Source of the DNA: Tetragonia tetragonoides | Lineage: Eukaryota; Streptophyta; Magnoliopsida; Caryophyllales; Aizoaceae | NCBI GenBank assembly: GCA_038025085.1 | Contig: CM076146.1 | Span: forward strand, 13,144,001-13,208,000 | Reading direction: 5' to 3' | Length of the DNA stretch: 64,000 nucleotides | In this document: piece after piece, positions 1 through 64,000 of the stretch | How positions within the stretch are numbered: position 1 is the first letter of the stretch | Layout: every line of letters begins with the position of its first letter | Notes under the pieces: generated by a model | What the model was told of the DNA's origin: nothing | The model's input: the letters and a program-made list of their open reading frames with translations, nothing else | Databases searched by the model: none | Made by a program: the position numbers and the translations under genes

Positions 1-789
1 AGGCCCGAGCCACTTTGAAAAGTTCTTAGAATTTCGCTTGAACCATATGCACCGTGAGAAAGCACTCCGTCACATAATCTAGTCTCCTTGCCTCCCGGGG
101 GTTCCAAGATCTGGTGCGCTGGGCAAACAACATGCTCTCCCCTCATACCAAGTAGTCTCCGCCAACGGAACTCACATTGAAGGAATATATGTAGAGAGGT
201 CTCACTGGATCAATTGAAAAGCACAAACAACACATACACGCACACACACATCCAGAAACAAAACCCAACCTAACCTGGTCTCCTCAGCCTAGTCTACCCT
301 AGTATGAAGGTTCCAAACGAAGGTGTGCACCTTGAGGGGAAGCTTCGACTTTCAAATGAAATTGTTGTGCACTTTTTATTTGTGGTCTAGTAGCAAAGAC
401 TTAATGCCTTCTTAATAAAATGTCTAGTAGACAACCTTGGTGATTCAGGGGTTAGGTTGCATACATGTTACATTTGATCCCTTCTTAACCAAATGTTACT
501 TGGGACTGGACTTGTATTATCCAACATGGGCACTTGTCCAAGTGTGGGACTCTAAATTTCTAAAATGTTTGCATGTTTGGTCTAAAAGGAAGTGTAGCCG
601 AGTGTAAGTATCTCTAACCATATCCGAGTGTCAAGTGTTAAATGTATGACATAGGTACTTGGGTGAAATGCAGAGTCCAAGTCCGAAGGTCCGAAATGCA
701 GTGTATGACATATGTTGAGAGGGAGTCTCGTGTGAGGCATTGCGGTAATGGTATGGTATGGTATGGTATGGTGAATCTTATTCTTCTCC
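1..789. other. unassigned sequence, probably QSOX intron 1
   Basis: No exon, RNA gene or transposon end could be recognised here. The missing first exon of the downstream QSOX gene (signal peptide and start of the thioredoxin domain) is not visible, so this stretch is best read as part of a long first intron. A short CA-rich run lies near 230-250 and four copies of the pentamer GTATG near 751-771. Confidence 0.4.
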
Positions 790-1952
790 TATTTTCTTGA
801 TAAGAATTTTTTTATTAATAGTAAAAGAGTATGATTACAAAAGAAAGAGGACAAGGCGTCCTCAAAAGCAAAATACGTAAACTACAATCGCTCCAATGCT
901 ATTGGACGTCAGTATTCAGTAAAAGGCCCCCGCTGCCTTGGCCTATAAAGAATCAAATAGACTACACTATCCCAAACATTATCAACCGTTCTATCAACCC
1001 CATCAAAAACCTAGAGTTACGCTCCAACCAAAGGCACCATAAAATAGCAAAAGAGGCGAAGCGCCACAATAATCTATGCTACTTACTCCTCCACCAATCC
1101 AACATACCAATTGAGTCTTATTGAGGTGGGACGAAACATGCACCCAGCAACCGCACCGTAAGCAACGAGCAAAATCACATTGCATGACCAAGTGCGCACC
1201 CGTCTCAATATCCTTGCGGAACATAACACATATGTGGGGTGGCAAAGTCAAATCTTGAGTATTCAATCTGCTAGCACCAAAGTCCAAATGAAAGCTCGCA
1301 CCTTCAAAGAGACCTTAGAGTTCCAAATGTACCCGCAAGAGGGGAATGGAGATATTTAGAGGAAAGGCTAAGACAATGTAGGAAAGATTTGCAAGAGTCC
1401 CCAACCTAAACCCAAAATCACCATTAGGGACATGATGAATGGTATCAAGAACACTACGATGAGAGGAAAGTTCCTCCATCTCTGTCATTGGGAGCCCGTT
1501 GAAAGTGGAGGTCCGGGGCATCATGAAGTGTGGACAACTGATAAACCGGGGGATAAATGGAAGAGAACCTGATGACCATTACCCACTCTATGTCTGAGTG
1601 GAAAAAAGAGTCGATACTTGGGAGATGAATTTTCACGGGTAACTATGGGAGATATTAGAGCTGGCATGAGCATCCCACCCATTATGTTGAAGACCATGCT
1701 GCTGATAACTCGGTGCCAAAAGGAGTTAGACTCTAGAGGGAAGCGCCACAACCATTTACCCACCAACGAAATGTGCTTAGACACCAACCGACCAAAACCC
1801 AAACCCCCCATCAACTTGGTTTGACACACTAAGTTCCAACTAACAAGATGGTCCCTTCTTTCCCCATCAGACCCACTCCACAAGAAATCCCTTATCATCC
1901 TCTCTATCCTATTAGCAATACTAACGAGAATCTTGAACAGAGAAAGATAATA
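790..1952 (-). mobile_element. 5'-truncated L1-type LINE, 3' part
   Basis: Minus-strand translation between about 1950 and 1600 reads like the end of a plant LINE reverse transcriptase: a YYLSLFKI-like segment, then RDFLWSG and the run to a WRF motif. It is followed near 1290-1110 by a degenerate zinc-binding RT C-terminal domain (CVMF...HLVMQC). Frames are broken. The 3' end is the T-rich stretch near 800-820, typical of a LINE poly(A) end read on the other strand. The right border is set where RT similarity stops, just before a poly-T run at about 1970-1990. No target duplication was found. It presumably lies inside QSOX intron 1. Confidence 0.75.
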
Positions 1953-2094
1953 AAGAGGAATACTAGGGTATTTTTTTTTCTTTTTTTTCTTACTTTCATA
2001 ATTGCTCAACCTGTAATTAGCTTTTCCATAGAGGACACCTTTTTGGTTTGTTGTACTTTTTTGACATTCATTAGTGTACTTTTTCCTTGTCTTG

Positions 2095-2118
2095 ATATAT
2101 ATATATATATATATATAT
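2095..2118. repeat. (AT)n microsatellite
   Basis: About 12 uninterrupted AT units in the putative QSOX intron 1. Expected to be length-polymorphic. Confidence 0.9.
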
Positions 2119-2310
2119 GTTACATTAAGTTGTGAGGGTGTCTTAATGTTATATTGTTTACTTATTCTTGGCATTTTGCATACTTAATAATTGAATCCAT
2201 ATATTCTTCTCCCCCCCTTTCTTTACTTCTCTATGTGCGGGTTAGTCTCTTCTTTTGCACTTCTGCAGTATCAATTACTTACTCTCTAAATGCTCTTTAT
2301 GGTCTGGCAG

Positions 2311-5300
2311 GTGCCCTGCATGCAGAAACTATAAGGTAAGCTTTAATGTATATTTACTTTAATATCTGGTTATTTTATGCCCCCCCTCCCCCAGAAAAAA
2401 GAAGGAAAAAGAAAAGAATGACAGTTCCTCAAGCATAGTTTACTTTGTTTGTCACTATTTAAGTTGTTTTCATGCAGCCTCATTACGAAAAAGTTGCAAG
2501 GACTTTTAACGGGCCTGATGCAGCTCATCCAGGAATGGTCTTGATGGCTAGGGTAGATTGTGCAATGAAGGTATTGCTGCTTTGCCCCCCCCCCCCCCCT
2601 GTAATATTCATTTGCAGCATAATCACACTCCTTAGCTTGTTGCTACAACAAAGAATTATATTACTGAATTGAAGAATATACGCAGCAAATGTGGATCCTG
2701 AACATGATGTGGCTCACTTTAAATTTTTGAGCTGTGTCTGACGCATGACTTACTGCCTACTTTGTTAAGATGCTGCTTGTTTTAGCTCCTTTATTGCCCT
2801 GCATGCTGGTATTTCACTTTTGTTGCATAGTCATTATTAGAAAAGAAGGTGACAAAAGAAAATGTTATTTTGCATCTGGAAGTTTTGCAAATTTTGAAGC
2901 TCTGTGATTTTATATGCCCCCTTAGCTGAAAGTAGGGTTAATTACATACTTAATAGTTCTTATACCCTGTTTCTGTTTACCTTTCATTTAAAATCTTTTG
3001 TGCGGGGGGCCAAGGAAGATGCATTGCATGGACTATCAATCCGTTTGATCATCTTGACGATGAGAATAATGAATGAAATTACTTACAAATAGCTAGGTTA
3101 AGATATGTTGCTGTGGTGGAATTAGAAGTTAATATTGAGAAAATCCCTTTCTGTGATGCTTGGTTTATGTTCCCTATAGCAAACTTTATTTGGAATTGCC
3201 TCTTTAGTATTGACAAAAGAAGCATACGCATTTGTATGAACTCTCGCGTTGGATAGAAATCAGTATTGACAAAATTGATCTGTATGCTAGTTGTGAAACG
3301 TCCGCATATGTTTTTCTTTCGTGCGATTTGTGTTCGGGAGTTTGTTTGCCCGGCTAGTGTTTTGGAGTTTCTGCAAACACGCTTTGGGAGGGGAAAAGAG
3401 AATAAGTTGCTGTGGTGCATTGCTTTGTTGGCGATTTTATGGTGCACTATTATATTAAAATTATCTTTGTGCTTGAGACTTTGAGAGAAAAACACGGATC
3501 TTTGAGAATAGAATGTAAGTAGTGTGAAATAAAGATCATGTTTATTCCTGTCTTATTGATCAAAAGTTATCTTCAGTTGCTTTTATTGTTTAAGCACTTA
3601 TAAACATCAAGGGTTTGTTATAGTGATTATTCCTATGCTTTCGCTTTTTTGGCAGCACAGATAAATACTAGACTTTGTGATAGGTTTTCTGTCGACCGAT
3701 ACCCTATGCTTCTTTGGAGTCGACCCACTAAGTTTGTATCTACTGATACTTGGGATGGAAAAGATGGTGAAATAGAGTCAATCAAGGATGGGCGAACAGC
3801 AGAGCGCTTGCTTGAGTGGATCAATAAAAAAATGGGCAGGTACAAAGTTTTTGCCTGTGATAGTGCTCTGTATATTTAAGTCCCTGTTAATTTCTTCTAA
3901 ACATTGTTTTTTTTTAGATAAAAGAAAATTGGTATTAATTAAGCTGTGAAAACAGCAGCAGAGGACAAGTTGTTCTCATGAAATTACAACAAATTATGCC
4001 AATTTCTCTGAAGCTCAGTAATTGAGTAACTCTTAAAAGCCCCTCCCGCCTTAGCCCACATAGAAGCTAAATAAGTCACTCTATCCCAAAGTGCCTCCGG
4101 TGGTAAGGAACCTTTAGAGAAGATTCTGGCATTCCGCTCTAGCCACCATCACCATAGGATAGCAAAAATAGCATTGCGCCACAGTAGTTTCATCTCCTTA
4201 TCCCTCCCAAACGCCCGAAAGCGCACCTGCAGCATCTCCAACACTGTGGCAGGAAACACCCATTGTTCCCCTACAAGGCCAAACAACTTTCCCCATAAAA
4301 TACGAACCAAATCACAGTGAAGGAAATGTGAACTTGTCTCACTACTAGCACGGCATAGGACACACATGTGATTGGCGTTCATGTGATTCTCATTTCTAAA
4401 CATTGTTGATTGGCTCTCATGTGATTCTCATTGCTAGAACATATCTATATTTCTTGAACTTGTGGCTATGGATCCGACATGAGTGTGGATTCAAGTGTCG
4501 GATCTTTCAATTATAATTTTTCAGATAAGGACTGGTTAAAGAAACACCCTGCTTGGTCAACCTTTAATCTATTCTATTTTTTTTATGTGGGTTGTATTGT
4601 ATCATAGATGACTGACTTGTAAGTTTAATAAAGATAAGATAATATATTGACAAACTGAGCACTTGAGCAGTACAGTTAGTGTAGCACAATTGTAGTTATG
4701 CTACCAAAATGGAAAAAGAAATAGTCATTTTACTTAAGCCAATTGCTGCACAATCATATACATAATGATTCTTCATGATTCTCGTGTATGATGCACTCTC
4801 CCCCCTGTCTCCTTCCCCCCTCTAGGTACTGGCGGCTTGCCTTAATCTGTCTCTCTCTTCCACTACTGTCTCCTATCTTGAACAACCAAAATCATACGTA
4901 CTACAACTATTCCTTCCCCATGCTTTTTCTCCCCTTTTCTCCTAATTCCAGCCATCATGGTAAGTGGTAACCAGTCATATACTGGGGAAGAACTCACCTT
5001 TTGGTTGCCTCACCTCTTTGAAGCAACCAAAAGCCCTTTTGTTTTGCCCATTTTCTTCATTAATTGATGCTTCAATTTGTTGATCTAGTATTTCCGATGC
5101 AAATTCTAGATCTGAAATCAAAATGGCATGGAGTTGAAATTGGTTGCTCTAGTATTGTGGACCCTGTGGTTCCACCACCAAGAAGTCAGCTGTTCTATCC
5201 GGCAACAAGATTGCGAACAATGGCCCTTAGGGCTAGGTCTTTCGACTCCAACTTGTTCCACAAGCGTCACCCTTCCTCTCTAACCCTTAGGTAACGCCAA

Positions 5301-8300
5301 CCTCTCACTTACGGAGGACGTTTGGTCTCGTCTTTGCCAAACCGTTCGAAGCATACAAACATAATAATAAGTTGCTGGATTTCTTGATGCAAACCAAAAA
5401 TATCATTCTAAATAAACATTGCGAATTTACATGAACTACAATGGAAATAATGCTGAGTTGAAAGCAACATAAAAAATAAAAAAACTAACAGCACTTGCTT
5501 TTGCCCGCATATCCACCGTCTGATTAGGCTTTTGGGTTGAATGGGCCAAACCAGTACGGGCCCTCAACTTTTGGCTCTTCTGATTCATCTTCCTCCGTAT
5601 CCGAAGGAATGATGATTACCTCCCGGGTCCTTGGTGCCTCGGTCTGGACTCCAGCCACCTCATCGGCTTCGACCATCTCCTGCTCTACCATCCTTCGATG
5701 GGCCTCCTTTACTTGCTGTTCGGGCAGCCTGCCGTGTCGTACAACATTCCCTCGTCGATGTAGGACAGGAGAGAACGCTCTGACTCGAGTCGAGTGCCTA
5801 GAACTAGGGATGGCAATGGGGCGGGGCGGTAGTGAATATAGGTAGATCCATCCCCATACCCACCTGGGATATTTTGATTCCGCCACCCGCCCCATCTCCG
5901 CTACGGATTGGAGATCCCAAATCCACCTCCGCCCCACTTACTCGGCGGGTATCCACCTCCGCTCCATTTATCGGGAGGGTATCCATATCCGCTTTATACC
6001 CGCTCCATTTATCGGGAGGGTATCCATAGCCCACATCTGGATCTAACTCAAATTCAGTCTAAGATAATTTGCAAGGAAAATTTTGAGCTTTTTGATAAGT
6101 AATAGCAGTAGACAAGATTTTATATATTTATATTTTACTTTTTTTGTTTTTATGTGGATATGAGGCGGGGCGGGGAAGCGGGTATAAGGTTGGGCGGGGC
6201 TCCGACGGGTATCCACTGGGGGAAGAAAGCAAACCACTTCCGCCCAATCCCCGCGGCGGTTTTGCTTTATCAAAACCATCCCCGCCCCATCCCCACCTAG
6301 CGCTCTCCCATCCCCACCCCAACTGGGGCGGATGAGGGGCGGTATCCACCTGTACCCGCCCCACTGCCATCCCTACCTGGAACATTGGAGGAAGGGTGTT
6401 GGTCGTGGCCTGCCTGAGTGGGTTCACCTCAGGGCATTGAGCGTTCAGATTCGCTTCCACCGTCGGGTTCAATTTCCTGTCTTCAACTCCTAAGCCCAAG
6501 GGGAGCTGTTAAACCCAATCTAAGGTGGTTGTACGTCACCTCCACTAAGTAGTCCAGACGCAACACCTCCTGAATGGGATCCTTTGAGCATAGGATCTCT
6601 TCACCCAAACGCCTGGGCGCATTCTACCACCACTAGTACCTCTGCAGGGTTGCCCCCTTGATCTGTGCTTCCAAGCCAACACAACACCAACACAAGTGGT
6701 CGTGGATAATATTTTTCTCCCGCAAAAAAATCATCCACGCCTGGTTGTTTTGGCGTTGGAAGCTAGGCCTAGGCAAGCAACCGTGTGGAGCGTGAAGTTG
6801 CTGGTGGTAGAATACGGTAGAATACGCCCAGGCGTTGGGTGAAGAGATCCTATACTCAAAGAATCCCATTCAGGCGGTTTTGCGTATGGACTACTTAGTG
6901 GAAATGGCTTACAACCACCCTGAGTTGGGTCTAACAGCTCCCAACAATCCCTTGGGCTTAGGAGTTAAAGACAAGAACGTTGACCCGACGGTGAAAACGA
7001 ACTCGATCGCTCAGTTCACCACGGCAATAGCAAGCCCCGAGGTGAGCCCACTCGAGCAGGCCACGAGTAACACCCTTCCTCCAATGTTCTAGGCACTCAA
7101 GTCAGTGCGTTCTACATCAGAGAGGGGTCGTTGTACCACGGAGCACTGAACGACATGATGCTAGTGGAGGAGGCTTATTGAGAGATAGTAGAGCACATCG
7201 AGGCGCCATGGATTGGGAGGTGATCATCATTCTTTCGGATACGGAGGGAGATGAACCAGGAGAGCCAAAAGTTGATGGCGAGCTCGACTCAACGCTCTCC
7301 TCCTCGGGGTCGCCTCAGTATAGCCCGTACATGAGGGGGCATGCACTGGTGTGGTCCATTCGACCCAAAAGCCTAGTCAGACGGGTGGATCTGCGGGCAA
7401 GAACAAGTGCTTCTGCTTGCACTTTTTTTTTTTCTTTTTTTTTTTGGAAACTTCCTATTGGTGCCCCTAAGCTTATAACTTGTGGTGCCTAGGGTTTTTG
7501 AAAAATCGAATTGGTACCCTCAAGTTATTCATTTTGTGTGGACAGTGATCATGTCTTGTTTGGATGTTACGTTGTCCGTTAGTATTCCTTAATTTGTGGC
7601 AACCCAAACTAATTGAGAAAGAGAGAAATGTGGAGAAGCAGCACAACCGTCTCAGCTTCTACATCTCTCTCTTTCCCACTCTCGTCCCTTGACAACATGC
7701 GCGGTTACCTGCTTGGTGCCTCACCCACCTGACCTCATCAAATGGGTTCGAAGGGAAGGGGGGGTTTTGTTCACCAGGCTGTGAAAAAAGCCAATAATAT
7801 CCCTTCTTATGGCCTTGGTCTGTTGTCTTCTGATGAAATTCCTCAAGGGTCTGATTTGGTTGCTCTTCCTCCTCATAATCCTCTGGAATTCGACAATGAA
7901 TAGGATCCAAATCTGAAATAAAACATAATCAACCAAACATTATGCATTTCCGAAGGCAAAAAATCGCAACTTGGTATAATTTTAAACCAATTGAGGGGGA
8001 AAAAACTTACCTGATGTTTCCAGTATGGCAGTAATCTACATCTACCCTTTTGTGGTTTTTTGTTGTTAAGTATGTGTTGTTGATGTCAAATTGTGAGAAA
8101 TTAAGGAGATTCCAAAAGAGAAAACAGAAAGAGAAAGACAAGGATTACATACAAAGAAATGAGAGAGGCAAGGGCTAGGGCCTAGGGCTATGGTGGCTGA
8201 GTTATGGCAGAAGGCAAATGAAACTCAAAGGGAAGGGAAAGAGACGAGAGAGGGGGTTTTGGTTTATATATATATTTTCTTTTTCTTTTTTTATTTGATG

Positions 8301-11300
8301 TTAAATGGGAATGAAATTGTTTTGTTAACCGCAGTTCATTAATGGGTAACGGCCCATACAAAAGGAATAACTTCAGGGCACCAACTGGATTTTTCAAAAC
8401 CACTGGGTACCACTTGGACAAATTGTAAGTTGAGGGCCACCAATAGGAATCTCCCTTTTTTTTTAATGTTGCTTTTAACTCAGAATCGTTTCCCTTGTAT
8501 TTAATGTAAAAATGTTTAATTAAGAATGAGATCACTTCCCGTTTCCATGAAGAAATCTAGCAACTTGTCATTATTATGTTTGTAAGCTCTGGAACGGTTT
8601 GTCAAAGGCCAGTGAACGTCCTCCATAAGTTAGACGTTGGCCTTCCCAAGCACCTCAAGGATACCCACGTTATCTGTTAAAAAAGAAGATATTTTTTTCA
8701 TCATAAACTGACTTGTCATTTGTTTTATGTTTACTTCATATGGGAATTCATGACTACTCTGGCTCAGTTGGTAGCGAAGGGAGTTTAGTGTATCCCGCAC
8801 ATCCTCTCCCGCTCCCCCTTCCCCCAAAAAGGTGTGACACTAAAACCCACTTGTTCACTTGACTTTCTATTGGACAAACAAGAACTGTTCTAGAATCAAC
8901 TGTTGATAGTGCTATCTTTTTAAGCTTAAAAAAGTGTTTAGTCTTCCACTGCTGAGTGGTAGTGCACCGAACCAACTCCACTTTGGAGCGAAGACCATTC
9001 ATATGGGTTTTCTGATAAACAGTCTTTTGTGGATAAGGAAGTATTGGTTTCGGATGTTCAATTTCTTATTAATGTACCGCCATAGATAATTATACCTTCT
9101 CAGATTTGGAGCTTCAATATCTTTAATTATGTATCACCATAGATAGATATGCCTTTTCATTTCTTTTGTTTGTTTACTGGTCATTGGTTGATTGTGTTTT
9201 GCAGCTCATATGGCTTGGATGATGAGAAATATGAACATGAGCATCTTCAATCAAATGCTACAGACCCTGGAGAGGTCTTAAGACATAACCTTCATTTAAA
9301 ACTGCTTTATTTTATTACGTAATTTTCTATTTGCTGAACTGTAATATTGAGAGTGCTGTAATGTCACATGAAAGATTGCGCGAGCTGTTTATGATGTTGA
9401 GGAAGCAACATCTGTTGCCTTTGATATTATTTTGAGACACAATGTATGTTATTTTCTGGATGAAAACTGTGTGCCTTATTTTCCCCTTTTCTTACGAGGC
9501 TTTCTATTGATGTATCATGTGCATGTGACAGATGATCAATGCAGGGACCAGGGCTCCATTTATAAGATTTCTTCAGCTTTTGGTGGCTCATCATCCTTCT
9601 AGGCGGTATGCAATATTATTCTCATAGTACATGGGTCATCTACCAAGCGTCCCTGTAAATCCTCATATTTTCTTGCCTATGTTTGGTATTAGATGTCGTG
9701 AAGGAAGTGCTGAGATACTTGTGAACTTTGATGACTTATATCCATCAGAGATTGGGACAGCAAATGAAGTGAAAGGTCTCTCTGAAAAAGGAAAGACTGC
9801 TCTCGCGAATTTCCAGATTTGTGGTAAAGAAGTTCCATGTGGATATTGGGTAGGTGCTTTTCTTCAAAATGCTGTTGGTTTTACTCTTAGATATTGGCTA
9901 TCCCTACTCCTTTCGAGGGGCTAGGGGGTCTGATGTTTGGATTGACGCCGTTTTCTGAGTCATTTACTTACTTAAGGTCGACATTTTCTCTCTTCAATAC
10001 ATTTATATTTAGGACAGATGTGTGGCTCTTCGCGAATATTTATTTCAATTAATAATCAACCAACTTGTTACACAATGAGTATAGTGATTTGTAGCTATTT
10101 CGTCAACATTTTGTTTCTTGGGTTTTGTTAATGCTGACGAAAGTAAGAGATAGTTTGATGTTCCGAGAAGCCTCAAACGAACCAAATTCCTTCTATGATG
10201 ATAGAGAATGTAAGTATTAGTTTCTTGCTTTCTCCCGTGCTATTTTTATTGGTTTGTATGGAGAGAAAAATTGAATGTCTCCACTTTACATAAGGTTTTG
10301 AACCTATCTTGGTCTCAGGATGAAGTTGGGATGTGGGTTTTACCGAAAGCAGAATCTGGGATTTTTGCCAGCATCAAAATATTGCTTTTTGAGGATCGTC
10401 CTATCTCTTATTTTAGGGTCACCCTTGGTGAAAATCGCAGGTTAAAAGTAATTTGGACCTTGTAATTGAGATCTAAGAATTTCGGTATGTGAAAAAGAGT
10501 GGAAGACAGGTAAGAGTCTAATGGAGACCTTGTGACTGAGAACGTGTCTGATGATCTCAACTAGTGACAATGCTTGTTTTTCATTGCCTCATTGGGAACA
10601 GGACCTGTCTTCCAATCCCAGGTTAATGTTTATTTTCGGACCTTGTCATTGAGATGTAAGACTTTCAATTGTGTAGATGCACACTAGTTTTTTTTTTCTT
10701 AGATAAGAATTTTTTTTTATTAAGTGAGAAATAATACAAGAGTCGTCCTCAAGGGGAGGAGCTAGCCAGTGCTAAACCAAGACCCAACCAACCCTAGAAA
10801 AAAGACCCTATACAGTCAGTGTCTATCCAAAAAAACCCTTCTTTAACCCACAACCATCAATTTCGAATTCTGTAACTCTCGACTACCCTTCTTTTTCCTA
10901 GGATTAGTACCAAGAGGAGGTTCTTTCCCCATGGTGTCAACAAACTTTAGTCCCATTGCATCAAAAAGTGCTTGTCCACGAACATCCGCCTCTTCACTAC
11001 CTAGTGTATAACTCAGTACCGACGGAGTAGGTTGAAGCCCATCTTCCTGAAACTCACCCTGGTTCAACGTCCCTGGCTGCCGAAGTGACCCACACTGTGA
11101 AGAAGGGCCATTCTGCAACATTTGTTCTATTATCCGACCCTCCTCCTGCTGATTAATCATGCTCTCCCCTTCCTTGAGCCTGCTGGTGAACCATCCTTTG
11201 ATCCACAGAACACCCTGCAGCAGACTCATTAAAAATGGCAGCATCTTGCAAGTCTGCAGTGGGTGTGTCAGATACATGTGACACCCAATCCTTCATAGCA

Positions 11301-14300
11301 TCTGCTCTCCTAAGCTTGTCTAAAATAAGGTAATCATCCTCTATGCCAAGATCATGGACAAAGTATGAACTACCATCCCCATCCGAACTTGCAACTTCTC
11401 CCTGAATTCCTCCATTAAAATTTCCACAATCATTTCGTGGAACTATCTCCGAACAAGTCTCACCCTTCCTTACAATGCCCTTATCACCCTGTTGACATGT
11501 TTGCAAATCGCCCTTCTCATTTGAAACTGGAACTGGTTTTAGTAGATTACCCTGAACGCTCCCAAAGCCAAGTAGACGATCTGTACTACTAATGTTAATA
11601 GGGCTATATGAGACCCCTGCTGCTTGCTCCCTAAAGTTAATAGGTACACTAGTATTGCTGGCCTTTTCTTCCCAGATAAATGGATATGCTTCTAAATGTG
11701 GATCGAGAAGTAGCAAAAAGTACTAGTGAGTCATCAAACACACAGAGCTTTACTAAGAATGCACAGGAGCTTAAATACGTGAGATATGGGCCATATGGTC
11801 TTATGGATACATAGGCTTAGTGAACTTGTGGTGACAGGCTTTTCTTCCAGCTTGGAAGCGATTCAGTATGGGTTTGTTGACTTTGTTCCTATGATAGTGA
11901 TACTGAAGTTGGTAAAGATGATTTGATTAGATATTTGGATAATCTATGTGATTGTTGTGCTGAGAAGGGAAGTATGAACTCCACCTTCTTGCAGTCTTTT
12001 CATATTATAGTTTGTTTTGAGGTTAAATATATTGGGTTAAGGAATAAACATTGTCATTCTAGGTTAAGGAGAAGAGCTTTCCTGAACTCAAGCAAGATAG
12101 ATGGGAAGTGTTATAGTTATTGTTTCTGAGGATATGGGATTATCCATCCATTGTATGAATTTGATGGTTTTCCAAGAGCAAGGTTGATAAGTTTCCTTTG
12201 TTGGTAATAAGGTGAACTTTTGGATTCAATTGTTTCTATGTGCATCTCTTATTGGATAGAATGACAGTTGTCATCTTTTGGTTATTCATGTACCAAAAGG
12301 AAGTGTACTGGGGATGAGGGAATTTGTTGACGGCTGGAAAATGAAAATGGAAGGTGGATTTTCCATCCATCAACGGACCTCACATTATTACAAGAAAATA
12401 CAAGTTTGTTTCATGCCAAAAAAAAGAAGAGAATACAAAATTGTTAGGTCTTTTACTTTTCTCCCTCTTGTATGATTGCTTGTTTTGCTTTATACAATTT
12501 AAAGGATGGCTACTTCTTCCTCGTGTTCAAATTTATTGTAGTTTCTTCTAGAAATAAGTCATGTAGCGGGTAACTGGTGCAATGAGTCGAAATGAGGACC
12601 ATTGATGTGAGATTTATACTCAATGAAATCAGAAACTTCATGTTCAAATGGCCAAAGGTCTCAAATGTTCACCGATCACGTAGGGGCAACGCCATTGCAG
12701 ATGGCTTAGCAAAACAAGGAGTTTATAGGCCTATAGGATCGAAGATTTTATTTCTTGGATGTAGCTACTTATTCTCTGTAGGAGTGTTGCACTTGGAGTC
12801 TATGTAAACTTGTTGAATTCTTTTTTGTATACATATCTGAGCACATGATTGGCCTTCCTAGAAGGTGGGAGTAGGGGTTGTGAATGATGCTATTATTAGA
12901 TGAGTGTTAAAAGAATTCTTTGTAAGGTACCTTTGACTTGTAGCTTTTCTCTTTAATCTTAATAAAATTGACTTGATTCTCAACAAACAAACAAAAAAGT
13001 CATGTAATGTTGTGTGTTTGTATCATTTTGTTTGTTCTCATTGATACACCTTATAGGGAAGTTATTTCAGCTTATCTTCTATGGTGACTGAGTTATTCAA
13101 CGATGAGTTTTACCTTTTAGCAGTTCTAGAGTGTCTGTCTCATTTGATTGAAAATGCTTCGGTTTCCTACTTAGTTGGAACCCAATAAATAGAGGAAAAA
13201 GTTTAATTTGACTTGGTCCATAATCTTTTAATAATCTAAACTTGATAACCCTGAGGGGGTAGCTCAGTTGGTAAGACCCCTGAGAAGTATTCCAGAGGTC
13301 CCAGGTTCGAGTCCCCTCAGGGCCACTGGAGATTTTCCTGGTCGTTAACTTCAGGGCCCATGGATTAGTCAAGCAAAGCTCATGTTATCTAAAAACATAA
13401 TAATCTAAACTTGATCATTCCACTAGTGACTCTTTAACTGCAGGGAAATGCCCACCAAGATGAATGTATCGTAATCATAATAATTTGATGTTCATTGTTT
13501 GTCCATTGCAGATGTTCTGCCGGGGAAGCAGGAATGATACAAGGGGCTTTAGGTAATTATTTCATTGGTTTCTTTCTAAATTCAGTTCTCTCTGTTTTTA
13601 ATCATGTGTAGGCTCTCACTGTGTAAGCAACCTTTTGTATTTGTTTCGGTGTGATCTGAGAAAACATACAAATAAGAAAACGCTTGTGTAGACATGGTGG
13701 TAGGCAAATTGCTAAACACGTAAAATTATTCTGCCTTCTTTGTTTCTTGCTGAGTAATTTCCTTGTGTGATTGAAATCCTAAACGATTCTCCCTCCTTCC
13801 GTGAACACGTGTTTTTTTTTTTGGTAATAAGATAGATATTTGCATTACCAAGAAGATCAAAACCTTACAAACTAAAGGACATGGGAAGAAGGGAGCCACC
13901 TACTAGGTAGGGTTCTCCCCCCTAAACACCCCTAACAAAAACACTACTTACAGCTGACATTACATTTCAACCATATCAAGAGAAAACATCAAAAAACTAC
14001 ACCAAATAACCCAGCAGATTAAAACATACTACATTATTGTACGCATAAAGGCTCTGTCATTCCTAGCGATTTTCTTCTTTTTCCTGCCTTCAGTCCTAGC
14101 TTTCACTGTACAGAAGTTGCTGGATGATGGTGGCGTCTGTTATATTCTGACTGCTAAAGCGTTTACTGTTCCATGCTTTCCAAATCCAATACACCAGACC
14201 TACCAGCGCTGCACTATGGATATGTTTCTGAAACACTGAAACTCTCTTTTTGGCTATGCCATTCAGTAATCCAACAATTGTTGATGAAGTTGCTTTCCAC

Positions 14301-17300
14301 CCAAGCCAATCTTTGATTCTTTTCAACAGAAGACTTGATCTTTCACATGCAAAAAATAAGTGCTCATGTGTTTCAGGAAAACTACCACAAAAGAAACATT
14401 CAATACTCCCATCGAAAAATCCCATCTTAAACATTCTGTCTTTTGTAAGGAGCTTTTGCAGAAGACCCCCACAGTATAAAACTGTGATGGGGCATGGTCA
14501 CTGTGCCCCAAACCAGATTTGCATGCCTAAACTTGGGCAGTTCACCCAGCAGGAGAGAGTAACCACTAGCCACATTGTACCTGCTATTTCCAGAAGGGAG
14601 CCACTTATTCATATCATCATAATCAGCAGAGAAGTTCTTGTTTTAAATTCAATTAGGACCAATACCAGCTACAGCCTTGTGTAGGTACATAGGACCAAAA
14701 ATTCTGATTCTTTAAGGAAACACCATTCACCCTCCGGGTCCACATTGTATCTTGTTTTGTGGCAGCATCCCATATATGCTTACCAATCAAAGCATAGTTA
14801 AACAGCTTGCAGTTCTTAAAATATAGACCACCATTCTTCCTTGGTCTACAAATGAAATCCCAAGCAATCAAATTGGGTTCCCTTCTGTTTCCATCAGAGC
14901 CCCACAAGAAAATCTGCACTTTTTCCTCAAGAGCATTCAACACACCAGTAGGTAAGATGAAGATACTAGACCAATACATGTGAATTGTGAGGAGAACAGA
15001 ATTAATCAACTGAGCCCTACCAGCATAAGATAAGTGCTTAGAAGCCAAAGTATGCAATCTCCTAGTGGTTTTATCAACCAAGCAAGCACAATCAGTTTTA
15101 TTCCACTTGAAAGGTGATAAAGGGACTCCAAGGTACTCCATTGGGAATTCACCAGCTTTGGACCCAGACATTTGCAGCAAAATCTCTCTAGTAGTATTAG
15201 GCACCCCAGCTATGTACATGTGTGATGTCTCTTTATTTGCCTTCAAACCAGTTACCTGAGAAAAGTAGGAGAAAGTTTCCATAATTTTCTTCACTGAGAT
15301 CTCATTAGCTTTGCTGAAAACCATCAGGTCATCTGCAAAACAGAGATGAGAAAGAGCCAGAGATTTGCACATTGGGTGCCACTTGAAGTCAGGAACATCA
15401 CAGGCCAGCTTTAGAGTCCTAGACAAGAACTCCATGACAAGAACAAAAAGTAGTGGGGAAACTAGGTCACCCTGTCTAACTCCGCTCTTTGCTTGGAAGA
15501 AACCATTATTACTACCATTCAAGCTAATAGTGAAACTAGCAGTCTGAACACAAGCTAAGATCCAATCTGAGAACAGCCAAGGAAAACCATAACCTTGTAA
15601 CATTTCAGCCAAGAAATCCCAATGGATTGTGCTGTAGGCTTTGCGGAGATGAATCTTCATGACGTATCTAGGTGAAACATTCTTCCTTCTATAGTGTTTG
15701 ATGATATCCTGGCAAATCATAATATTGTGCACTAAAGATCTTTGAGCTACAAAAGCTCCCTGGTTTGCAGATACAAGAGTTGGTAGCACTTTTGCAAGTC
15801 TACCGCACAGAATCTTGGATATGCATTTGTAAAGTGAGTTACAACATGTAATGGGCCTAAATTCAGAAGCCAACTCAGGATTTGGCACTTTGGGGATCAA
15901 ACAAAGATTTGTGGAGTTAATTTGCTTTAACATTTTTGTTGAAGCAAAGAAATCAAGTATAGCATTTGACACATCATCTCCCACCACAGACCAAGCCTCC
16001 ATAAAAAAGCCAGCCCCAAACCATCCGGACCAGGGCTTTTATTTGGGTCAATAGAAAACATGGCCTCTTTGATCTCAGTCTTAGTTATAGCCTTATAGGC
16101 TTAATTAAATCAATCTGTTGTGGAACATCCAAGATCCTACCAGCTCTAAATATGAAATTAGCAGCATGAGTTCTACCATTATCTTTCACTCCAAGCATAC
16201 TCTTATGGAAGGAAGAGATCTCAGAGAATACCTGGTCAGGTTCTGTTAAGGTGACACCTTCAGAGTTCTTTAATGAAAAAACTTGATTTTTCTGTATCTT
16301 TTGCTTCAGCATCACTTGGAAAAAATGTGTATTATCATCCCCGAGCTGAATCCATTTCATTTTGGTTTTTGGTGAAGAAAAGATTCAGCGCCCAGTGAAG
16401 CTCTTGGAAATGTTTCCTTGCCTGTCTTTCAGCTTTTTGTAGCTGCACGTCTGGAGGATTGTTGTTCGCACGAGCTTGTGCCTCAAACATGTCTTGCCTG
16501 GCTTTATCCACTCTACAATGGATATCTGAAAACTCATTTTTATTTACCTTTCTCAATGCACCTCTCACACTCTTCCGCTTCTGTACCACTTGGAACATGA
16601 GGGTCCCACAGCTGGAAGTTGTCCAAGCTTGTTGCACTATCCTCAAGAAATCTGAGTGCTTGCCCCACATGTTGTAGAACCTGAAGCTAGCTCTATGTAA
16701 TCTGACTTGTTGAGCAAGAGTAATCAACGCTGGTGACTTGGTGAGTGGTCAGAGACTCCTTCAGGGAGAAGGAAACAGTACACTGATCAAAGGAATTTAA
16801 CAAAGACCCAATCTTACTTAGAGTGAACTCTAATCCCATTTTCATGTTTATTATTCCATGTAACCTGCATCCCATCCAACCTAACTCAGTGAGACAGCAG
16901 CTTTCAACACAAGACTTGAAATCCTGAATTTCTGCAAAAGTTACTGCATTTCCACCCTGTCTATCCTGCGGCTTCAAAACTATTAAAATCCCCAGCAACT
17001 ATCAATGGATCCTGACAAGTTGTGACAAAGGTCAAGAGATCCTGCCACAAAGTTTTCCTCTCCTCTTTTTCATTTAAGCCATATCCCAAGCCATAAAAAC
17101 CACATTATCTTCTAGCCTCAACACCTTGCATATAACCAATTGAGCTGAAGAAACAACCACGTCAACTTGAAAAACATTGGGAAGCCACCTAATCCAAATT
17201 CTCCCCAAATGATGGTGAGAATGATTCATAAAGGACTCCCAATCAGATAAGACACTATTTTTGCATTTTTCAAAATTACAAGCCCTAATTTTTGTCTCCA

Positions 17301-19335
17301 ACAAAGCCACAAGGCCCAATTTATTTTTCTTGCAAAAGAGGTCCACCTCCTTTTGCTTATTAGGGCCATTCAGCCCTTTAACGTTCCACGCTACTAATCT
17401 ATCCATGACTATCAACAGGGATAGCGACATCACCTGCCTCTTTTTCAGCCTCTTCCTCATAGTTAAGTTGTTCATGCTGCAAAGTATCAGAAGAATTGTG
17501 AACACGTGTTTTGGAGATGATTAAAAAATATTGAGGTAGATAAGTGAATGAACAACATTCTGTCTTATCTTTGCCAAGGGTTGAAACACATAAAATTTTC
17601 TTGTAGAGATCAACCACCCCGTATGAAACCTAAGTGTGGGAAATATACCAGCTTTCTGTTTAAAGCACATTCCTTAATCAAACACAGTTTAACGATTTGG
17701 CTAGATTATCAACGCCCATTTGGAAAAGGCATTAGATTTAGTTTGTGCTCAGGCCTTAGCCATACAACAGGGTTTAGCAGGCAAAATCATCGTTTTGATT
17801 GATCGATGATACTCCCTCCGTATGGAAATAAGTCACTCTTGTAATATACTGTAGTAGTGGTGTGACTACTAATCTGGAATGGCGGAGTGTTTGTAACTCA
17901 ATATTCAAGCTTCTTGATGGAGTCTTTTGTCTCACCTTAATTGAAAACTGATATTTCGCGGAGAATAAAAAAAAAAAAGAATTCTTTGACTGTTTAATTT
18001 TTATTCCCATGGAAAATCAATGTGATATTTGCAAGGAGTAGGATCACAAAATGACACCGTTTGGTGAACCCAGCTCATATCTCCACATCAAAAATCTAGT
18101 TTATAGTACATCTCCTCTAGTTTGTGGCCTAATTTATTTGCTTGAGTGCTCAGTAGAATACATATTGGGTGATGCTTAAAAATTTTGAAAATTGCCACTC
18201 AACAAATTATAAGCATTTTGAACCTAATTCCATTGCAAATCTAAGATTGATGCCGTTTTGTATTATATGGTTTACAACTTCATGCACGATTGACCGGCTT
18301 TTCCCAAACACTACCAATGAGTTTCCCTTTTGATGGATGGTGTCCACACAATTTTATAAGAAATCAAGATGTTAGTTATTTTCTCTGAAGAAAGTTGCAA
18401 CCAAGATATTGAAGAAAAAAAGGTGTCGTCAAGAACTGGGTCTTTTTTGAAACCCATTACTATTCTACTGTAACAACCAAGTGATATTATGTGTGTTGTC
18501 TGTACTCTGTCAGAGTACTTGTCGATCAAAATTTAGTTGAAGACTTTTTGAATATGCGTGATGACTTGTTTCACTCCACAGTTGTGGATTATGGGTTCTA
18601 TTGCATTCTCTTTCTGTGAGGATCGATGATGGAGAAAGCCATATGGCATTTACAAGCATCTGTGATTTTGTTCACAATTTCTTCATCTGTGAGGAATGCC
18701 GCCAACATTTCTTTGAGATGTGTTCGAGGTGAAGGCTCTTAGACTCTTCGCTTTTAGCTTTGCTTTTTGAAGGCTCCATATTATTTCCTGAATGTTCGGA
18801 CAGGCATATTGGAATCATTATGTTTGGTTTTCTGACACAACCTAATTCTGATTTCAGTGCTCCTAATGCTTTCAACAAAACACGTGACATTGCACTTTGG
18901 TTGTGGAGTGCACATAATAAAGTCAATGAGAGACTTGCTAAAGAAGAAGCTCTTATGAGAACTGGAGATCCCAAGTACCCGAAGATGATTTGGCCTCCGA
19001 AGCAGCTTTGTCCTGCTTGCTATGTCTCATTGAGCCAGAAAAATAATGAAAGCAGTCAAATTAATTGGGACAACGATGAGGTGTTCAAGTTCCTGGCTAC
19101 TTACTACGGAAGAACGCTAGTGTCTCGAATCAAGGATGATGATGCGCTGATGACTGAGAAGCATGCTCGTCTTGAAGAACAAGTGGCCCGAACAAATGCT
19201 GTAGTTGTCCCTATTGGAGCAGCTTTGGCCATTGCTATTGCAAGCTGCGCCTTTGGAGCACTCGCTTGCTTTTGGCGTTCACAGCAGAAGAGTCGAAAGT
19301 ATAGACCTCATCTACACTCTTTAAAGAACATATGA
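2311..19335 (+). CDS. QSOX1: QSOX-type sulfhydryl oxidase, ten visible exons, 5' end outside window
   Basis: Flavin-linked thiol oxidase that makes disulfides in secretory-pathway proteins, passing electrons from a thioredoxin CxxC through an ERV/ALR FAD domain to oxygen. Coding exons read from the sequence: 2311-2335, 2478-2570, 3661-3839, 9205-9274, 9375-9443, 9532-9605, 9693-9849, 13512-13552, 18582-18728, 18858-19335. All have AG/GT borders and compatible phases; they sum to one completing base plus 444 codons (443 aa and TGA). The first visible exon holds the redox motif CPAC. The ERV part shows CRGSRNDTRGFS-CGLW, the second redox centre CEEC, LWLWSAHNKVNERL, and LCPACY. A C-terminal membrane span (about 25 residues starting at VVVPIGAALA) ends in LHSLKNI. 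The plant type, with one thioredoxin domain and one membrane span, fits. Exon 1 (signal peptide) is absent. Introns 4, 8 and 9 (5.4, 3.7 and 5.0 kb) are packed with transposons, yet the reading frame is intact. Confidence 0.97.
3225..3490 (+). mobile_element. LINE fragment in QSOX intron 3
   Basis: A plus-strand frame contains PASVLEFLQTRF...LLWCIALLAILW. This parallels PATVLEMLQVRF...LLWRNAIFAILW in the minus-strand LINE at 3909-4393, so both come from one family (the segment just after the zinc-binding RT C-terminal domain). Neither a poly(A) tail nor clear ends are visible. The flank carries AGTATTGACAAAA twice, 54 bp apart (about 3208 and 3262), which may be a duplication connected with the insertion. 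Confidence 0.55.
3909..4393 (-). mobile_element. 5'-truncated LINE with 14-bp target duplication
   Basis: Flanked on both sides by TTCTAAACATTGTT (3895-3908 and 4394-4407). The left copy runs straight into the poly-T that marks the 3' end on the minus strand. The minus-strand frame has a zinc-binding RT C-terminal domain, CVLC...SSHFLHC, followed by WVFPATVLEML and a conserved tail to about 3970. Only the last 0.5 kb of a LINE was copied. It lies in QSOX intron 4. The 5' junction is odd: sequence near 4371-4404 resembles the flank at 4409-4443, suggesting extra copying when the insertion was sealed. Confidence 0.85.
4444..5291. other. unassigned part of QSOX intron 4
   Basis: No coding exon, RNA gene or transposon terminus was recognised. 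Short pyrimidine-rich tracts occur near 4795-4830 and 4925-4945. Confidence 0.5.
5805..6375. mobile_element. hAT-like non-autonomous element (MITE) in the hairpin's left arm
   Basis: Terminal inverted repeats TAGGGATGGCAATGGGGCGG and, complemented from the right end, TAGGGATGGCAGTGGGGCGG. The flanking 8-mers CCTAGAAC (5797-5804) and CCTGGAAC (6376-6383) match at 7 of 8 bases, as expected for a hAT target duplication. The interior is rich in GCGGGTATCCA-like subterminal repeats and has no transposase. Because the opposite hairpin arm lacks it, it inserted after the hairpin formed. Confidence 0.85.
7446..8454. mobile_element. MULE-like element with about 110-bp terminal inverted repeats
   Basis: The left end beginning GGAAACTTCCTATTGGTGCC pairs with the complement of the right end (GGAGATTCCTATTGGTGGCC). 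The similarity continues for roughly 110 bp with repeated GGTGCC/GGTACC blocks. Long imperfect terminal repeats suit Mutator-like elements. It sits in a poly-T tract of the hairpin's right arm, so a 9-bp target duplication of T residues is likely but cannot be delimited exactly. No transposase is seen; the GA-rich interior has no recognised gene. Confidence 0.7.
8757..8826 (+). mobile_element. possible SINE fragment (tRNA box A only)
   Basis: CTGGCTCAGTTGGTAGCG resembles a tRNA box A, and the following TTTAGTGTATCCCGCACATC and C-rich run resemble a plant SINE head. The expected box B (GGTTCGANTCC) is missing, so this would be a deleted copy. No target duplication was found. Confidence 0.3.
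9850..10685. other. unassigned start of QSOX intron 8
   Basis: Intron sequence after the exon ending at 9849. No gene or repeat end was recognised. Confidence 0.5.
10686..11716 (-). mobile_element. LINE-derived insertion carrying an ORF1-like segment
   Basis: A poly-T run at about 10688-10720, followed by TAAGAATTTTTTTTTATTAAG, is the same kind of 3' end as the LINE at 790. Minus-strand frames from 11716 to 10843 (with one frame change around 11200) encode a hydrophilic, Gln- and Gly-rich protein stretch without RT or endonuclease motifs. It resembles the variable region between LINE ORF1 and the endonuclease, but no named domain was recognised. ACTAGT occurs at both presumed ends, too short to count as a firm target duplication. 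Located in QSOX intron 8. Confidence 0.5.
11730..12555. other. unassigned part of QSOX intron 8
   Basis: No exon, RNA or repeat terminus was recognised in this AT-rich segment. Confidence 0.45.
12566..12996 (+). mobile_element. 5'-truncated LINE ending in an RNase H domain
   Basis: Bounded by the direct repeat AAGTCATGTA (12556-12565 and 12997-13006). The plus-strand frame at 12592-12807 ends with NVHRSRRGNAIADGLAKQG, the typical C-terminal end of a plant LINE RNase H (a vHVPRxxNxxADxLA-type motif). After it come a 3' untranslated region and the end CTTAATAAAATTGACTTGAT plus an A-rich tail. This is a different LINE lineage from the zinc-domain LINEs elsewhere in this gene. Located in QSOX intron 8, same strand as the gene. 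Confidence 0.82.
13247..13397 (+). mobile_element. tRNA-derived SINE with 18-bp target duplication
   Basis: Perfect direct repeats TAATAATCTAAACTTGAT flank the element (13229-13246 and 13398-13415). The head has a pol III box A (GTAGCTCAGTTGG, about 13259) and box B (GGTTCGAGTCC, about 13306) spaced as in a tRNA. It is followed by a non-tRNA body and a short A-rich end. Length is 151 bp. It inserted just upstream of the small QSOX exon at 13512. Confidence 0.92.
13816..17497 (-). mobile_element. 3.7-kb LINE with 15-bp target duplication in QSOX intron 9
   Basis: GTGAACACGTGTTTT occurs at 13801-13815 and 17498-17512, giving exact borders; the 3' poly(A) is the T run at the left edge. On the minus strand it runs from the ORF1 C-terminal remnant (about 17497-17405) through the endonuclease start (WNVKGLN, ETKIR, 17400-17074), a broken middle, the reverse transcriptase (16002-14653) and a zinc-binding C-terminal domain (CFFC...HLFFAC, about 14400-14340), to a 3' untranslated region. 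It is truncated in ORF1 and has several frameshifts and stops, so it cannot move by itself. The intact long target duplication suggests a fairly recent insertion. Confidence 0.95.
14653..16002 (-). pseudogene. LINE reverse transcriptase domain (inactive)
   Basis: A 449-residue open frame covers most of the RT fingers, palm and thumb: LCLIPKV, FRPITCCN, the QGAFV...NI segment, SGVRQGDLVSPLLF and the catalytic FADDLMVF box. The box holding the first catalytic aspartate reads KIHLRKAYS, with His where Asp is expected and Ser where KAYD normally has Asp. The enzyme should therefore be dead despite the long frame. The frame is cut off from the endonuclease part by stops upstream of 16002. Confidence 0.9.
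17811..17835. mobile_element. possible Stowaway-type terminus, orphan
   Basis: ACTCCCTCCGTATGGAAATA resembles the end of the Stowaway-like elements found elsewhere in this window. No matching opposite end was found within a few hundred bases, so it may be a solo remnant. Confidence 0.35.
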
Positions 19336-21150
19336 CTATTAGGAGGGTAATGAGCTCTTTTCAAGATGCTGTGAAGACAAATCAACAAAAATAGAAAAAA
19401 AAAGCCAAAAGGAAAACGAATTTAATGATGAAACAAGTAACTGGTCTAATATAGTTTCTGACGATAGAAATTTATCCTAGCAATTAATCCATTGTTTTAT
19501 TTCTTGATGAATTTTTCAGGCCAAAGGCGGAGCTGGAGCTTAGAAGATTGAACATTTGAGCATGAGGAACTTATACAGTGCAGATTTTGTAGGAGTGCAC
19601 ATTGCAAGAGGAGTCGTGCAAAGAGAGATGGATTGAGTCACCTTTCAGGTTGCAGATTGATTATTCACACAGGTCTCAACTCTCAATTTAACAGCGTACT
19701 CGAATGTACAGAAATCTGATTTTGTAACTTGCTGCTAGGCTTGCATTTCGCTGCCAAATAGTTGCATACACGATATATTGAGTCAAAAGCCATTACGATT
19801 TCTGGAAGTTCCAATAGACTTGTAAAATTAATCGAAGTTGAATTATTGATCCACCAGCTTCTGGTTGAAGATGATCAATTACCTGTGTTTTTGTATAGCT
19901 GCTGAAAATAGACAAGGAAAAAGAAATATTGACCGTCCCAGTAAAACGGTGTTTCGCGGAATACTGTAGATTGTTCTATCCATTTTAGGATAAGCAAGCT
20001 AAATTGCTTTCCGTACGCTGCTTTCTTACCCACCCTTGAAGAGTTACATTTCTTTTGGGGTAGGATTCTTCCAAGTTCAAAGCTATATCCGTTAAACTTT
20101 CCCCTCTATGGAAAATTAGATCGTAATATACACACAAGATTTGAATTTGTTTTTGGATAAGAAGCTTGGTTTTGTTTGTTTTTTTTTTCGGAAAAATTAA
20201 GCATGGTTATTACTCCGCTTATTATAATCGAAATAGGGATAGTTAAGAGCGCCACTGCGCCAGTACAATGCGCAGACTCACACATGTTACATTGCTTCAA
20301 CCATAGTTAATTTGCGTGATCAACTAATTTGCGGATCTTTTTTCTTTTTTGACTTAAAAAAACATACTCCGATGGTTTTCTTTTTTCTTTTTATTTGGGC
20401 TTACAAATCAATTCAATATATTTTTTCCTCTCTTGCCGAAGGTTTTCTTTTTTCTTTTTTTTTCATTTTCTTTTATGTTTTAGGTAAATGATGAATGAGT
20501 TTTCTATCAGAAAAAAAACAATTAAGTTATGGGAATATCTAGTTTTTAATGAGAGTGGAAAGTTTAACCCAAAATTTGGAGTATAGAAAATAGAGAAGAC
20601 TCAGATAAGTATCTTTTTTTCTTTTTTTTGAAACGACTCAGATGAGTATCTAATAATTTTGTTCTTTTTAATCTTCTTAAAATCAATATTTCTAATGAAT
20701 ATTCAGTTCTTTTTTAATTGCTTGACTATTTTGTTTGACATCGTTGAGTTTGATAAAGTTCCGGAGGCCAAAAAGGCGGCTATTAGTTGGCAAAAAAAAA
20801 AAGGCGGCATTCACGAGGAAATGAAAAAGGGGATTGAGTTTGACACACGAGGGTATTGGAATTGAAAGTCCAAGATACTCAAACAGACCAAAACAAAGTT
20901 CACTTTAATTTGTATCATTCTCCAGTTATTAATCCAGAGAAAATAGATGCACGAAATTATTGGGAGTTTTGGACAGAGAAAATATTTACAATTCGTTTCT
21001 CAGGAGATGGACAACAGAAGACTTCAGAAAAGTGAAATGAAACGGTCGCATCTGAAGCCTTGTACATGGAATGTGGAACCTAAAAAAACCCTTCCTTTAT
21101 ATTCATTTCGTACTGCTTTCTGTCACCTATAGAAAACACTTTCAAGTGGG
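19336..21150. other. QSOX 3' UTR and intergenic region
   Basis: The QSOX 3' UTR starts after TGA at 19335. A GT at about 19348 and TTTTTCAG near 19512-19519 could mark a 3'-UTR intron. Beyond about 20000 the sequence is AT-rich with T-runs and shows no supported gene. The neighbouring minus-strand gene ends toward this region, so the two genes converge. Confidence 0.5.
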
Positions 21151-21337
21151 AAAAAGAAGAAGAAAAAAAAACAAAAAAAACCTTCTCCTAAAGCCATCTC
21201 CTCAACCTTGGAAGGTGGGAGCATGATCATTTTCATATATACATTGTTCTATACCAATGTGTTTGTTTTGAAAAGCATCTGAAACTGCCTTGGTTTCCTA
21301 TATGATAACGAAGAAGGTAGAAGGCGCTTCAAATTCT

Positions 21338-23293
21338 TCATGAAACTTGGATGATGTGAGAATGTTGTTGCTGGTCTAGGTCAGTTTCTTCATCGGATGA
21401 AGCAGTTGTCGTATCAACGCTTTCCTGGACAACAGATTAAGATCGCAAAATGAATATATACTGCGACAGGGAGACGTTAACATGGTGAAGTCCAACAAGA
21501 AAGATGGTCGCCAAGGGAGAGGTGTATAAATACCTCTCGGTGCCTATGTCGTCTTAGACCAGTAACCGCCATCATTGTCACATAGACAAGCAGTAAAATT
21601 CCAGATATTCGCAATGCTGCTAGCTGAAAGGAGAACAAATAAACAAACATAATGAGATACTCCATTAAGAGATTCATCCAGCATCATCATTCCCCAATTA
21701 AGATAGTAAAATATGTTTGAAACCTTACAATGATTACTGGAAGAACAAGCTCCGTACCCCCAACCATGATTGGTAAAGTATGCCGCAAAATCAAAAGACC
21801 AAGAAACTGCAGAGAATTCAGTAAAATGACAAAGATGAGTGTGATGTCAAGATTGAAAAATATGGCATCTTAAATAAGCAATATTGGGAACAGAGAGGGA
21901 GGAATTTTATACAATTACGGCAACTGTGAAACGAAAGATCAAACTCCTTGAAGAGGGCTGATCCTCAAAGTCAGAATTCAGAAGAGTCTGATCAGTTGAA
22001 ACTGCTTCAGTGAACCGTGACTCAGTTAACTCTCTTCTGCTAATCTGCCAGTTTCCCCTGATAGAAACACCATCTCATGTTGCTTAGTTAAAATATAATG
22101 CAATTAAATGTGGATTTCACATCCATTTAAGAATTCAAAACATCTTTAGCCGTAAATTTACCTGAAGTTCATTGGAATGTGCCTATATCCAAGTAGTGGT
22201 GGAGGAGCTCGATAACCTGGTTTGAATGGCTGCATTTGAAGGGATTTCAAAATCAATATGCTAATACCAAGTGAACACCACAAGTTACTCAAGTCTCATA
22301 ATTTAATTTCTCAAGTGATTTAAGCAAAGCCCAAAGAAAAAACTACCAACCTGGTGGCATATCTCACACACAGTGTCCCCTTTCTCGTTGCACCATCTTT
22401 GTACACATCTGCGATGAGCGTACTGCAAGCATCGTATAAACTTATTTAGCCTACATTTAAGTAACAGATACATATCTGGTTTACAAGTTAAGATATTCGT
22501 CACTTTTTAGCAAGTTAACTCATATCCACCAGTTGGATAAGAAGAAAAACACATGTGGCCACATCTTGTCAATAAAGGAACTTAATTGCTTCATACCATC
22601 ATTAAACAGGTACCACAAAAACGATTATTGCAGACAGCTACAGAAATCTACAAGAGCTTTGGCAGCTAAGCGCAGAAGAGCCTCATTCATGGGTTAATAA
22701 ACAGCAGCAAATTCATCATTGTGCTATATATTAATCATGTCAATAGAAAAATACTCGCATACAAGTGTGGTGGAGTATATCTCTAACTAGTAGGCTAATA
22801 GTATGCATTATGAAGTATATGTCTAATTGGTTAGGTAAATAACTGTTAGATGCTAATCAGTTTTCATGTCGAAATAAGGATTTCAATCAATACTTACTTG
22901 TAGCTTATACATACATCAAAAGTCAAAGCAAATATGCATGATTGAACAACCAATCCACAGCACAGTAATTCTATACATACACAATACCAACAAGGCAATA
23001 ACACAAGATGGGGTCTAAAGGAATATTATGCAAAAGGGTAACAAACCTACCTTCAAGCTACCACAACAAGAACAAGGAGTCTCCATATTAGAATCCAAAT
23101 CCTCATCCTGGCATATCCTGCACTCAACCAATTTCCTTGGAGAAAATATGTCTCCATCATCCACCTTAGGCGCCAAGTACTCGACTTCACCGCCCTCTTC
23201 CACCTGCTTCGCCCTGTTCCTGCTTTCGATAGCAGCATGTAACGACGATTCTGTGATCAACCGGTTCACTAGCAATGCTAAATGATCACCCAT
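21338..23293 (-). CDS. RING-CH (MARCH-like) membrane E3 ubiquitin ligase
   Basis: Predicted ubiquitin ligase anchored in endomembranes. Coding exons in transcript order: 23293-23051, 22422-22351, 22229-22162, 22057-21913, 21806-21729, 21623-21534, 21424-21338. They have GT-AG borders and compatible phases; the sum of 783 nt gives 260 aa plus TGA. The start is the ATG opening MGDHLALLVNRL. The C4HC3 RING-CH finger uses C58, C61, C74, C76 or C77, H84, C87, C100 and C103 (VECRICQ...CSCCG...YAHRRCVQRWC...VCEICHQ). It is followed by PFKPGYRAPPPLL and GNWQIS, typical of the plant family. Two hydrophobic spans lie at about 168-190 and 197-222, then a basic RRHRHR and an acidic tail. The RING finger is split between exons 1 and 2. 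Substrate is unknown. Confidence 0.94.
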
Positions 23294-23377
23294 CTTTATA
23301 TTACACCCCCCTCAAAAGGAATTCACCACTTTTAAGTTTTCAATAAACCTTGAGCAAACCCTTACAACTTAGAGCTC

Positions 23378-23959
23378 CTGAACCAAAATAAAACCCTTCA
23401 TAAGCAAATTCAAGGGAAGCTAATAAAACTTATATGGGAAAACTGCAAACATCAACTAGTCAATTAGTAAGGTGAACAACCTCAACTTCTATGCTGATTT
23501 CATAATAAATATAAGAAGGCCCCACAAACCCAATACAGAGAAAAGGTGGGTAATGAAAGAAAAGGCCCCAAAACTGCAACTGTCTACCCATAACTGTTTC
23601 TATTCAAACTAATCAATAAGTAATAGAAATGATGAAATAGGTATATAGAACCAAAACCCAGTTCATAAAAAGCCAAACAGGGGAAATAAGAAGAACAAAA
23701 AATCAAAAGCACTTCACCTTTTCAATCAAAAAGGGCTAATAATTCCCAACAATTACAGAATTTGGCAAAAGCCCAATTGAGAAAAAGGGTGTCACAAAAA
23801 TGCAAAAAAGGCGGCTGTTCAAGAAGAAATGAAAAAGGGGGAACCAAAAACCCAGATATGAGGAAAGTCCACTTTTCAATAATTCACCATAAAAAAACAA
23901 ACAGTTACACAAAAACAGGATAAAATGAAAGAGAGATATACAAGGAAAGAGAAACTTAC
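23378..23959 (-). other. leader intron in the 5' UTR of the RING-CH gene
   Basis: On the minus strand CTTG is followed by GTAAGTTTC at 23959, and TTTTGGTTCAG precedes GAGCTC at 23377. An intron of about 580 bp between them would put a 5' UTR exon at about 23960-24180 and start the second exon 84 bases before the ATG. Leader introns are common in plant genes and often raise expression. Inferred from splice signals only. Confidence 0.55.
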
Positions 23960-24210
23960 CAAGAAGGGATCGAATAAGTTGAAGGAAAGAAAGTTTTTGG
24001 GGTTTTTATGATTGAAGAAGTATGAAGAAGAAACAAGCAAAGCAAAGCAAGAGATTGAGTGGAAGAGGTGTCAGAGCTAAATACCCACCAGTACCATCAA
24101 TGGCAACAATTGCATGACAAAGCAAAATACAAATGCCCTTAGTGGCACAAAAGAGCATATGTTATGAATTTAATGATATGATAGAAGAATCATATTATTA
24201 TTATGATGGG

Positions 24211-24218
24211 TTTATATA
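24211..24218 (-). promoter_or_regulatory. candidate TATA box of the RING-CH gene
   Basis: TATATAAA on the minus strand, about 30 bases upstream of a plausible transcription start near 24180 and upstream of the proposed leader exon. Other AT-rich matches lie nearby (24221-24230). Confidence 0.4.
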
Positions 24219-24239
24219 GTTTTATAAATAAACACTTAT

Positions 24240-25340
24240 CCTCTTTTTTTTTTTTTCTGAAATGTATCACATTTTTTGGGGATCTTTTTGTGTTCTAAAG
24301 ATACAAAGAAAGAAAACTAAAAGGGGTCCACGAGCTCTAGTCGGCCACGACTCTCACCCATGTTTGACCGATATTTCTGTTTATAATTTTAACCGCATAT
24401 GTTAGACCTTCAAAATCTGATCCGACCTGAATTAACAAAGGCCCGAATTGAACTTGACAAAGATCAATTGCTAATGACTTCACCTATTTATTATCAAAGC
24501 GAAGTCAATACAACCCAAAGTTTTACAAGAAAAACTCGATAATCGACTCGATATGGACGTCATGCTTTTCAATCCCACCTGTTAAGGACCCAAACCCATT
24601 TACAAATCTAGAAAGTTAATAAAAATGGGACAAAAACTAAATTATTAGGGGACTTTAGCACTATATTCCAAAACAATTCCAAAAATAGAGTATTTTAGCA
24701 AATTTTCCCAGAAAACAGAGTATTCAGGACCCTAGTACCACGCTCTTGATCCTGTCCTACTTGAAGTCGAAGCTACTTTATCCGAATTCGACCTGACGGA
24801 TCCGTTTAAAGGGGTAGGGTCTTATATTGTTAATTTTGGGTTGGTTTCTATTTTTGTCTTTTGGGTTTTTCGTGAGGAAACACGTGTCAAGTGTCAATGG
24901 GGTTGTATTTGCATGATTCATTCATTCCCGCCAAGGAGTTGGAAGTTAAGGTAATGGTAAGTGTAAATGGTGTATGTATGTGGCCAACTCCATCTTTCCT
25001 CAAAACCGGCCAAAAACGCGTTTCCATTGGATTTGATAGCAGCCACATTTACACTACACTATTCATGGTGATATTATTATTATAAATATATTTAAGCAAC
25101 GACAATATATGTTATATATGCTTGGTATTAAGTTTTCTAGATAATGACATTTTTGATTTGGCGTCGGTCAAGATGGATAAAGTCACGTCGTTGTACTCAA
25201 ACTTGATGCCCATTGATAAGTCAATGAGTCGATCGAACTCAGGTCGGTTAAACAAGATTCAATTCGTTTGTCAAGATCGTTGATTCGTACATACTAAATA
25301 CTATTTTCGGAATATTTAGAATGCGTTCTTTAGAGCTTAC
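24240..25340. other. intergenic, no supported feature
   Basis: No gene, RNA or delimited repeat was found here. Degenerate CGACCTGA-type words near 24420-24800 hint at a worn repeat, but no ends could be defined. Confidence 0.4.
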
Positions 25341-25344
25341 GCGT

Positions 25345-25560
25345 TCAGTTCAGTTCAGCTCAGCTGTCAAGTTAGTGATTTCAAATTCAGTTAAATAATG
25401 TTCAGTTCAGTTAAGTGGTGCTGAGTTCAGAGACATACGTTTTGTTTCACTATCAAGTTGTGTTCAGTTCAGTATACTGATATCCAGTTCAGTTTAGTGA
25501 TGTTAAATTTAATTCAGTTCAGTTCAATTCTGATAAGTTCAGCTCCACAAAACGTTTCAG
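25345..25560. repeat. degenerate TTCAG repeat tract
   Basis: The words GTTCAGTTCAG, TTCAGCTCAG and TCCAGTTCAG recur about every 10-40 bp over 200 bp. A similar tract in the opposite sense (ACTGAACTGAA) occurs at about 54170-54400. It looks like the subterminal repeat zone of a worn DNA element; no terminal repeats were found. Confidence 0.5.
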
Positions 25561-25589
25561 TATTTCAATAACACCATATGTTAGTCTCT

Positions 25590-26258
25590 CTAGGTTGCAC
25601 GGATACCGATACGGATACAAATACGGGTACGAATACGGGTACGGGATACTGCAATTCTAAATTTCCTAGGATACGGGTACGGCAAAAATATAATATAACA
25701 ACTTTAAAAAAAAAAGAAGATTAAGTACAATTCAATTTATGACCTTTAGTGGCATTGTTAACATATATATACCATTCTCCATTAACATTACAAGATCAGA
25801 GATGAAAAACGCGTGAGCAAGTTGATGACTAATTATTTGCTGGTATGTATGTGTGGAAGATAGAGAGAGTTGGCGAACCGACCAGCTGCTCCGGTAGGCG
25901 TAAGCCTTCATATCAGACAAGATGGAGGCTATGATAAGAAAGAAATGTGATAAGAAAGAAATGTCATTTCTTTTGGGTTTCATAAAGATATATTTAAAGG
26001 AATACTTAATCTTTGTTGCAAAAAATATAACTAAATTGAAGTATTTGCTGATTTGGCGTATCTTTAAAGTATCCACCGTGTATTCGAGGAGTATCCGTAA
26101 TTATTTTGGGAAAAAACTAATACGAAAAAATAGGAAACTTCTCCGATATGTATCGGGTGCGTATTTCCAAGTATCGGGCGTGTATCCTAGAAGTATCGGT
26201 ATCCGAAACGTATCGGATACGGGATACTGCTGTTGGGCTAGGTATCGGTGCAACCTAG
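25590..26258. mobile_element. non-autonomous DNA element with CTAGGTTGCAC ends and 8-bp target duplication
   Basis: Ends CTAGGTTGCACGGATACC and, complemented, CTAGGTTGCACCGATACC (one mismatch in 18). TAGTCTCT is repeated exactly on both sides (25582-25589 and 26259-26266). The subterminal zones are packed with GATACGGGTACG-like motifs on the left and GTATCGGGTGCG-like motifs on the right. Length 669 bp. An 8-bp duplication fits the hAT superfamily. No transposase-like frame is present. Confidence 0.88.
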
Positions 26259-26354
26259 TAGTCTCTTACATACCTCCGAAAATAGTGGTTTTATTGTTTT
26301 AGAATATATGAAAAAAAAAAATTGAAAAGAAAAATGCCTATTAGGTGAAATATA

Positions 26355-26609
26355 CTCCCTCCGTTTCTTTTTAAACATCCTACTTGTTTTTTTGAGGTCA
26401 AACTTTGTAAACTTTGACTGTAAATATATAAAAAAGCTCTATGAGTTATGATTTGAAAGTATATGCATTAGATTCTTTTGGAAATGTATTTTCAAAATGT
26501 CAAATTTTTATAAATTTTACTTGTATATTTTTATAGATATTAGTGGTCAAAGTACCACTTCGAAGACCGTGAAAAAGCAAGTAGGAAATTTAAAGAGAAA
26601 TAGAGGGAG
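26355..26609. mobile_element. Stowaway-like MITE, 255 bp
   Basis: Left end CTCCCTCCGTTTCTTTTTAA and right end complementing to CTCCCTCTATTTCTCTTTAA, flanked by TA on both sides, as in Tc1/mariner-type Stowaway elements. The interior words GTCAAACTTTG and GTCAAAGTACCACTTCGAAG match the copy at 39151-39405, which lies in the opposite orientation. Confidence 0.9.
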
Positions 26610-26719
26610 TATAAGGTAATACTCTATCACGTAAGCAATGTTATCGTAACATATGAAAATTTTCAGGGTATGTTTTCTATGAAAATTAGTGAGCGACACT
26701 TGCGGTATGTTTGGTACAA

Positions 26720-27785
26720 TGTAGTGTGTGCATGACCTTTCATCCGAATAACCCGACTCGTGATCCGATTCAATCCGAATAGTAAGACCCAAAATTGAAC
26801 CGAAAATCCAAAACAACCCGATCCAAACCGAACCGACCCGAAATTAGCAGACTCGATATGACCCGTACCCGAATCTAATCCAAACCAAATCCGACCCAAT
26901 CCGAATAATCTGAAAGGACCCGAACCGAACACAACCCGAAATTCATGATGCAAACCAACCCGAACCCGAACAGAAACTGATAATATTTTATTTTATTTTA
27001 TTTTATTTTATTTTATTTTATTTTATTTTATTTTATTTTTTATTTTTTATTTTTATTTTTATTTAGTTATTTATTTTTATTTATTTAGTTATTTATGTTT
27101 ATTTATTTGTTTGTGTTTTAAAAATAGTAAAAATTAAAATCTTATAAAACATTGTGATTACACTCACCTATTAAAGTATCTATTTATATAATCAATTTAT
27201 ATATATGTGGCCCTATATGAGTTACTCTTAAAAAAATTGCAACGCAATTGATTACATCTCCTCCTATAAAATTGCAGGCTCTCCAAAATATTACTCCCTC
27301 CAGCCCAATTTAATTGTCCACTTTGAAATATGTGACTCACAACATTATGATGAGATATTGACTGAAAACGACATGCAATCATTCTGATATTGACCAGACT
27401 TGTACCCAAACTCAAAATATAGTAATGCAATCGGGGAAAACTATACTAAAATCGAACTTGAAAAAAAATTGTGACTGAAATCTGTCCGACCCATATCTGA
27501 CCCGAAACAACATTACCTGAATCGACCCGAACCCAAATATACCCGGACCGAACCGATCCGAACCCGAACAGAGTACAGTGCGTGATAACCCAATTCAACC
27601 CGAACCGATATGACCCAAACCGGATTAACCAGACCCGACCCGCAACCGACCTGAAAACAACATGAACTGAATCAACCCGAACCCAAATATACCCGACCCG
27701 ACCCGACCCAAACCCGAAAATAGAAATAACCCAAATCAGACCGAACCGAAATAATCCGACCCAAATAACCTGTTTACCAGGTCTA
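26720..27785. mobile_element. worn hAT-like element with CCCGAACC blocks
   Basis: The right end CCAGGTCTA matches the terminus of the element at 54976-55697 (GCCAGGTCTA). As there, two zones rich in ACCCGAACC and CCGACCC words (about 26740-26970 and 27480-27780) flank an AT-rich middle. The left end has decayed (about 26720); GTTTGGTA before it and GTTTTGGT after the right end may be the worn target duplication. The middle holds an (ATTTT)n tract and a stretch starting ACTCCCTCCAGCCC near 27296, which may be a Stowaway fragment. Confidence 0.6.
26984..27095. repeat. (ATTTT)n microsatellite and T/A-rich extension
   Basis: About eleven ATTTT units followed by imperfect TTTATTTTTA repeats, inside the AT-rich middle of the surrounding hAT-like element. 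Confidence 0.9.
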
Positions 27786-28219
27786 GTTTTGGTTGTTTTC
27801 TTATTATAATGCAACTTCTGGAAAGGTGATATATAGATTTGATGAAGATTATGGCGAATGTTTCTTCAAATAGATTTACAGATTTAGTATAGCCTCACTC
27901 TTTGTCAAAAACCTTGGTGCTCTATCATAAAACATTTTCCGAGACCAATTATCCAAAACATTATTGCATTAATGAAAGGGTGATGTTATTTTCATGTCAA
28001 TAAACACTACGTCAAATCTTAATCAAAGGGCTAACTTTTTCCTATTTCCATATATGGGAACAAATATATGGCATAAAATGACATGTTAATAGTGTTTTAT
28101 GACCTGTCAATATCATTTCCCTAACGAAAGAGCGAATCCTAGAAACAAAACTAAACACTACATTTAGGTATGTTTAGAATAAATACTTGTTTTACTAACT
28201 TAAAAATTAAAATATGGTA

Positions 28220-28641
28220 CTCTCTTCGGCACACAGAAATCTTGACATTTGTAGAATGACAAAAATATTAAGGAAAACACATTTGAGCACAAGAATTTCA
28301 ATTTTATCCTTGAAAGAGCACATGTGAGCGTTAAGAGAGAGAAAATAATATTTTAGTGAGGACTTATTGCTTTTCCCGGTAAAGCTATAAAAGGAACAGT
28401 ACTTTCCTTATTTTCCTTGCTTTTGTAGTGGTGTGAGATTTGTTTTGCTGAATTTGAACAGCAAACCAAAATCTGTCTTTTCATTTCATATTTCCCCCAA
28501 AAATAGGCACATGAGGGGTGAGAAGTTGGGAGGGGTAAAATAGTAAAGGGTTCTTAAATACAATACCATATAAGGAAACGTAAAGATTTCCTGGTACAAA
28601 GAGAAAAGAAAAACGGAAAGATTTCTGTGGATCGGAGGGAG
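28220..28641. mobile_element. Stowaway-like MITE, 422 bp
   Basis: Left end CTCTCTTCGGCACACAGAAA pairs with the complement of the right end CTCCCTCCGATCCACAGAAA; TA lies on both flanks. The interior contains TCCGTTTTTC-type words only and no gene. Confidence 0.82.
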
Positions 28642-28649
28642 TACAATTT

Positions 28650-30255
28650 AGTAGAAAATAACTGAAAGTTGCAAAATTTTAACAAGTTTGTTGTTTCACA
28701 AATTGAAAACTTGCATAAACAGCTTTTAAATTTTAACTTTAATTGGAGTTGAAAGATGAAAATACTATGAGATACTGGTTAGTATATGAGGATAGAAACA
28801 ATATCCGAAAACTGAAAGTTGTAACTTATAATGTAAAAGGTACCTGAAATCGTCAAAAAATCCTGATTCTCTAAAGAGTTTTCTCTTCGAGTGCCTCCAA
28901 ACTCTCTTGAAGCACTCTTCTCAAACCATCTCTACTCATCTTAATCCTCGAGCTTGATTCTATCTCCTTTTTTTTTTTTTTATTCAAATAATATCCCTCT
29001 CTTTGTTAGCATCTTCTTATTTGCTTTCAGATGTAATTATAAACCGGGAAAAAATTCAAATCTTATTGTTTTCTCGGGTGATGGGTGAGATTCTTGAAGA
29101 CCTTTATCTCGCCGGCGAGGTTATTGTTTGCTCGGAAGATATGGGGCTTGCTTCCCGATCTGGGTTGCTTTGCTAGGTATTGTTTTAAGGCTTCCCGTCC
29201 ATTTTGCTCGTCTTCTTTCCTCCGGCGACTTTGAACGACATGGTTGCTTGAAACCCGTCCTCTCACCGTTACCGATTCTCTTCAGGAATTGGTGGTTGTT
29301 TTGGCTAAAGTCAGAGACTCAGAGGTATGAAGAGTGTGAAACTCTTTTAGAATTTGGGGGGTTTTCGGATCCTATATCCGAAAAACCTAAAGCAAAAAAA
29401 ATAATAATAATAAAAATTCGTCTGCTAGTGTGTTTAGAGGATTCTGAAATTTGATCCTCTTGTTCCTTGGGTTCTGGAGCTGGTGAACAAGATGAAGTTG
29501 GAAGAGGAAGATGGTTCAATTTTAGATTTGTCTAATTTGTATAATTTTTAGGCTTCCTTTTTATTTGTTCTTTGCTCTAATGGTTTCATCAAGTCCTTCA
29601 CTAATTTGTTACTGAAGGTTTCTTAGGTTAAACTTCATTGAAGTTTACCTGGTTGTCTTGCCTTTTCAAAAAAAAAAAAAAACAAAACTTAATAGAGTAG
29701 AACTAAAAAGCTATAAAGAGATGGTCGGAAATAAGGCTTCCTATTGTTCTAAGATCAACGTCGATAATGCACTTCTTTTGCCGCTCTTACAATCCACATT
29801 AAACTTATATGTAATCATTGTTCTAGAATTTTTATCATATAAATCTAAAATTTCTTATTATTGTTGACACTATATGCTATTAAACATGACTACACCTGAC
29901 CCGATATAACAAAAAGTTGATTTAACCAGACATCATCAATATAAACATGTTTCAAATTCGACCCGAGTGCTCTTGTAACATGAGACAAATGTTAACCTGT
30001 AAATGACTCCTCGATTATAATTATTGTTAGCTCTACCTACAATATCACTTATATCCCATTGAACGGTAATACAAATCAGATGCATAGTACTTAATTTGTA
30101 AATAATAAAGACATAGCCAAAACCTAAACTCGAAGTTTTATGGACTGATACTTTTGCAAACTCATTATTCTTTTATGGGAACGATTATTATCCCCACACT
30201 CTTTTAAGCTATTCCCACAAATTTGTTAAGAGTAATTAGTTTAAGAAGTAAAATA
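28650..30255. other. AT-rich intergenic region, possible retroposed tail
   Basis: No conserved gene was recognised. A less AT-rich block at about 29060-29320, with scattered CCGGCG words, is followed by an untranslated-looking stretch ending in about 16 A residues at 29669-29684. This could be the tail of a retroposed copy on the plus strand; no source gene or target duplication was identified. Confidence 0.35.
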
Positions 30256-30260
30256 GCATA

Positions 30261-31674
30261 TGTTGAGTAATTGAGTTTTGAAGATGACAAACTTATTTAA
30301 TTATAAAGTGAAGCTACTTAACTTGTGTGTTAGTGTTTCAGAAATTTATTTATACAAGAGTTTGCTAGATAAAGATCAAGAAGAAGACACAAGTTATTCT
30401 CATGTTCTCTAGGTTATTTATGTATTTCTTAGAGTTCATGTTAAAGCTAAGTAATTATATAAATGTGGAATTTATATTTGTTAGGCAACAAAATTAATAA
30501 ACATTTAAAAATGTCATTGTGTTGGAAACGATCCTTGAAACTTCAGTATTCATTGGAACGTTACCTACACACATATATTAATGCACTCAATCGTCTCAGT
30601 TAAATTTAAGATCAAGATCTTAAATTTAATATCTTAATATTTACATCCTTTGTATTGTGCCAAATATATTATTTGCAAAGAGCTTTTTCTGAAATCTATT
30701 TATTCTTATTTTTGGCTATATGGTTTTTAGCTAGGAAGAAAATACTTTCTATAAAAATATTTATTTTATTTTCTTCATAAAAACTGATTTTGATATGTAT
30801 GCTTTATATGATAAATATATTTATTCATCTTTATGAAAATCTTGTTTACCAAATAAAGGAAAAAGAGATTTGGTTTTCTAGTTGCAAATAGGTTCCTAGT
30901 TGCTTTTTACTTCTTGGTCATGCGTATAAAATGAAGATTTTGCATAAATCAGTTTTACGTCTCTTGTTGCACCGAACGTAATATCACTTTTGAGAGAGTC
31001 TAATTTACAAACAGTTCCACATTACATAGAACGTTGCCTAATAGCTATAAGTTTCACACGTTATTCATTGCAAAGCTATAGGATTACTATTTTACCTTTC
31101 CACTTATTGAAGTTCATCAAGGTAAACATTGTTCGTTGATTACCACAGCTAGTAGACCGGTAAAACGGGTCGACCCAGCGGGTTACGGGTCGGGTTACTT
31201 CGGATTCTGGTCGGGTCGGTTACGGGTTGGTTTTTGGTTCGAATCCAATTTTTAGTTCATTTTACCGGGTTGTAAACGGGTTCGGGTCAAGAATGTTTTT
31301 TCAGGACCCTAAAAAAAGGGGTCGGGTCGGCTTTTTACAGCTCTAACAGCTAGAGTTAGTTGTTCAGAGATTGCCTTGGGTGAGTTCCTGAGTGCGTTTG
31401 GCTTGGAAGAGTTTTTAAGTGCGTTTGGCTTGGACAAGTGTTCGAGTGCGTGGGTTGAGATAGAGTTAACTTGATCGAGTTGTACTATTCTCTTAATAAA
31501 AGAAGTAGTCTTTAAAGTCCTTTGGGCCGTGGTTTTTTATCCTTTGTGAGTTACAAAGGGTTTTCCACATAAATCGTGAGTGCTTTAATTCTAGTTCTTT
31601 TATACTTGTTTTAAATTCCGCAAATTTGGGGTAATACAATTCACTCCCCTCTTGTGTTCCTTGTGCTACTAACA
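30261..31674 (+). repeat. copia 5' LTR (contains hAT-like insertion)
   Basis: Matches the right LTR at 36992-38212 through its length except for a 193-bp insertion plus 8-bp duplication at 31153-31353. TG...CA ends. Confidence 0.93.
31153..31345. mobile_element. 193-bp hAT-like MITE nested in the copia LTR
   Basis: The sister LTR lacks this segment (around 37893), which proves an insertion. ACAGCTAG is repeated exactly on both sides (31145-31152 and 31346-31353). Ends TAGACCGGTAAAACGGG and, complemented, TAGAGCTGTAAAAAGCC are imperfect terminal repeats. The interior is rich in GGGTCGGGT words, linking it to the CCCGAACC elements at 26720 and 54976. Confidence 0.93.
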
Positions 31675-31676
31675 AT

Positions 31677-31689
31677 TGGTATCAGAACC
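31677..31689 (+). promoter_or_regulatory. copia primer-binding site (initiator tRNA-Met type)
   Basis: TGGTATCAGAACC lies two bases after the LTR end. It is the usual Met-tRNA primer site of plant copia elements with one change in the last positions. Confidence 0.85.
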
Positions 31690-32580
31690 TCGTTTTCTCT
31701 TAGATACATGTTCACGCTTGAAGAGAATGTCGATCTCAAACACATCGAATGGTATTAAAGAGGGTCAATCTGCACTGAGACCTCCATTCTTCGACGGGCA
31801 CAACTACTCTGGATGGAAAAATCGTATGAAAATTTACATTAAATCTGAAGACTTTCAGATATGGCAAGTAGTTAAGAATGAACCGTTTAAATTTGTTGAC
31901 ACGACATGTAAAGAAGTAGAAGAGGAAAAATGGACCGAAATAAATTTTAGAAAAATTGAAAAAAATGCTAAAGCAATGAAATTTTTACATTGTGCCTTAG
32001 ATTCTGATGAATTTAATAGAATATTTGCTTGTTGTAGTGCTAAAGAAATTTGGGATACTTTACAAACTGCTCATGAAGGATCTAATGAAGTGAAATTGTC
32101 TAAAATCGATTTACTAGTTCAACAATATGAATCTTTTCAGATTAAGAAAAACGAATCGATTAAGGATACGTTTACTCGCTTTACTATTATTATAAATGAA
32201 CTAAAGTCTCTTGGAAGAGAATATGCAGTAGAAGATCAAGTTAGAAAAATTCTGAGGAGTCTACCGAATACTGAACATTGAATGCATAAAGTTACTGCAA
32301 TTCAAGAGGCTAGGGATCTCACAAAACTACAACTAGACCAATTGATGGGATCTTTATTAACTCATGAGATGAAACTTGAATCCCGAGCCACGGACTCATC
32401 TAACAATAATAGAGGACTTGCTTTCAAAACCAATAATGATGAGCCAATCACAAATTTTGATGAAGATGATATTATGTTCATTGTTAAAAAGTTTTCCAAG
32501 TTCTTAAAAATTTTTAATAGCAAAAATAATTACTCTACTAATTCTTACAAGAAAAATATTAAATGCTGGACTAAGGTGGA

Positions 32581-33419
32581 CAATGTGCTGTCCAAGCCGG
32601 GGCTGGGCCGGGCTTTTTGTAGGTCGGGCTTCGTCACACAAAGGCACTGATTGGCACTGCCCAGAATAGGTCGTGTCAGGCTGGGCCTGCGGTTCTGGAG
32701 AAGGCTGACCCGTGGCCGGACCGTATACCGTGCCTGGTTTTGGGCCTTGTGCGGTCTTGTTTCCGGTGCCGGTGCTGAGCAGTTCAACTTAGGGTTTTTT
32801 TTGTCTTTTTTTTTTTTTTTTTACTTCAGCTATTGTGGTGGTGGCGGCAGAGGTTTGTGGTGACTGGTGACTATGGCAATGCAAGTTCGTTCCGTTGGGG
32901 TGGTGGTGGTAGATTTGAGTTTTGTTACTTCTATGGCTTTCCCATGGAAGTTCTTCAATAATTTGAAAAATTAGTGGTTTCAGATGCGAAATTATTTGCT
33001 AAATAAAGTCCAAATGCAAGTTCTATGAGATAATTGATACAGAAGAAGAGATGGGGGAGGCGTGAAGGAGTTGGGAAATGAGAAGCCTAGAGTTTTTAAA
33101 GGAGAGAGAAAGAAAGATGTGCTAGAAATAATAATAATAATTTGAGAATGAATGGTTGAACTGACAAGTGAGGAAGCCCAAGTGATGAGCCTACCGGTCA
33201 GATGGGCAGTGCTGGGCCGGGCTTCAGACGGTCCAGTCATGGGCGTGCTTTGTGGGCTGGTCCGAAGTTGTATCAATTATTTTGGGGAGCAAGTTCGAGC
33301 CTGCACTACCTTCATCCGTGCCATAGTAGGTCGTGGGCTCGGGCCTCTGGCATGCCGGCACAGATAGGCCCATAGGCGGTCCGTTCCATTATGTGTCTGG
33401 GCCAAGCTCGGCGCAGTGG
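32581..33419. mobile_element. GC-rich insertion in the copia gag
   Basis: This stretch interrupts gag between its C-terminal spacer and zinc knuckle and differs in composition from the AT-rich element around it. Words such as GGGCCGGGC occur near both ends and inside (GTGCTGGGCCGGGCTTC near 33208). CAATGTGC at the left end and the complement of GCGCAGTG at the right resemble terminal repeats, but no target duplication could be fixed, so the borders are approximate. Confidence 0.55.
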
Positions 33420-33574
33420 TCAGGTCTATGATGGACTTTGTCATAAATGCAGGTTACCTGGACATATGATAAGCCAATGCCCACTGTGGGATATGGAGAA
33501 GAAGAAAGATAAAAGAGCAAATCTATCTGCCGCAGTAGACAAAGAGTTAGACAAAGTGATGGCTGCATTGAGAG

Positions 33575-33620
33575 AAGAAGAAGTAGATTTGGAAGAAGAA
33601 GAAGAAGAAGAAGAAGAACA
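33575..33620. repeat. GAA repeat within gag
   Basis: Runs of GAA (interrupted by GTAGATTTG) encode a poly-glutamate stretch in the gag frame after the zinc knuckle. Confidence 0.8.
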
Positions 33621-35148
33621 TCATCTGCAAGCCCACCTAGACTTATGGCAATTTCGGATGATGAGACCAATAAGGAAGAAGATATTGAGGTATCTATGAA
33701 TGAATTAAAATTTAAACTATCTTCTTTTTCAAAAGAAAAATTGATGAATGCCATGAATGTTGTTATTAATAGTTCTCAAGAGACATTGTAAAGAAGAAGC
33801 TGAAAATAGCAATTTAATCTTGATGAATAAAATCAATGACCTAAAAGATAGAATTAATACTCTTGAGAAATTAGAAAAAATGTCCATTGGCAAAATATGT
33901 GAAGTAGAAAAGAGTGATGAAACGTTGGATGTGTTCAATAAAAACCTGAAGGGAAAAAACGAATTTATGAGAAATAAAATGAAAGAGATAGAAGAAGAAA
34001 ATAATTTGCTCAAAGAAAAGAACGACATCTTAGAAAAGGAAAAAGGAACGTTGGAAATTTTTTTGAAACAACGTTCCTTAGAGTTAGAAAAGGAGAAACG
34101 CTTAAACGACAACTTAGTAAAAGACAAGGAAACGTTGGGTAAAAACTTGAAGGAACGTTCTATAGAATTAGAGAAGCTAAATTTTAAACTGAACTTCGTA
34201 AAAGAATCAGAGGCTTATACTAGTTCTTAGGACCATTCCCACACCTTGCAGAAACGTTTGGATCATCTTACTAAAGAAAATCAGACCCTTAAAAACAATC
34301 TGTCTAAATTGGAGAAAAATAAGACTACTGCCACACACAAAGAAAATTTGTGTTAAATTGGACAAAAAAACTTATGAGATGTATATAAAGCATGTTAGCA
34401 CGCCTTCTAATCAAAAAGTTAGGACCATTGTTAAGACTAGTCCTAAAAAGAAATATAGAAAATATGTTGATGTGCCAGAACATCGTGTTTGCATGCATAG
34501 TGGTTTTATTGGTCATTTATGTATGAATATCTTAAGAAATTATCTCACGATAAGAATAATGTTACTGTTAAACAAATATGGGTTAAGAAAGATTCTTTGC
34601 ATACCATTTATGCTACTAACCCAAAGGGAACCAAAAAAGTTTGGGTTCCCAAAAGCAAGAATTGATTGACTTTTGCAGGTTATATGAGAGGGAGTAAACA
34701 TTAGTATTGACTAATTATGTCATGTGTTGATATATCTTTAATTGCTCTACTCTCTCATGGCCTTTGAGAGTGAATGTGGTGATGATGTTTGGTTACAATA
34801 TAAAACGCAAGATTGTCAAGAGCACTAAGGTTAGTAAGTCATTCACATATACTCTCTATATAATGTATTCTAGGTAGATGTTTTAATGGAAAATTTGTTT
34901 GATAATATTTTGCTACTTGACAGGGGGAATATGCTTATTTTATATTAATTGATTCTTGTTATGTAGTAAGGTAAATCTATGTGGAATTATTTTTAATGAC
35001 AATATTTAAAATGCTTTACTGGCTTGCATATTAGTTTTGATTGATGAAATATAGTATTATTGTTTGCAATATGTGATTGTGGTATTAAGCTGTGACACCC
35101 ATTTTCTATAAAGTAGCATCCTAAATTGAAGCTTTTGTTGATTGATTA

Positions 35149-35212
35149 ATGGTTGATATTTTTACAAAAGCCTCACATAGAAAACAATTTGAGAAGGATC
35201 ACGCTTGATCAA
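35149..35212 (+). pseudogene. C-terminal end of copia pol (RNase H tail)
   Basis: The frame VDIFTKASHRKQFEKDHA followed by a stop matches the usual C-terminal end of copia pol (xDIFTKxLxxxxF). It is the only pol sequence recognised; everything from protease to most of RNase H is missing between about 34670 and here. Confidence 0.75.
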
Positions 35213-36991
35213 GATATGGTTATGCTTGATTAGTTAGTATCATACATATGATCCCTCGATGATTGACTAGAAACGATTGATTTGTTTTTGTTCATAATCG
35301 ATGCTTATCTACAAGGGTATAACGTGTGAGTCTTTGTTGATTTCATATACATATGATATTAATATAAATGACTCTCTATGTCTCACTAGATGCTATACTG
35401 ATACTGCATTTATTGTTTATTGCTATTATATCATACATCCAAAATTTTCTTTTGTGCAAGACGAATTCCTTCTTAAAAGACTGATTATAATTTGAAACCA
35501 CATTACAAGCCAAATCAGTCTTTGAAATTTTGAGCCATTGAAACACAATCAAGCTCCAGAAACAAATGTTCATTATTCATCTTTTACCCATTGCTAATGT
35601 CACGTTAAATATCTCGATAGGGGGATTATTTATGAGATTTGGTATAGTTTTTATTTGAAGAAATTATTGCATTTTCTATAGTCATATCTATTTGGTTGTA
35701 TTGGAGAAGTTGTGGCCTTTCAAAAAAAAAAAAAAAAAAAAGAGAGAAAAAAACAAAAACAAAAGAAAAGGAGGCCGAAAAGACAGAAGTAAATTTACTT
35801 CTTTACTATGAACGTTTTCTTTGTTATTCGAATGTTCTTGTTACAGTAGTGTGAAGTTGTTTCACGTGATTACAGAGGAGAAATAAGAAGATATTTCATA
35901 TTAGTGATTGAAAATTCCTTTTAAGAGATATAAGGAAGAATTTCTTTTAATCTTAGGGATGCCTATTTTATGAAACTGTTCGTGGAAGTCATCTTTTTGA
36001 CTAAAAAGGAGAGAAACGACAAATGTAGGATGTTAGGTTTTGACATGCATATATTGTTCTAAGTTTCATTGCTACCTAATCGTCTACCATGTTAGAGAGA
36101 TAAGGATTTCATATTGATTACTAGGAGATACAAGGGGATTCTTGCAACAATATTATTTCGAATATTGAATTAATTTTGGATTATGACTAAACCATCTCAA
36201 TATTCTCCTTATAATGTGACATTGGCTAAACCTTAAACAAACCGTTTTCTTCACTTCCCAACCATTACATCTCAAACCATGTTTCCTAAATCTAAAAGGA
36301 AGCATCTTCTAAGGGGGAATGATTTCCTTGAATGATTCACATATGCTTTATCATTTATCACATATCCTTTATCCTTCATCATGATCAAATCATGACATAC
36401 CTCTATCGTCTTGTAATTTAAACAAGAGCCTTTGATTTAAATTCCTTGGATGTCATGATGTGTACTTGAACATTAGATTTCTTTTGGTGTAGTCATAGTA
36501 TCACTAGATTGTGCTTGAGCTACTTTAGTTATACTTATGTTATATTATCGTACTCTTGACTCTATCTTATGATTTTGTGATGAGTTATCTTTCTTGTCTT
36601 GACTTATTAATCTTTTTGATGATGTCAAAAGGGGGAAGAATATTGTGTGATGCTAGGTATTTGAGCTTTGATTTATCTAGTTTCAAAGAAGGTCTTATTA
36701 AATTTGATTTATCTTTGTCTTTTTTCCTAATACCACTATGGTCATCAATGGGCTTCTTGATTATGAATGAAATACATAGATGACACATTTTTTTTATCAT
36801 GAATGAGCTCTTGATTGATTATCTTGCTTTAACATTACGAGCTCTTGAATGAATGATTATAATTATTTCCTCCTTCTATTCCCTATGAATAGAAAGCGCT
36901 ACAATCTTTTATTTGTGCTTAGTTATAATTGGTTATATTATTTTAGCACTATTATACATCACAAGTTTGCCATCTTCAAAAAGGGGGAAAT
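35213..36991 (+). other. copia 3' non-coding region and polypurine tract
   Basis: No gene was seen. Several purine-rich words (GGGGGAATGATTT near 36313, AAAAGGGGGAAGAA near 36626) precede the polypurine tract AAAAAGGGGGAAAT at 36978-36991, which abuts the right LTR. A run of about 19 A residues at 35721-35739 could be the tail of a small retroposed insertion. Confidence 0.6.
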
Positions 36992-38212
36992 TGTTGAGTA
37001 ATTGAGTTTTGAAGATGACAAATTTATTTAATTATAAAGTGATGCTAATTAACTTGTGTGTTAGTGTTTTAGGAATTTATTTATGCAAGAGTTTGCTAGA
37101 TAAAGATCAAGAAGAAGACACAAGTTATTCTCATGTTCTCTAGGTTATTTATTTATTTCTTAGAGTTCATGTTAAAGCTAAGCAATTATATAAATGTGGA
37201 ATTTATATTTGCTAGGCAACGAAATTAATAAACGTTTAAAAAGGTCATTGTGTGGGAATGATACTTGAAACTTCAGTGTTCAATAGAACGTTACCTACAC
37301 ACATATATTAATGTGCTCAATCGTCTGAGTTAAATTTAAGATCAAAATCTTAAATTTAATCTCTTAATATTATTTATATCCTTCGTATTGTGTCAAATAT
37401 ATTATTTGCAAAGAGATTTTTTCGATATCTATTTATTCTTATTTTTGGCTACATAATTTTTAACTAGGAAGAAAATACTTTCTATAAAGATATTTATTTT
37501 ATTTTCTTCATAAAAACTGATTTTGATATATATATATATATGCTTTATATGATAAAGATATTTATTCATCTTTATGAAAATCTTGTTTACCAAGTAAAGG
37601 AAAAAGAGATTTAGTTTTCTAGTTGCAAATAGGTTCCTAGTTGGTTTTTACTTCTTGGTCATGCGTACAAAAAGAAGATTTTGCATAAGTCAGTTTAACG
37701 TCTCTCGTTGCACCGAACGTAATATCATTTTTGAGAGAGTCTAATTTACAAATATTTCCATACATTACATAGAACGTTGCCTAAAAGCTATAAGTTTCAC
37801 ACGTTATTCGTTGCAAATCTATAGGATTATTATTGTACCTTTCCACTTATTGAAGTTCATCAAGGTAAACATTGTTCGTTGATTACAACAACTAGAGTTA
37901 GTTGTTCAGGGATTGGCTTTGGTGAGTTCTTGAGTGCATTTGGCTTGGAAGAGTTTCTAAGTGCGTTTGGCTTGGATGAGTGTTTGAGTGCGTAGTTAGA
38001 TAACTTGATCAAGTTGTACTATTCTCTTAATAAAAGTAGTCTTTAAAGTCCTTCGGGCCGTGGTTTTTTATCCTTTGTGAGTTACAAAGGGTTTTCCACG
38101 TAAATCGTGAGTGCTTTAATTCTAGTTATTTTATACTTCATTTAAATTTCGTAAATTTGGGGTAACACAATTCACTCCCTCCCCCCCTCTTGTGTTCCTT
38201 GTGCTACTAACA
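36992..38212 (+). repeat. copia 3' LTR
   Basis: 1221 bp, TG...CA, matching the left LTR except for that LTR's hAT-like insertion and scattered substitutions. A short (AT)n run near 37527-37540 is longer here than in the left copy. Confidence 0.93.
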
Positions 38213-38227
38213 ACATAGCCAATAGGT

Positions 38228-38323
38228 CTTTTATGAGGTCACCTCAACATGATGCCACCTCTATAACCATGCATGTTGTCATGCTTGTTTGAGGCACCTC
38301 ACGTTGAGGCCGCCTCATACGAG
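38228..38323. repeat. short inverted repeat, MITE-like
   Basis: TATGAGGTCACCTCAACATGA at the left pairs with the complement of the right end (TATGAGGCGGCCTCAACGTGA). About 95 bp in all. It may be a small foldback MITE; no target duplication was fixed. Confidence 0.5.
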
Positions 38324-39150
38324 TTTTTGTGATAGCATAATACCCCTCCAAAAACCAAACAACCCCCCACCCCCCAAAAAAAAAACAAAAAAACAGAAGT
38401 ATGAAATGTAATAAACATTTCACAGAAATGGACTATGTGTTAGGATGTGTGTTTGGCCATCCATCTTGCAACAAGACTATATGTGATGGTTTTGAAAGAT
38501 GAGTTTAACGTTTTTTTCCAGCTGAAGGTATTGACATTTGACTGCTGACTCTGTGCATAGCCTTCCACTTGTGGCACTTTATGTGGTTGGTCATAAGGAC
38601 GACATAGCCTACTCTCATTGCTCCGCCTATTGCTATCATTATTTTGTTAAATAGTTGGTTTATTTAGCTTGTTCAACATAATTTTTCATTGTTAATTCAT
38701 TACTCTTAACATTACACTCAAAATGGGCTTTGTTGGGCAACCATCCCTAATTAGACAATTAGAATATTTATCTTACACTACACATCAAATGTCCTAGCAT
38801 GATCTCACATACACTGCAATCATTGCCCCTTTTCACTATTGTTATGGGTAGCTAATTCTAGATGATCAAATTTAATATTATAAATTTGTGGATAAATGCT
38901 CAATATAAAACAATAAGCCTATCTAAATCTAATATATAGCTAATCTAAGGCATGTCCCATCTTTTCCCTCTAAATGGGATTAGACACAAATTTGTACTCA
39001 AATAACTTATTTTATATCATTTTCACTGTTTTTTTTTTAATATTTTATTATATGTGAGAACCCGTACCATTACTCTTTAATTGTGGATTGCATAAACCCC
39101 AAGTGTATAGCCTCACGTAGTCACGTGCGTGGACATAATAAACATTTGTA

Positions 39151-39405
39151 CTCCCACCATCCCAAGTTTATATTTACATAGGAGTTTTCACGGTCTACAA
39201 GACACTACTTTGACAATGAATATTTATAATTTCCTAATTATAGAACTTATAATAAGATGATATTTTGAAAATACTATTTAAAATGAATCTAGTAATACTA
39301 TTTTCACATTGTAAAACTTTGTAACTTTTCTCAAATAAGTGGTCAAAATTCAAAAACTTTGATATTAAAAAGTCCAATGTAAAGATAAATCTGGAATAGA
39401 GGGAG
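39151..39405. mobile_element. Stowaway-like MITE, 255 bp, second copy
   Basis: Ends CTCCCACCATCCCAAGTTTA and, complemented, CTCCCTCTATTCCAGATTTA, with TA on both flanks. Same length and same interior (TTTTCACGGTCTACAAG, CTACTTTGAC) as the copy at 26355-26609, in reverse orientation. Confidence 0.88.
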
Positions 39406-39414
39406 TATTTCATA

Positions 39415-39680
39415 AAGTCTTATATGAAACTATCCTAACTTAAAACAGGGTAGCGTTTTATCAAATTATGGTAACTTATTAGTCATAAAAGTCACCTCTA
39501 TTTTACCCTCAAAAAAAAAAAAAAAGTCACCTCTACTTTTTTTGACTTTTTTTTTAATTATTTATTAAATTCCCCTAACTTTTCAAATTAATGCCATTTT
39601 ATGATTTTTATGATAAATCAACCTAGTTTGATAAAATATTGTCGTTATTAAAGAATAAAAACAGTCTCGTATAAGATTTA
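39415..39680. mobile_element. MITE-like palindromic element next to the Stowaway copy
   Basis: AAGTCTTATATGAAACTATCC at the left pairs with the complement of the right end (AAATCTTATACGAGACTGTT). The interior repeats AAAGTCACCTCTA and is AT-rich. No target duplication was identified. Confidence 0.5.
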
Positions 39681-39689
39681 TTGTTTGCT

Positions 39690-41070
39690 TTTCTTCCTAA
39701 AATCAATTAGCTCCCATTGTATTAATATAAAACAATAGGTAGCATGGTTTAATTGTGATATTGGTGATTTTTTTTAAATAAATAAATCTAATTAAGAGTT
39801 CAAAAAATCTTTTACACATTGTGAATGAAGGTTTTTCGAGCTCAACCAAAAAAATAAAAATCTTATATACATGGGGATGAAAGTTAAAAAATAAAAAATA
39901 ATAATTTAAATATAGGTGGATGTGGATTAGATCCCAACCTCAATTTGACCCAATTCTGTTTTTATGTAATATTATATATATGCCCCTAATAATACGTCTA
40001 CCATAAAACAATCCACAAAATGGTTTAGCTAATATGAGATGCGGTTGAGCAAACATTTTGAAACGTTATGCTTGGATGATGAGATAGCGTTGAGCAGGAC
40101 GTTGGCTTCACCATCATCGTCAACGGACTTAAATATGATTACTTGTGATTTGGATTGAAATAATTTCATATTCATGTGGGGCAATGAAGATAATATGATA
40201 TTATGGAGGGTAAGTTATGTCATTCATTTCATTTCCTTGGTTTCTTTTTTTGATGAAGCACTATGAAGTACAAGACATTTAAGTTGTTTTTCTTGGGTAA
40301 AATCATATATATGGAGTTTCATTTAGCTTAGAGGTTTAAGAACTTGCCATTTGGAGTGTGTCATGTCATGTAATGGTCTAAAGCTTTCTTTCCGGCTTCG
40401 TTTATGTATGTTACCCATCTTTCTTTCTGTATACAAAATTACGAAAGAGCTTACACGAAACATGTGAAATGTGAAAACAAAAGGAGAATGTCATTGTCAG
40501 GTTACACAATACTATTGTCGGGTCATTTAAATTATCCTATTTAAAATATTAATGTAGGTGTTTTGCTGTGGTGCTAGCAGATGTTCAATCCAAGTCTCTT
40601 CTTAATTTCCCCCTCTCAACTTTCAATGTGGTTTGAGTATTCAACTTTACTCTTCTCACAACACATAAAGAAAATTTGAGATCACGCCTAATAAGGAAAA
40701 CAAATATTCTTCAACTGAATATGGAAACAAGCAAAAACAAAAAATATAGATCATGAAAAAAATATGAAACTTACAATCTCCCGTGTAAAATAAAGAAGTA
40801 AAAAGTGAAAAAAAGAATGAAAACATTCATTGTAATTTGTACCGCCTCTTTCAAAATTGAGAAACAACATAAAGACAAGAAAGACATCTAAAAAAGTCAA
40901 GGGAAAAAAAAACAAAAGGCCATCAAATATTAGAACACAAGATGATACGAAAAAAGGAAAGAAATGGGAAAAACAATACTCTTCCTTGGTGATATATTCC
41001 CTTTTTTTTTATGTGTGTCTTTTCGTGATAGGCTAACAAAATCCAATACAAGACAATTGATTTTATATTT
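39690..41070. other. AT-rich intergenic region
   Basis: No supported gene or delimited repeat was found between the MITE pair and the U2-like cluster. Confidence 0.4.
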
Positions 41071-41074
41071 TAGG

Positions 41075-41126
41075 AGTCCCACATCGAAGACATAAGTAAG
41101 AATCGAGGTTGATAAGAGATATAAAA
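41075..41126 (+). promoter_or_regulatory. snRNA promoter unit 1: USE and TATA
   Basis: AGTCCCACATCG at 41075-41086, a 33-base gap, TATAAAA at 41120-41126. The USE is a perfect consensus match. The U2-like RNA starts 36 bases after the first T of the TATA box. Confidence 0.85.
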
Positions 41127-41155
41127 ACTAAAAGTTTAAGGAGCTAAAGAAAAGC

Positions 41156-41235
41156 ATACCTTTATCGGCTATTTGCATGACTATGATCAAGCGAAGTATC
41201 TATTTATTAGTTTAAATATAATACTTTTATCACTA
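41156..41235 (+). ncRNA. U2 snRNA-like copy 1, degenerate
   Basis: It starts ATACCTTTATCGGC, against ATACCTTTCTCGGC in plant U2. It keeps GATCAAGCGAAGTATCT, ATTAGTTTAAATAT and a trailing AT-rich match. The branch-site pairing element GTAGTA reads GAAGTA. Only the first 75-80 nt of the usual roughly 195 nt can be aligned; stem-loops III and IV are not visible. Most likely a pseudogene. Confidence 0.78.
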
Positions 41236-41488
41236 GCTCATTGCATATATATATTATTACACTCTGGTAATTTAAATTATTACACTCGGGTAATTGGCTC
41301 ACAATGATGGCAATTTATTCTTTTAAAGACAAGGCGATTATATTTAGAGCTACAAATATATTGAAAATTAGTTGAAAATGAATTGCAATAGAGTAAAAAT
41401 ATTGAAATAAATCCAACATAAAATAGTAATATACTTCTAGAGCCAATGAAAATAACTTTTCAATGCACATTCTTTTGGGTACTCATGA

Positions 41489-41537
41489 GCCCCACATTGA
41501 AAGGATATGAGAGTAATGAAATAGGGAACATATAAAA
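41489..41537 (+). promoter_or_regulatory. snRNA promoter unit 2: USE and TATA
   Basis: GCCCCACATTG (two changes from consensus) at 41489-41499, 31 bases, then TATAAAA at 41531-41537. The U2-like start lies 37 bases after the first T of the TATA box, in line with unit 1. Confidence 0.7.
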
Positions 41538-41567
41538 AAATTGGAGCACTAAACTTAAAATTAAAGC

Positions 41568-41650
41568 ATGTGTTTTCTTCGATTTATTTTTTGGGGGGGC
41601 CTAAGATCGAGTATGATATAAGTCATATCAGTTTATTATCTAATATGTAG
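41568..41650 (+). ncRNA. U2 snRNA-like copy 2, degenerate
   Basis: The 5' start is worn (ATGTGTTTTCTTCG), but CCTAAGATCGAGTATGATAT and CATATCAGTTTATTATCTAA follow in the order of plant U2 (CTAAGATCAAGTGTAGTAT, TATCAGTTTAATATCTGA). The branch-site element has changed. A G-run of seven replaces the loop near 41593-41599. Confidence 0.75.
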
Positions 41651-41672
41651 TGTCAAATTTGTCAATGCCCAT

Positions 41673-41684
41673 AGTCCCATATCG
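41673..41684 (+). promoter_or_regulatory. snRNA USE, unit 3 (no clear RNA)
   Basis: AGTCCCATATCG, one change from consensus. A CATAAAC word lies 35 bases downstream. The next unit starts about 95 bases later, so little room is left for a U2 body; none is recognised. Confidence 0.55.
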
Positions 41685-41778
41685 GATAAGGTTGTGACGG
41701 ATAAAGCATAATTGAGGCATAAACTGGCATTGTTTCATATCGATGCTCAATCAAATATTTATGGCAAATGTTATTATG

Positions 41779-41790
41779 AGTCCCACATCG
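41779..41790 (+). promoter_or_regulatory. snRNA USE, unit 4 (no clear RNA)
   Basis: AGTCCCACATCG, perfect consensus. A TATA-like GGATAAAAAA is 57 bases downstream, too far, and a second USE-like CGAGCCCCTCAGCG lies at about 41819-41832, so the spacing may have been stretched by an insertion. ATAC at 41882 is at the right distance from that TATA-like box, but no U2 similarity follows. Confidence 0.55.
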
Positions 41791-41999
41791 GGGAATGAAG
41801 TAACAAAACCTGTTGTTACGAGCCCCTCAGCGGAGAAGTAAATAAGGGATAAAAAAAAGGCAGAGAGGGAAAATTTTGCTCATACAAAACATGAAGAGCA
41901 AAAAAGAGGCAATCAATACAAATAAACTAGTGGTAGCAGTATTATTGAAGTATATTAATTTTGCCTCTTAGGGATTAAAAAAAACATTTATTACACCAC

Positions 42000-42050
42000 A
42001 TCTCACATCGAAAAACTAAGTGAGATGTGAAGTGGAGAAGAAATATAAAA
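42000..42050 (+). promoter_or_regulatory. snRNA promoter unit 5: USE and TATA
   Basis: ATCTCACATCG at 42000-42010, a 33-base gap, TATAAAA at 42044-42050. The downstream GTAACTTTCTC (about 42084) recalls the U2 5' end ATACCTTTCTC and then stops at the next USE, so the RNA part is cut off. Confidence 0.7.
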
Positions 42051-42109
42051 ATTGAGGGCTAAAGTAGGAGGAAAAATAACTTCGTAACTTTCTCAATTCT
42101 GTTAGTACA

Positions 42110-42162
42110 AGTCCCACATCGAAAAAAGTAGTGATAAGTGAAGTGGAGAAGTAGAATAAAAA
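42110..42162 (+). promoter_or_regulatory. snRNA promoter unit 6: USE and TATA-like box
   Basis: AGTCCCACATCG at 42110-42121, a 33-base gap, AATAAAAA from 42155. The gap sequence AAGTGAAGTGGAGAAG is shared with unit 5, showing duplication of these two units. Confidence 0.75.
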
Positions 42163-42194
42163 CATAGGTTAAAGTAAGAGAAAGACATCGCTTC

Positions 42195-42275
42195 ATAACA
42201 TTATTGGCTTCTTGGCTAAAGTGAACTGTAATAAATATTTTATAAGTCTAATATTTTTTATTTTCATATGTGGAT
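42195..42275 (+). ncRNA. U2 snRNA-like copy 6, degenerate
   Basis: ATAACATTATTGGCTTCTTG then GCTAAAGTGAACTGTA line up base for base with plant U2 ATACCTTTCTCGGCCTTTTG, GCTAAGATCAAGTGTA. AAGTCTAATAT and CATATGTGG follow in the expected order. Substitutions are frequent; the branch-site region is altered. Pseudogene-like. Confidence 0.72.
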
Positions 42276-42358
42276 TACTGAATGAGAATGATATCAAAAT
42301 AATTTTGTGGTTTAAAGATACTTAAAAAGTAGCTTTGGAAAATTATGTATAGTGTGCA

Positions 42359-44404
42359 TGTTGAGTGCTTTCGCAGGCACTACAAATTAATATTTAACAT
42401 TCACTCACGAACTCTAACTAACTAGTAGCTAGGGTAAGTAAGGGCCGATCCCACAGAGATTATGTTGCTAAAGTTAAATTAATTATCTAAATTAAAAATA
42501 AAAACTAAGTAAACTAAAATTTATAAACTAAAGAAGATAAAATTACTACGACTACAATTCTCCTAAAATGAACTATCTTCTATTTTACTTAAATTACACA
42601 AGTTTTGGGGGGATTTTTAAGCGGTGGATTAACTAGTCAAAAAAAATAAAATAATAATCTATTAATTAACTAAGGACACAAATTTAGAAAGTAATTAAAA
42701 AGTGATGCAACAACAGGCAAGAGACATGTAATTTTATCAAGATATATGGATTTAATCATCGATCATGTGAATGGTTATTGAATAAGTTGACCGTAGAATT
42801 ATCTTGAATGCAAGTAAATTCCCTATCTTCTCATTAGTTTAATTTAACCACATATAAGTATGTATGTTAAATCCTAATTAAGTTAACTGACTTGACCAAG
42901 AAACCATGAATTAAATCAGTTAAATTAATTGCATTACGATTAAGAAGACATCGCCAACTATTAGAATAATTTCAGTGAGAATGCTCCAGCTAAAATAATA
43001 TCCAATCTATGTCAAAACTGTAATAATAAATTAATAGGCAAGAAAAACTTCAACCTTTAATATATTATTAGTTGCTACTTTGATTAATTAATTAAGATTA
43101 ATTAACCTAGCAAGAGAAACATGTAAATTAATCTAAGTGACCAATTTAAATTAATTAAGCATGCTTCACATAAGATATGTCACAAGTTTAACATAATACT
43201 CAAAATACCAAACACATAAAATTAAGCACACAATATATGTCTCATAAACCAAAATATCAATAGTCAACTACATGTTCTTACCCAAGAAACTTAAGCTAAC
43301 ATAATAACATACGCAAAGAAAATGGAAGAAAAGGAAATAGAAGAACTCATTGAATAGCTTCTGGGTGTTATTTCTAGCTCTTAGTACAGGCGTCTTACCT
43401 CCAAATGTATGACCCAAAACTTCGATGTCAATTAATTACTAAGACCTTAACTTAAGGTTAGCTAAGTTAAGATCCTAGCACTAATTATGCCCTCTCTCTC
43501 TCACTTCCTTTTCCCTTGTTTTCTATTATGATATTGTATCTCTCTTCTTGTGTATCTTCAGCAAATGGGTCTTGTTCTATTTATAGGCTCAAGTATGAGC
43601 TACTGAGCTACTGCATCCTTCATCTTTAGGAGACTTCTTCAACACCCATTTAATATTGCCGGCCAAGTTATTGTCCAATCAAATGCAAAGAGTCTTCCCT
43701 TGTGCTGCTATAGCTGTAGTTGCTGCATGTGTTCGTACATGGCTGCCCTTGTTTTGCCTTTGTTGAATTCAATTCAACCAAGCTACATATACTAGCCTAG
43801 CCACCCCTATTGCTACAACAGTTCTCCTTGGTTTCTTCTGGTTCTTCCTCCTAAGCATTTCTTCACTCTTCTTCTTTGGTACATTAAATGTTGTCGTCCA
43901 AAAATGACATGTGTTTCTTGTTTTTCTTGACAACAATCTTGAGCAGTGCAATCTGAAACTTGGACTTCAAAGTGGTACTGTACTGCTGTCTACAAAGTCA
44001 AACGGGAGAAAGTCCTAACATTTACTTGAATCACGCTGCTTGTTTCATAAAAATGTCGCATGATCTCGTAATGTGTTGGACAGCTGCTGCTTGTGACCCA
44101 ATTTTGTATCTGTTCCTCACCGAATTTGAAATTACTCAAAACATGAAAGTTGTATCTCTTGTTGTAAGGTTTCCGCAGCATTTTGAATCATCTGATTACG
44201 ATGTCGGACGAGGGAGTTATGGCCAAATTACAGTAGACTTGTCAAATTGCCAAAAATTTCGGATTTAGCTCAATTTATACAAAATGTATCCTTTTACTTT
44301 CTAATTCAATATATATATGAGCTAAAATGACTAGTCTTGACACAAAATAAGCATAAAGTACTAAGTATAAGGGATTAAATATGTCGTCGTTTTGGCACTT
44401 ATCA
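42359..44404 (-). repeat. gypsy 3' LTR (left)
   Basis: Begins TGTTGAGTGC and ends GGCACTTATCA on the plus strand, matching the right LTR. A GTGAGGGAATT purine stretch just inside (44405-44415, minus strand) is the likely polypurine primer. Confidence 0.92.
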
Positions 44405-44415
44405 AATTCCCTCAC

Positions 44416-45813
44416 ACTTAGCTTTTTGCTCGTCCTCGGGCAAATTGACTCCTAACACACTACAAACAAACTAAAAGTCCTAACTATGAATGAAAAGTGG
44501 TACATATCACAATTTATGAGCATAAATTAGTTTTGGAGGATACGTAATCAAACCAACTTGTACCTTTAACTAATAGAAAATACTTAACTTGGTTTTCTCA
44601 TCTAAAGATCATCGAGTCAAAGTAGTGGGTTTTCAAGTTTAATGCAAATGAAATGTTACGAAAATATGCATAACATGAATCAAGAGGATTTTTCAAATGG
44701 TATAACAAGGCTAGGGTGAAAAGGTATAAAAATTATCTGGGATGTGGTGATAGAAATCCAAAGAATAGTAGAGCAGAGCAATACCACAAGTGAAAACACA
44801 CCAAATTTACTATCACCATGTTCCTTTTTTTTCTTTTTTTTTTTGTTTTTTGTTTAGGAAAAACATGTCTCTTAATGTTCTGTCACTTTTGAACTGACCC
44901 ATGTAGCGAGCTTTAAATCAATGACTCTCGTTCCAGTTGGTCCAAGGCATTAGGTGTTAAGGCACCCCTCAGATTTACTTACTCGAGCCATATTCAAATA
45001 GAGACAAAAACACCACACGTACATAATTGGGTATAATTTCATATTTTTACTTTGGAATTCAACCCAAACATTGGTACGCACAGCCTTATTCATTTATTTC
45101 CCTTTTCACACAACTTTTTTTTTTCTTTTTCTTTCACCACACTTGAATCGTGGAACATAAAGACGATACCATACATAACCATCCAGACTTTGTTGCTTAC
45201 AATGCTCTACTAATCTAATGATAGGTAGATCATTTATTTTTGAATTTAAGTTTATTTGTGGTGCAACCAAAAAGAAGGCCGAAAAAGGCTCAAATTGGCT
45301 CACTAGTGAAAGTAATGTCATGGTAGGGTATTTGGCTATGTGGTGGTATAAAGTCCTTATGCCTCAATCATTTCCATGCATGCACATAATCAGTGAAAAT
45401 CAACAAGTAACAACTTCAAAAAGGTTAACTTTGACTCAAATCTCTTATGATTTTGACCATCAAGTTAAGGATAATCCATTAGTTATAAGTATAAAGTCAA
45501 AAAGTTTATATCCTTCACTAGCTCAGTATGATCACAAAGGACATGCACCAATTCCTTTATTGGATAAAACACACCAAACCACACTAAAACAAAACCAAAA
45601 ACGAAAAATTTACCCTAAAAAGACACAAACAGCAATTTGTTCTCCCCCCTACACTTAAATCTTACATTGTCCTCAATGTGAAGTTTAAATGTAAAGAAAA
45701 GAAACAAAGCAGAAAACAAACATGAAATAAAAAGGAAAGAAATTCTCCCTTGGGTTGCCTCCCAAGTAGCACCTTTGTTTTCTGTCGTTGGCTCGACTAA
45801 ATGTCAGCTCTCT
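44416..45813 (-). other. non-coding 3' region of the gypsy element
   Basis: Space between the integrase end and the 3' LTR where some Athila elements carry an env-like frame. No long minus-strand frame or envelope-type membrane protein is seen here. T-rich runs occur at 44825-44860 and 45113-45135. Confidence 0.6.
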
Positions 45814-46755
45814 TTAATCCGAATAGACCGGATTTTCCATATCAATCACATCTAGCCAGTTGGCTGTAAACCCTTCATAAAAAGGATTAAGTCTGTGGCC
45901 ATTCACTTTGAAAACTTTTTCTGTATCAATGCTTCGTATCTCAACTGCACCATGCTCAAACACATTAGTGACTTCAAAAGGACCAATCCATCTTGATTTC
46001 AACTTACCAGGAAAGAGTTTTATTCGAGAGTTATAAAGCAAAATTTTGTCACCAATGTTAAAACTCTTCCTAGAACGCATTTTGTCATGATAAAGCTTTA
46101 TTTTCTCTTTATAAATCCTAGAATTCTCATATGCATCATTCCTAATTTCTTCCAATTCTTGGATTTGCAACTTCCTATTAACAATAGCATTATCATAGTC
46201 TCAGTTGCACTGTTTAATAGCCCAAAATGCCCTATGTTCCAACTCTTTAGGAAGATGACAAGCTTTTCCAAACAACAAGCGGTAAGAAGACATGCCAATT
46301 GGGGTCTTAAATGCAGTTCTATATGCCCAGAGTGCATCACCCAGGCGAACACTCCAATCTTTTCTATTAGGGTTCACAACTTTTTCCAAGATTGATTTTA
46401 TTTCCCTATTAGAAATTTTAGCATGTCCATTTGTTTGGGGATGGTATGCAGTTGATATCTTATGAGTAACATGGTGTTTCTTAAGCAAAGATTCAACAAC
46501 TCGATAACAAAAGTGAGTTCCCCTATCACTAATGATAGCTTTAGGCACACTAAATCTATTAAAAATATGGTTCCTAACAAACTCAACAACCACTTTCGAA
46601 TCATCAGTTCTAGTTGCTTTTGCTTCTACCCATTTTGAAACATAATCAACTGCAATCAAAATGTAAACATTTCCTAACGAAGGTGGAAAAGGTCCCATGA
46701 AATCGATTCCCCATACATCAAATATTTCAAGCACAAAAATAGATCTTAGGGGCAT
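45814..46755 (-). pseudogene. gypsy integrase, broken by in-frame stops
   Basis: The core frame (46755-46201) shows the DDE residues in order: [18 protein letters not shown] and the Glu in [10 protein letters not shown] after HPQTNG. TAA at 46756-46758 separates it from the zinc-binding HHCC part upstream. TGA at 46201-46203 separates it from the C-terminal part (46170-45814), which holds [22 protein letters not shown], the GPF/Y-type module. Both stops are in frame. The catalytic residues themselves are intact. Confidence 0.9.
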
Positions 46756-48523
46756 TTAATCTCTCTTGGAGATATTCCTAGTTCTTTGACATGGTTCACA
46801 GGATTTTACGAACAGATAAGCATCCTTATGTAAAGAGGGCCAAAAGAATCCACATTCCAAAACTTTATGAGCAGTTCGCTTTGGACCAAAATGGCCACCA
46901 CATTCAAATGCATGACAAAACTCAAGAATGGATTTAATTTCATGATCAGGCACACATTTTCTCATAATTTCATCTGAACATATTTTAAACAGATAAGGTT
47001 CATCCCACATGTAGTGTTTCGCATCATATTTGATCCTATCTTTTTGAGCTCTAGATAAATCATTAGGTAGTTCCTTGGTGACTAAATAATTAACAATATC
47101 AGCATACCAAGGTAAGTTACCATGCAATGCAAAAAAATGCTCATCGGGAAACAAATCTGACAATGGAAATACTTCTCTGTCTTGGATGATTCTGCTCAAA
47201 TGATCTGCAAAAGAGTTCTCAACTCCTTTCTTATCTCTAATCTCAATGTCAAACTCTTGGAGCAATAAAACCCATCTATGAAGTCTAGGCTTAGACTCCT
47301 TTTTCTTCCAGAGGTGCCTCAAAGCTGCATGGTTAGAATAGATGATCACTTTAGTACCCAACAAATAAGAACAAAATTTCTCTAAAGCAAACACAATTGC
47401 ATACAACTCTTTTTCAGTTGTTGTATAATTGCATTGGGCATCATCAAGTGTCCTCGAAGCATAATAAATCACATGGGAGACTCGCCCCACTCTTTGTCCT
47501 AAAACTGCACCAACTGCCTTATTACTAGCATCACACATTATTTCAAAAGGCAAGTTCCAATCAGGTGGTTGTATAACATGAGCTGAAACAAGCTTCTCTT
47601 TAAGTGCATCAAAAGCCACTCTACAATTCTCATCAAATTCAAATGACACTTCTTTTTGTAACAATCTACACAATGGTTGTGCCACTTTTGAATTTTTTTT
47701 AATGAACCTTCTATAAAAATCAGCATGCCCCAAAAAGGAACGAATTTCACGAACACAAGAGGGTATAGGAGGAATTTAATCACATCAATTTTTGCTTTAT
47801 CAACCTCAAGACCTTTAGAAGAGACCACATGCCCTAAGACTATACCTTTTTCAACCATAAAATGACATTTCTCATAATTCAAAACCAAGTTAGTCTCAAT
47901 GCACCTTTTTAGCACAAGTTCTAAATTCTCCAAACATGTATCAAATGAATCACCATAGACAGTACAATCATTCATGAAAACCTCAATAATGTGAGAAACA
48001 TAATTAGAGAAAATAGACATCATGCATCTTTGAAAAGTAGCAGGGGCATTGCAAAGACCAAAAGGCATCCTTCGATATGCAAACGTCCCAAATGGACAAG
48101 TGAAAGTTGTCTTTTCCTGATCCTCAGGGCTATGACAATCTGATTGTACCTAGAATAACCGTCTAAAAAGCAGTAGTGAGAACGTCCAGCTAGACGCTCC
48201 AACATTTGGTCCATAAAAGGGAGAGGAAAATGGTCTTTTCTGGTAGCAGCATTAAGCTTTTTATAATCTATGCACACTCTCCATCCATTTTGCACTCTAG
48301 TGGAAACTAATTCTCCTTCTTTATTCTCAACAACTGTTAGACCGGTTATCTTAGGCACTACATGAATAGGACTCACCCATTGAGAATCAGTGATAGGGTA
48401 TATGACTCCAACATCCAGTAACTTCAAAATCTCTTTTTTAACAACCTCCATCATAGGGGGGTTCAAACGACGTTGAGTCTCCCTAGATGTTTTAGCTCCT
48501 TCTTCTAAAATGATTTTATGCAT
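46756..48523 (-). pseudogene. gypsy reverse transcriptase-RNase H and integrase zinc finger
   Basis: The N-terminal RT part (48523-48020) has the GWRVCIDYKKLN and YCFLDGYS boxes. A frameshift near 48100 leads to RMPFGLCNAPATFQRCM and to VFMNDCTVYG, where the catalytic YxDD-type box has Asn for the first Asp. A second shift near 47750 leads to [11 protein letters not shown], the RNase H start [28 protein letters not shown], and YSNHAAL with Asn where the catalytic Asp should be. The integrase zinc-binding segment [10 protein letters not shown]...CEPCQR follows, up to the stop at 46756. Confidence 0.92.
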
Positions 48524-48562
48524 GCAAGTTGAAGGGCTAATTCCTTTGATGTCAGCTAAAGT

Positions 48563-49721
48563 CTATCCTATGGCAGTTTTATGGTCCTTAAGAATATTGA
48601 CCAATCGTTCCTCGTCAGAAGAAGAAAGGTTATTAGCAATGATCACAGGCAATGTTTCACCTACACTTAAAAATGCATATTTCAAATGTGCAGGAAGTGG
48701 TTTTAGTTCAAGGGAAGGAGGTGACATGACAGATGGGGACAACTTCTCATGTGAAACTGGAAGATCAACTTTTGCCAGATTAGGTGTAGAAACAACACAA
48801 GCTGATGACAATTCTTTCACAAGATCAACTAAATCATGATCACATGCTACATGTAAGGTCTCAAGAGTATGCTCATCAATGCTCAAATTCATAATTGCAT
48901 GCATCAAATCAGTGTGATTTAATTCAAACATGTCTTCAACCAGAGAATCACAAACATAAATAGTGCAGAAGGAAGACATTTCATCACTGGGGTGTTTCAC
49001 AACATCATAGATGTTAAAAGAAATTGTCTCTCCGTCAAACTCCATAGAAAGAGTTCCATCATGCACATCTATCTTGGTCTTAACAGTTCTAAGAAAAGGT
49101 CTTCCTAAGAGAATGGGTGAAAGGTCGGCTGAAGTACAATGTCCTTCCATCCTCAACACATAAAAATCAGCAGGAAAAATCAACTCATTTACTTTGACCA
49201 AGACATCTTCTATGACACCCTCGGGATATGCCACGGACCTGTCTGCTAATTGAATGACAACACTGGTGGGTTTCAAAGGTCCAAGATTTAGGGAGGTGTA
49301 AACGGATAAAAGCATGACATTAATTGAAGCTCCCAAATTTAACATACACCCAGAAATCTCAATGTTTCCTATGATACAAGGTATAGCAAACATACCATGG
49401 TCTTTTTGTTTTGGAGGAAGTTTCTTTTGTAAAACAACCGAAACGTTCTCTCCAACAGTCACTTTTTCATTACCCTTAAGTCTTTTCTTGTTAGTGCAAC
49501 GTTCTTTCAAAAATTTTGGCATAGCGAGGAACTTGCTTAATGGCATCTAACAAGGAAATGTTCACTTCAATTTTCTTAAAAACCTCTATAACATCTTTCT
49601 CAACTTCCTCCTTTTTATTTTTAGCCAACCTAGCAGGAAATGGTGGCCTAATCTTGATCTCAGGGAATGGTTCTTCACACTTTTTCTCATTTTGTTTCAA
49701 CTTGCTAGTCTCAGGGTTCAC
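48563..49721 (-). pseudogene. gypsy protease region, active-site Asp lost
   Basis: The frame at 49546-48563 contains the retropepsin-like box CMLNLGASINVM, where the family motif is DLGA. The catalytic Asp is therefore Asn and the protease is predicted inactive. The family hallmarks ADRSVAYPEGVIEDVLVKV and ILLGRPFLRT follow. The upstream part (49721-49491) is in another frame and holds PPFPARL, which precedes protease in related elements. Confidence 0.88.
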
Positions 49722-49799
49722 ATTTGGTTCAACTTCTAACTCCTTCTCTAAATCTAAAGGATTTTTTCTCTCAGGTCCTTTTAATTATTTTCCACTCCT

Positions 49800-51134
49800 T
49801 TATGTCACAACACAAGCATTTTCTCTAGGGTTCAAAGGTTGTGAGGAAAGTTTGTTAGACAATTGAGCCTTCAATTGGCTCACCTCAGAAGCTAACTGCC
49901 CCATTTGACTCTCCATGTTCTGAATACTAGCCTTAGTATCCTTTTGAAAATTAATCGAGCTAGAGGCAAGAGACTTTACCATATCCTCAAGAGACCTACC
50001 TTGGAATTGGGTTTGGGGAGGTTGACTAGATGAAGTTTGGCCTTGATCAAAGCCAGGGGGGTTGTTAGGATTAGGTGGTCTAACTTCTTGATTCCCCCAC
50101 CTAAAATTAGGATCATCCCGCCATCCTTCATTGTAGGTGTTCGAATAAGGGTTATATCTCCTTTGAGGCGGTCCAGGAAATCCTCCAAGAGCATTAGCTT
50201 GCTCTATATTTTCAAACAAGGTGGGACAAGAATCAGTCGGATGTCCAGTGTTTAGGCAAATACCACATGCTTTGACATGCACATTATTACCACTCAACAT
50301 CTTTCCAACAAGGTTTGTTAGGTTGTCTAATTTTTGTTCCAAATTATGCACACCAACCTCTTTTACCTTTCGGGTGTCATCTTGTCTAGGTCCAAGTGAT
50401 TGTGTGTTTGCAGCCATATTAGCAATTAATTTTCGAGCGTCTTGTGGGGTTTTATCCACTAGGGCACCACCACTAGCAGCATCGATCATGGATCTATCAG
50501 TTACAAGAAGACCTTCATAAAAGTATTGGATTAGTAATTGTTCAGTTATCTGGTGATGAGAACAACTAGCACACAATCTATTAAATCTCTCCCAATACTC
50601 ATGCAAAGACTCTCCATTATACTGACGAATACCACAAATGTCCTTCCTAATGGAAGCTGCAAGAGAAGCAGGAAAGAACTTTTCTAGGAAAAGCCTCTGC
50701 ATCTCAGTCCATGTACTCACAGAACCAGGGGGGCAAATAATACAACCAATCATTAGCACTATCTTGCAGGCTAAAAGGAAAAGCACGCAATTTAACCACA
50801 TCCTCTTCTACCCCTTCAGGTCTCATGGTACTACACACAACATGAAATTCTTTTAAGCGTTAGTGAGGATCTTCACCAGACATACCACGAAAAACAGGTA
50901 ACAACCGAATAAATGCAATTTAAAAGCAGTAGTCACTTAAGGAAACACAATGCATAAGGGTTGGTCATCTAAACTAGGAGCATCGAGCTCCTTGAGAGTA
51001 CGATTAGCCATATTAAAATAAGTTGGAACAGTCTCACCAAAAGAAGTAGCGAAACTGAAAAACTCCTCTAGTGAATAGATCGCTTCTTCTTTGAATCCTT
51101 CTTTTCCAATGACTTTACCGTTTCTCAACTTCAT
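49800..51134 (-). pseudogene. gypsy gag, broken
   Basis: Starts MKLRNGKVIGKEGF (51134), typical for Athila-type gag. A stop at 50937 and a frameshift near 50750 split it from the main gag frame (50801-49800). That frame contains WTEMQRLFLEKFFPAS, IRQYNGESLHEYWERFNRLC, LIQYFYEGL and a CCHC knuckle CGICLNTGHPTDSC. A Pro/Gln/Asn-rich segment and the helical NMESQMGQLASEVSQL segment follow. A TAA after CVVT ends it before the protease. Confidence 0.9.
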
Positions 51135-51223
51135 GCACCAAGGGTACCTATTTTACAGTTGTAACTACAAAACCAAAAGGAAAAAAAAAAATTAGAAATT
51201 AATTAAACTTAGCAAAACAATAA

Positions 51224-51242
51224 TCCCCGGCAACGGCGCCAA
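51224..51242 (-). promoter_or_regulatory. gypsy primer-binding site (tRNA-Asp)
   Basis: The plus strand reads ATCCCCGGCAACGGCGCCA, the 3' end of plant tRNA-Asp(GUC) including its CCA-adjacent bases. On the element's strand this is the complementary primer site, four bases from the LTR edge. Confidence 0.92.
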
Positions 51243-51246
51243 AATT

Positions 51247-51526
51247 TATTGAGTGCTGTCGCAAGCACTACAAATTAATATTTATGATTCACTCATGAAC
51301 TCTAACTAACTAGTAGTTAGGGTAAGTAAGGGTCGATCCCACGGAGATTATGTTGCTAAAGTTAAATTAATTATCTAAATTAAAAATAAAAACTAAGTAA
51401 ACTAAAATTTATAAACTAAAGAAAATAAAATTACTACAACTACAATTCTCCTAAAATGAACTATCTTCTATTTTACTTAAATTACACAAGTTTTGGGGGG
51501 GATTTTAAGCGGTGGATTAACTAGTC

Positions 51527-51613
<87 letters not shown>

Positions 51614-53338
51614 CTATTAATTAACTAAGGACACAAATTTAAAAAGTGATTAAAAAGTGATGTCAACAATAGGCAAGAGACATGTAATTTTATCAAGATA
51701 TATGGATTTAATCATCGATCATGTGAATGGTTATTGAATAAGTTGACTGTAGAATTATCTTGAATGCAAGTAAATTCCCTATCTTCTCATTAGTTTAATT
51801 TAACCACATATAAGTCTGTATGTTAAATCCTAATTAAGTTAACTGACTTGACCAAGAAATCATGAATTAAATCAGTTAAATTAATTGCATTACGATTAAG
51901 AAGACATCGCCAACTATTGGAATAATTTAAGTGAGAATGCTCCAACTAAAATAATATCCAATCTATGTCAAAACTGTAATAATAAATTAATAGGCAAGAA
52001 AAACTTCAACCTTTAATCTATTAATAGTTGCCACTTTGATTAATTAATTAAGATTAATTAACCTAGCAAGAGAAACATGTAAATTAATCTAAGTGGCCAA
52101 TTTAAATTAATTAAGCATGCTTCACATAAGATATGTCACAAGTTTAACATAATACTCAAAATACCAAACACATAAAATTAAGCACACAATATATATCTCA
52201 TAAACAAAAATATTAAGAGTCAATTACATGTTCTTGCCCAAGAAACCTAAGCTAACATAATAACATACGCAAAGAAAATGGAAGAAAAGGGAATAGAAGA
52301 ACTCATTGAATAGCTCCCGGGTGTTATTTATAACTCTAAGTACAGGCGTCTTAGCTCCAAATGTATGACCCAAAACTTCGATGTCAATTAATTACTAAGA
52401 CCTTAACTTAAGGTTAGCTAAGTTAAGATCCTAGCACTAATTATGCCCTCTCTCTCTCACTTCCTTTCCCTTGTTTTCTATTATGATATTGTACCTCTCT
52501 TCTTATGTATCTTCAGCAAATGGGTCTTGTTCTATTTATAGGCTCAAGTATCTGCATCCTTCATCTTTAGGAGACTTCTTCAACACCCATTTAATATTGC
52601 CGGCCAAGTTATTGTCCAATCAAATGCAAAGAGTCTTCCCTTGTGCTGCTATAGCTGTAGTTGCTGCATGTGTTCGTACATGGCTGCCCTTGTTTTGCTT
52701 TTGTTTGAATTCAATTCAACCAAGCTACATATACTAGCCTAGCCACCCCTATTGCTACAACAGTTGTCCTTGGTTTCTTTTGGTTCCTCCTAAGCATTTC
52801 TTCACTCTTCTTCTTTGGTCCATTAAATGTTGCCGTTCAAAAATGACATGTGTTTCTTGTTTTTCTTGACAATAATCTTGAGCAGTGCAATCTGAAACTT
52901 GGACTTCAAAGTGGTACTGTACTGCTATCTACAAAGTCAAATGGGCGAAAGTCCTAACATTTACTTGAATCACGCTGCTTGTTTCATAAAAATGTCGCAT
53001 GATCTCGTAATGTTTTGGACAGCTGCTGCTTGTGACCCAATTTTGTATCTGTTCCTCACCGAATTTGAAATTACTCAAAACATGAAAGTTGTATCTCTTG
53101 TTGCAAGGTTTCCGCAACATTTTGAATCATCTGATTACGATGTCAGACGAGGGAGTTATGGCCAAATTACAGTAAACCTGTCAAATTGCCAAAAATTACG
53201 GGTTTAGCTCAATTTATACAAAATGTATCTTTTGCTTTCTAATTCAATATAGGAGCTAAAACGACTAGTCTTGACACAAAATAAGCATAAAGTACTAAGT
53301 ATAAGGGATTAAATATGTCGTCGTTTTGGCACTTATCA
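51247..53338 (-). repeat. gypsy 5' LTR (right)
   Basis: 2092 bp. It starts TATTGAG on the plus strand (one base off the TG end seen in the left LTR) and ends GGCACTTATCA. It contains an AAT expansion absent from the left LTR and lacks a 10-bp duplication (CTACTGAG region near 43600) present in the left one. Confidence 0.92.
51527..51613. repeat. (AAT)29 microsatellite inside the LTR
   Basis: 87 bp of uninterrupted AAT units. The same spot in the left LTR (about 42640-42657) has only AAAATAAAATAATAAT. The expansion therefore arose after the element inserted. Confidence 0.95.
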
Positions 53339-53610
53339 GTGCATTATTGTAATATACTAAATTAATATCTTAACTAAACTTAGATTAATATTAAAGAAGG
53401 TGAAAGAGACATTATATATATTATAAGTCATGTCATATACACCTACGATTCCCGATTAATATGCAATTTTATTGAAGGTTGAAACTTGCCATAGGTTTTC
53501 AAAGTGTATGTAGCACATACATTCTAAAATCGCATGACCGTTTTATTTTATAAGAAGTTTTTCTTTTTTATCATAAACGTTAGGTAAACTCTCTTTTTAA
53601 AAGAAAATTA

Positions 53611-53639
53611 TCACGTGCATTGCACGGGCAAAAACTAGT
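53611..53639 (+). mobile_element. candidate Helitron 3' terminus
   Basis: A small stem-loop CGTGC-ATT-GCACG (53614-53626) is followed eight bases later by CTAGT. This is the arrangement of a Helitron 3' end (hairpin, short spacer, CTRR before host T). The 5' end (TC...) was not found; the element may extend left across the gypsy insertion. Confidence 0.45.
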
Positions 53640-53879
53640 ATATGAAAATATAAAAAAGCTTAGTATTTCAATATTTGACTTGGCAATAATATTTTGTGAC
53701 CTGCCAATAACATTCCCTACTCGTAACATTTGTGTAGCTAAAGCCCTCAAGAATTAGTTGTAGTGAATTTTCTTCCCACCTAAATTCACTCAAGTATAAA
53801 AATCACCCTCGACTCTTCTTAATTATCGAAAGGAGAGGGAAAGGAGAGAGGAAAAAATGAAACTCAACCTATCGACTAA

Positions 53880-54059
53880 GGCCCTGTTTTTTTCGTCGTC
53901 TCTATGCTACATTCCAATCCTTTCGTTTGTTCTGCGCTGTTTCATTCTATTCTGTTCCGCATTTTTTACTTCATTTTGTTTCACATTTTCTTTCCTTATC
54001 CGCGTCGTTCCGTTCTGTTCATCATTGTCCCGCACCATTTCGTTGAAGGGAACAGGGCC
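53880..54059. mobile_element. Tourist-like (PIF/Harbinger) MITE, 180 bp
   Basis: Ends GGCCCTGTTTTTTTCGTCG and, complemented, GGCCCTGTTCCCTTCAACG, with TAA on both flanks (53877-53879 and 54060-54062). The 3-bp duplication and GGCCCTGTT ends fit the Tourist group. The interior consists of TTCYGTTCTGTTCC-like words with no gene. Confidence 0.8.
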
Positions 54060-54169
54060 TAAAAGTCACCGAAATCATGACATAACACGCACCGATATAG
54101 GAAATAAAACTTTACCCCTCGTTCTTCTTCCATATTTTCTCCATATACACAAAGGGTGTGGTTTTAGGG

Positions 54170-54400
54170 CTAAATTGAATTGAACTGAATTGACCGAATT
54201 AAATACCACTGAATTAAAATGAAGATCATTAAACTGAATTAAACACAACTGAGCTGACCTGAACACCGCATGATATGTGACACAAGATGTATGTTTCTAA
54301 ACTGAATACCACTAAATCAAACTAAACTGAACATTACTGAACTGAACTAAATTGAACTGATACGAGATCACCCCTGAACTGAACTAAATAAACTCGTGCT
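54170..54400. repeat. degenerate ACTGAA repeat tract
   Basis: AACTGAATTGA, ACTGAACTGAA and CTGAACACC words recur over about 230 bp. In the complementary sense this is the TTCAGTTCAG type found at 25345-25560. No terminal repeats could be set. Confidence 0.5.
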
Positions 54401-54975
54401 ACACATGAACTATAAATCTTGTTTAATATAGTTCGATAAATTTTTTTAATATTTTTTTAAATTACACAAAAGTATCTATAGAATAATTAAATGGTGACAT
54501 ATCAAAATGTTAAGCTTGTGATATTACTCTTATTCAAAACAGATGCCACTGAACTCTCATCTTTCACCACTGTAGTGGTAATTTTTTCCTCAAATGCAAA
54601 TCATTTGTCACGTAACTTGTGATTGTACCCCAAATTTCTCATATTCTCTCTTATTGCAAACTCTATCTTATATCTCTTTTTAAATCATTATGGAATTTTA
54701 TTATTTTCATTTTATTTCCTTTTTATTTTTGATGCTTACCTTAGGTGGACACGCTTGCTTAGGTAGCATGTTTTATGAGCTTCGCTCAGGTGGACGTGTT
54801 TATTGGTATCATAAAATGCCTCCTTTATATAAATTTTATGATTTTATGATTATGATCTAAAATGAGATTTCTCGTCAAAAATATAAAAATCAATAAAAAA
54901 AATTAATAAATTTGAATGTAATTTGAACCCAATTGATCTAATTTGTAACTCTATAATAGATATTATGGTTAGGAC

Positions 54976-55697
54976 TAGACCTGGCAGTCCTCATCCGAAA
55001 TCGATTACCCGCCCGATTGACCCAAAACCGTAACCGAATATACGCATTCCGATTTAGAATCGATTATCCGAAATGATCAGAACCGAAACCGAAATCGAAA
55101 TGTTATTGACCCTACGACGATCCGTATCCAAATCTGACCCGAACCAAATCGAAACCGAACCGTTCACAACCGAAACCGATTTGATCCGAACTAAACGCAA
55201 ACCGATTCAAACCGACCTAAACCCAACATGACCCGAAACCAAAATAAATCGAACCTGAAATTGGTTAAATGCAATTATTTAATGAAAATAATTATTTTTT
55301 ACCAAAGAATTTAAAGAATTTACATTAAACCTTACTTAGTGTTAACCCAATTTGGTGATGTGAATGAAAATTTGCAAATGAACGCTCAAAACATAACCTG
55401 ACCCGAAATTGACCCGACAGTTCGGACCTGTATTTGACCCGATCCGAAATGACACAATCCGATTTTAACCCGACCCAAAAGTAACCGACTTTTCAAACAA
55501 AAACCGATCCGATATTGACCCGACCCGTATGAACCGACCCGAGATGATCCGAAAAGGTACAAATCCGAATAAACTCGAAACCGAAGTACAATCCGAACCG
55601 AACCCGACCCATACCCGAGTATAGGTCGACCCAATTAGACCCGATCCGAAATTAACCCGACTCGAAACCAATCTGGTTGACCCGTTTGCCAGGTCTA
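54976..55697. mobile_element. hAT-like MITE with CCCGA blocks, perfect 8-bp target duplication
   Basis: Ends TAGACCTGGCA and TGCCAGGTCTA; GTTAGGAC is repeated exactly outside (54968-54975 and 55698-55705). Two zones dense in ACCCGAACC and CCGAAACCGA words surround an AT-rich core (about 55260-55380). 722 bp, no transposase. Same architecture as the worn element at 26720-27785. Confidence 0.93.
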
Positions 55698-55767
55698 GTT
55701 AGGACGGCGAACAAGTTTTATCAGTAGGGTAAGTATTGATTATTTGTTATGCATAAACCTTGTTACT

Positions 55768-56098
55768 TAGGGCTATTTAAAAGTATCGGGACCCGATCCG
55801 AATATCCGAGATGATATTATTCGAAAAGGCGAATATCCAAAATTTGGATACGGGTTTGGATAGCATTTTTTAAAATTTTCGGACATTTGAATATCCGAAA
55901 AAATCAAATTTATCCGAAACTAAAAATTATTTTGTTCACATTTTCGAAATATTAGGAAAAAAATACAATACAAAACAAAAAATATACATATATTTTAGAT
56001 AGCGGATATCCGACAATCCGTAACCGAAATTCCGAATACGAAATCAGATAAATAAATTTTGTATCCGAAATTTTAGATACTCGAAATGAACACCCCTA
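55768..56098. mobile_element. possible hAT-like element, worn ends
   Basis: TAGGGCTATTTAAAAGTATC at the left resembles the complement of the right end (TAGGGGTGTTCATTTCGAGTATC). The interior is full of AATATCCGA-like words. No convincing target duplication (5 of 8 bases at best). Confidence 0.45.
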
Positions 56099-56225
56099 TT
56101 ATTATGTGTTTATTATTTTCATACTCTTTCACTCTATCCAAAAAAGTATATTTTCTTTTTTCAGTGCTTTTAAAGCATTGGAGACCGCCAACCAGCACAA
56201 ATACATTTATAAACACAGGGGTACC

Positions 56226-56497
56226 AATATTAAATCGTTTTTTCATTTTAAATCTTTTAGTTTTGTCAGTTCCGACCCCCGCATTGCAAAGGTTGTTTCT
56301 ATATTTGTTGTTTTGTAGGGTATTTCAGAGTTAAGAGGTGGGGCAAAGAGGCTTCCAAATATCAATATTAAATTGTTTTTTCTGTTTTAAATCTTTCAGT
56401 TTTAATAGTTACATCATTGAAGAGTCTGTTTCTCTATTTGTTGTTTTGGTACAATATTTGAGAGTTGGGAAGTGAGGCAAAGAGGCTTCCAAATATC
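56226..56497. repeat. direct tandem duplication, unit of about 137 bp
   Basis: Units 56226-56363 and 56364-56497 share AATATTAAATYGTTTTTTC, TTTTAAATCTTT, CTATTTGTTGTTTTG and GGCAAAGAGGCTTCCAAATATC in the same order, with scattered differences. Confidence 0.85.
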
Positions 56498-56499
56498 AG

Positions 56500-56997
56500 G
56501 ATAGAATGCTCATGCACGCCGCCAAATTATCTAGGTTACCGAAATACGAATATGCGGAGAAGGGATTAATTTACCTTCAACTCACATTTTCTTACGGTCA
56601 TGGCACCCTCAATTTGGTGAATTATTGTGACGATAACTAATATTTAATGCCTTTAATTTATTTTTCAAAATATTATTATAGTTTAATATTTTATTTTATT
56701 TTTTTTCCAGGTTGGTGCTTGTGACACATCTGTGAGCGCCACTCGTCGCACTGGTGCCCTGATCCTCTGTCTCTCCTCTTTTTGTTGGTCATTTATAGAA
56801 AGTGGGTTTTCCGTATTTTTTGCTGACATCGTTTCGATTAGGGTCCATGAGTTATATTGACCACATGTTGTCTGATAATTTTTGAAGGTTTTCCACGTTA
56901 AAGCTCTTATGTTATTTATACGTTGTTTGAATTAATCTTGTATGACACCTATATCATCACTTTCACATAAAATTCCCAACAAGTGGTATTAGAGCCC
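56500..56997 (+). mobile_element. relic of a copia LTR with primer-binding site
   Basis: CACATAAAATTCCCAACA followed by AGTGGTATTAGAGCCCTGG looks like the end of a copia LTR and the Met-tRNA primer site (TGGTATTAGAGCC at 56984-56996, one change from TGGTATCAGAGC). TTTTCCACGTTAAAG upstream (about 56888) is typical of copia LTR R/U5. The LTR's left edge and a second LTR were not found. Confidence 0.6.
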
Positions 56998-56999
56998 TG

Positions 57000-58120
57000 G
57001 TTAATTGGTCTCGTTGACGGAGGTGCATCTTGGATGATTGAAGAAGCATGCTGGAAGACACTGTTTCGTTTTGGACTTTGTTAGGCCCATTGGTGATCTC
57101 CAATGAGAGGCATGTTTAACACCCTAGTGGATTTGGGAGTGCTAGCACTCTAGGATTTGGTGCATTCACGTTTGTTTCAAGCTGGCCAAAGGTTTGATAT
57201 TTTGGAATGAAGTTTCTATTTGAACAAATCATGGAGTCAAGATGGTGATTTTGGTGCGAGACAATATGATGTCGGGAATCTTGAGAGCTCGTGATTTGGT
57301 TCGGTGAGATAGGTGTGATGGTAACATCAAAGGAAACGATGGTGTTAGATTTGGAGACAACAAGGGTGGAAGACAAGAAAGAGGGTTTGATAGCTTTGTC
57401 ACTCAAATGTTGTGAAAGAACGGTTTGATAGTTTTTGCCTCAAGAAACTATTCATCGAGATAATGGATTAATTTTGGTTTCGGTGGTAGTTGCAAAGTAA
57501 CAAGATAAATGTCGTGTTTAGAATTTAATTTGATATGATATTGGTGAAGCAACTATAAAAAGATGTCGAGTATGAGACTGTGTTCGTGAATGGTTTCTGG
57601 TTTATTTCTACTCGTGGAACTTTGGTGACACTTTGACCAAGTGTGGAACATGTGGAGAAGGTAGTCCTGGACATAACAAGGAGTTTGGCATAGTAGCGTG
57701 GAAAGTAATATATGCATAGGGCGCTTTGGAACTAGAATTTCGGTCATGTTTAAATTTGGAAAGGGAAGGCACGCAGGAGTGAAGCTGACACACTAGTGTG
57801 TGATGGATTGGATAAGACATGTTAAAAGAAAAAGATTTCTTTCGGGTGGGAGCGATGAGGCGATAATGCTAGAAAACTTATTAGGTTGTCTTTGTAGTAG
57901 ATCTAGCTTAACAATCGAGGTTGGTGAATACCTTGGTGGATCTCCATGGTGAGTTGGAGATAGACTCCATGGCGTGTTGGAGATGAAGAAATGTTGATCT
58001 TTTTAGTGATTTGAAGTTAGAATCAAGATGGTATGTTGTTGGTTTGGAATCTGTTAGTCTACAGGTGGAGGTTGTTGGAATATGGAGCCTAAAAAAGAAG
58101 AGAAGAATCGTAGAAATGAA
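57000..58120 (+). other. non-coding interior after the copia primer site
   Basis: Follows the primer site but shows no gag or pol similarity. GGTTTGATAG and CTCCATGG/GTGTTGGAGATGA words recur. It may be the inside of a large non-autonomous derivative or unrelated DNA. Confidence 0.35.
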
Positions 58121-58124
58121 AACA

Positions 58125-58255
58125 ACGTGGTCGGGCGAAAAGTAGCCTTGTACATGTCCAGCCGCGCAAGACTGGTAGAGCCTCTCGGGTGACCCCGCTT
58201 GACCACGATGATTTAAGGCATGAAATCCGCGCAGCCCTACGGCCTGCAACATTAA
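58125..58255. other. GC-rich patch of unknown origin
   Basis: About 130 bp (GGTCGGGCGAAAAG ... CCTACGGCCTGCAAC) with a much higher GC content than its surroundings. No match to plant rRNA, snRNA, 7SL or tRNA could be made from memory. The minus-strand frame contains GFHALNHRGQAGSPE, which only vaguely resembles the ALQHRGQEGAG motif of amidophosphoribosyltransferase. Confidence 0.3.
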
Positions 58256-58298
58256 CTGTTCGAGTGTTTCAGTGATTGTTTGACTTGTAATATATTCT

Positions 58299-60390
58299 TT
58301 CTTTTTTTTTTTTGATAATTAATAGTCCATCTTATTAAATGGAAGACAAAAGAGCCAAAACTCATACACCTATTGTAGCCGAAGCTCATACACCCAAATT
58401 CAAGAACAACACACCCGATCAACACCACCGGCTGGAGCCACAAAGTCCTGACCTACGTGAGCCGAACAAAAAACGAAACAACCAAAAGACAAGCCTAGAA
58501 AACTCAAACGTACAAAGCCCATAAAATAACCACATGAAACAAACCGCTAGAATCCAACTAAGCCCATGAACCATCAAGGTAACTAGACAAACCACCTGTA
58601 ACACTTACTCCATCACTAATGTTGGGTGCTTAACCTTTTGTTGGTCTCCGAAGAACACCATCATTACACAATCCTTCAAAAATGCGGATGACTTTCTCCT
58701 CTACGTCGAGTTTCCCCTCCTTTTGAAGTTCGTACAATTTCTTAAAAAATTCGTCATTTGAAGCATTCTCAACCATTTCCAAAGCTTCCAATAACCACCT
58801 ATCATCAACATCAAACTCAGAGCAAGCCCAAGGGTTGGAGATATTTTTATCAAGTATGGCAGAACTGATTTCATTAGATTTTTCTATCAGCTCACTAACA
58901 TCGAAGCCCTTAGGTAGCTCCGCTAACTCCAATTCACCCGAGGCCTCCGCCGAAACCTCAGTTACACTCCTAAAACCACTACAAGGAGCCGCATCAAGGA
59001 AGGAAACCATAGCAACGCTAGATGACTTCTTCTTCTTCTTTTTCAACTTCTTCGACCCACCCACAAGGGAAGGGAATGAATCACTAACATCAACAACAAA
59101 GTGGCCCAAAGGACAACCCTCGATCGGAGCACTCACAACAGACCCTTCAAACTCAACCTCGGCACCAACTACTTCCGAAATATTGGAGGCACAATAACTA
59201 GCAACTGAAGCCGAAGAATATTCGAAAGAAGAAAACCCCTCATTCTCCCGCTCAAGCAACTCATCAACACCCAAATTAAAGTAGTTACTCGAGTAGTAAA
59301 CATTAGCGTCATCCTTATGTATCACTTGAGAAAATTCGTCCTTCAAATACTCCTTAGAAAGAACCGAACATGCCCGCGAAGTAGAGGTTGAAATATCCAC
59401 ACAATGAAGTATTGACCTTGTCTCGTTGTTGCAGGCAACTCTATTATCAAACACTAGCAAGTCCAAATCCAAACACTCACCACCAGACACACCTATTGGG
59501 TCTCACTAGTATGCACCTTGTGAGACCCACTAGCCACTAGGAGAAAACTATCAATAAAAGTTTTCCAAGGATAAACCACATCATGACCTGAAACAAAAAC
59601 AGAAAATTTTTTGCCTCTCATAATCACACTCAACTCCAAAAACCACCCCCATTTATTAAAACCAGATTAAATACTCCACACAAAAAACCCACATTTTCTT
59701 TGATATTTAAACTCCACCAATTTCGAACAAGATTCAAGAATTTCAGACGCCCATCCAATTAACCAAGCTGGAAATTTAATCCATCTATCAGAACCCTTAG
59801 CAAATTCTTTTACCAACAAGCAATTGCCCAACAAATCCAATTCAAACTCTTTACCCTCAATTTGAACTCTAACCATAGTGACCCAAAATTAACAATGTTC
59901 CACGGAGAATGACAAAGCACACTTTAACCCAACTAAAAGAACCACCACCCAAAAATCACGCACTAACAACAACCAGCCACAACACCACCACTACACCACT
60001 GATTCAGATCATGAAACTAGAAGAGAAAAGATAGTAAAACTCAACCTACCAGGGAATCATAGAAGAAAGAGAAAAGCAAAGTCCGTTCACCACGGGATCA
60101 GCGAAATCAATCAGCGAAAGAGCCACCAATCAATCAAAAAAGGGCTAGAGGAGAGAGAAAGAGGTGAGCATGGGGTTTAAATGGTGGGGTTGAGGTGGGG
60201 CATCCGTGCAGAGCCGGCGAGAAGGCTGAATTTGAGTGGTGTGTTGGTGGTTTAGAGGGTTGTGGTCGGGATCTAATGGAGAAGAATTGATGAGGGGAGG
60301 TCGAGGATGAGAAGGCCGCGAAGGGGAATTGGGCAGCGGCAGCCACCGGAGAGGCGGAGGACAACCCTGATATTTAGAGCTATCTAAGCA
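58299..60390 (-). mobile_element. probable retroposed element, minus strand
   Basis: A poly-T run (58299-58313) followed by GATAATTAATAGTCCATCTT marks a polyadenylated 3' end on the minus strand, the pattern of the LINE ends in this window. Upstream on that strand come an open frame (59490-58630), a start-like region (59876-59667) and a GC-rich leader (about 60390-60150) as in LINE 5' regions. No endonuclease or RT is present, so it would be a non-autonomous or ORF1-only copy. No target duplication was found. Confidence 0.45.
58630..59876 (-). pseudogene. unrecognised protein in the retroposed element
   Basis: The first part (59876-59667, MVRVQIEGKEFELDLLGN ... WASEILESC) ends at a stop. Its continuation in about the same register, GWFLELSVIMRGKKFSVFV then YPWKTFIDSFLLVASG, recalls the N-terminal domain carried by some plant LINE ORF1-like proteins. 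The long frame MSGGECLDLDLL (59490-58630, 286 aa) is acidic, Ser/Glu-rich, contains a Lys tract (KKLKKKKKKSSS) and ends GLCNDGVLRRPTKG. No catalytic motif is seen. The function is unknown; the internal stops suggest a dead gene. Confidence 0.4.
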
Positions 60391-60718
60391 GAAAATGACA
60401 AGAACCAAACAAGGAAAGAGAAACAGAGAACAGGTGAAAAGGACAGCTGAATTGGCCAAATTCAGCATAATTCCCAGCCCCATTAGCCATGGGACCCTTA
60501 ATCCTGAAGGCATGATGACTGCCAAATTTGTTGAAGATGATTATGATTATAGCTCTATGAATATTACTTATTTTACTATTACATACTATACATCAATACA
60601 GTAACACTATAATCTCATAATGGCTATCAGCCCTCAACTCAAGAATTCAAGATGGTGCTTCGCCCCACCTCGGTTTCTTCGGCGTAAACGAAGAAAAAAA
60701 AGGGCATATGATGCCGAA
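60391..60718 (-). other. 3' flank/UTR of the membrane-protein gene
   Basis: Sequence after the TAG stop on the minus strand. It carries no recognised gene and probably holds the 3' UTR; the retroposed element begins just beyond it. Confidence 0.4.
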
Positions 60719-63700
60719 CTAGCTATTTTCTACATCTGGAGCAACTCTAGCTGGAGAAGCAACGACTATAGATACCATATTACCAAGACTGTCCTTGTAA
60801 TTTGCGTGGCCGTTCTCTTGGTTGTTATTACTGCCTTTTATTGATGGCGCAAACACTTCCTCCCTTTGGGGGCGGTTTGCATAGACTAGCCAAAGAATGA
60901 GGCAGAGGATGACACCAGCTGAGACGAGACCCAACCCGATTTCCACCATCCTCAGGTAATGCTCCAAAGGAGGGCAGAAATTTGAGGTAATAGACATAAA
61001 AGTGTCTCGCACAAAATTGCAGTTCTGAAGGTCGAGCATGGCAGGAGTATAATGCAGCACAGCATAACTCGCATTTAAGCCTAGCATCAATTGACTGTAC
61101 ATATTTGGAGTCAACCTGCCAGTACTGGTGCAATTCTTCTGGTCAAGGGATGTAGTACATATGTATCTCTCCCACACCTGCAGTATGTTCCAGATAGGGT
61201 TCAGTTACATAAAGCTCTATATAAATGGGATAATACATTTTTTCTTGCACATTATTTGGTTCATCTAACAGCTTGCTTCAGAATATGTCAAATTCCAAGT
61301 TTCAGTCTCTGATTTATGTATTTCAAGCAAAATAAAAAGAAAGCTTGCTTCAAGTTCACCCATTAAGAGCGTAAAGCAGCAGAACAGAATAACTTGAGAA
61401 GCTTATGGCTGCTTTGGTAGGAACATTGCTCGTGAAATTGAACTTTGTCAAACGAACATACCAATACACTAACTTTCCTCATTATGCAGCTAATGACATA
61501 CCTGGAGCTGTGGAGCACCATGCTTCCCTCTATAACCTCCTAATGTGCCATCTTGTTTCCTATGGCACAACTCATTTTCCATTTTATATCCCCCACACTC
61601 TACCCCATCAGAAACAAAAATCCCCACAGCCATTGATAAAAACTCATAGGAAAAGGAAAACACAAAAGATACCTATTTTGTTTTGCAAGTTAAATCTAGG
61701 AGCTAGAATGACAATGAGAATTTGATGCATTTATTATCACAGGAGGCTGACAGCCTAAACCCTTCCATGACTTCACAATTCCTTCTGCTGGTGTTATGTT
61801 CTAGTAGGAACAAGGAATTCCTAAGTACCCTACATTAGCTGACATCCCTATTGAACCTTCATTGACCAATAAGTAAAAGTTTATGTTTATGTTTATTTTT
61901 ATTTCGCTTTCTTTTTCAGTTCAAAAATTTTCCGATATCCCATGTACCTTAGAAAGGCAAGTAATATACTAATTCGAAAAAGAATTCAAGGGCAAGGCTT
62001 CATACCAAGTAAAACTACTCTTTGGTCAAAGTTATTTTGAAATATCACCGCATTTCCCCTAAAATCAGAATGTTCATTAACCAACCACCTCCTAACTAAA
62101 TAATGCAATCCTAAACAGCGAACCCCCAGGGGGGTGGATATAAAGCTTCAAGTCCCATAGCAACATGCTTAAATCTCGGATTTGGTTGCATTTTTAGTGT
62201 ATTCTACCAATTACCCTCAACAGAAATACAAATTGGCGGGTCGTCCAGCTTATCGTGCAAGCCCTTCTGTTACCTCATTGCCCCATTGTCCCATTGAATA
62301 ATAACCTTACTCAAGTAGAAGAAGAAAGAGAGGGAAAAGACATCCAGTAAGCTTACCCCGGAAGCATTCGTCATAGACACTTCCTGAGGTGAACACTCAC
62401 GATCTTGCATTTTATCATCAAAAGGGAAGCAAACCGTTGGCATCAGAGGTCCAGATTGATTGTAGTAGAATTGATCAGATGGTGGCCGATCTGTATTGGC
62501 TTCAGTGTATATAAAGGTATTGATATATTGTACAAGAGAGGCAACAACACCTCTACTTTTCGACAGTGTTTCATTGGTTGATCTTTCATCAACACATGGA
62601 AGAATGTTGCTGAGAGCTGTCTCAGCTTGAGGGTTATCCACCCATTCTTGCATGGCCAAACAGGAGTCTGAAATTGCACTAGATAACCAAAAATAAGTTT
62701 CTTCAGTGACTATTATCCAAAAGGGAAGAACAATGATAATACTAGCAAGAACAATGAAGAGCTAAATATCACAACTAACAAGATGAGTTAGAATTCATCT
62801 CATGGTCACTGCCAATACTGAACAAATCCAAGTAACAAATGCAAGTTTGTTAAAAACTAAGTTGCTAGTTATTGTGGACAAAAAACTTACGAATTGAAGA
62901 TCACAAAAGTCCCGCAAAGAGTCAATGTAACTGCAACAAGTATCCATCCACTAAAAATGAATCTGTAATTAAAAGAAAACTGAGTGAGCTTCAGTCATGA
63001 TTGAGCTCAAACAACAGAGCTAAAGTAAGGAACCAAAAACCCTATTCAACACAGGAAACAGGAAGAGCAGAGAGAAGAATTGAAATGAAAGCAACTGATA
63101 GATCTTGTTTTATAGAGTTGATAAATGACATGGAAGGAAGAAAAAAGGAAAGTGCAATGACTTACATGTGAATCGCATGTTGGCGCCCAAGAAGAGAAAG
63201 TACTGTCATAAATGATAAAACCAATCATTAAGTTACATTCAGAATCAAACCATAAGAGAGAAAAAGTGTATATACTCCATAAGCATCGTCAGTAATACAT
63301 ACCAAGACCAACAAAAGCCAAAAGAAGCATTACAGTAGCAACAGTAATTAATGCTGATCTTCTGCAACATGTAAAAAAAATTATGCTTCAAAACATAGTC
63401 ATAAAAATAGAAAGTTGAAACATGATTATGTTGATACAAAACTTACGTTGAAACAAATATGATAAATCTAATCGAAAGTTGGGAGTTCATACACAGCATT
63501 GAAGACTCTCCTAACTTTCAGAGAGTTTTCATGAGTTTTCTCTGTCAATGTGTCAGCACCAGAACTCAAATGTGCACTCAGTTCATCAATGTCCAACTTG
63601 GCACTCTGGGGCAGCTTGAGTTGAGGCACATCAACAGACTTCGCGAGAGACAAGTAGTCAGTCACATTTCTTAGCACTTCAGTTGTGTTGTCGGACTGGT

Positions 63701-63777
63701 TCACAACGTAGTTCAATGTACGCAAGACTTCACCATGAAATTTATTTTGACCAACAGATAAAAGAATACAACCCACC
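60719..63777 (-). CDS. multi-pass membrane protein, At2g12400 type (3' six exons; 5' end outside window)
   Basis: Coding exons in transcript order: 63777-63493, 63361-63303, 63202-63166, 62962-62891, 62678-62357, 61177-60719. Borders are GT-AG, phases agree, and the sum is one completing base plus 411 codons, ending TAG. The first visible exon has VGQNKFH and a loop with three N-glycosylation sequons (NQS, NTT, NVT). Two hydrophobic spans follow (SALITVATVMLLLAFVG; FIFSGWILVAVTLTLCGTF). Next comes a long Cys-containing loop (DSCLAMQEWVDNP, ILPCVDE, YYNQSGPLMP, CSPQEVSMTNAS, VWERYIC, NCTSTGRLTP, LQNCNFVRDTF), then a last span (EIGLGLVSAGVILCLILWLVY) and a polar tail. The order matches a plant plasma-membrane family without firmly known biochemistry. 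Exons upstream of 63777 lie beyond the window. Confidence 0.92.
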
Positions 63778-64000
63778 CTGTATTCAAAGACTATCAGTGT
63801 GTCAGGACCAACTTTCAAGGGGAAAAAATGATTCTAAGCTCAATAATTTCAATGGAACAAAGTATTGTTTAACAGAAAGACACTAGATAAAGCTAGATGT
63901 TCCCTCAAGTATATTCACCAGAGGGTCACTATTTCACAGGTGTCTCCCCTTTATATTTATGAGATGAGATCCTCCGCTGTCAATCTCTGTGGCATTACCT
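63778..64000 (-). other. intron of the membrane-protein gene
   Basis: The acceptor TTTGAATACAG abuts the exon at 63777. The remaining 220 bases to the window edge show no exon of the family. Confidence 0.6.

What the first reader, a model, noticed from the sequence alone, without database searches (positions are those of the whole stretch)
41075..42275. Tandem cluster of decayed U2 snRNA genes with snRNA-type promoters
Seen: six USE words (RTCCCACATCG-like) in 1.05 kb on one strand, three of them exactly 33 bases and one 31 bases before a TATA-like box, with U2-like 5' sequence (ATACCTTTATCGGC...; CTAAGATCGAGTATG...; TTGGCTAAAGTGAACTGTA) at the expected distance in units 1, 2 and 6. Known: plant pol II snRNA genes use a USE about 33-34 bases before TATA. 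Inferred: the units come from local duplication of a U2 locus and the RNA parts have decayed (branch-site element changed, 3' half absent) while the promoters stayed readable, so the array might still fire and give short unstable or novel RNAs.
Basis: partly seen in the sequence, partly recalled or inferred. Interest (0 to 1): 0.85.

Follow-up and report, generated by a model that had tools for sequence, protein, structure and literature searches.

The report
Jumping element carrying U2-gene array
The row of worn-out splicing-RNA (U2) genes is real, but it appears to be cargo inside a rolling-circle transposon that copied it, control signals included, to other chromosomes of what looks like a plant genome.

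Summary
Observation confirmed, origin reinterpreted. The six USE words (41076-42121, +) are far above chance: 5 USE-TATA pairs against a shuffle mean of 0.008. A U2 profile from 16 U2 genes of the same genome puts its four best hits in the window inside the array (E 6.9e-6 to 0.0049; next 1.9), and 0 of 500 shuffles reach any of them. Rfam's own U2 model stays below its cut-off (15.6 of 46 bits). These are decayed U2 units with plant pol II snRNA-type promoters. They are not a local duplication of a U2 locus. The array is internal to a 2.1-kb non-autonomous Helitron (40535-42353 plus 53344-53638), split by an 11-kb LTR retrotransposon (42359-53338). Relatives lie on 13 other contigs; the ends read A|TC and hairpin-CTAG|T. 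Among close copies the promoter words decay like the rest. Across subfamilies the TATA block is the best kept, and USE and spacer are kept better than the RNA part. Literature searches (open-access library only) listed no Helitron carrying snRNA genes. Transcription, copy number and the autonomous partner are untested.

The parts
40535..42353 (+). Non-autonomous Helitron, left part, from 5'-TC (host A at 40534) to the retrotransposon insertion
   Evidence: left end A|TCCTATTTAAAATATT shared with relatives; longest stop-free run in the two Helitron parts 85 codons
53344..53638 (+). Helitron, right part: hairpin CGTGCATTGCACG 53614-53626, 8 nt, CTAG 53635-53638, host T 53639
   Evidence: continues relatives' sequence; right end
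42359..53338 (-). LTR retrotransposon nested in the Helitron; GTGCA at 42354-42358 and 53339-53343
   Evidence: junctions and LTR matches; gag, RNase H and integrase Pfam matches on -; LTR alignment
41076..41086 (+). unit 1 USE (exact); TATAAAAA at 41120-41127
41157..41333 (+). unit 1 U2-derived body: 41157-41215 and 41278-41333 around a 62-nt insert
41489..41499 (+). unit 2 USE (2 mismatches); TATA box at offset 42 (41531)
41599..41650 (+). unit 2 U2-derived body
41674..41684 (+). unit 3 USE (1 mismatch); CATAAA at 41718
   Evidence: exact USE in relatives L049, L051, L052
41780..41790 (+). unit 4 USE (exact); no TATA-like box at the snRNA distance
42000..42010 (+). unit 5 USE (1 mismatch); TATAAAAA at 42044-42051
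   Evidence: 42 of 55 positions identical to unit 6
42111..42121 (+). unit 6 USE (exact); AATAAAAA at 42155-42162
42202..42307 (+). unit 6 U2-derived body

Best explanation
A non-autonomous Helitron (rolling-circle DNA transposon) holds U2 snRNA gene units, USE-TATA promoters included, as an internal array, and Helitron transposition spread this array and related versions over the genome. Shown: U2 homology, promoter geometry, Helitron-type ends, dispersed relatives with the same unit order, and a later retrotransposon insertion. Inferred: capture at DNA level from a U2 gene, Rep/helicase supplied in trans, doubling of some units inside the element (units 5 and 6), and ordinary decay of each copy after landing. 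The promoters keep the layout of plant pol II snRNA genes, so they might still be usable, but no expression data were available. GTAGTA, the branch-site word of U2, is gone from this array, so an RNA made here would not be expected to work as U2.
For: 41 other matches of the array in the genome on 13 other contigs, best 91, 87 and 88% identity. Common left boundary and, past the nested insert, common right boundary. A|TC on the left in the window copy; CTAG|T in 8 of 8 right ends read, hairpin CGTGCATTGCACG exact in 4 and with 1-2 changes in 4. End profiles then found right ends in loci not used to build them (L066, L068, L070, weakly L069) and left ends in L051 and L060. A related Helitron sits between A and T of a USE word in L056 that is unbroken in the window. 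No long reading frame. U2 and promoter evidence.
Against: Of 22 other loci fetched, 6 show no end by profile (L054, L058, L064, L067, L071, L072), and in 2 of the 16 with an end (L056, L062) the end found belongs to a second Helitron. Left junctions are not A|TC in every copy (L063 and L065 differ, L051 lies in a TA repeat, L059 adjoins another CTAGT). The hairpin (13 nt, 8 nt from CTAG) is shorter than the 16-20 nt at 10-15 nt given in passages of PMC6591975. No empty site and no autonomous partner was shown, because the genome search did not complete.
Confidence: 0.88

Rival explanations
1. Local tandem duplication of a resident U2 locus, decayed in place.
For: Host U2 genes do sit in small groups (for example C10:41.49 Mb, C8:3.8 and 4.06 Mb, C4:41.93 Mb); units 5 and 6 look like a duplication (42 of 55 positions).
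Against: The same unit order with common ends occurs on other chromosomes.
Confidence: 0.03
2. Segmental duplication, without a transposon, spread a decayed U2 cluster.
For: L063 and L065 are 95% alike over 2.3 kb, more than the element, so some copies may have moved that way.
Against: In the window-type copies similarity stops at the same points, which read as Helitron ends.
Confidence: 0.06
3. The promoters are still selected: the array makes short functional RNAs, or transcription helps the element.
For: Across subfamilies the TATA block of unit 1 is invariant in 14 copies (rank 1 of 147) and USE is 0.884 against 0.736 for the U2 body; unit 6 similar in 12 copies (TATA rank 5 of 123, USE 18 of 120).
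Against: Among close copies no excess at USE/TATA (0.890 against 0.878; 762 of 1825 shifts as good; all 17 copies 638 of 1825). The spacer is nearly as well kept as USE (0.823 and 0.831). With six rows, about one per subfamily, TATA of unit 6 falls to rank 29 of 123. No conserved fold in the compact units.
Confidence: 0.12
4. RNA-mediated copies (SINE-like or processed U2 pseudogenes).
For: Some U2 fragments in this genome show no USE within the 100 bases upstream (L022, L024-L027).
Against: Copies of the array include USE and TATA upstream of the RNA start and end in Helitron-type termini.
Confidence: 0.01

Closest known systems
Non-autonomous, gene-capturing plant Helitrons (review PMC13317346, passages)
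   Same: Helitron-type ends, no transposase frame, host gene pieces inside, dispersed
   Different: Cargo is a row of U2 snRNA units with their own promoters, not protein-gene pieces
Arabidopsis RC/Helitrons carrying PHERES1 binding sites (PMC6914339, passages)
   Same: Helitrons spreading a transcription signal through the genome
   Different: There single factor sites; here USE-TATA pairs with decayed RNA parts, and no binding or expression shown
Host U2 genes and U2 groups of this genome
   Same: USE-TATA layout and U2 sequence
   Different: Array units are decayed, lack GTAGTA and sit in a transposon; 0 of the 28 loci L001-L028 show these Helitron ends at E 0.01
Dada DNA transposons (PMC3706591, PMC8869645; listings and abstract starts only)
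   Same: A DNA transposon linked to small RNA genes
   Different: Dada inserts into such genes; this element carries them

Membership tests
Helitron (non-autonomous) | 5'-TC next to host A | tested here: met
   window copy ATTTAAATTA|TCCTATTT; not in every relative
Helitron (non-autonomous) | 3'-CTRR next to host T | tested here: met
   CTAG|T in 8 of 8 right ends, located by looking for CTAGT near the boundary; L070 reads CTAAT
Helitron (non-autonomous) | hairpin just before the 3' end | tested here: met
   CGTGCATTGCACG 8 nt before CTAG; shorter and closer than the 16-20 nt at 10-15 nt in PMC6591975 passages, within that paper's 2-10 nt search rule
Helitron (non-autonomous) | insertion into AT without target duplication | tested here: inconclusive
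   junctions fit; one insertion into a USE word seen from the left side only (L056); no empty site found
Helitron (non-autonomous) | autonomous Rep/helicase partner with the same ends | not tested
   The genome search not answered
Plant pol II snRNA promoter | USE RTCCCACATCG and TATA about four helical turns apart | tested here: met
   5 of 6 units, spacers 33 (4) and 31 (1); rule from PMC9845283 passages; the figure 33-34 is the finding's and recalled
Plant pol II snRNA promoter | drives transcription | not testable with these tools
   no expression data
U2 snRNA gene (functional) | U2 covariance score over cut-off | tested here: not met
   15.6 of 46 bits; no match at gathering in the window or in 20 relatives' stretches
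U2 snRNA gene (functional) | intact branch-site word GTAGTA | tested here: not met
   absent from the + strand of the array
U2-derived sequence (pseudogene) | significant similarity to host U2 | tested here: met
   units 1, 2 and 6; not units 3-5

The most novel reading that the evidence does not exclude
A Helitron lineage has made captured snRNA (USE-TATA) promoters part of its own biology: repeated short pol II units, some rebuilt into compact U2 minigenes, keep the donor element transcribed or give short capped RNAs. The core promoter was retained across diverging subfamilies while the RNA part drifted, so the genome holds a dispersed set of snRNA-type promoters that no longer serve U2.
Probability: 0.12. 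Interest if true: 0.8.

Novelty: new variant of a known kind. Interest (0 to 1): 0.52.

Why it matters
Helitrons are known to move gene pieces and single factor-binding sites. Here one moves whole small-nuclear-RNA promoters in a row. That offers a source for some degraded U2 copies in a plant genome, warns that USE-TATA pairs with U2 fragments need not mark a resident snRNA locus, and gives a natural test of whether plant snRNA promoters work wherever they land.

Tried and rejected
Local duplication and retroposition were rejected (dispersed copies with common ends; promoters copied too). Selection on promoter words after landing was tested and not found. A conserved fold in the compact units was tested and not found: L062 -13.6 kcal/mol against a shuffled mean of -12.5. 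A donor gene was sought by BLAST; no single intact U2 gene stands out. CpG-type change was counted in three copies (8 of 20, 6 of 28, 6 of 27 CpG pairs; overall divergence 0.077, 0.070, 0.072): small numbers, only suggestive of methylation. The Rfam gathering scan of 20 relatives' stretches gave nothing. Left open because the genome search stopped answering: copy number by the 3' end, left-end count, orphan USE-TATA pairs, the autonomous partner. The U2 profile used 16 of the 20 host hits over 92 bits; left out were L008, L018, C10:41492020 and C8:3805072.

Full report
CHECK. In the window the exact word RTCCCACATCG occurs three times, all on + within 41076-42121, with three more words of 1-2 mismatches between them. 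Five of the six have a TATA-like box 31 (one) or 33 (four) nt downstream. Dinucleotide shuffles of 40534-42360 give on average 0.134 words and 0.008 pairs (500 shuffles; maxima 2 and 1); the other strand gives none; the 50,893 bases outside the two elements give 0 pairs on + and 1 on -. Rfam at gathering level finds nothing in the window. With a loose threshold U2 matches 41156-41267 at 15.6 bits, E 4, under its cut-off of 46.

It holds 36 U2 matches at E<=0.001, 27 of them over the cut-off. I built a U2 body profile from 16 of the 20 hits over 92 bits. In the window its four best hits are 42202-42307 (E 6.9e-6), 41157-41215 (4.7e-5), 41278-41333 (0.0048) and 41599-41650 (0.0049), all in the array and on +; the fifth has E 1.9. 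None of 500 shuffles of the left part reaches the weakest of the four (best shuffle 10.8 bits against 11.4). BLAST to the intact genes agrees. In 14 of the 16 genes a USE was recognised, 74-78 nt before the RNA start. So units 1, 2 and 6 are U2-derived; units 3-5 are placed by promoter words and by their relatives.

WHAT IT IS. The DNA 41060-42300 has 41 further matches in the genome, on 13 other contigs, the best at 91, 87 and 88% identity (C2, C2, C5); one of the 41 is an intact U2 gene (C6:44948042). I fetched 18 insertion loci, three more, and a longer stretch around the weak U2 hit L028 (L069): 22 loci besides the window. Similarity to the window starts at 40546 in L051 and 40530 in L052, and breaks at 42359-42361 in four copies. 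Those relatives go on past that point with shared sequence, and the continuation from the C2 copy reappears in the window at 53339-53649 (81%). The 11 kb between is an LTR retrotransposon: TG at 42359, CA at 53338, GTGCA on both sides (read), LTRs of about 2.0-2.1 kb, and gag, RNase H and integrase matches on the minus strand in an order that fits Gypsy. LTR identity is 95.0-95.6% in BLAST and 96.8% over 2,021 gap-free columns. At recalled plant rates of 7e-9 to 1.3e-8 per site per year that is about 1.2-2.3 million years, a lower bound for the Helitron's age at this site.

Without that insert the element is about 2.1 kb. Its left edge reads A|TCCTATTTAAAATATT and its right edge CGTGCATTGCACG-GGCAAAAA-CTAG|T. 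Eight of eight right ends read CTAG|T; the hairpin is exact in four and has 1-2 changes in four. These are the Helitron rules in the passages I read of PMC4778049, PMC6591975 and PMC13286980, though this hairpin is shorter than the 16-20 nt they give. No stop-free run exceeds 85 codons, so it is non-autonomous. End profiles built from eight right and eight left examples found right ends also in L066, L068 and L070 and weakly L069 (E 0.0076), and left ends in L051 and L060. In all, 16 of 22 other loci show at least one end; in L056 and L062 that end belongs to a second Helitron inserted in a unit. L054, L058, L064, L067, L071 and L072 show none by profile, though L064 reads like a decayed end. 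In L056 the second Helitron lies between A and T of a USE word that is unbroken in the window copy.

Several subfamilies exist. L057, L058, L059 and L062 carry compact units in which the U2 5' region is joined to a later U2 stem region, with TATA 45 nt from the USE start. L066 has its unit right before the 3' end. L069 is the only fetched relative that also appears in the U2 list (39.9 bits, under the cut-off) and keeps GTAGTA; the window array lacks it on +. None of the 28 loci L001-L028, fetched around U2 hits, shows these Helitron ends at E 0.01.

HOW IT WORKS. Most likely a Helitron took up U2 units as DNA, some were doubled inside it, and transposition spread them. After landing, copies decay: among the six closest copies identity at USE/TATA words is 0.890 against 0.878 overall, and 762 of 1825 circular shifts do as well; with all 17 copies 0.867 against 0.855 and 638 of 1825. 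Across subfamilies, in 14 unit-1 copies the TATA block is invariant (rank 1 of 147), USE 0.884 (15 of 144), spacer 0.823, U2 body 0.736. In 12 unit-6 copies TATA is 0.938 (5 of 123), USE 0.893 (18 of 120), spacer 0.831, body 0.677; with six rows, about one per subfamily, TATA falls to 29 of 123 and USE to 23 of 120. This may be selection on the spreading lineage, or shared descent and the way copies were found; I do not claim it. Whether any unit is transcribed is unknown.

KNOWN OR NEW. In the held open-access library, Helitron with U2 snRNA gave 8 papers (listing), Helitrons with small nuclear RNA genes none, and snRNA with Helitron, pseudogene and transposon 34, of which 25 were listed. No title or abstract start shown describes a Helitron that carries snRNA genes. 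The term snRNA occurs once in PMC11986588, in a read-filtering step, and not at all in PMC13317346. Subscription papers and Repbase were not searched. The nearest precedent seen is the spread of PHERES1 sites by Arabidopsis Helitrons (PMC6914339, passages). I rate it a new variant of a known kind.

LIMITS. From then on the genome search did not complete, so total copy number, the autonomous partner and orphan promoter counts are missing. 18 or more of the 41 matches were not examined beyond the table.

Noticed in passing
42359-53338: LTR retrotransposon with about 2.0-2.1 kb LTRs (96.8% alike over aligned columns) nested in the Helitron; gag, RNase H and integrase matches on the minus strand.
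   Followed up: partly
L056:5180 and L062 (minus) 2111: Related Helitrons landed inside the U2 units of other copies: in a USE word (L056) and in a unit-6 promoter (L062).
   Followed up: partly
L057, L058, L059, L062: Compact tandem units: U2 5' region joined to a later U2 stem region under a USE-TATA promoter.
   Followed up: partly
L022, L024, L025, L026, L027: U2 5'-end fragments with no USE word in the 100 bases upstream, perhaps a different (RNA-copied) class.
   Followed up: no
18733-19335; 14653-16038; 31673-32281: Open frames matching Evr1_Alr (perhaps a host gene exon), a reverse transcriptase and a copia-type gag.
   Followed up: no
L063 and L065: Two loci on C15 and C9 are 95% alike over 2.3 kb, beyond the unit; possibly a larger duplicated or mobile stretch.
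   Followed up: no
L059:1-225: The left end of this Helitron directly adjoins another hairpin-CTAGT end, as if two Helitrons lay end to end.
   Followed up: no
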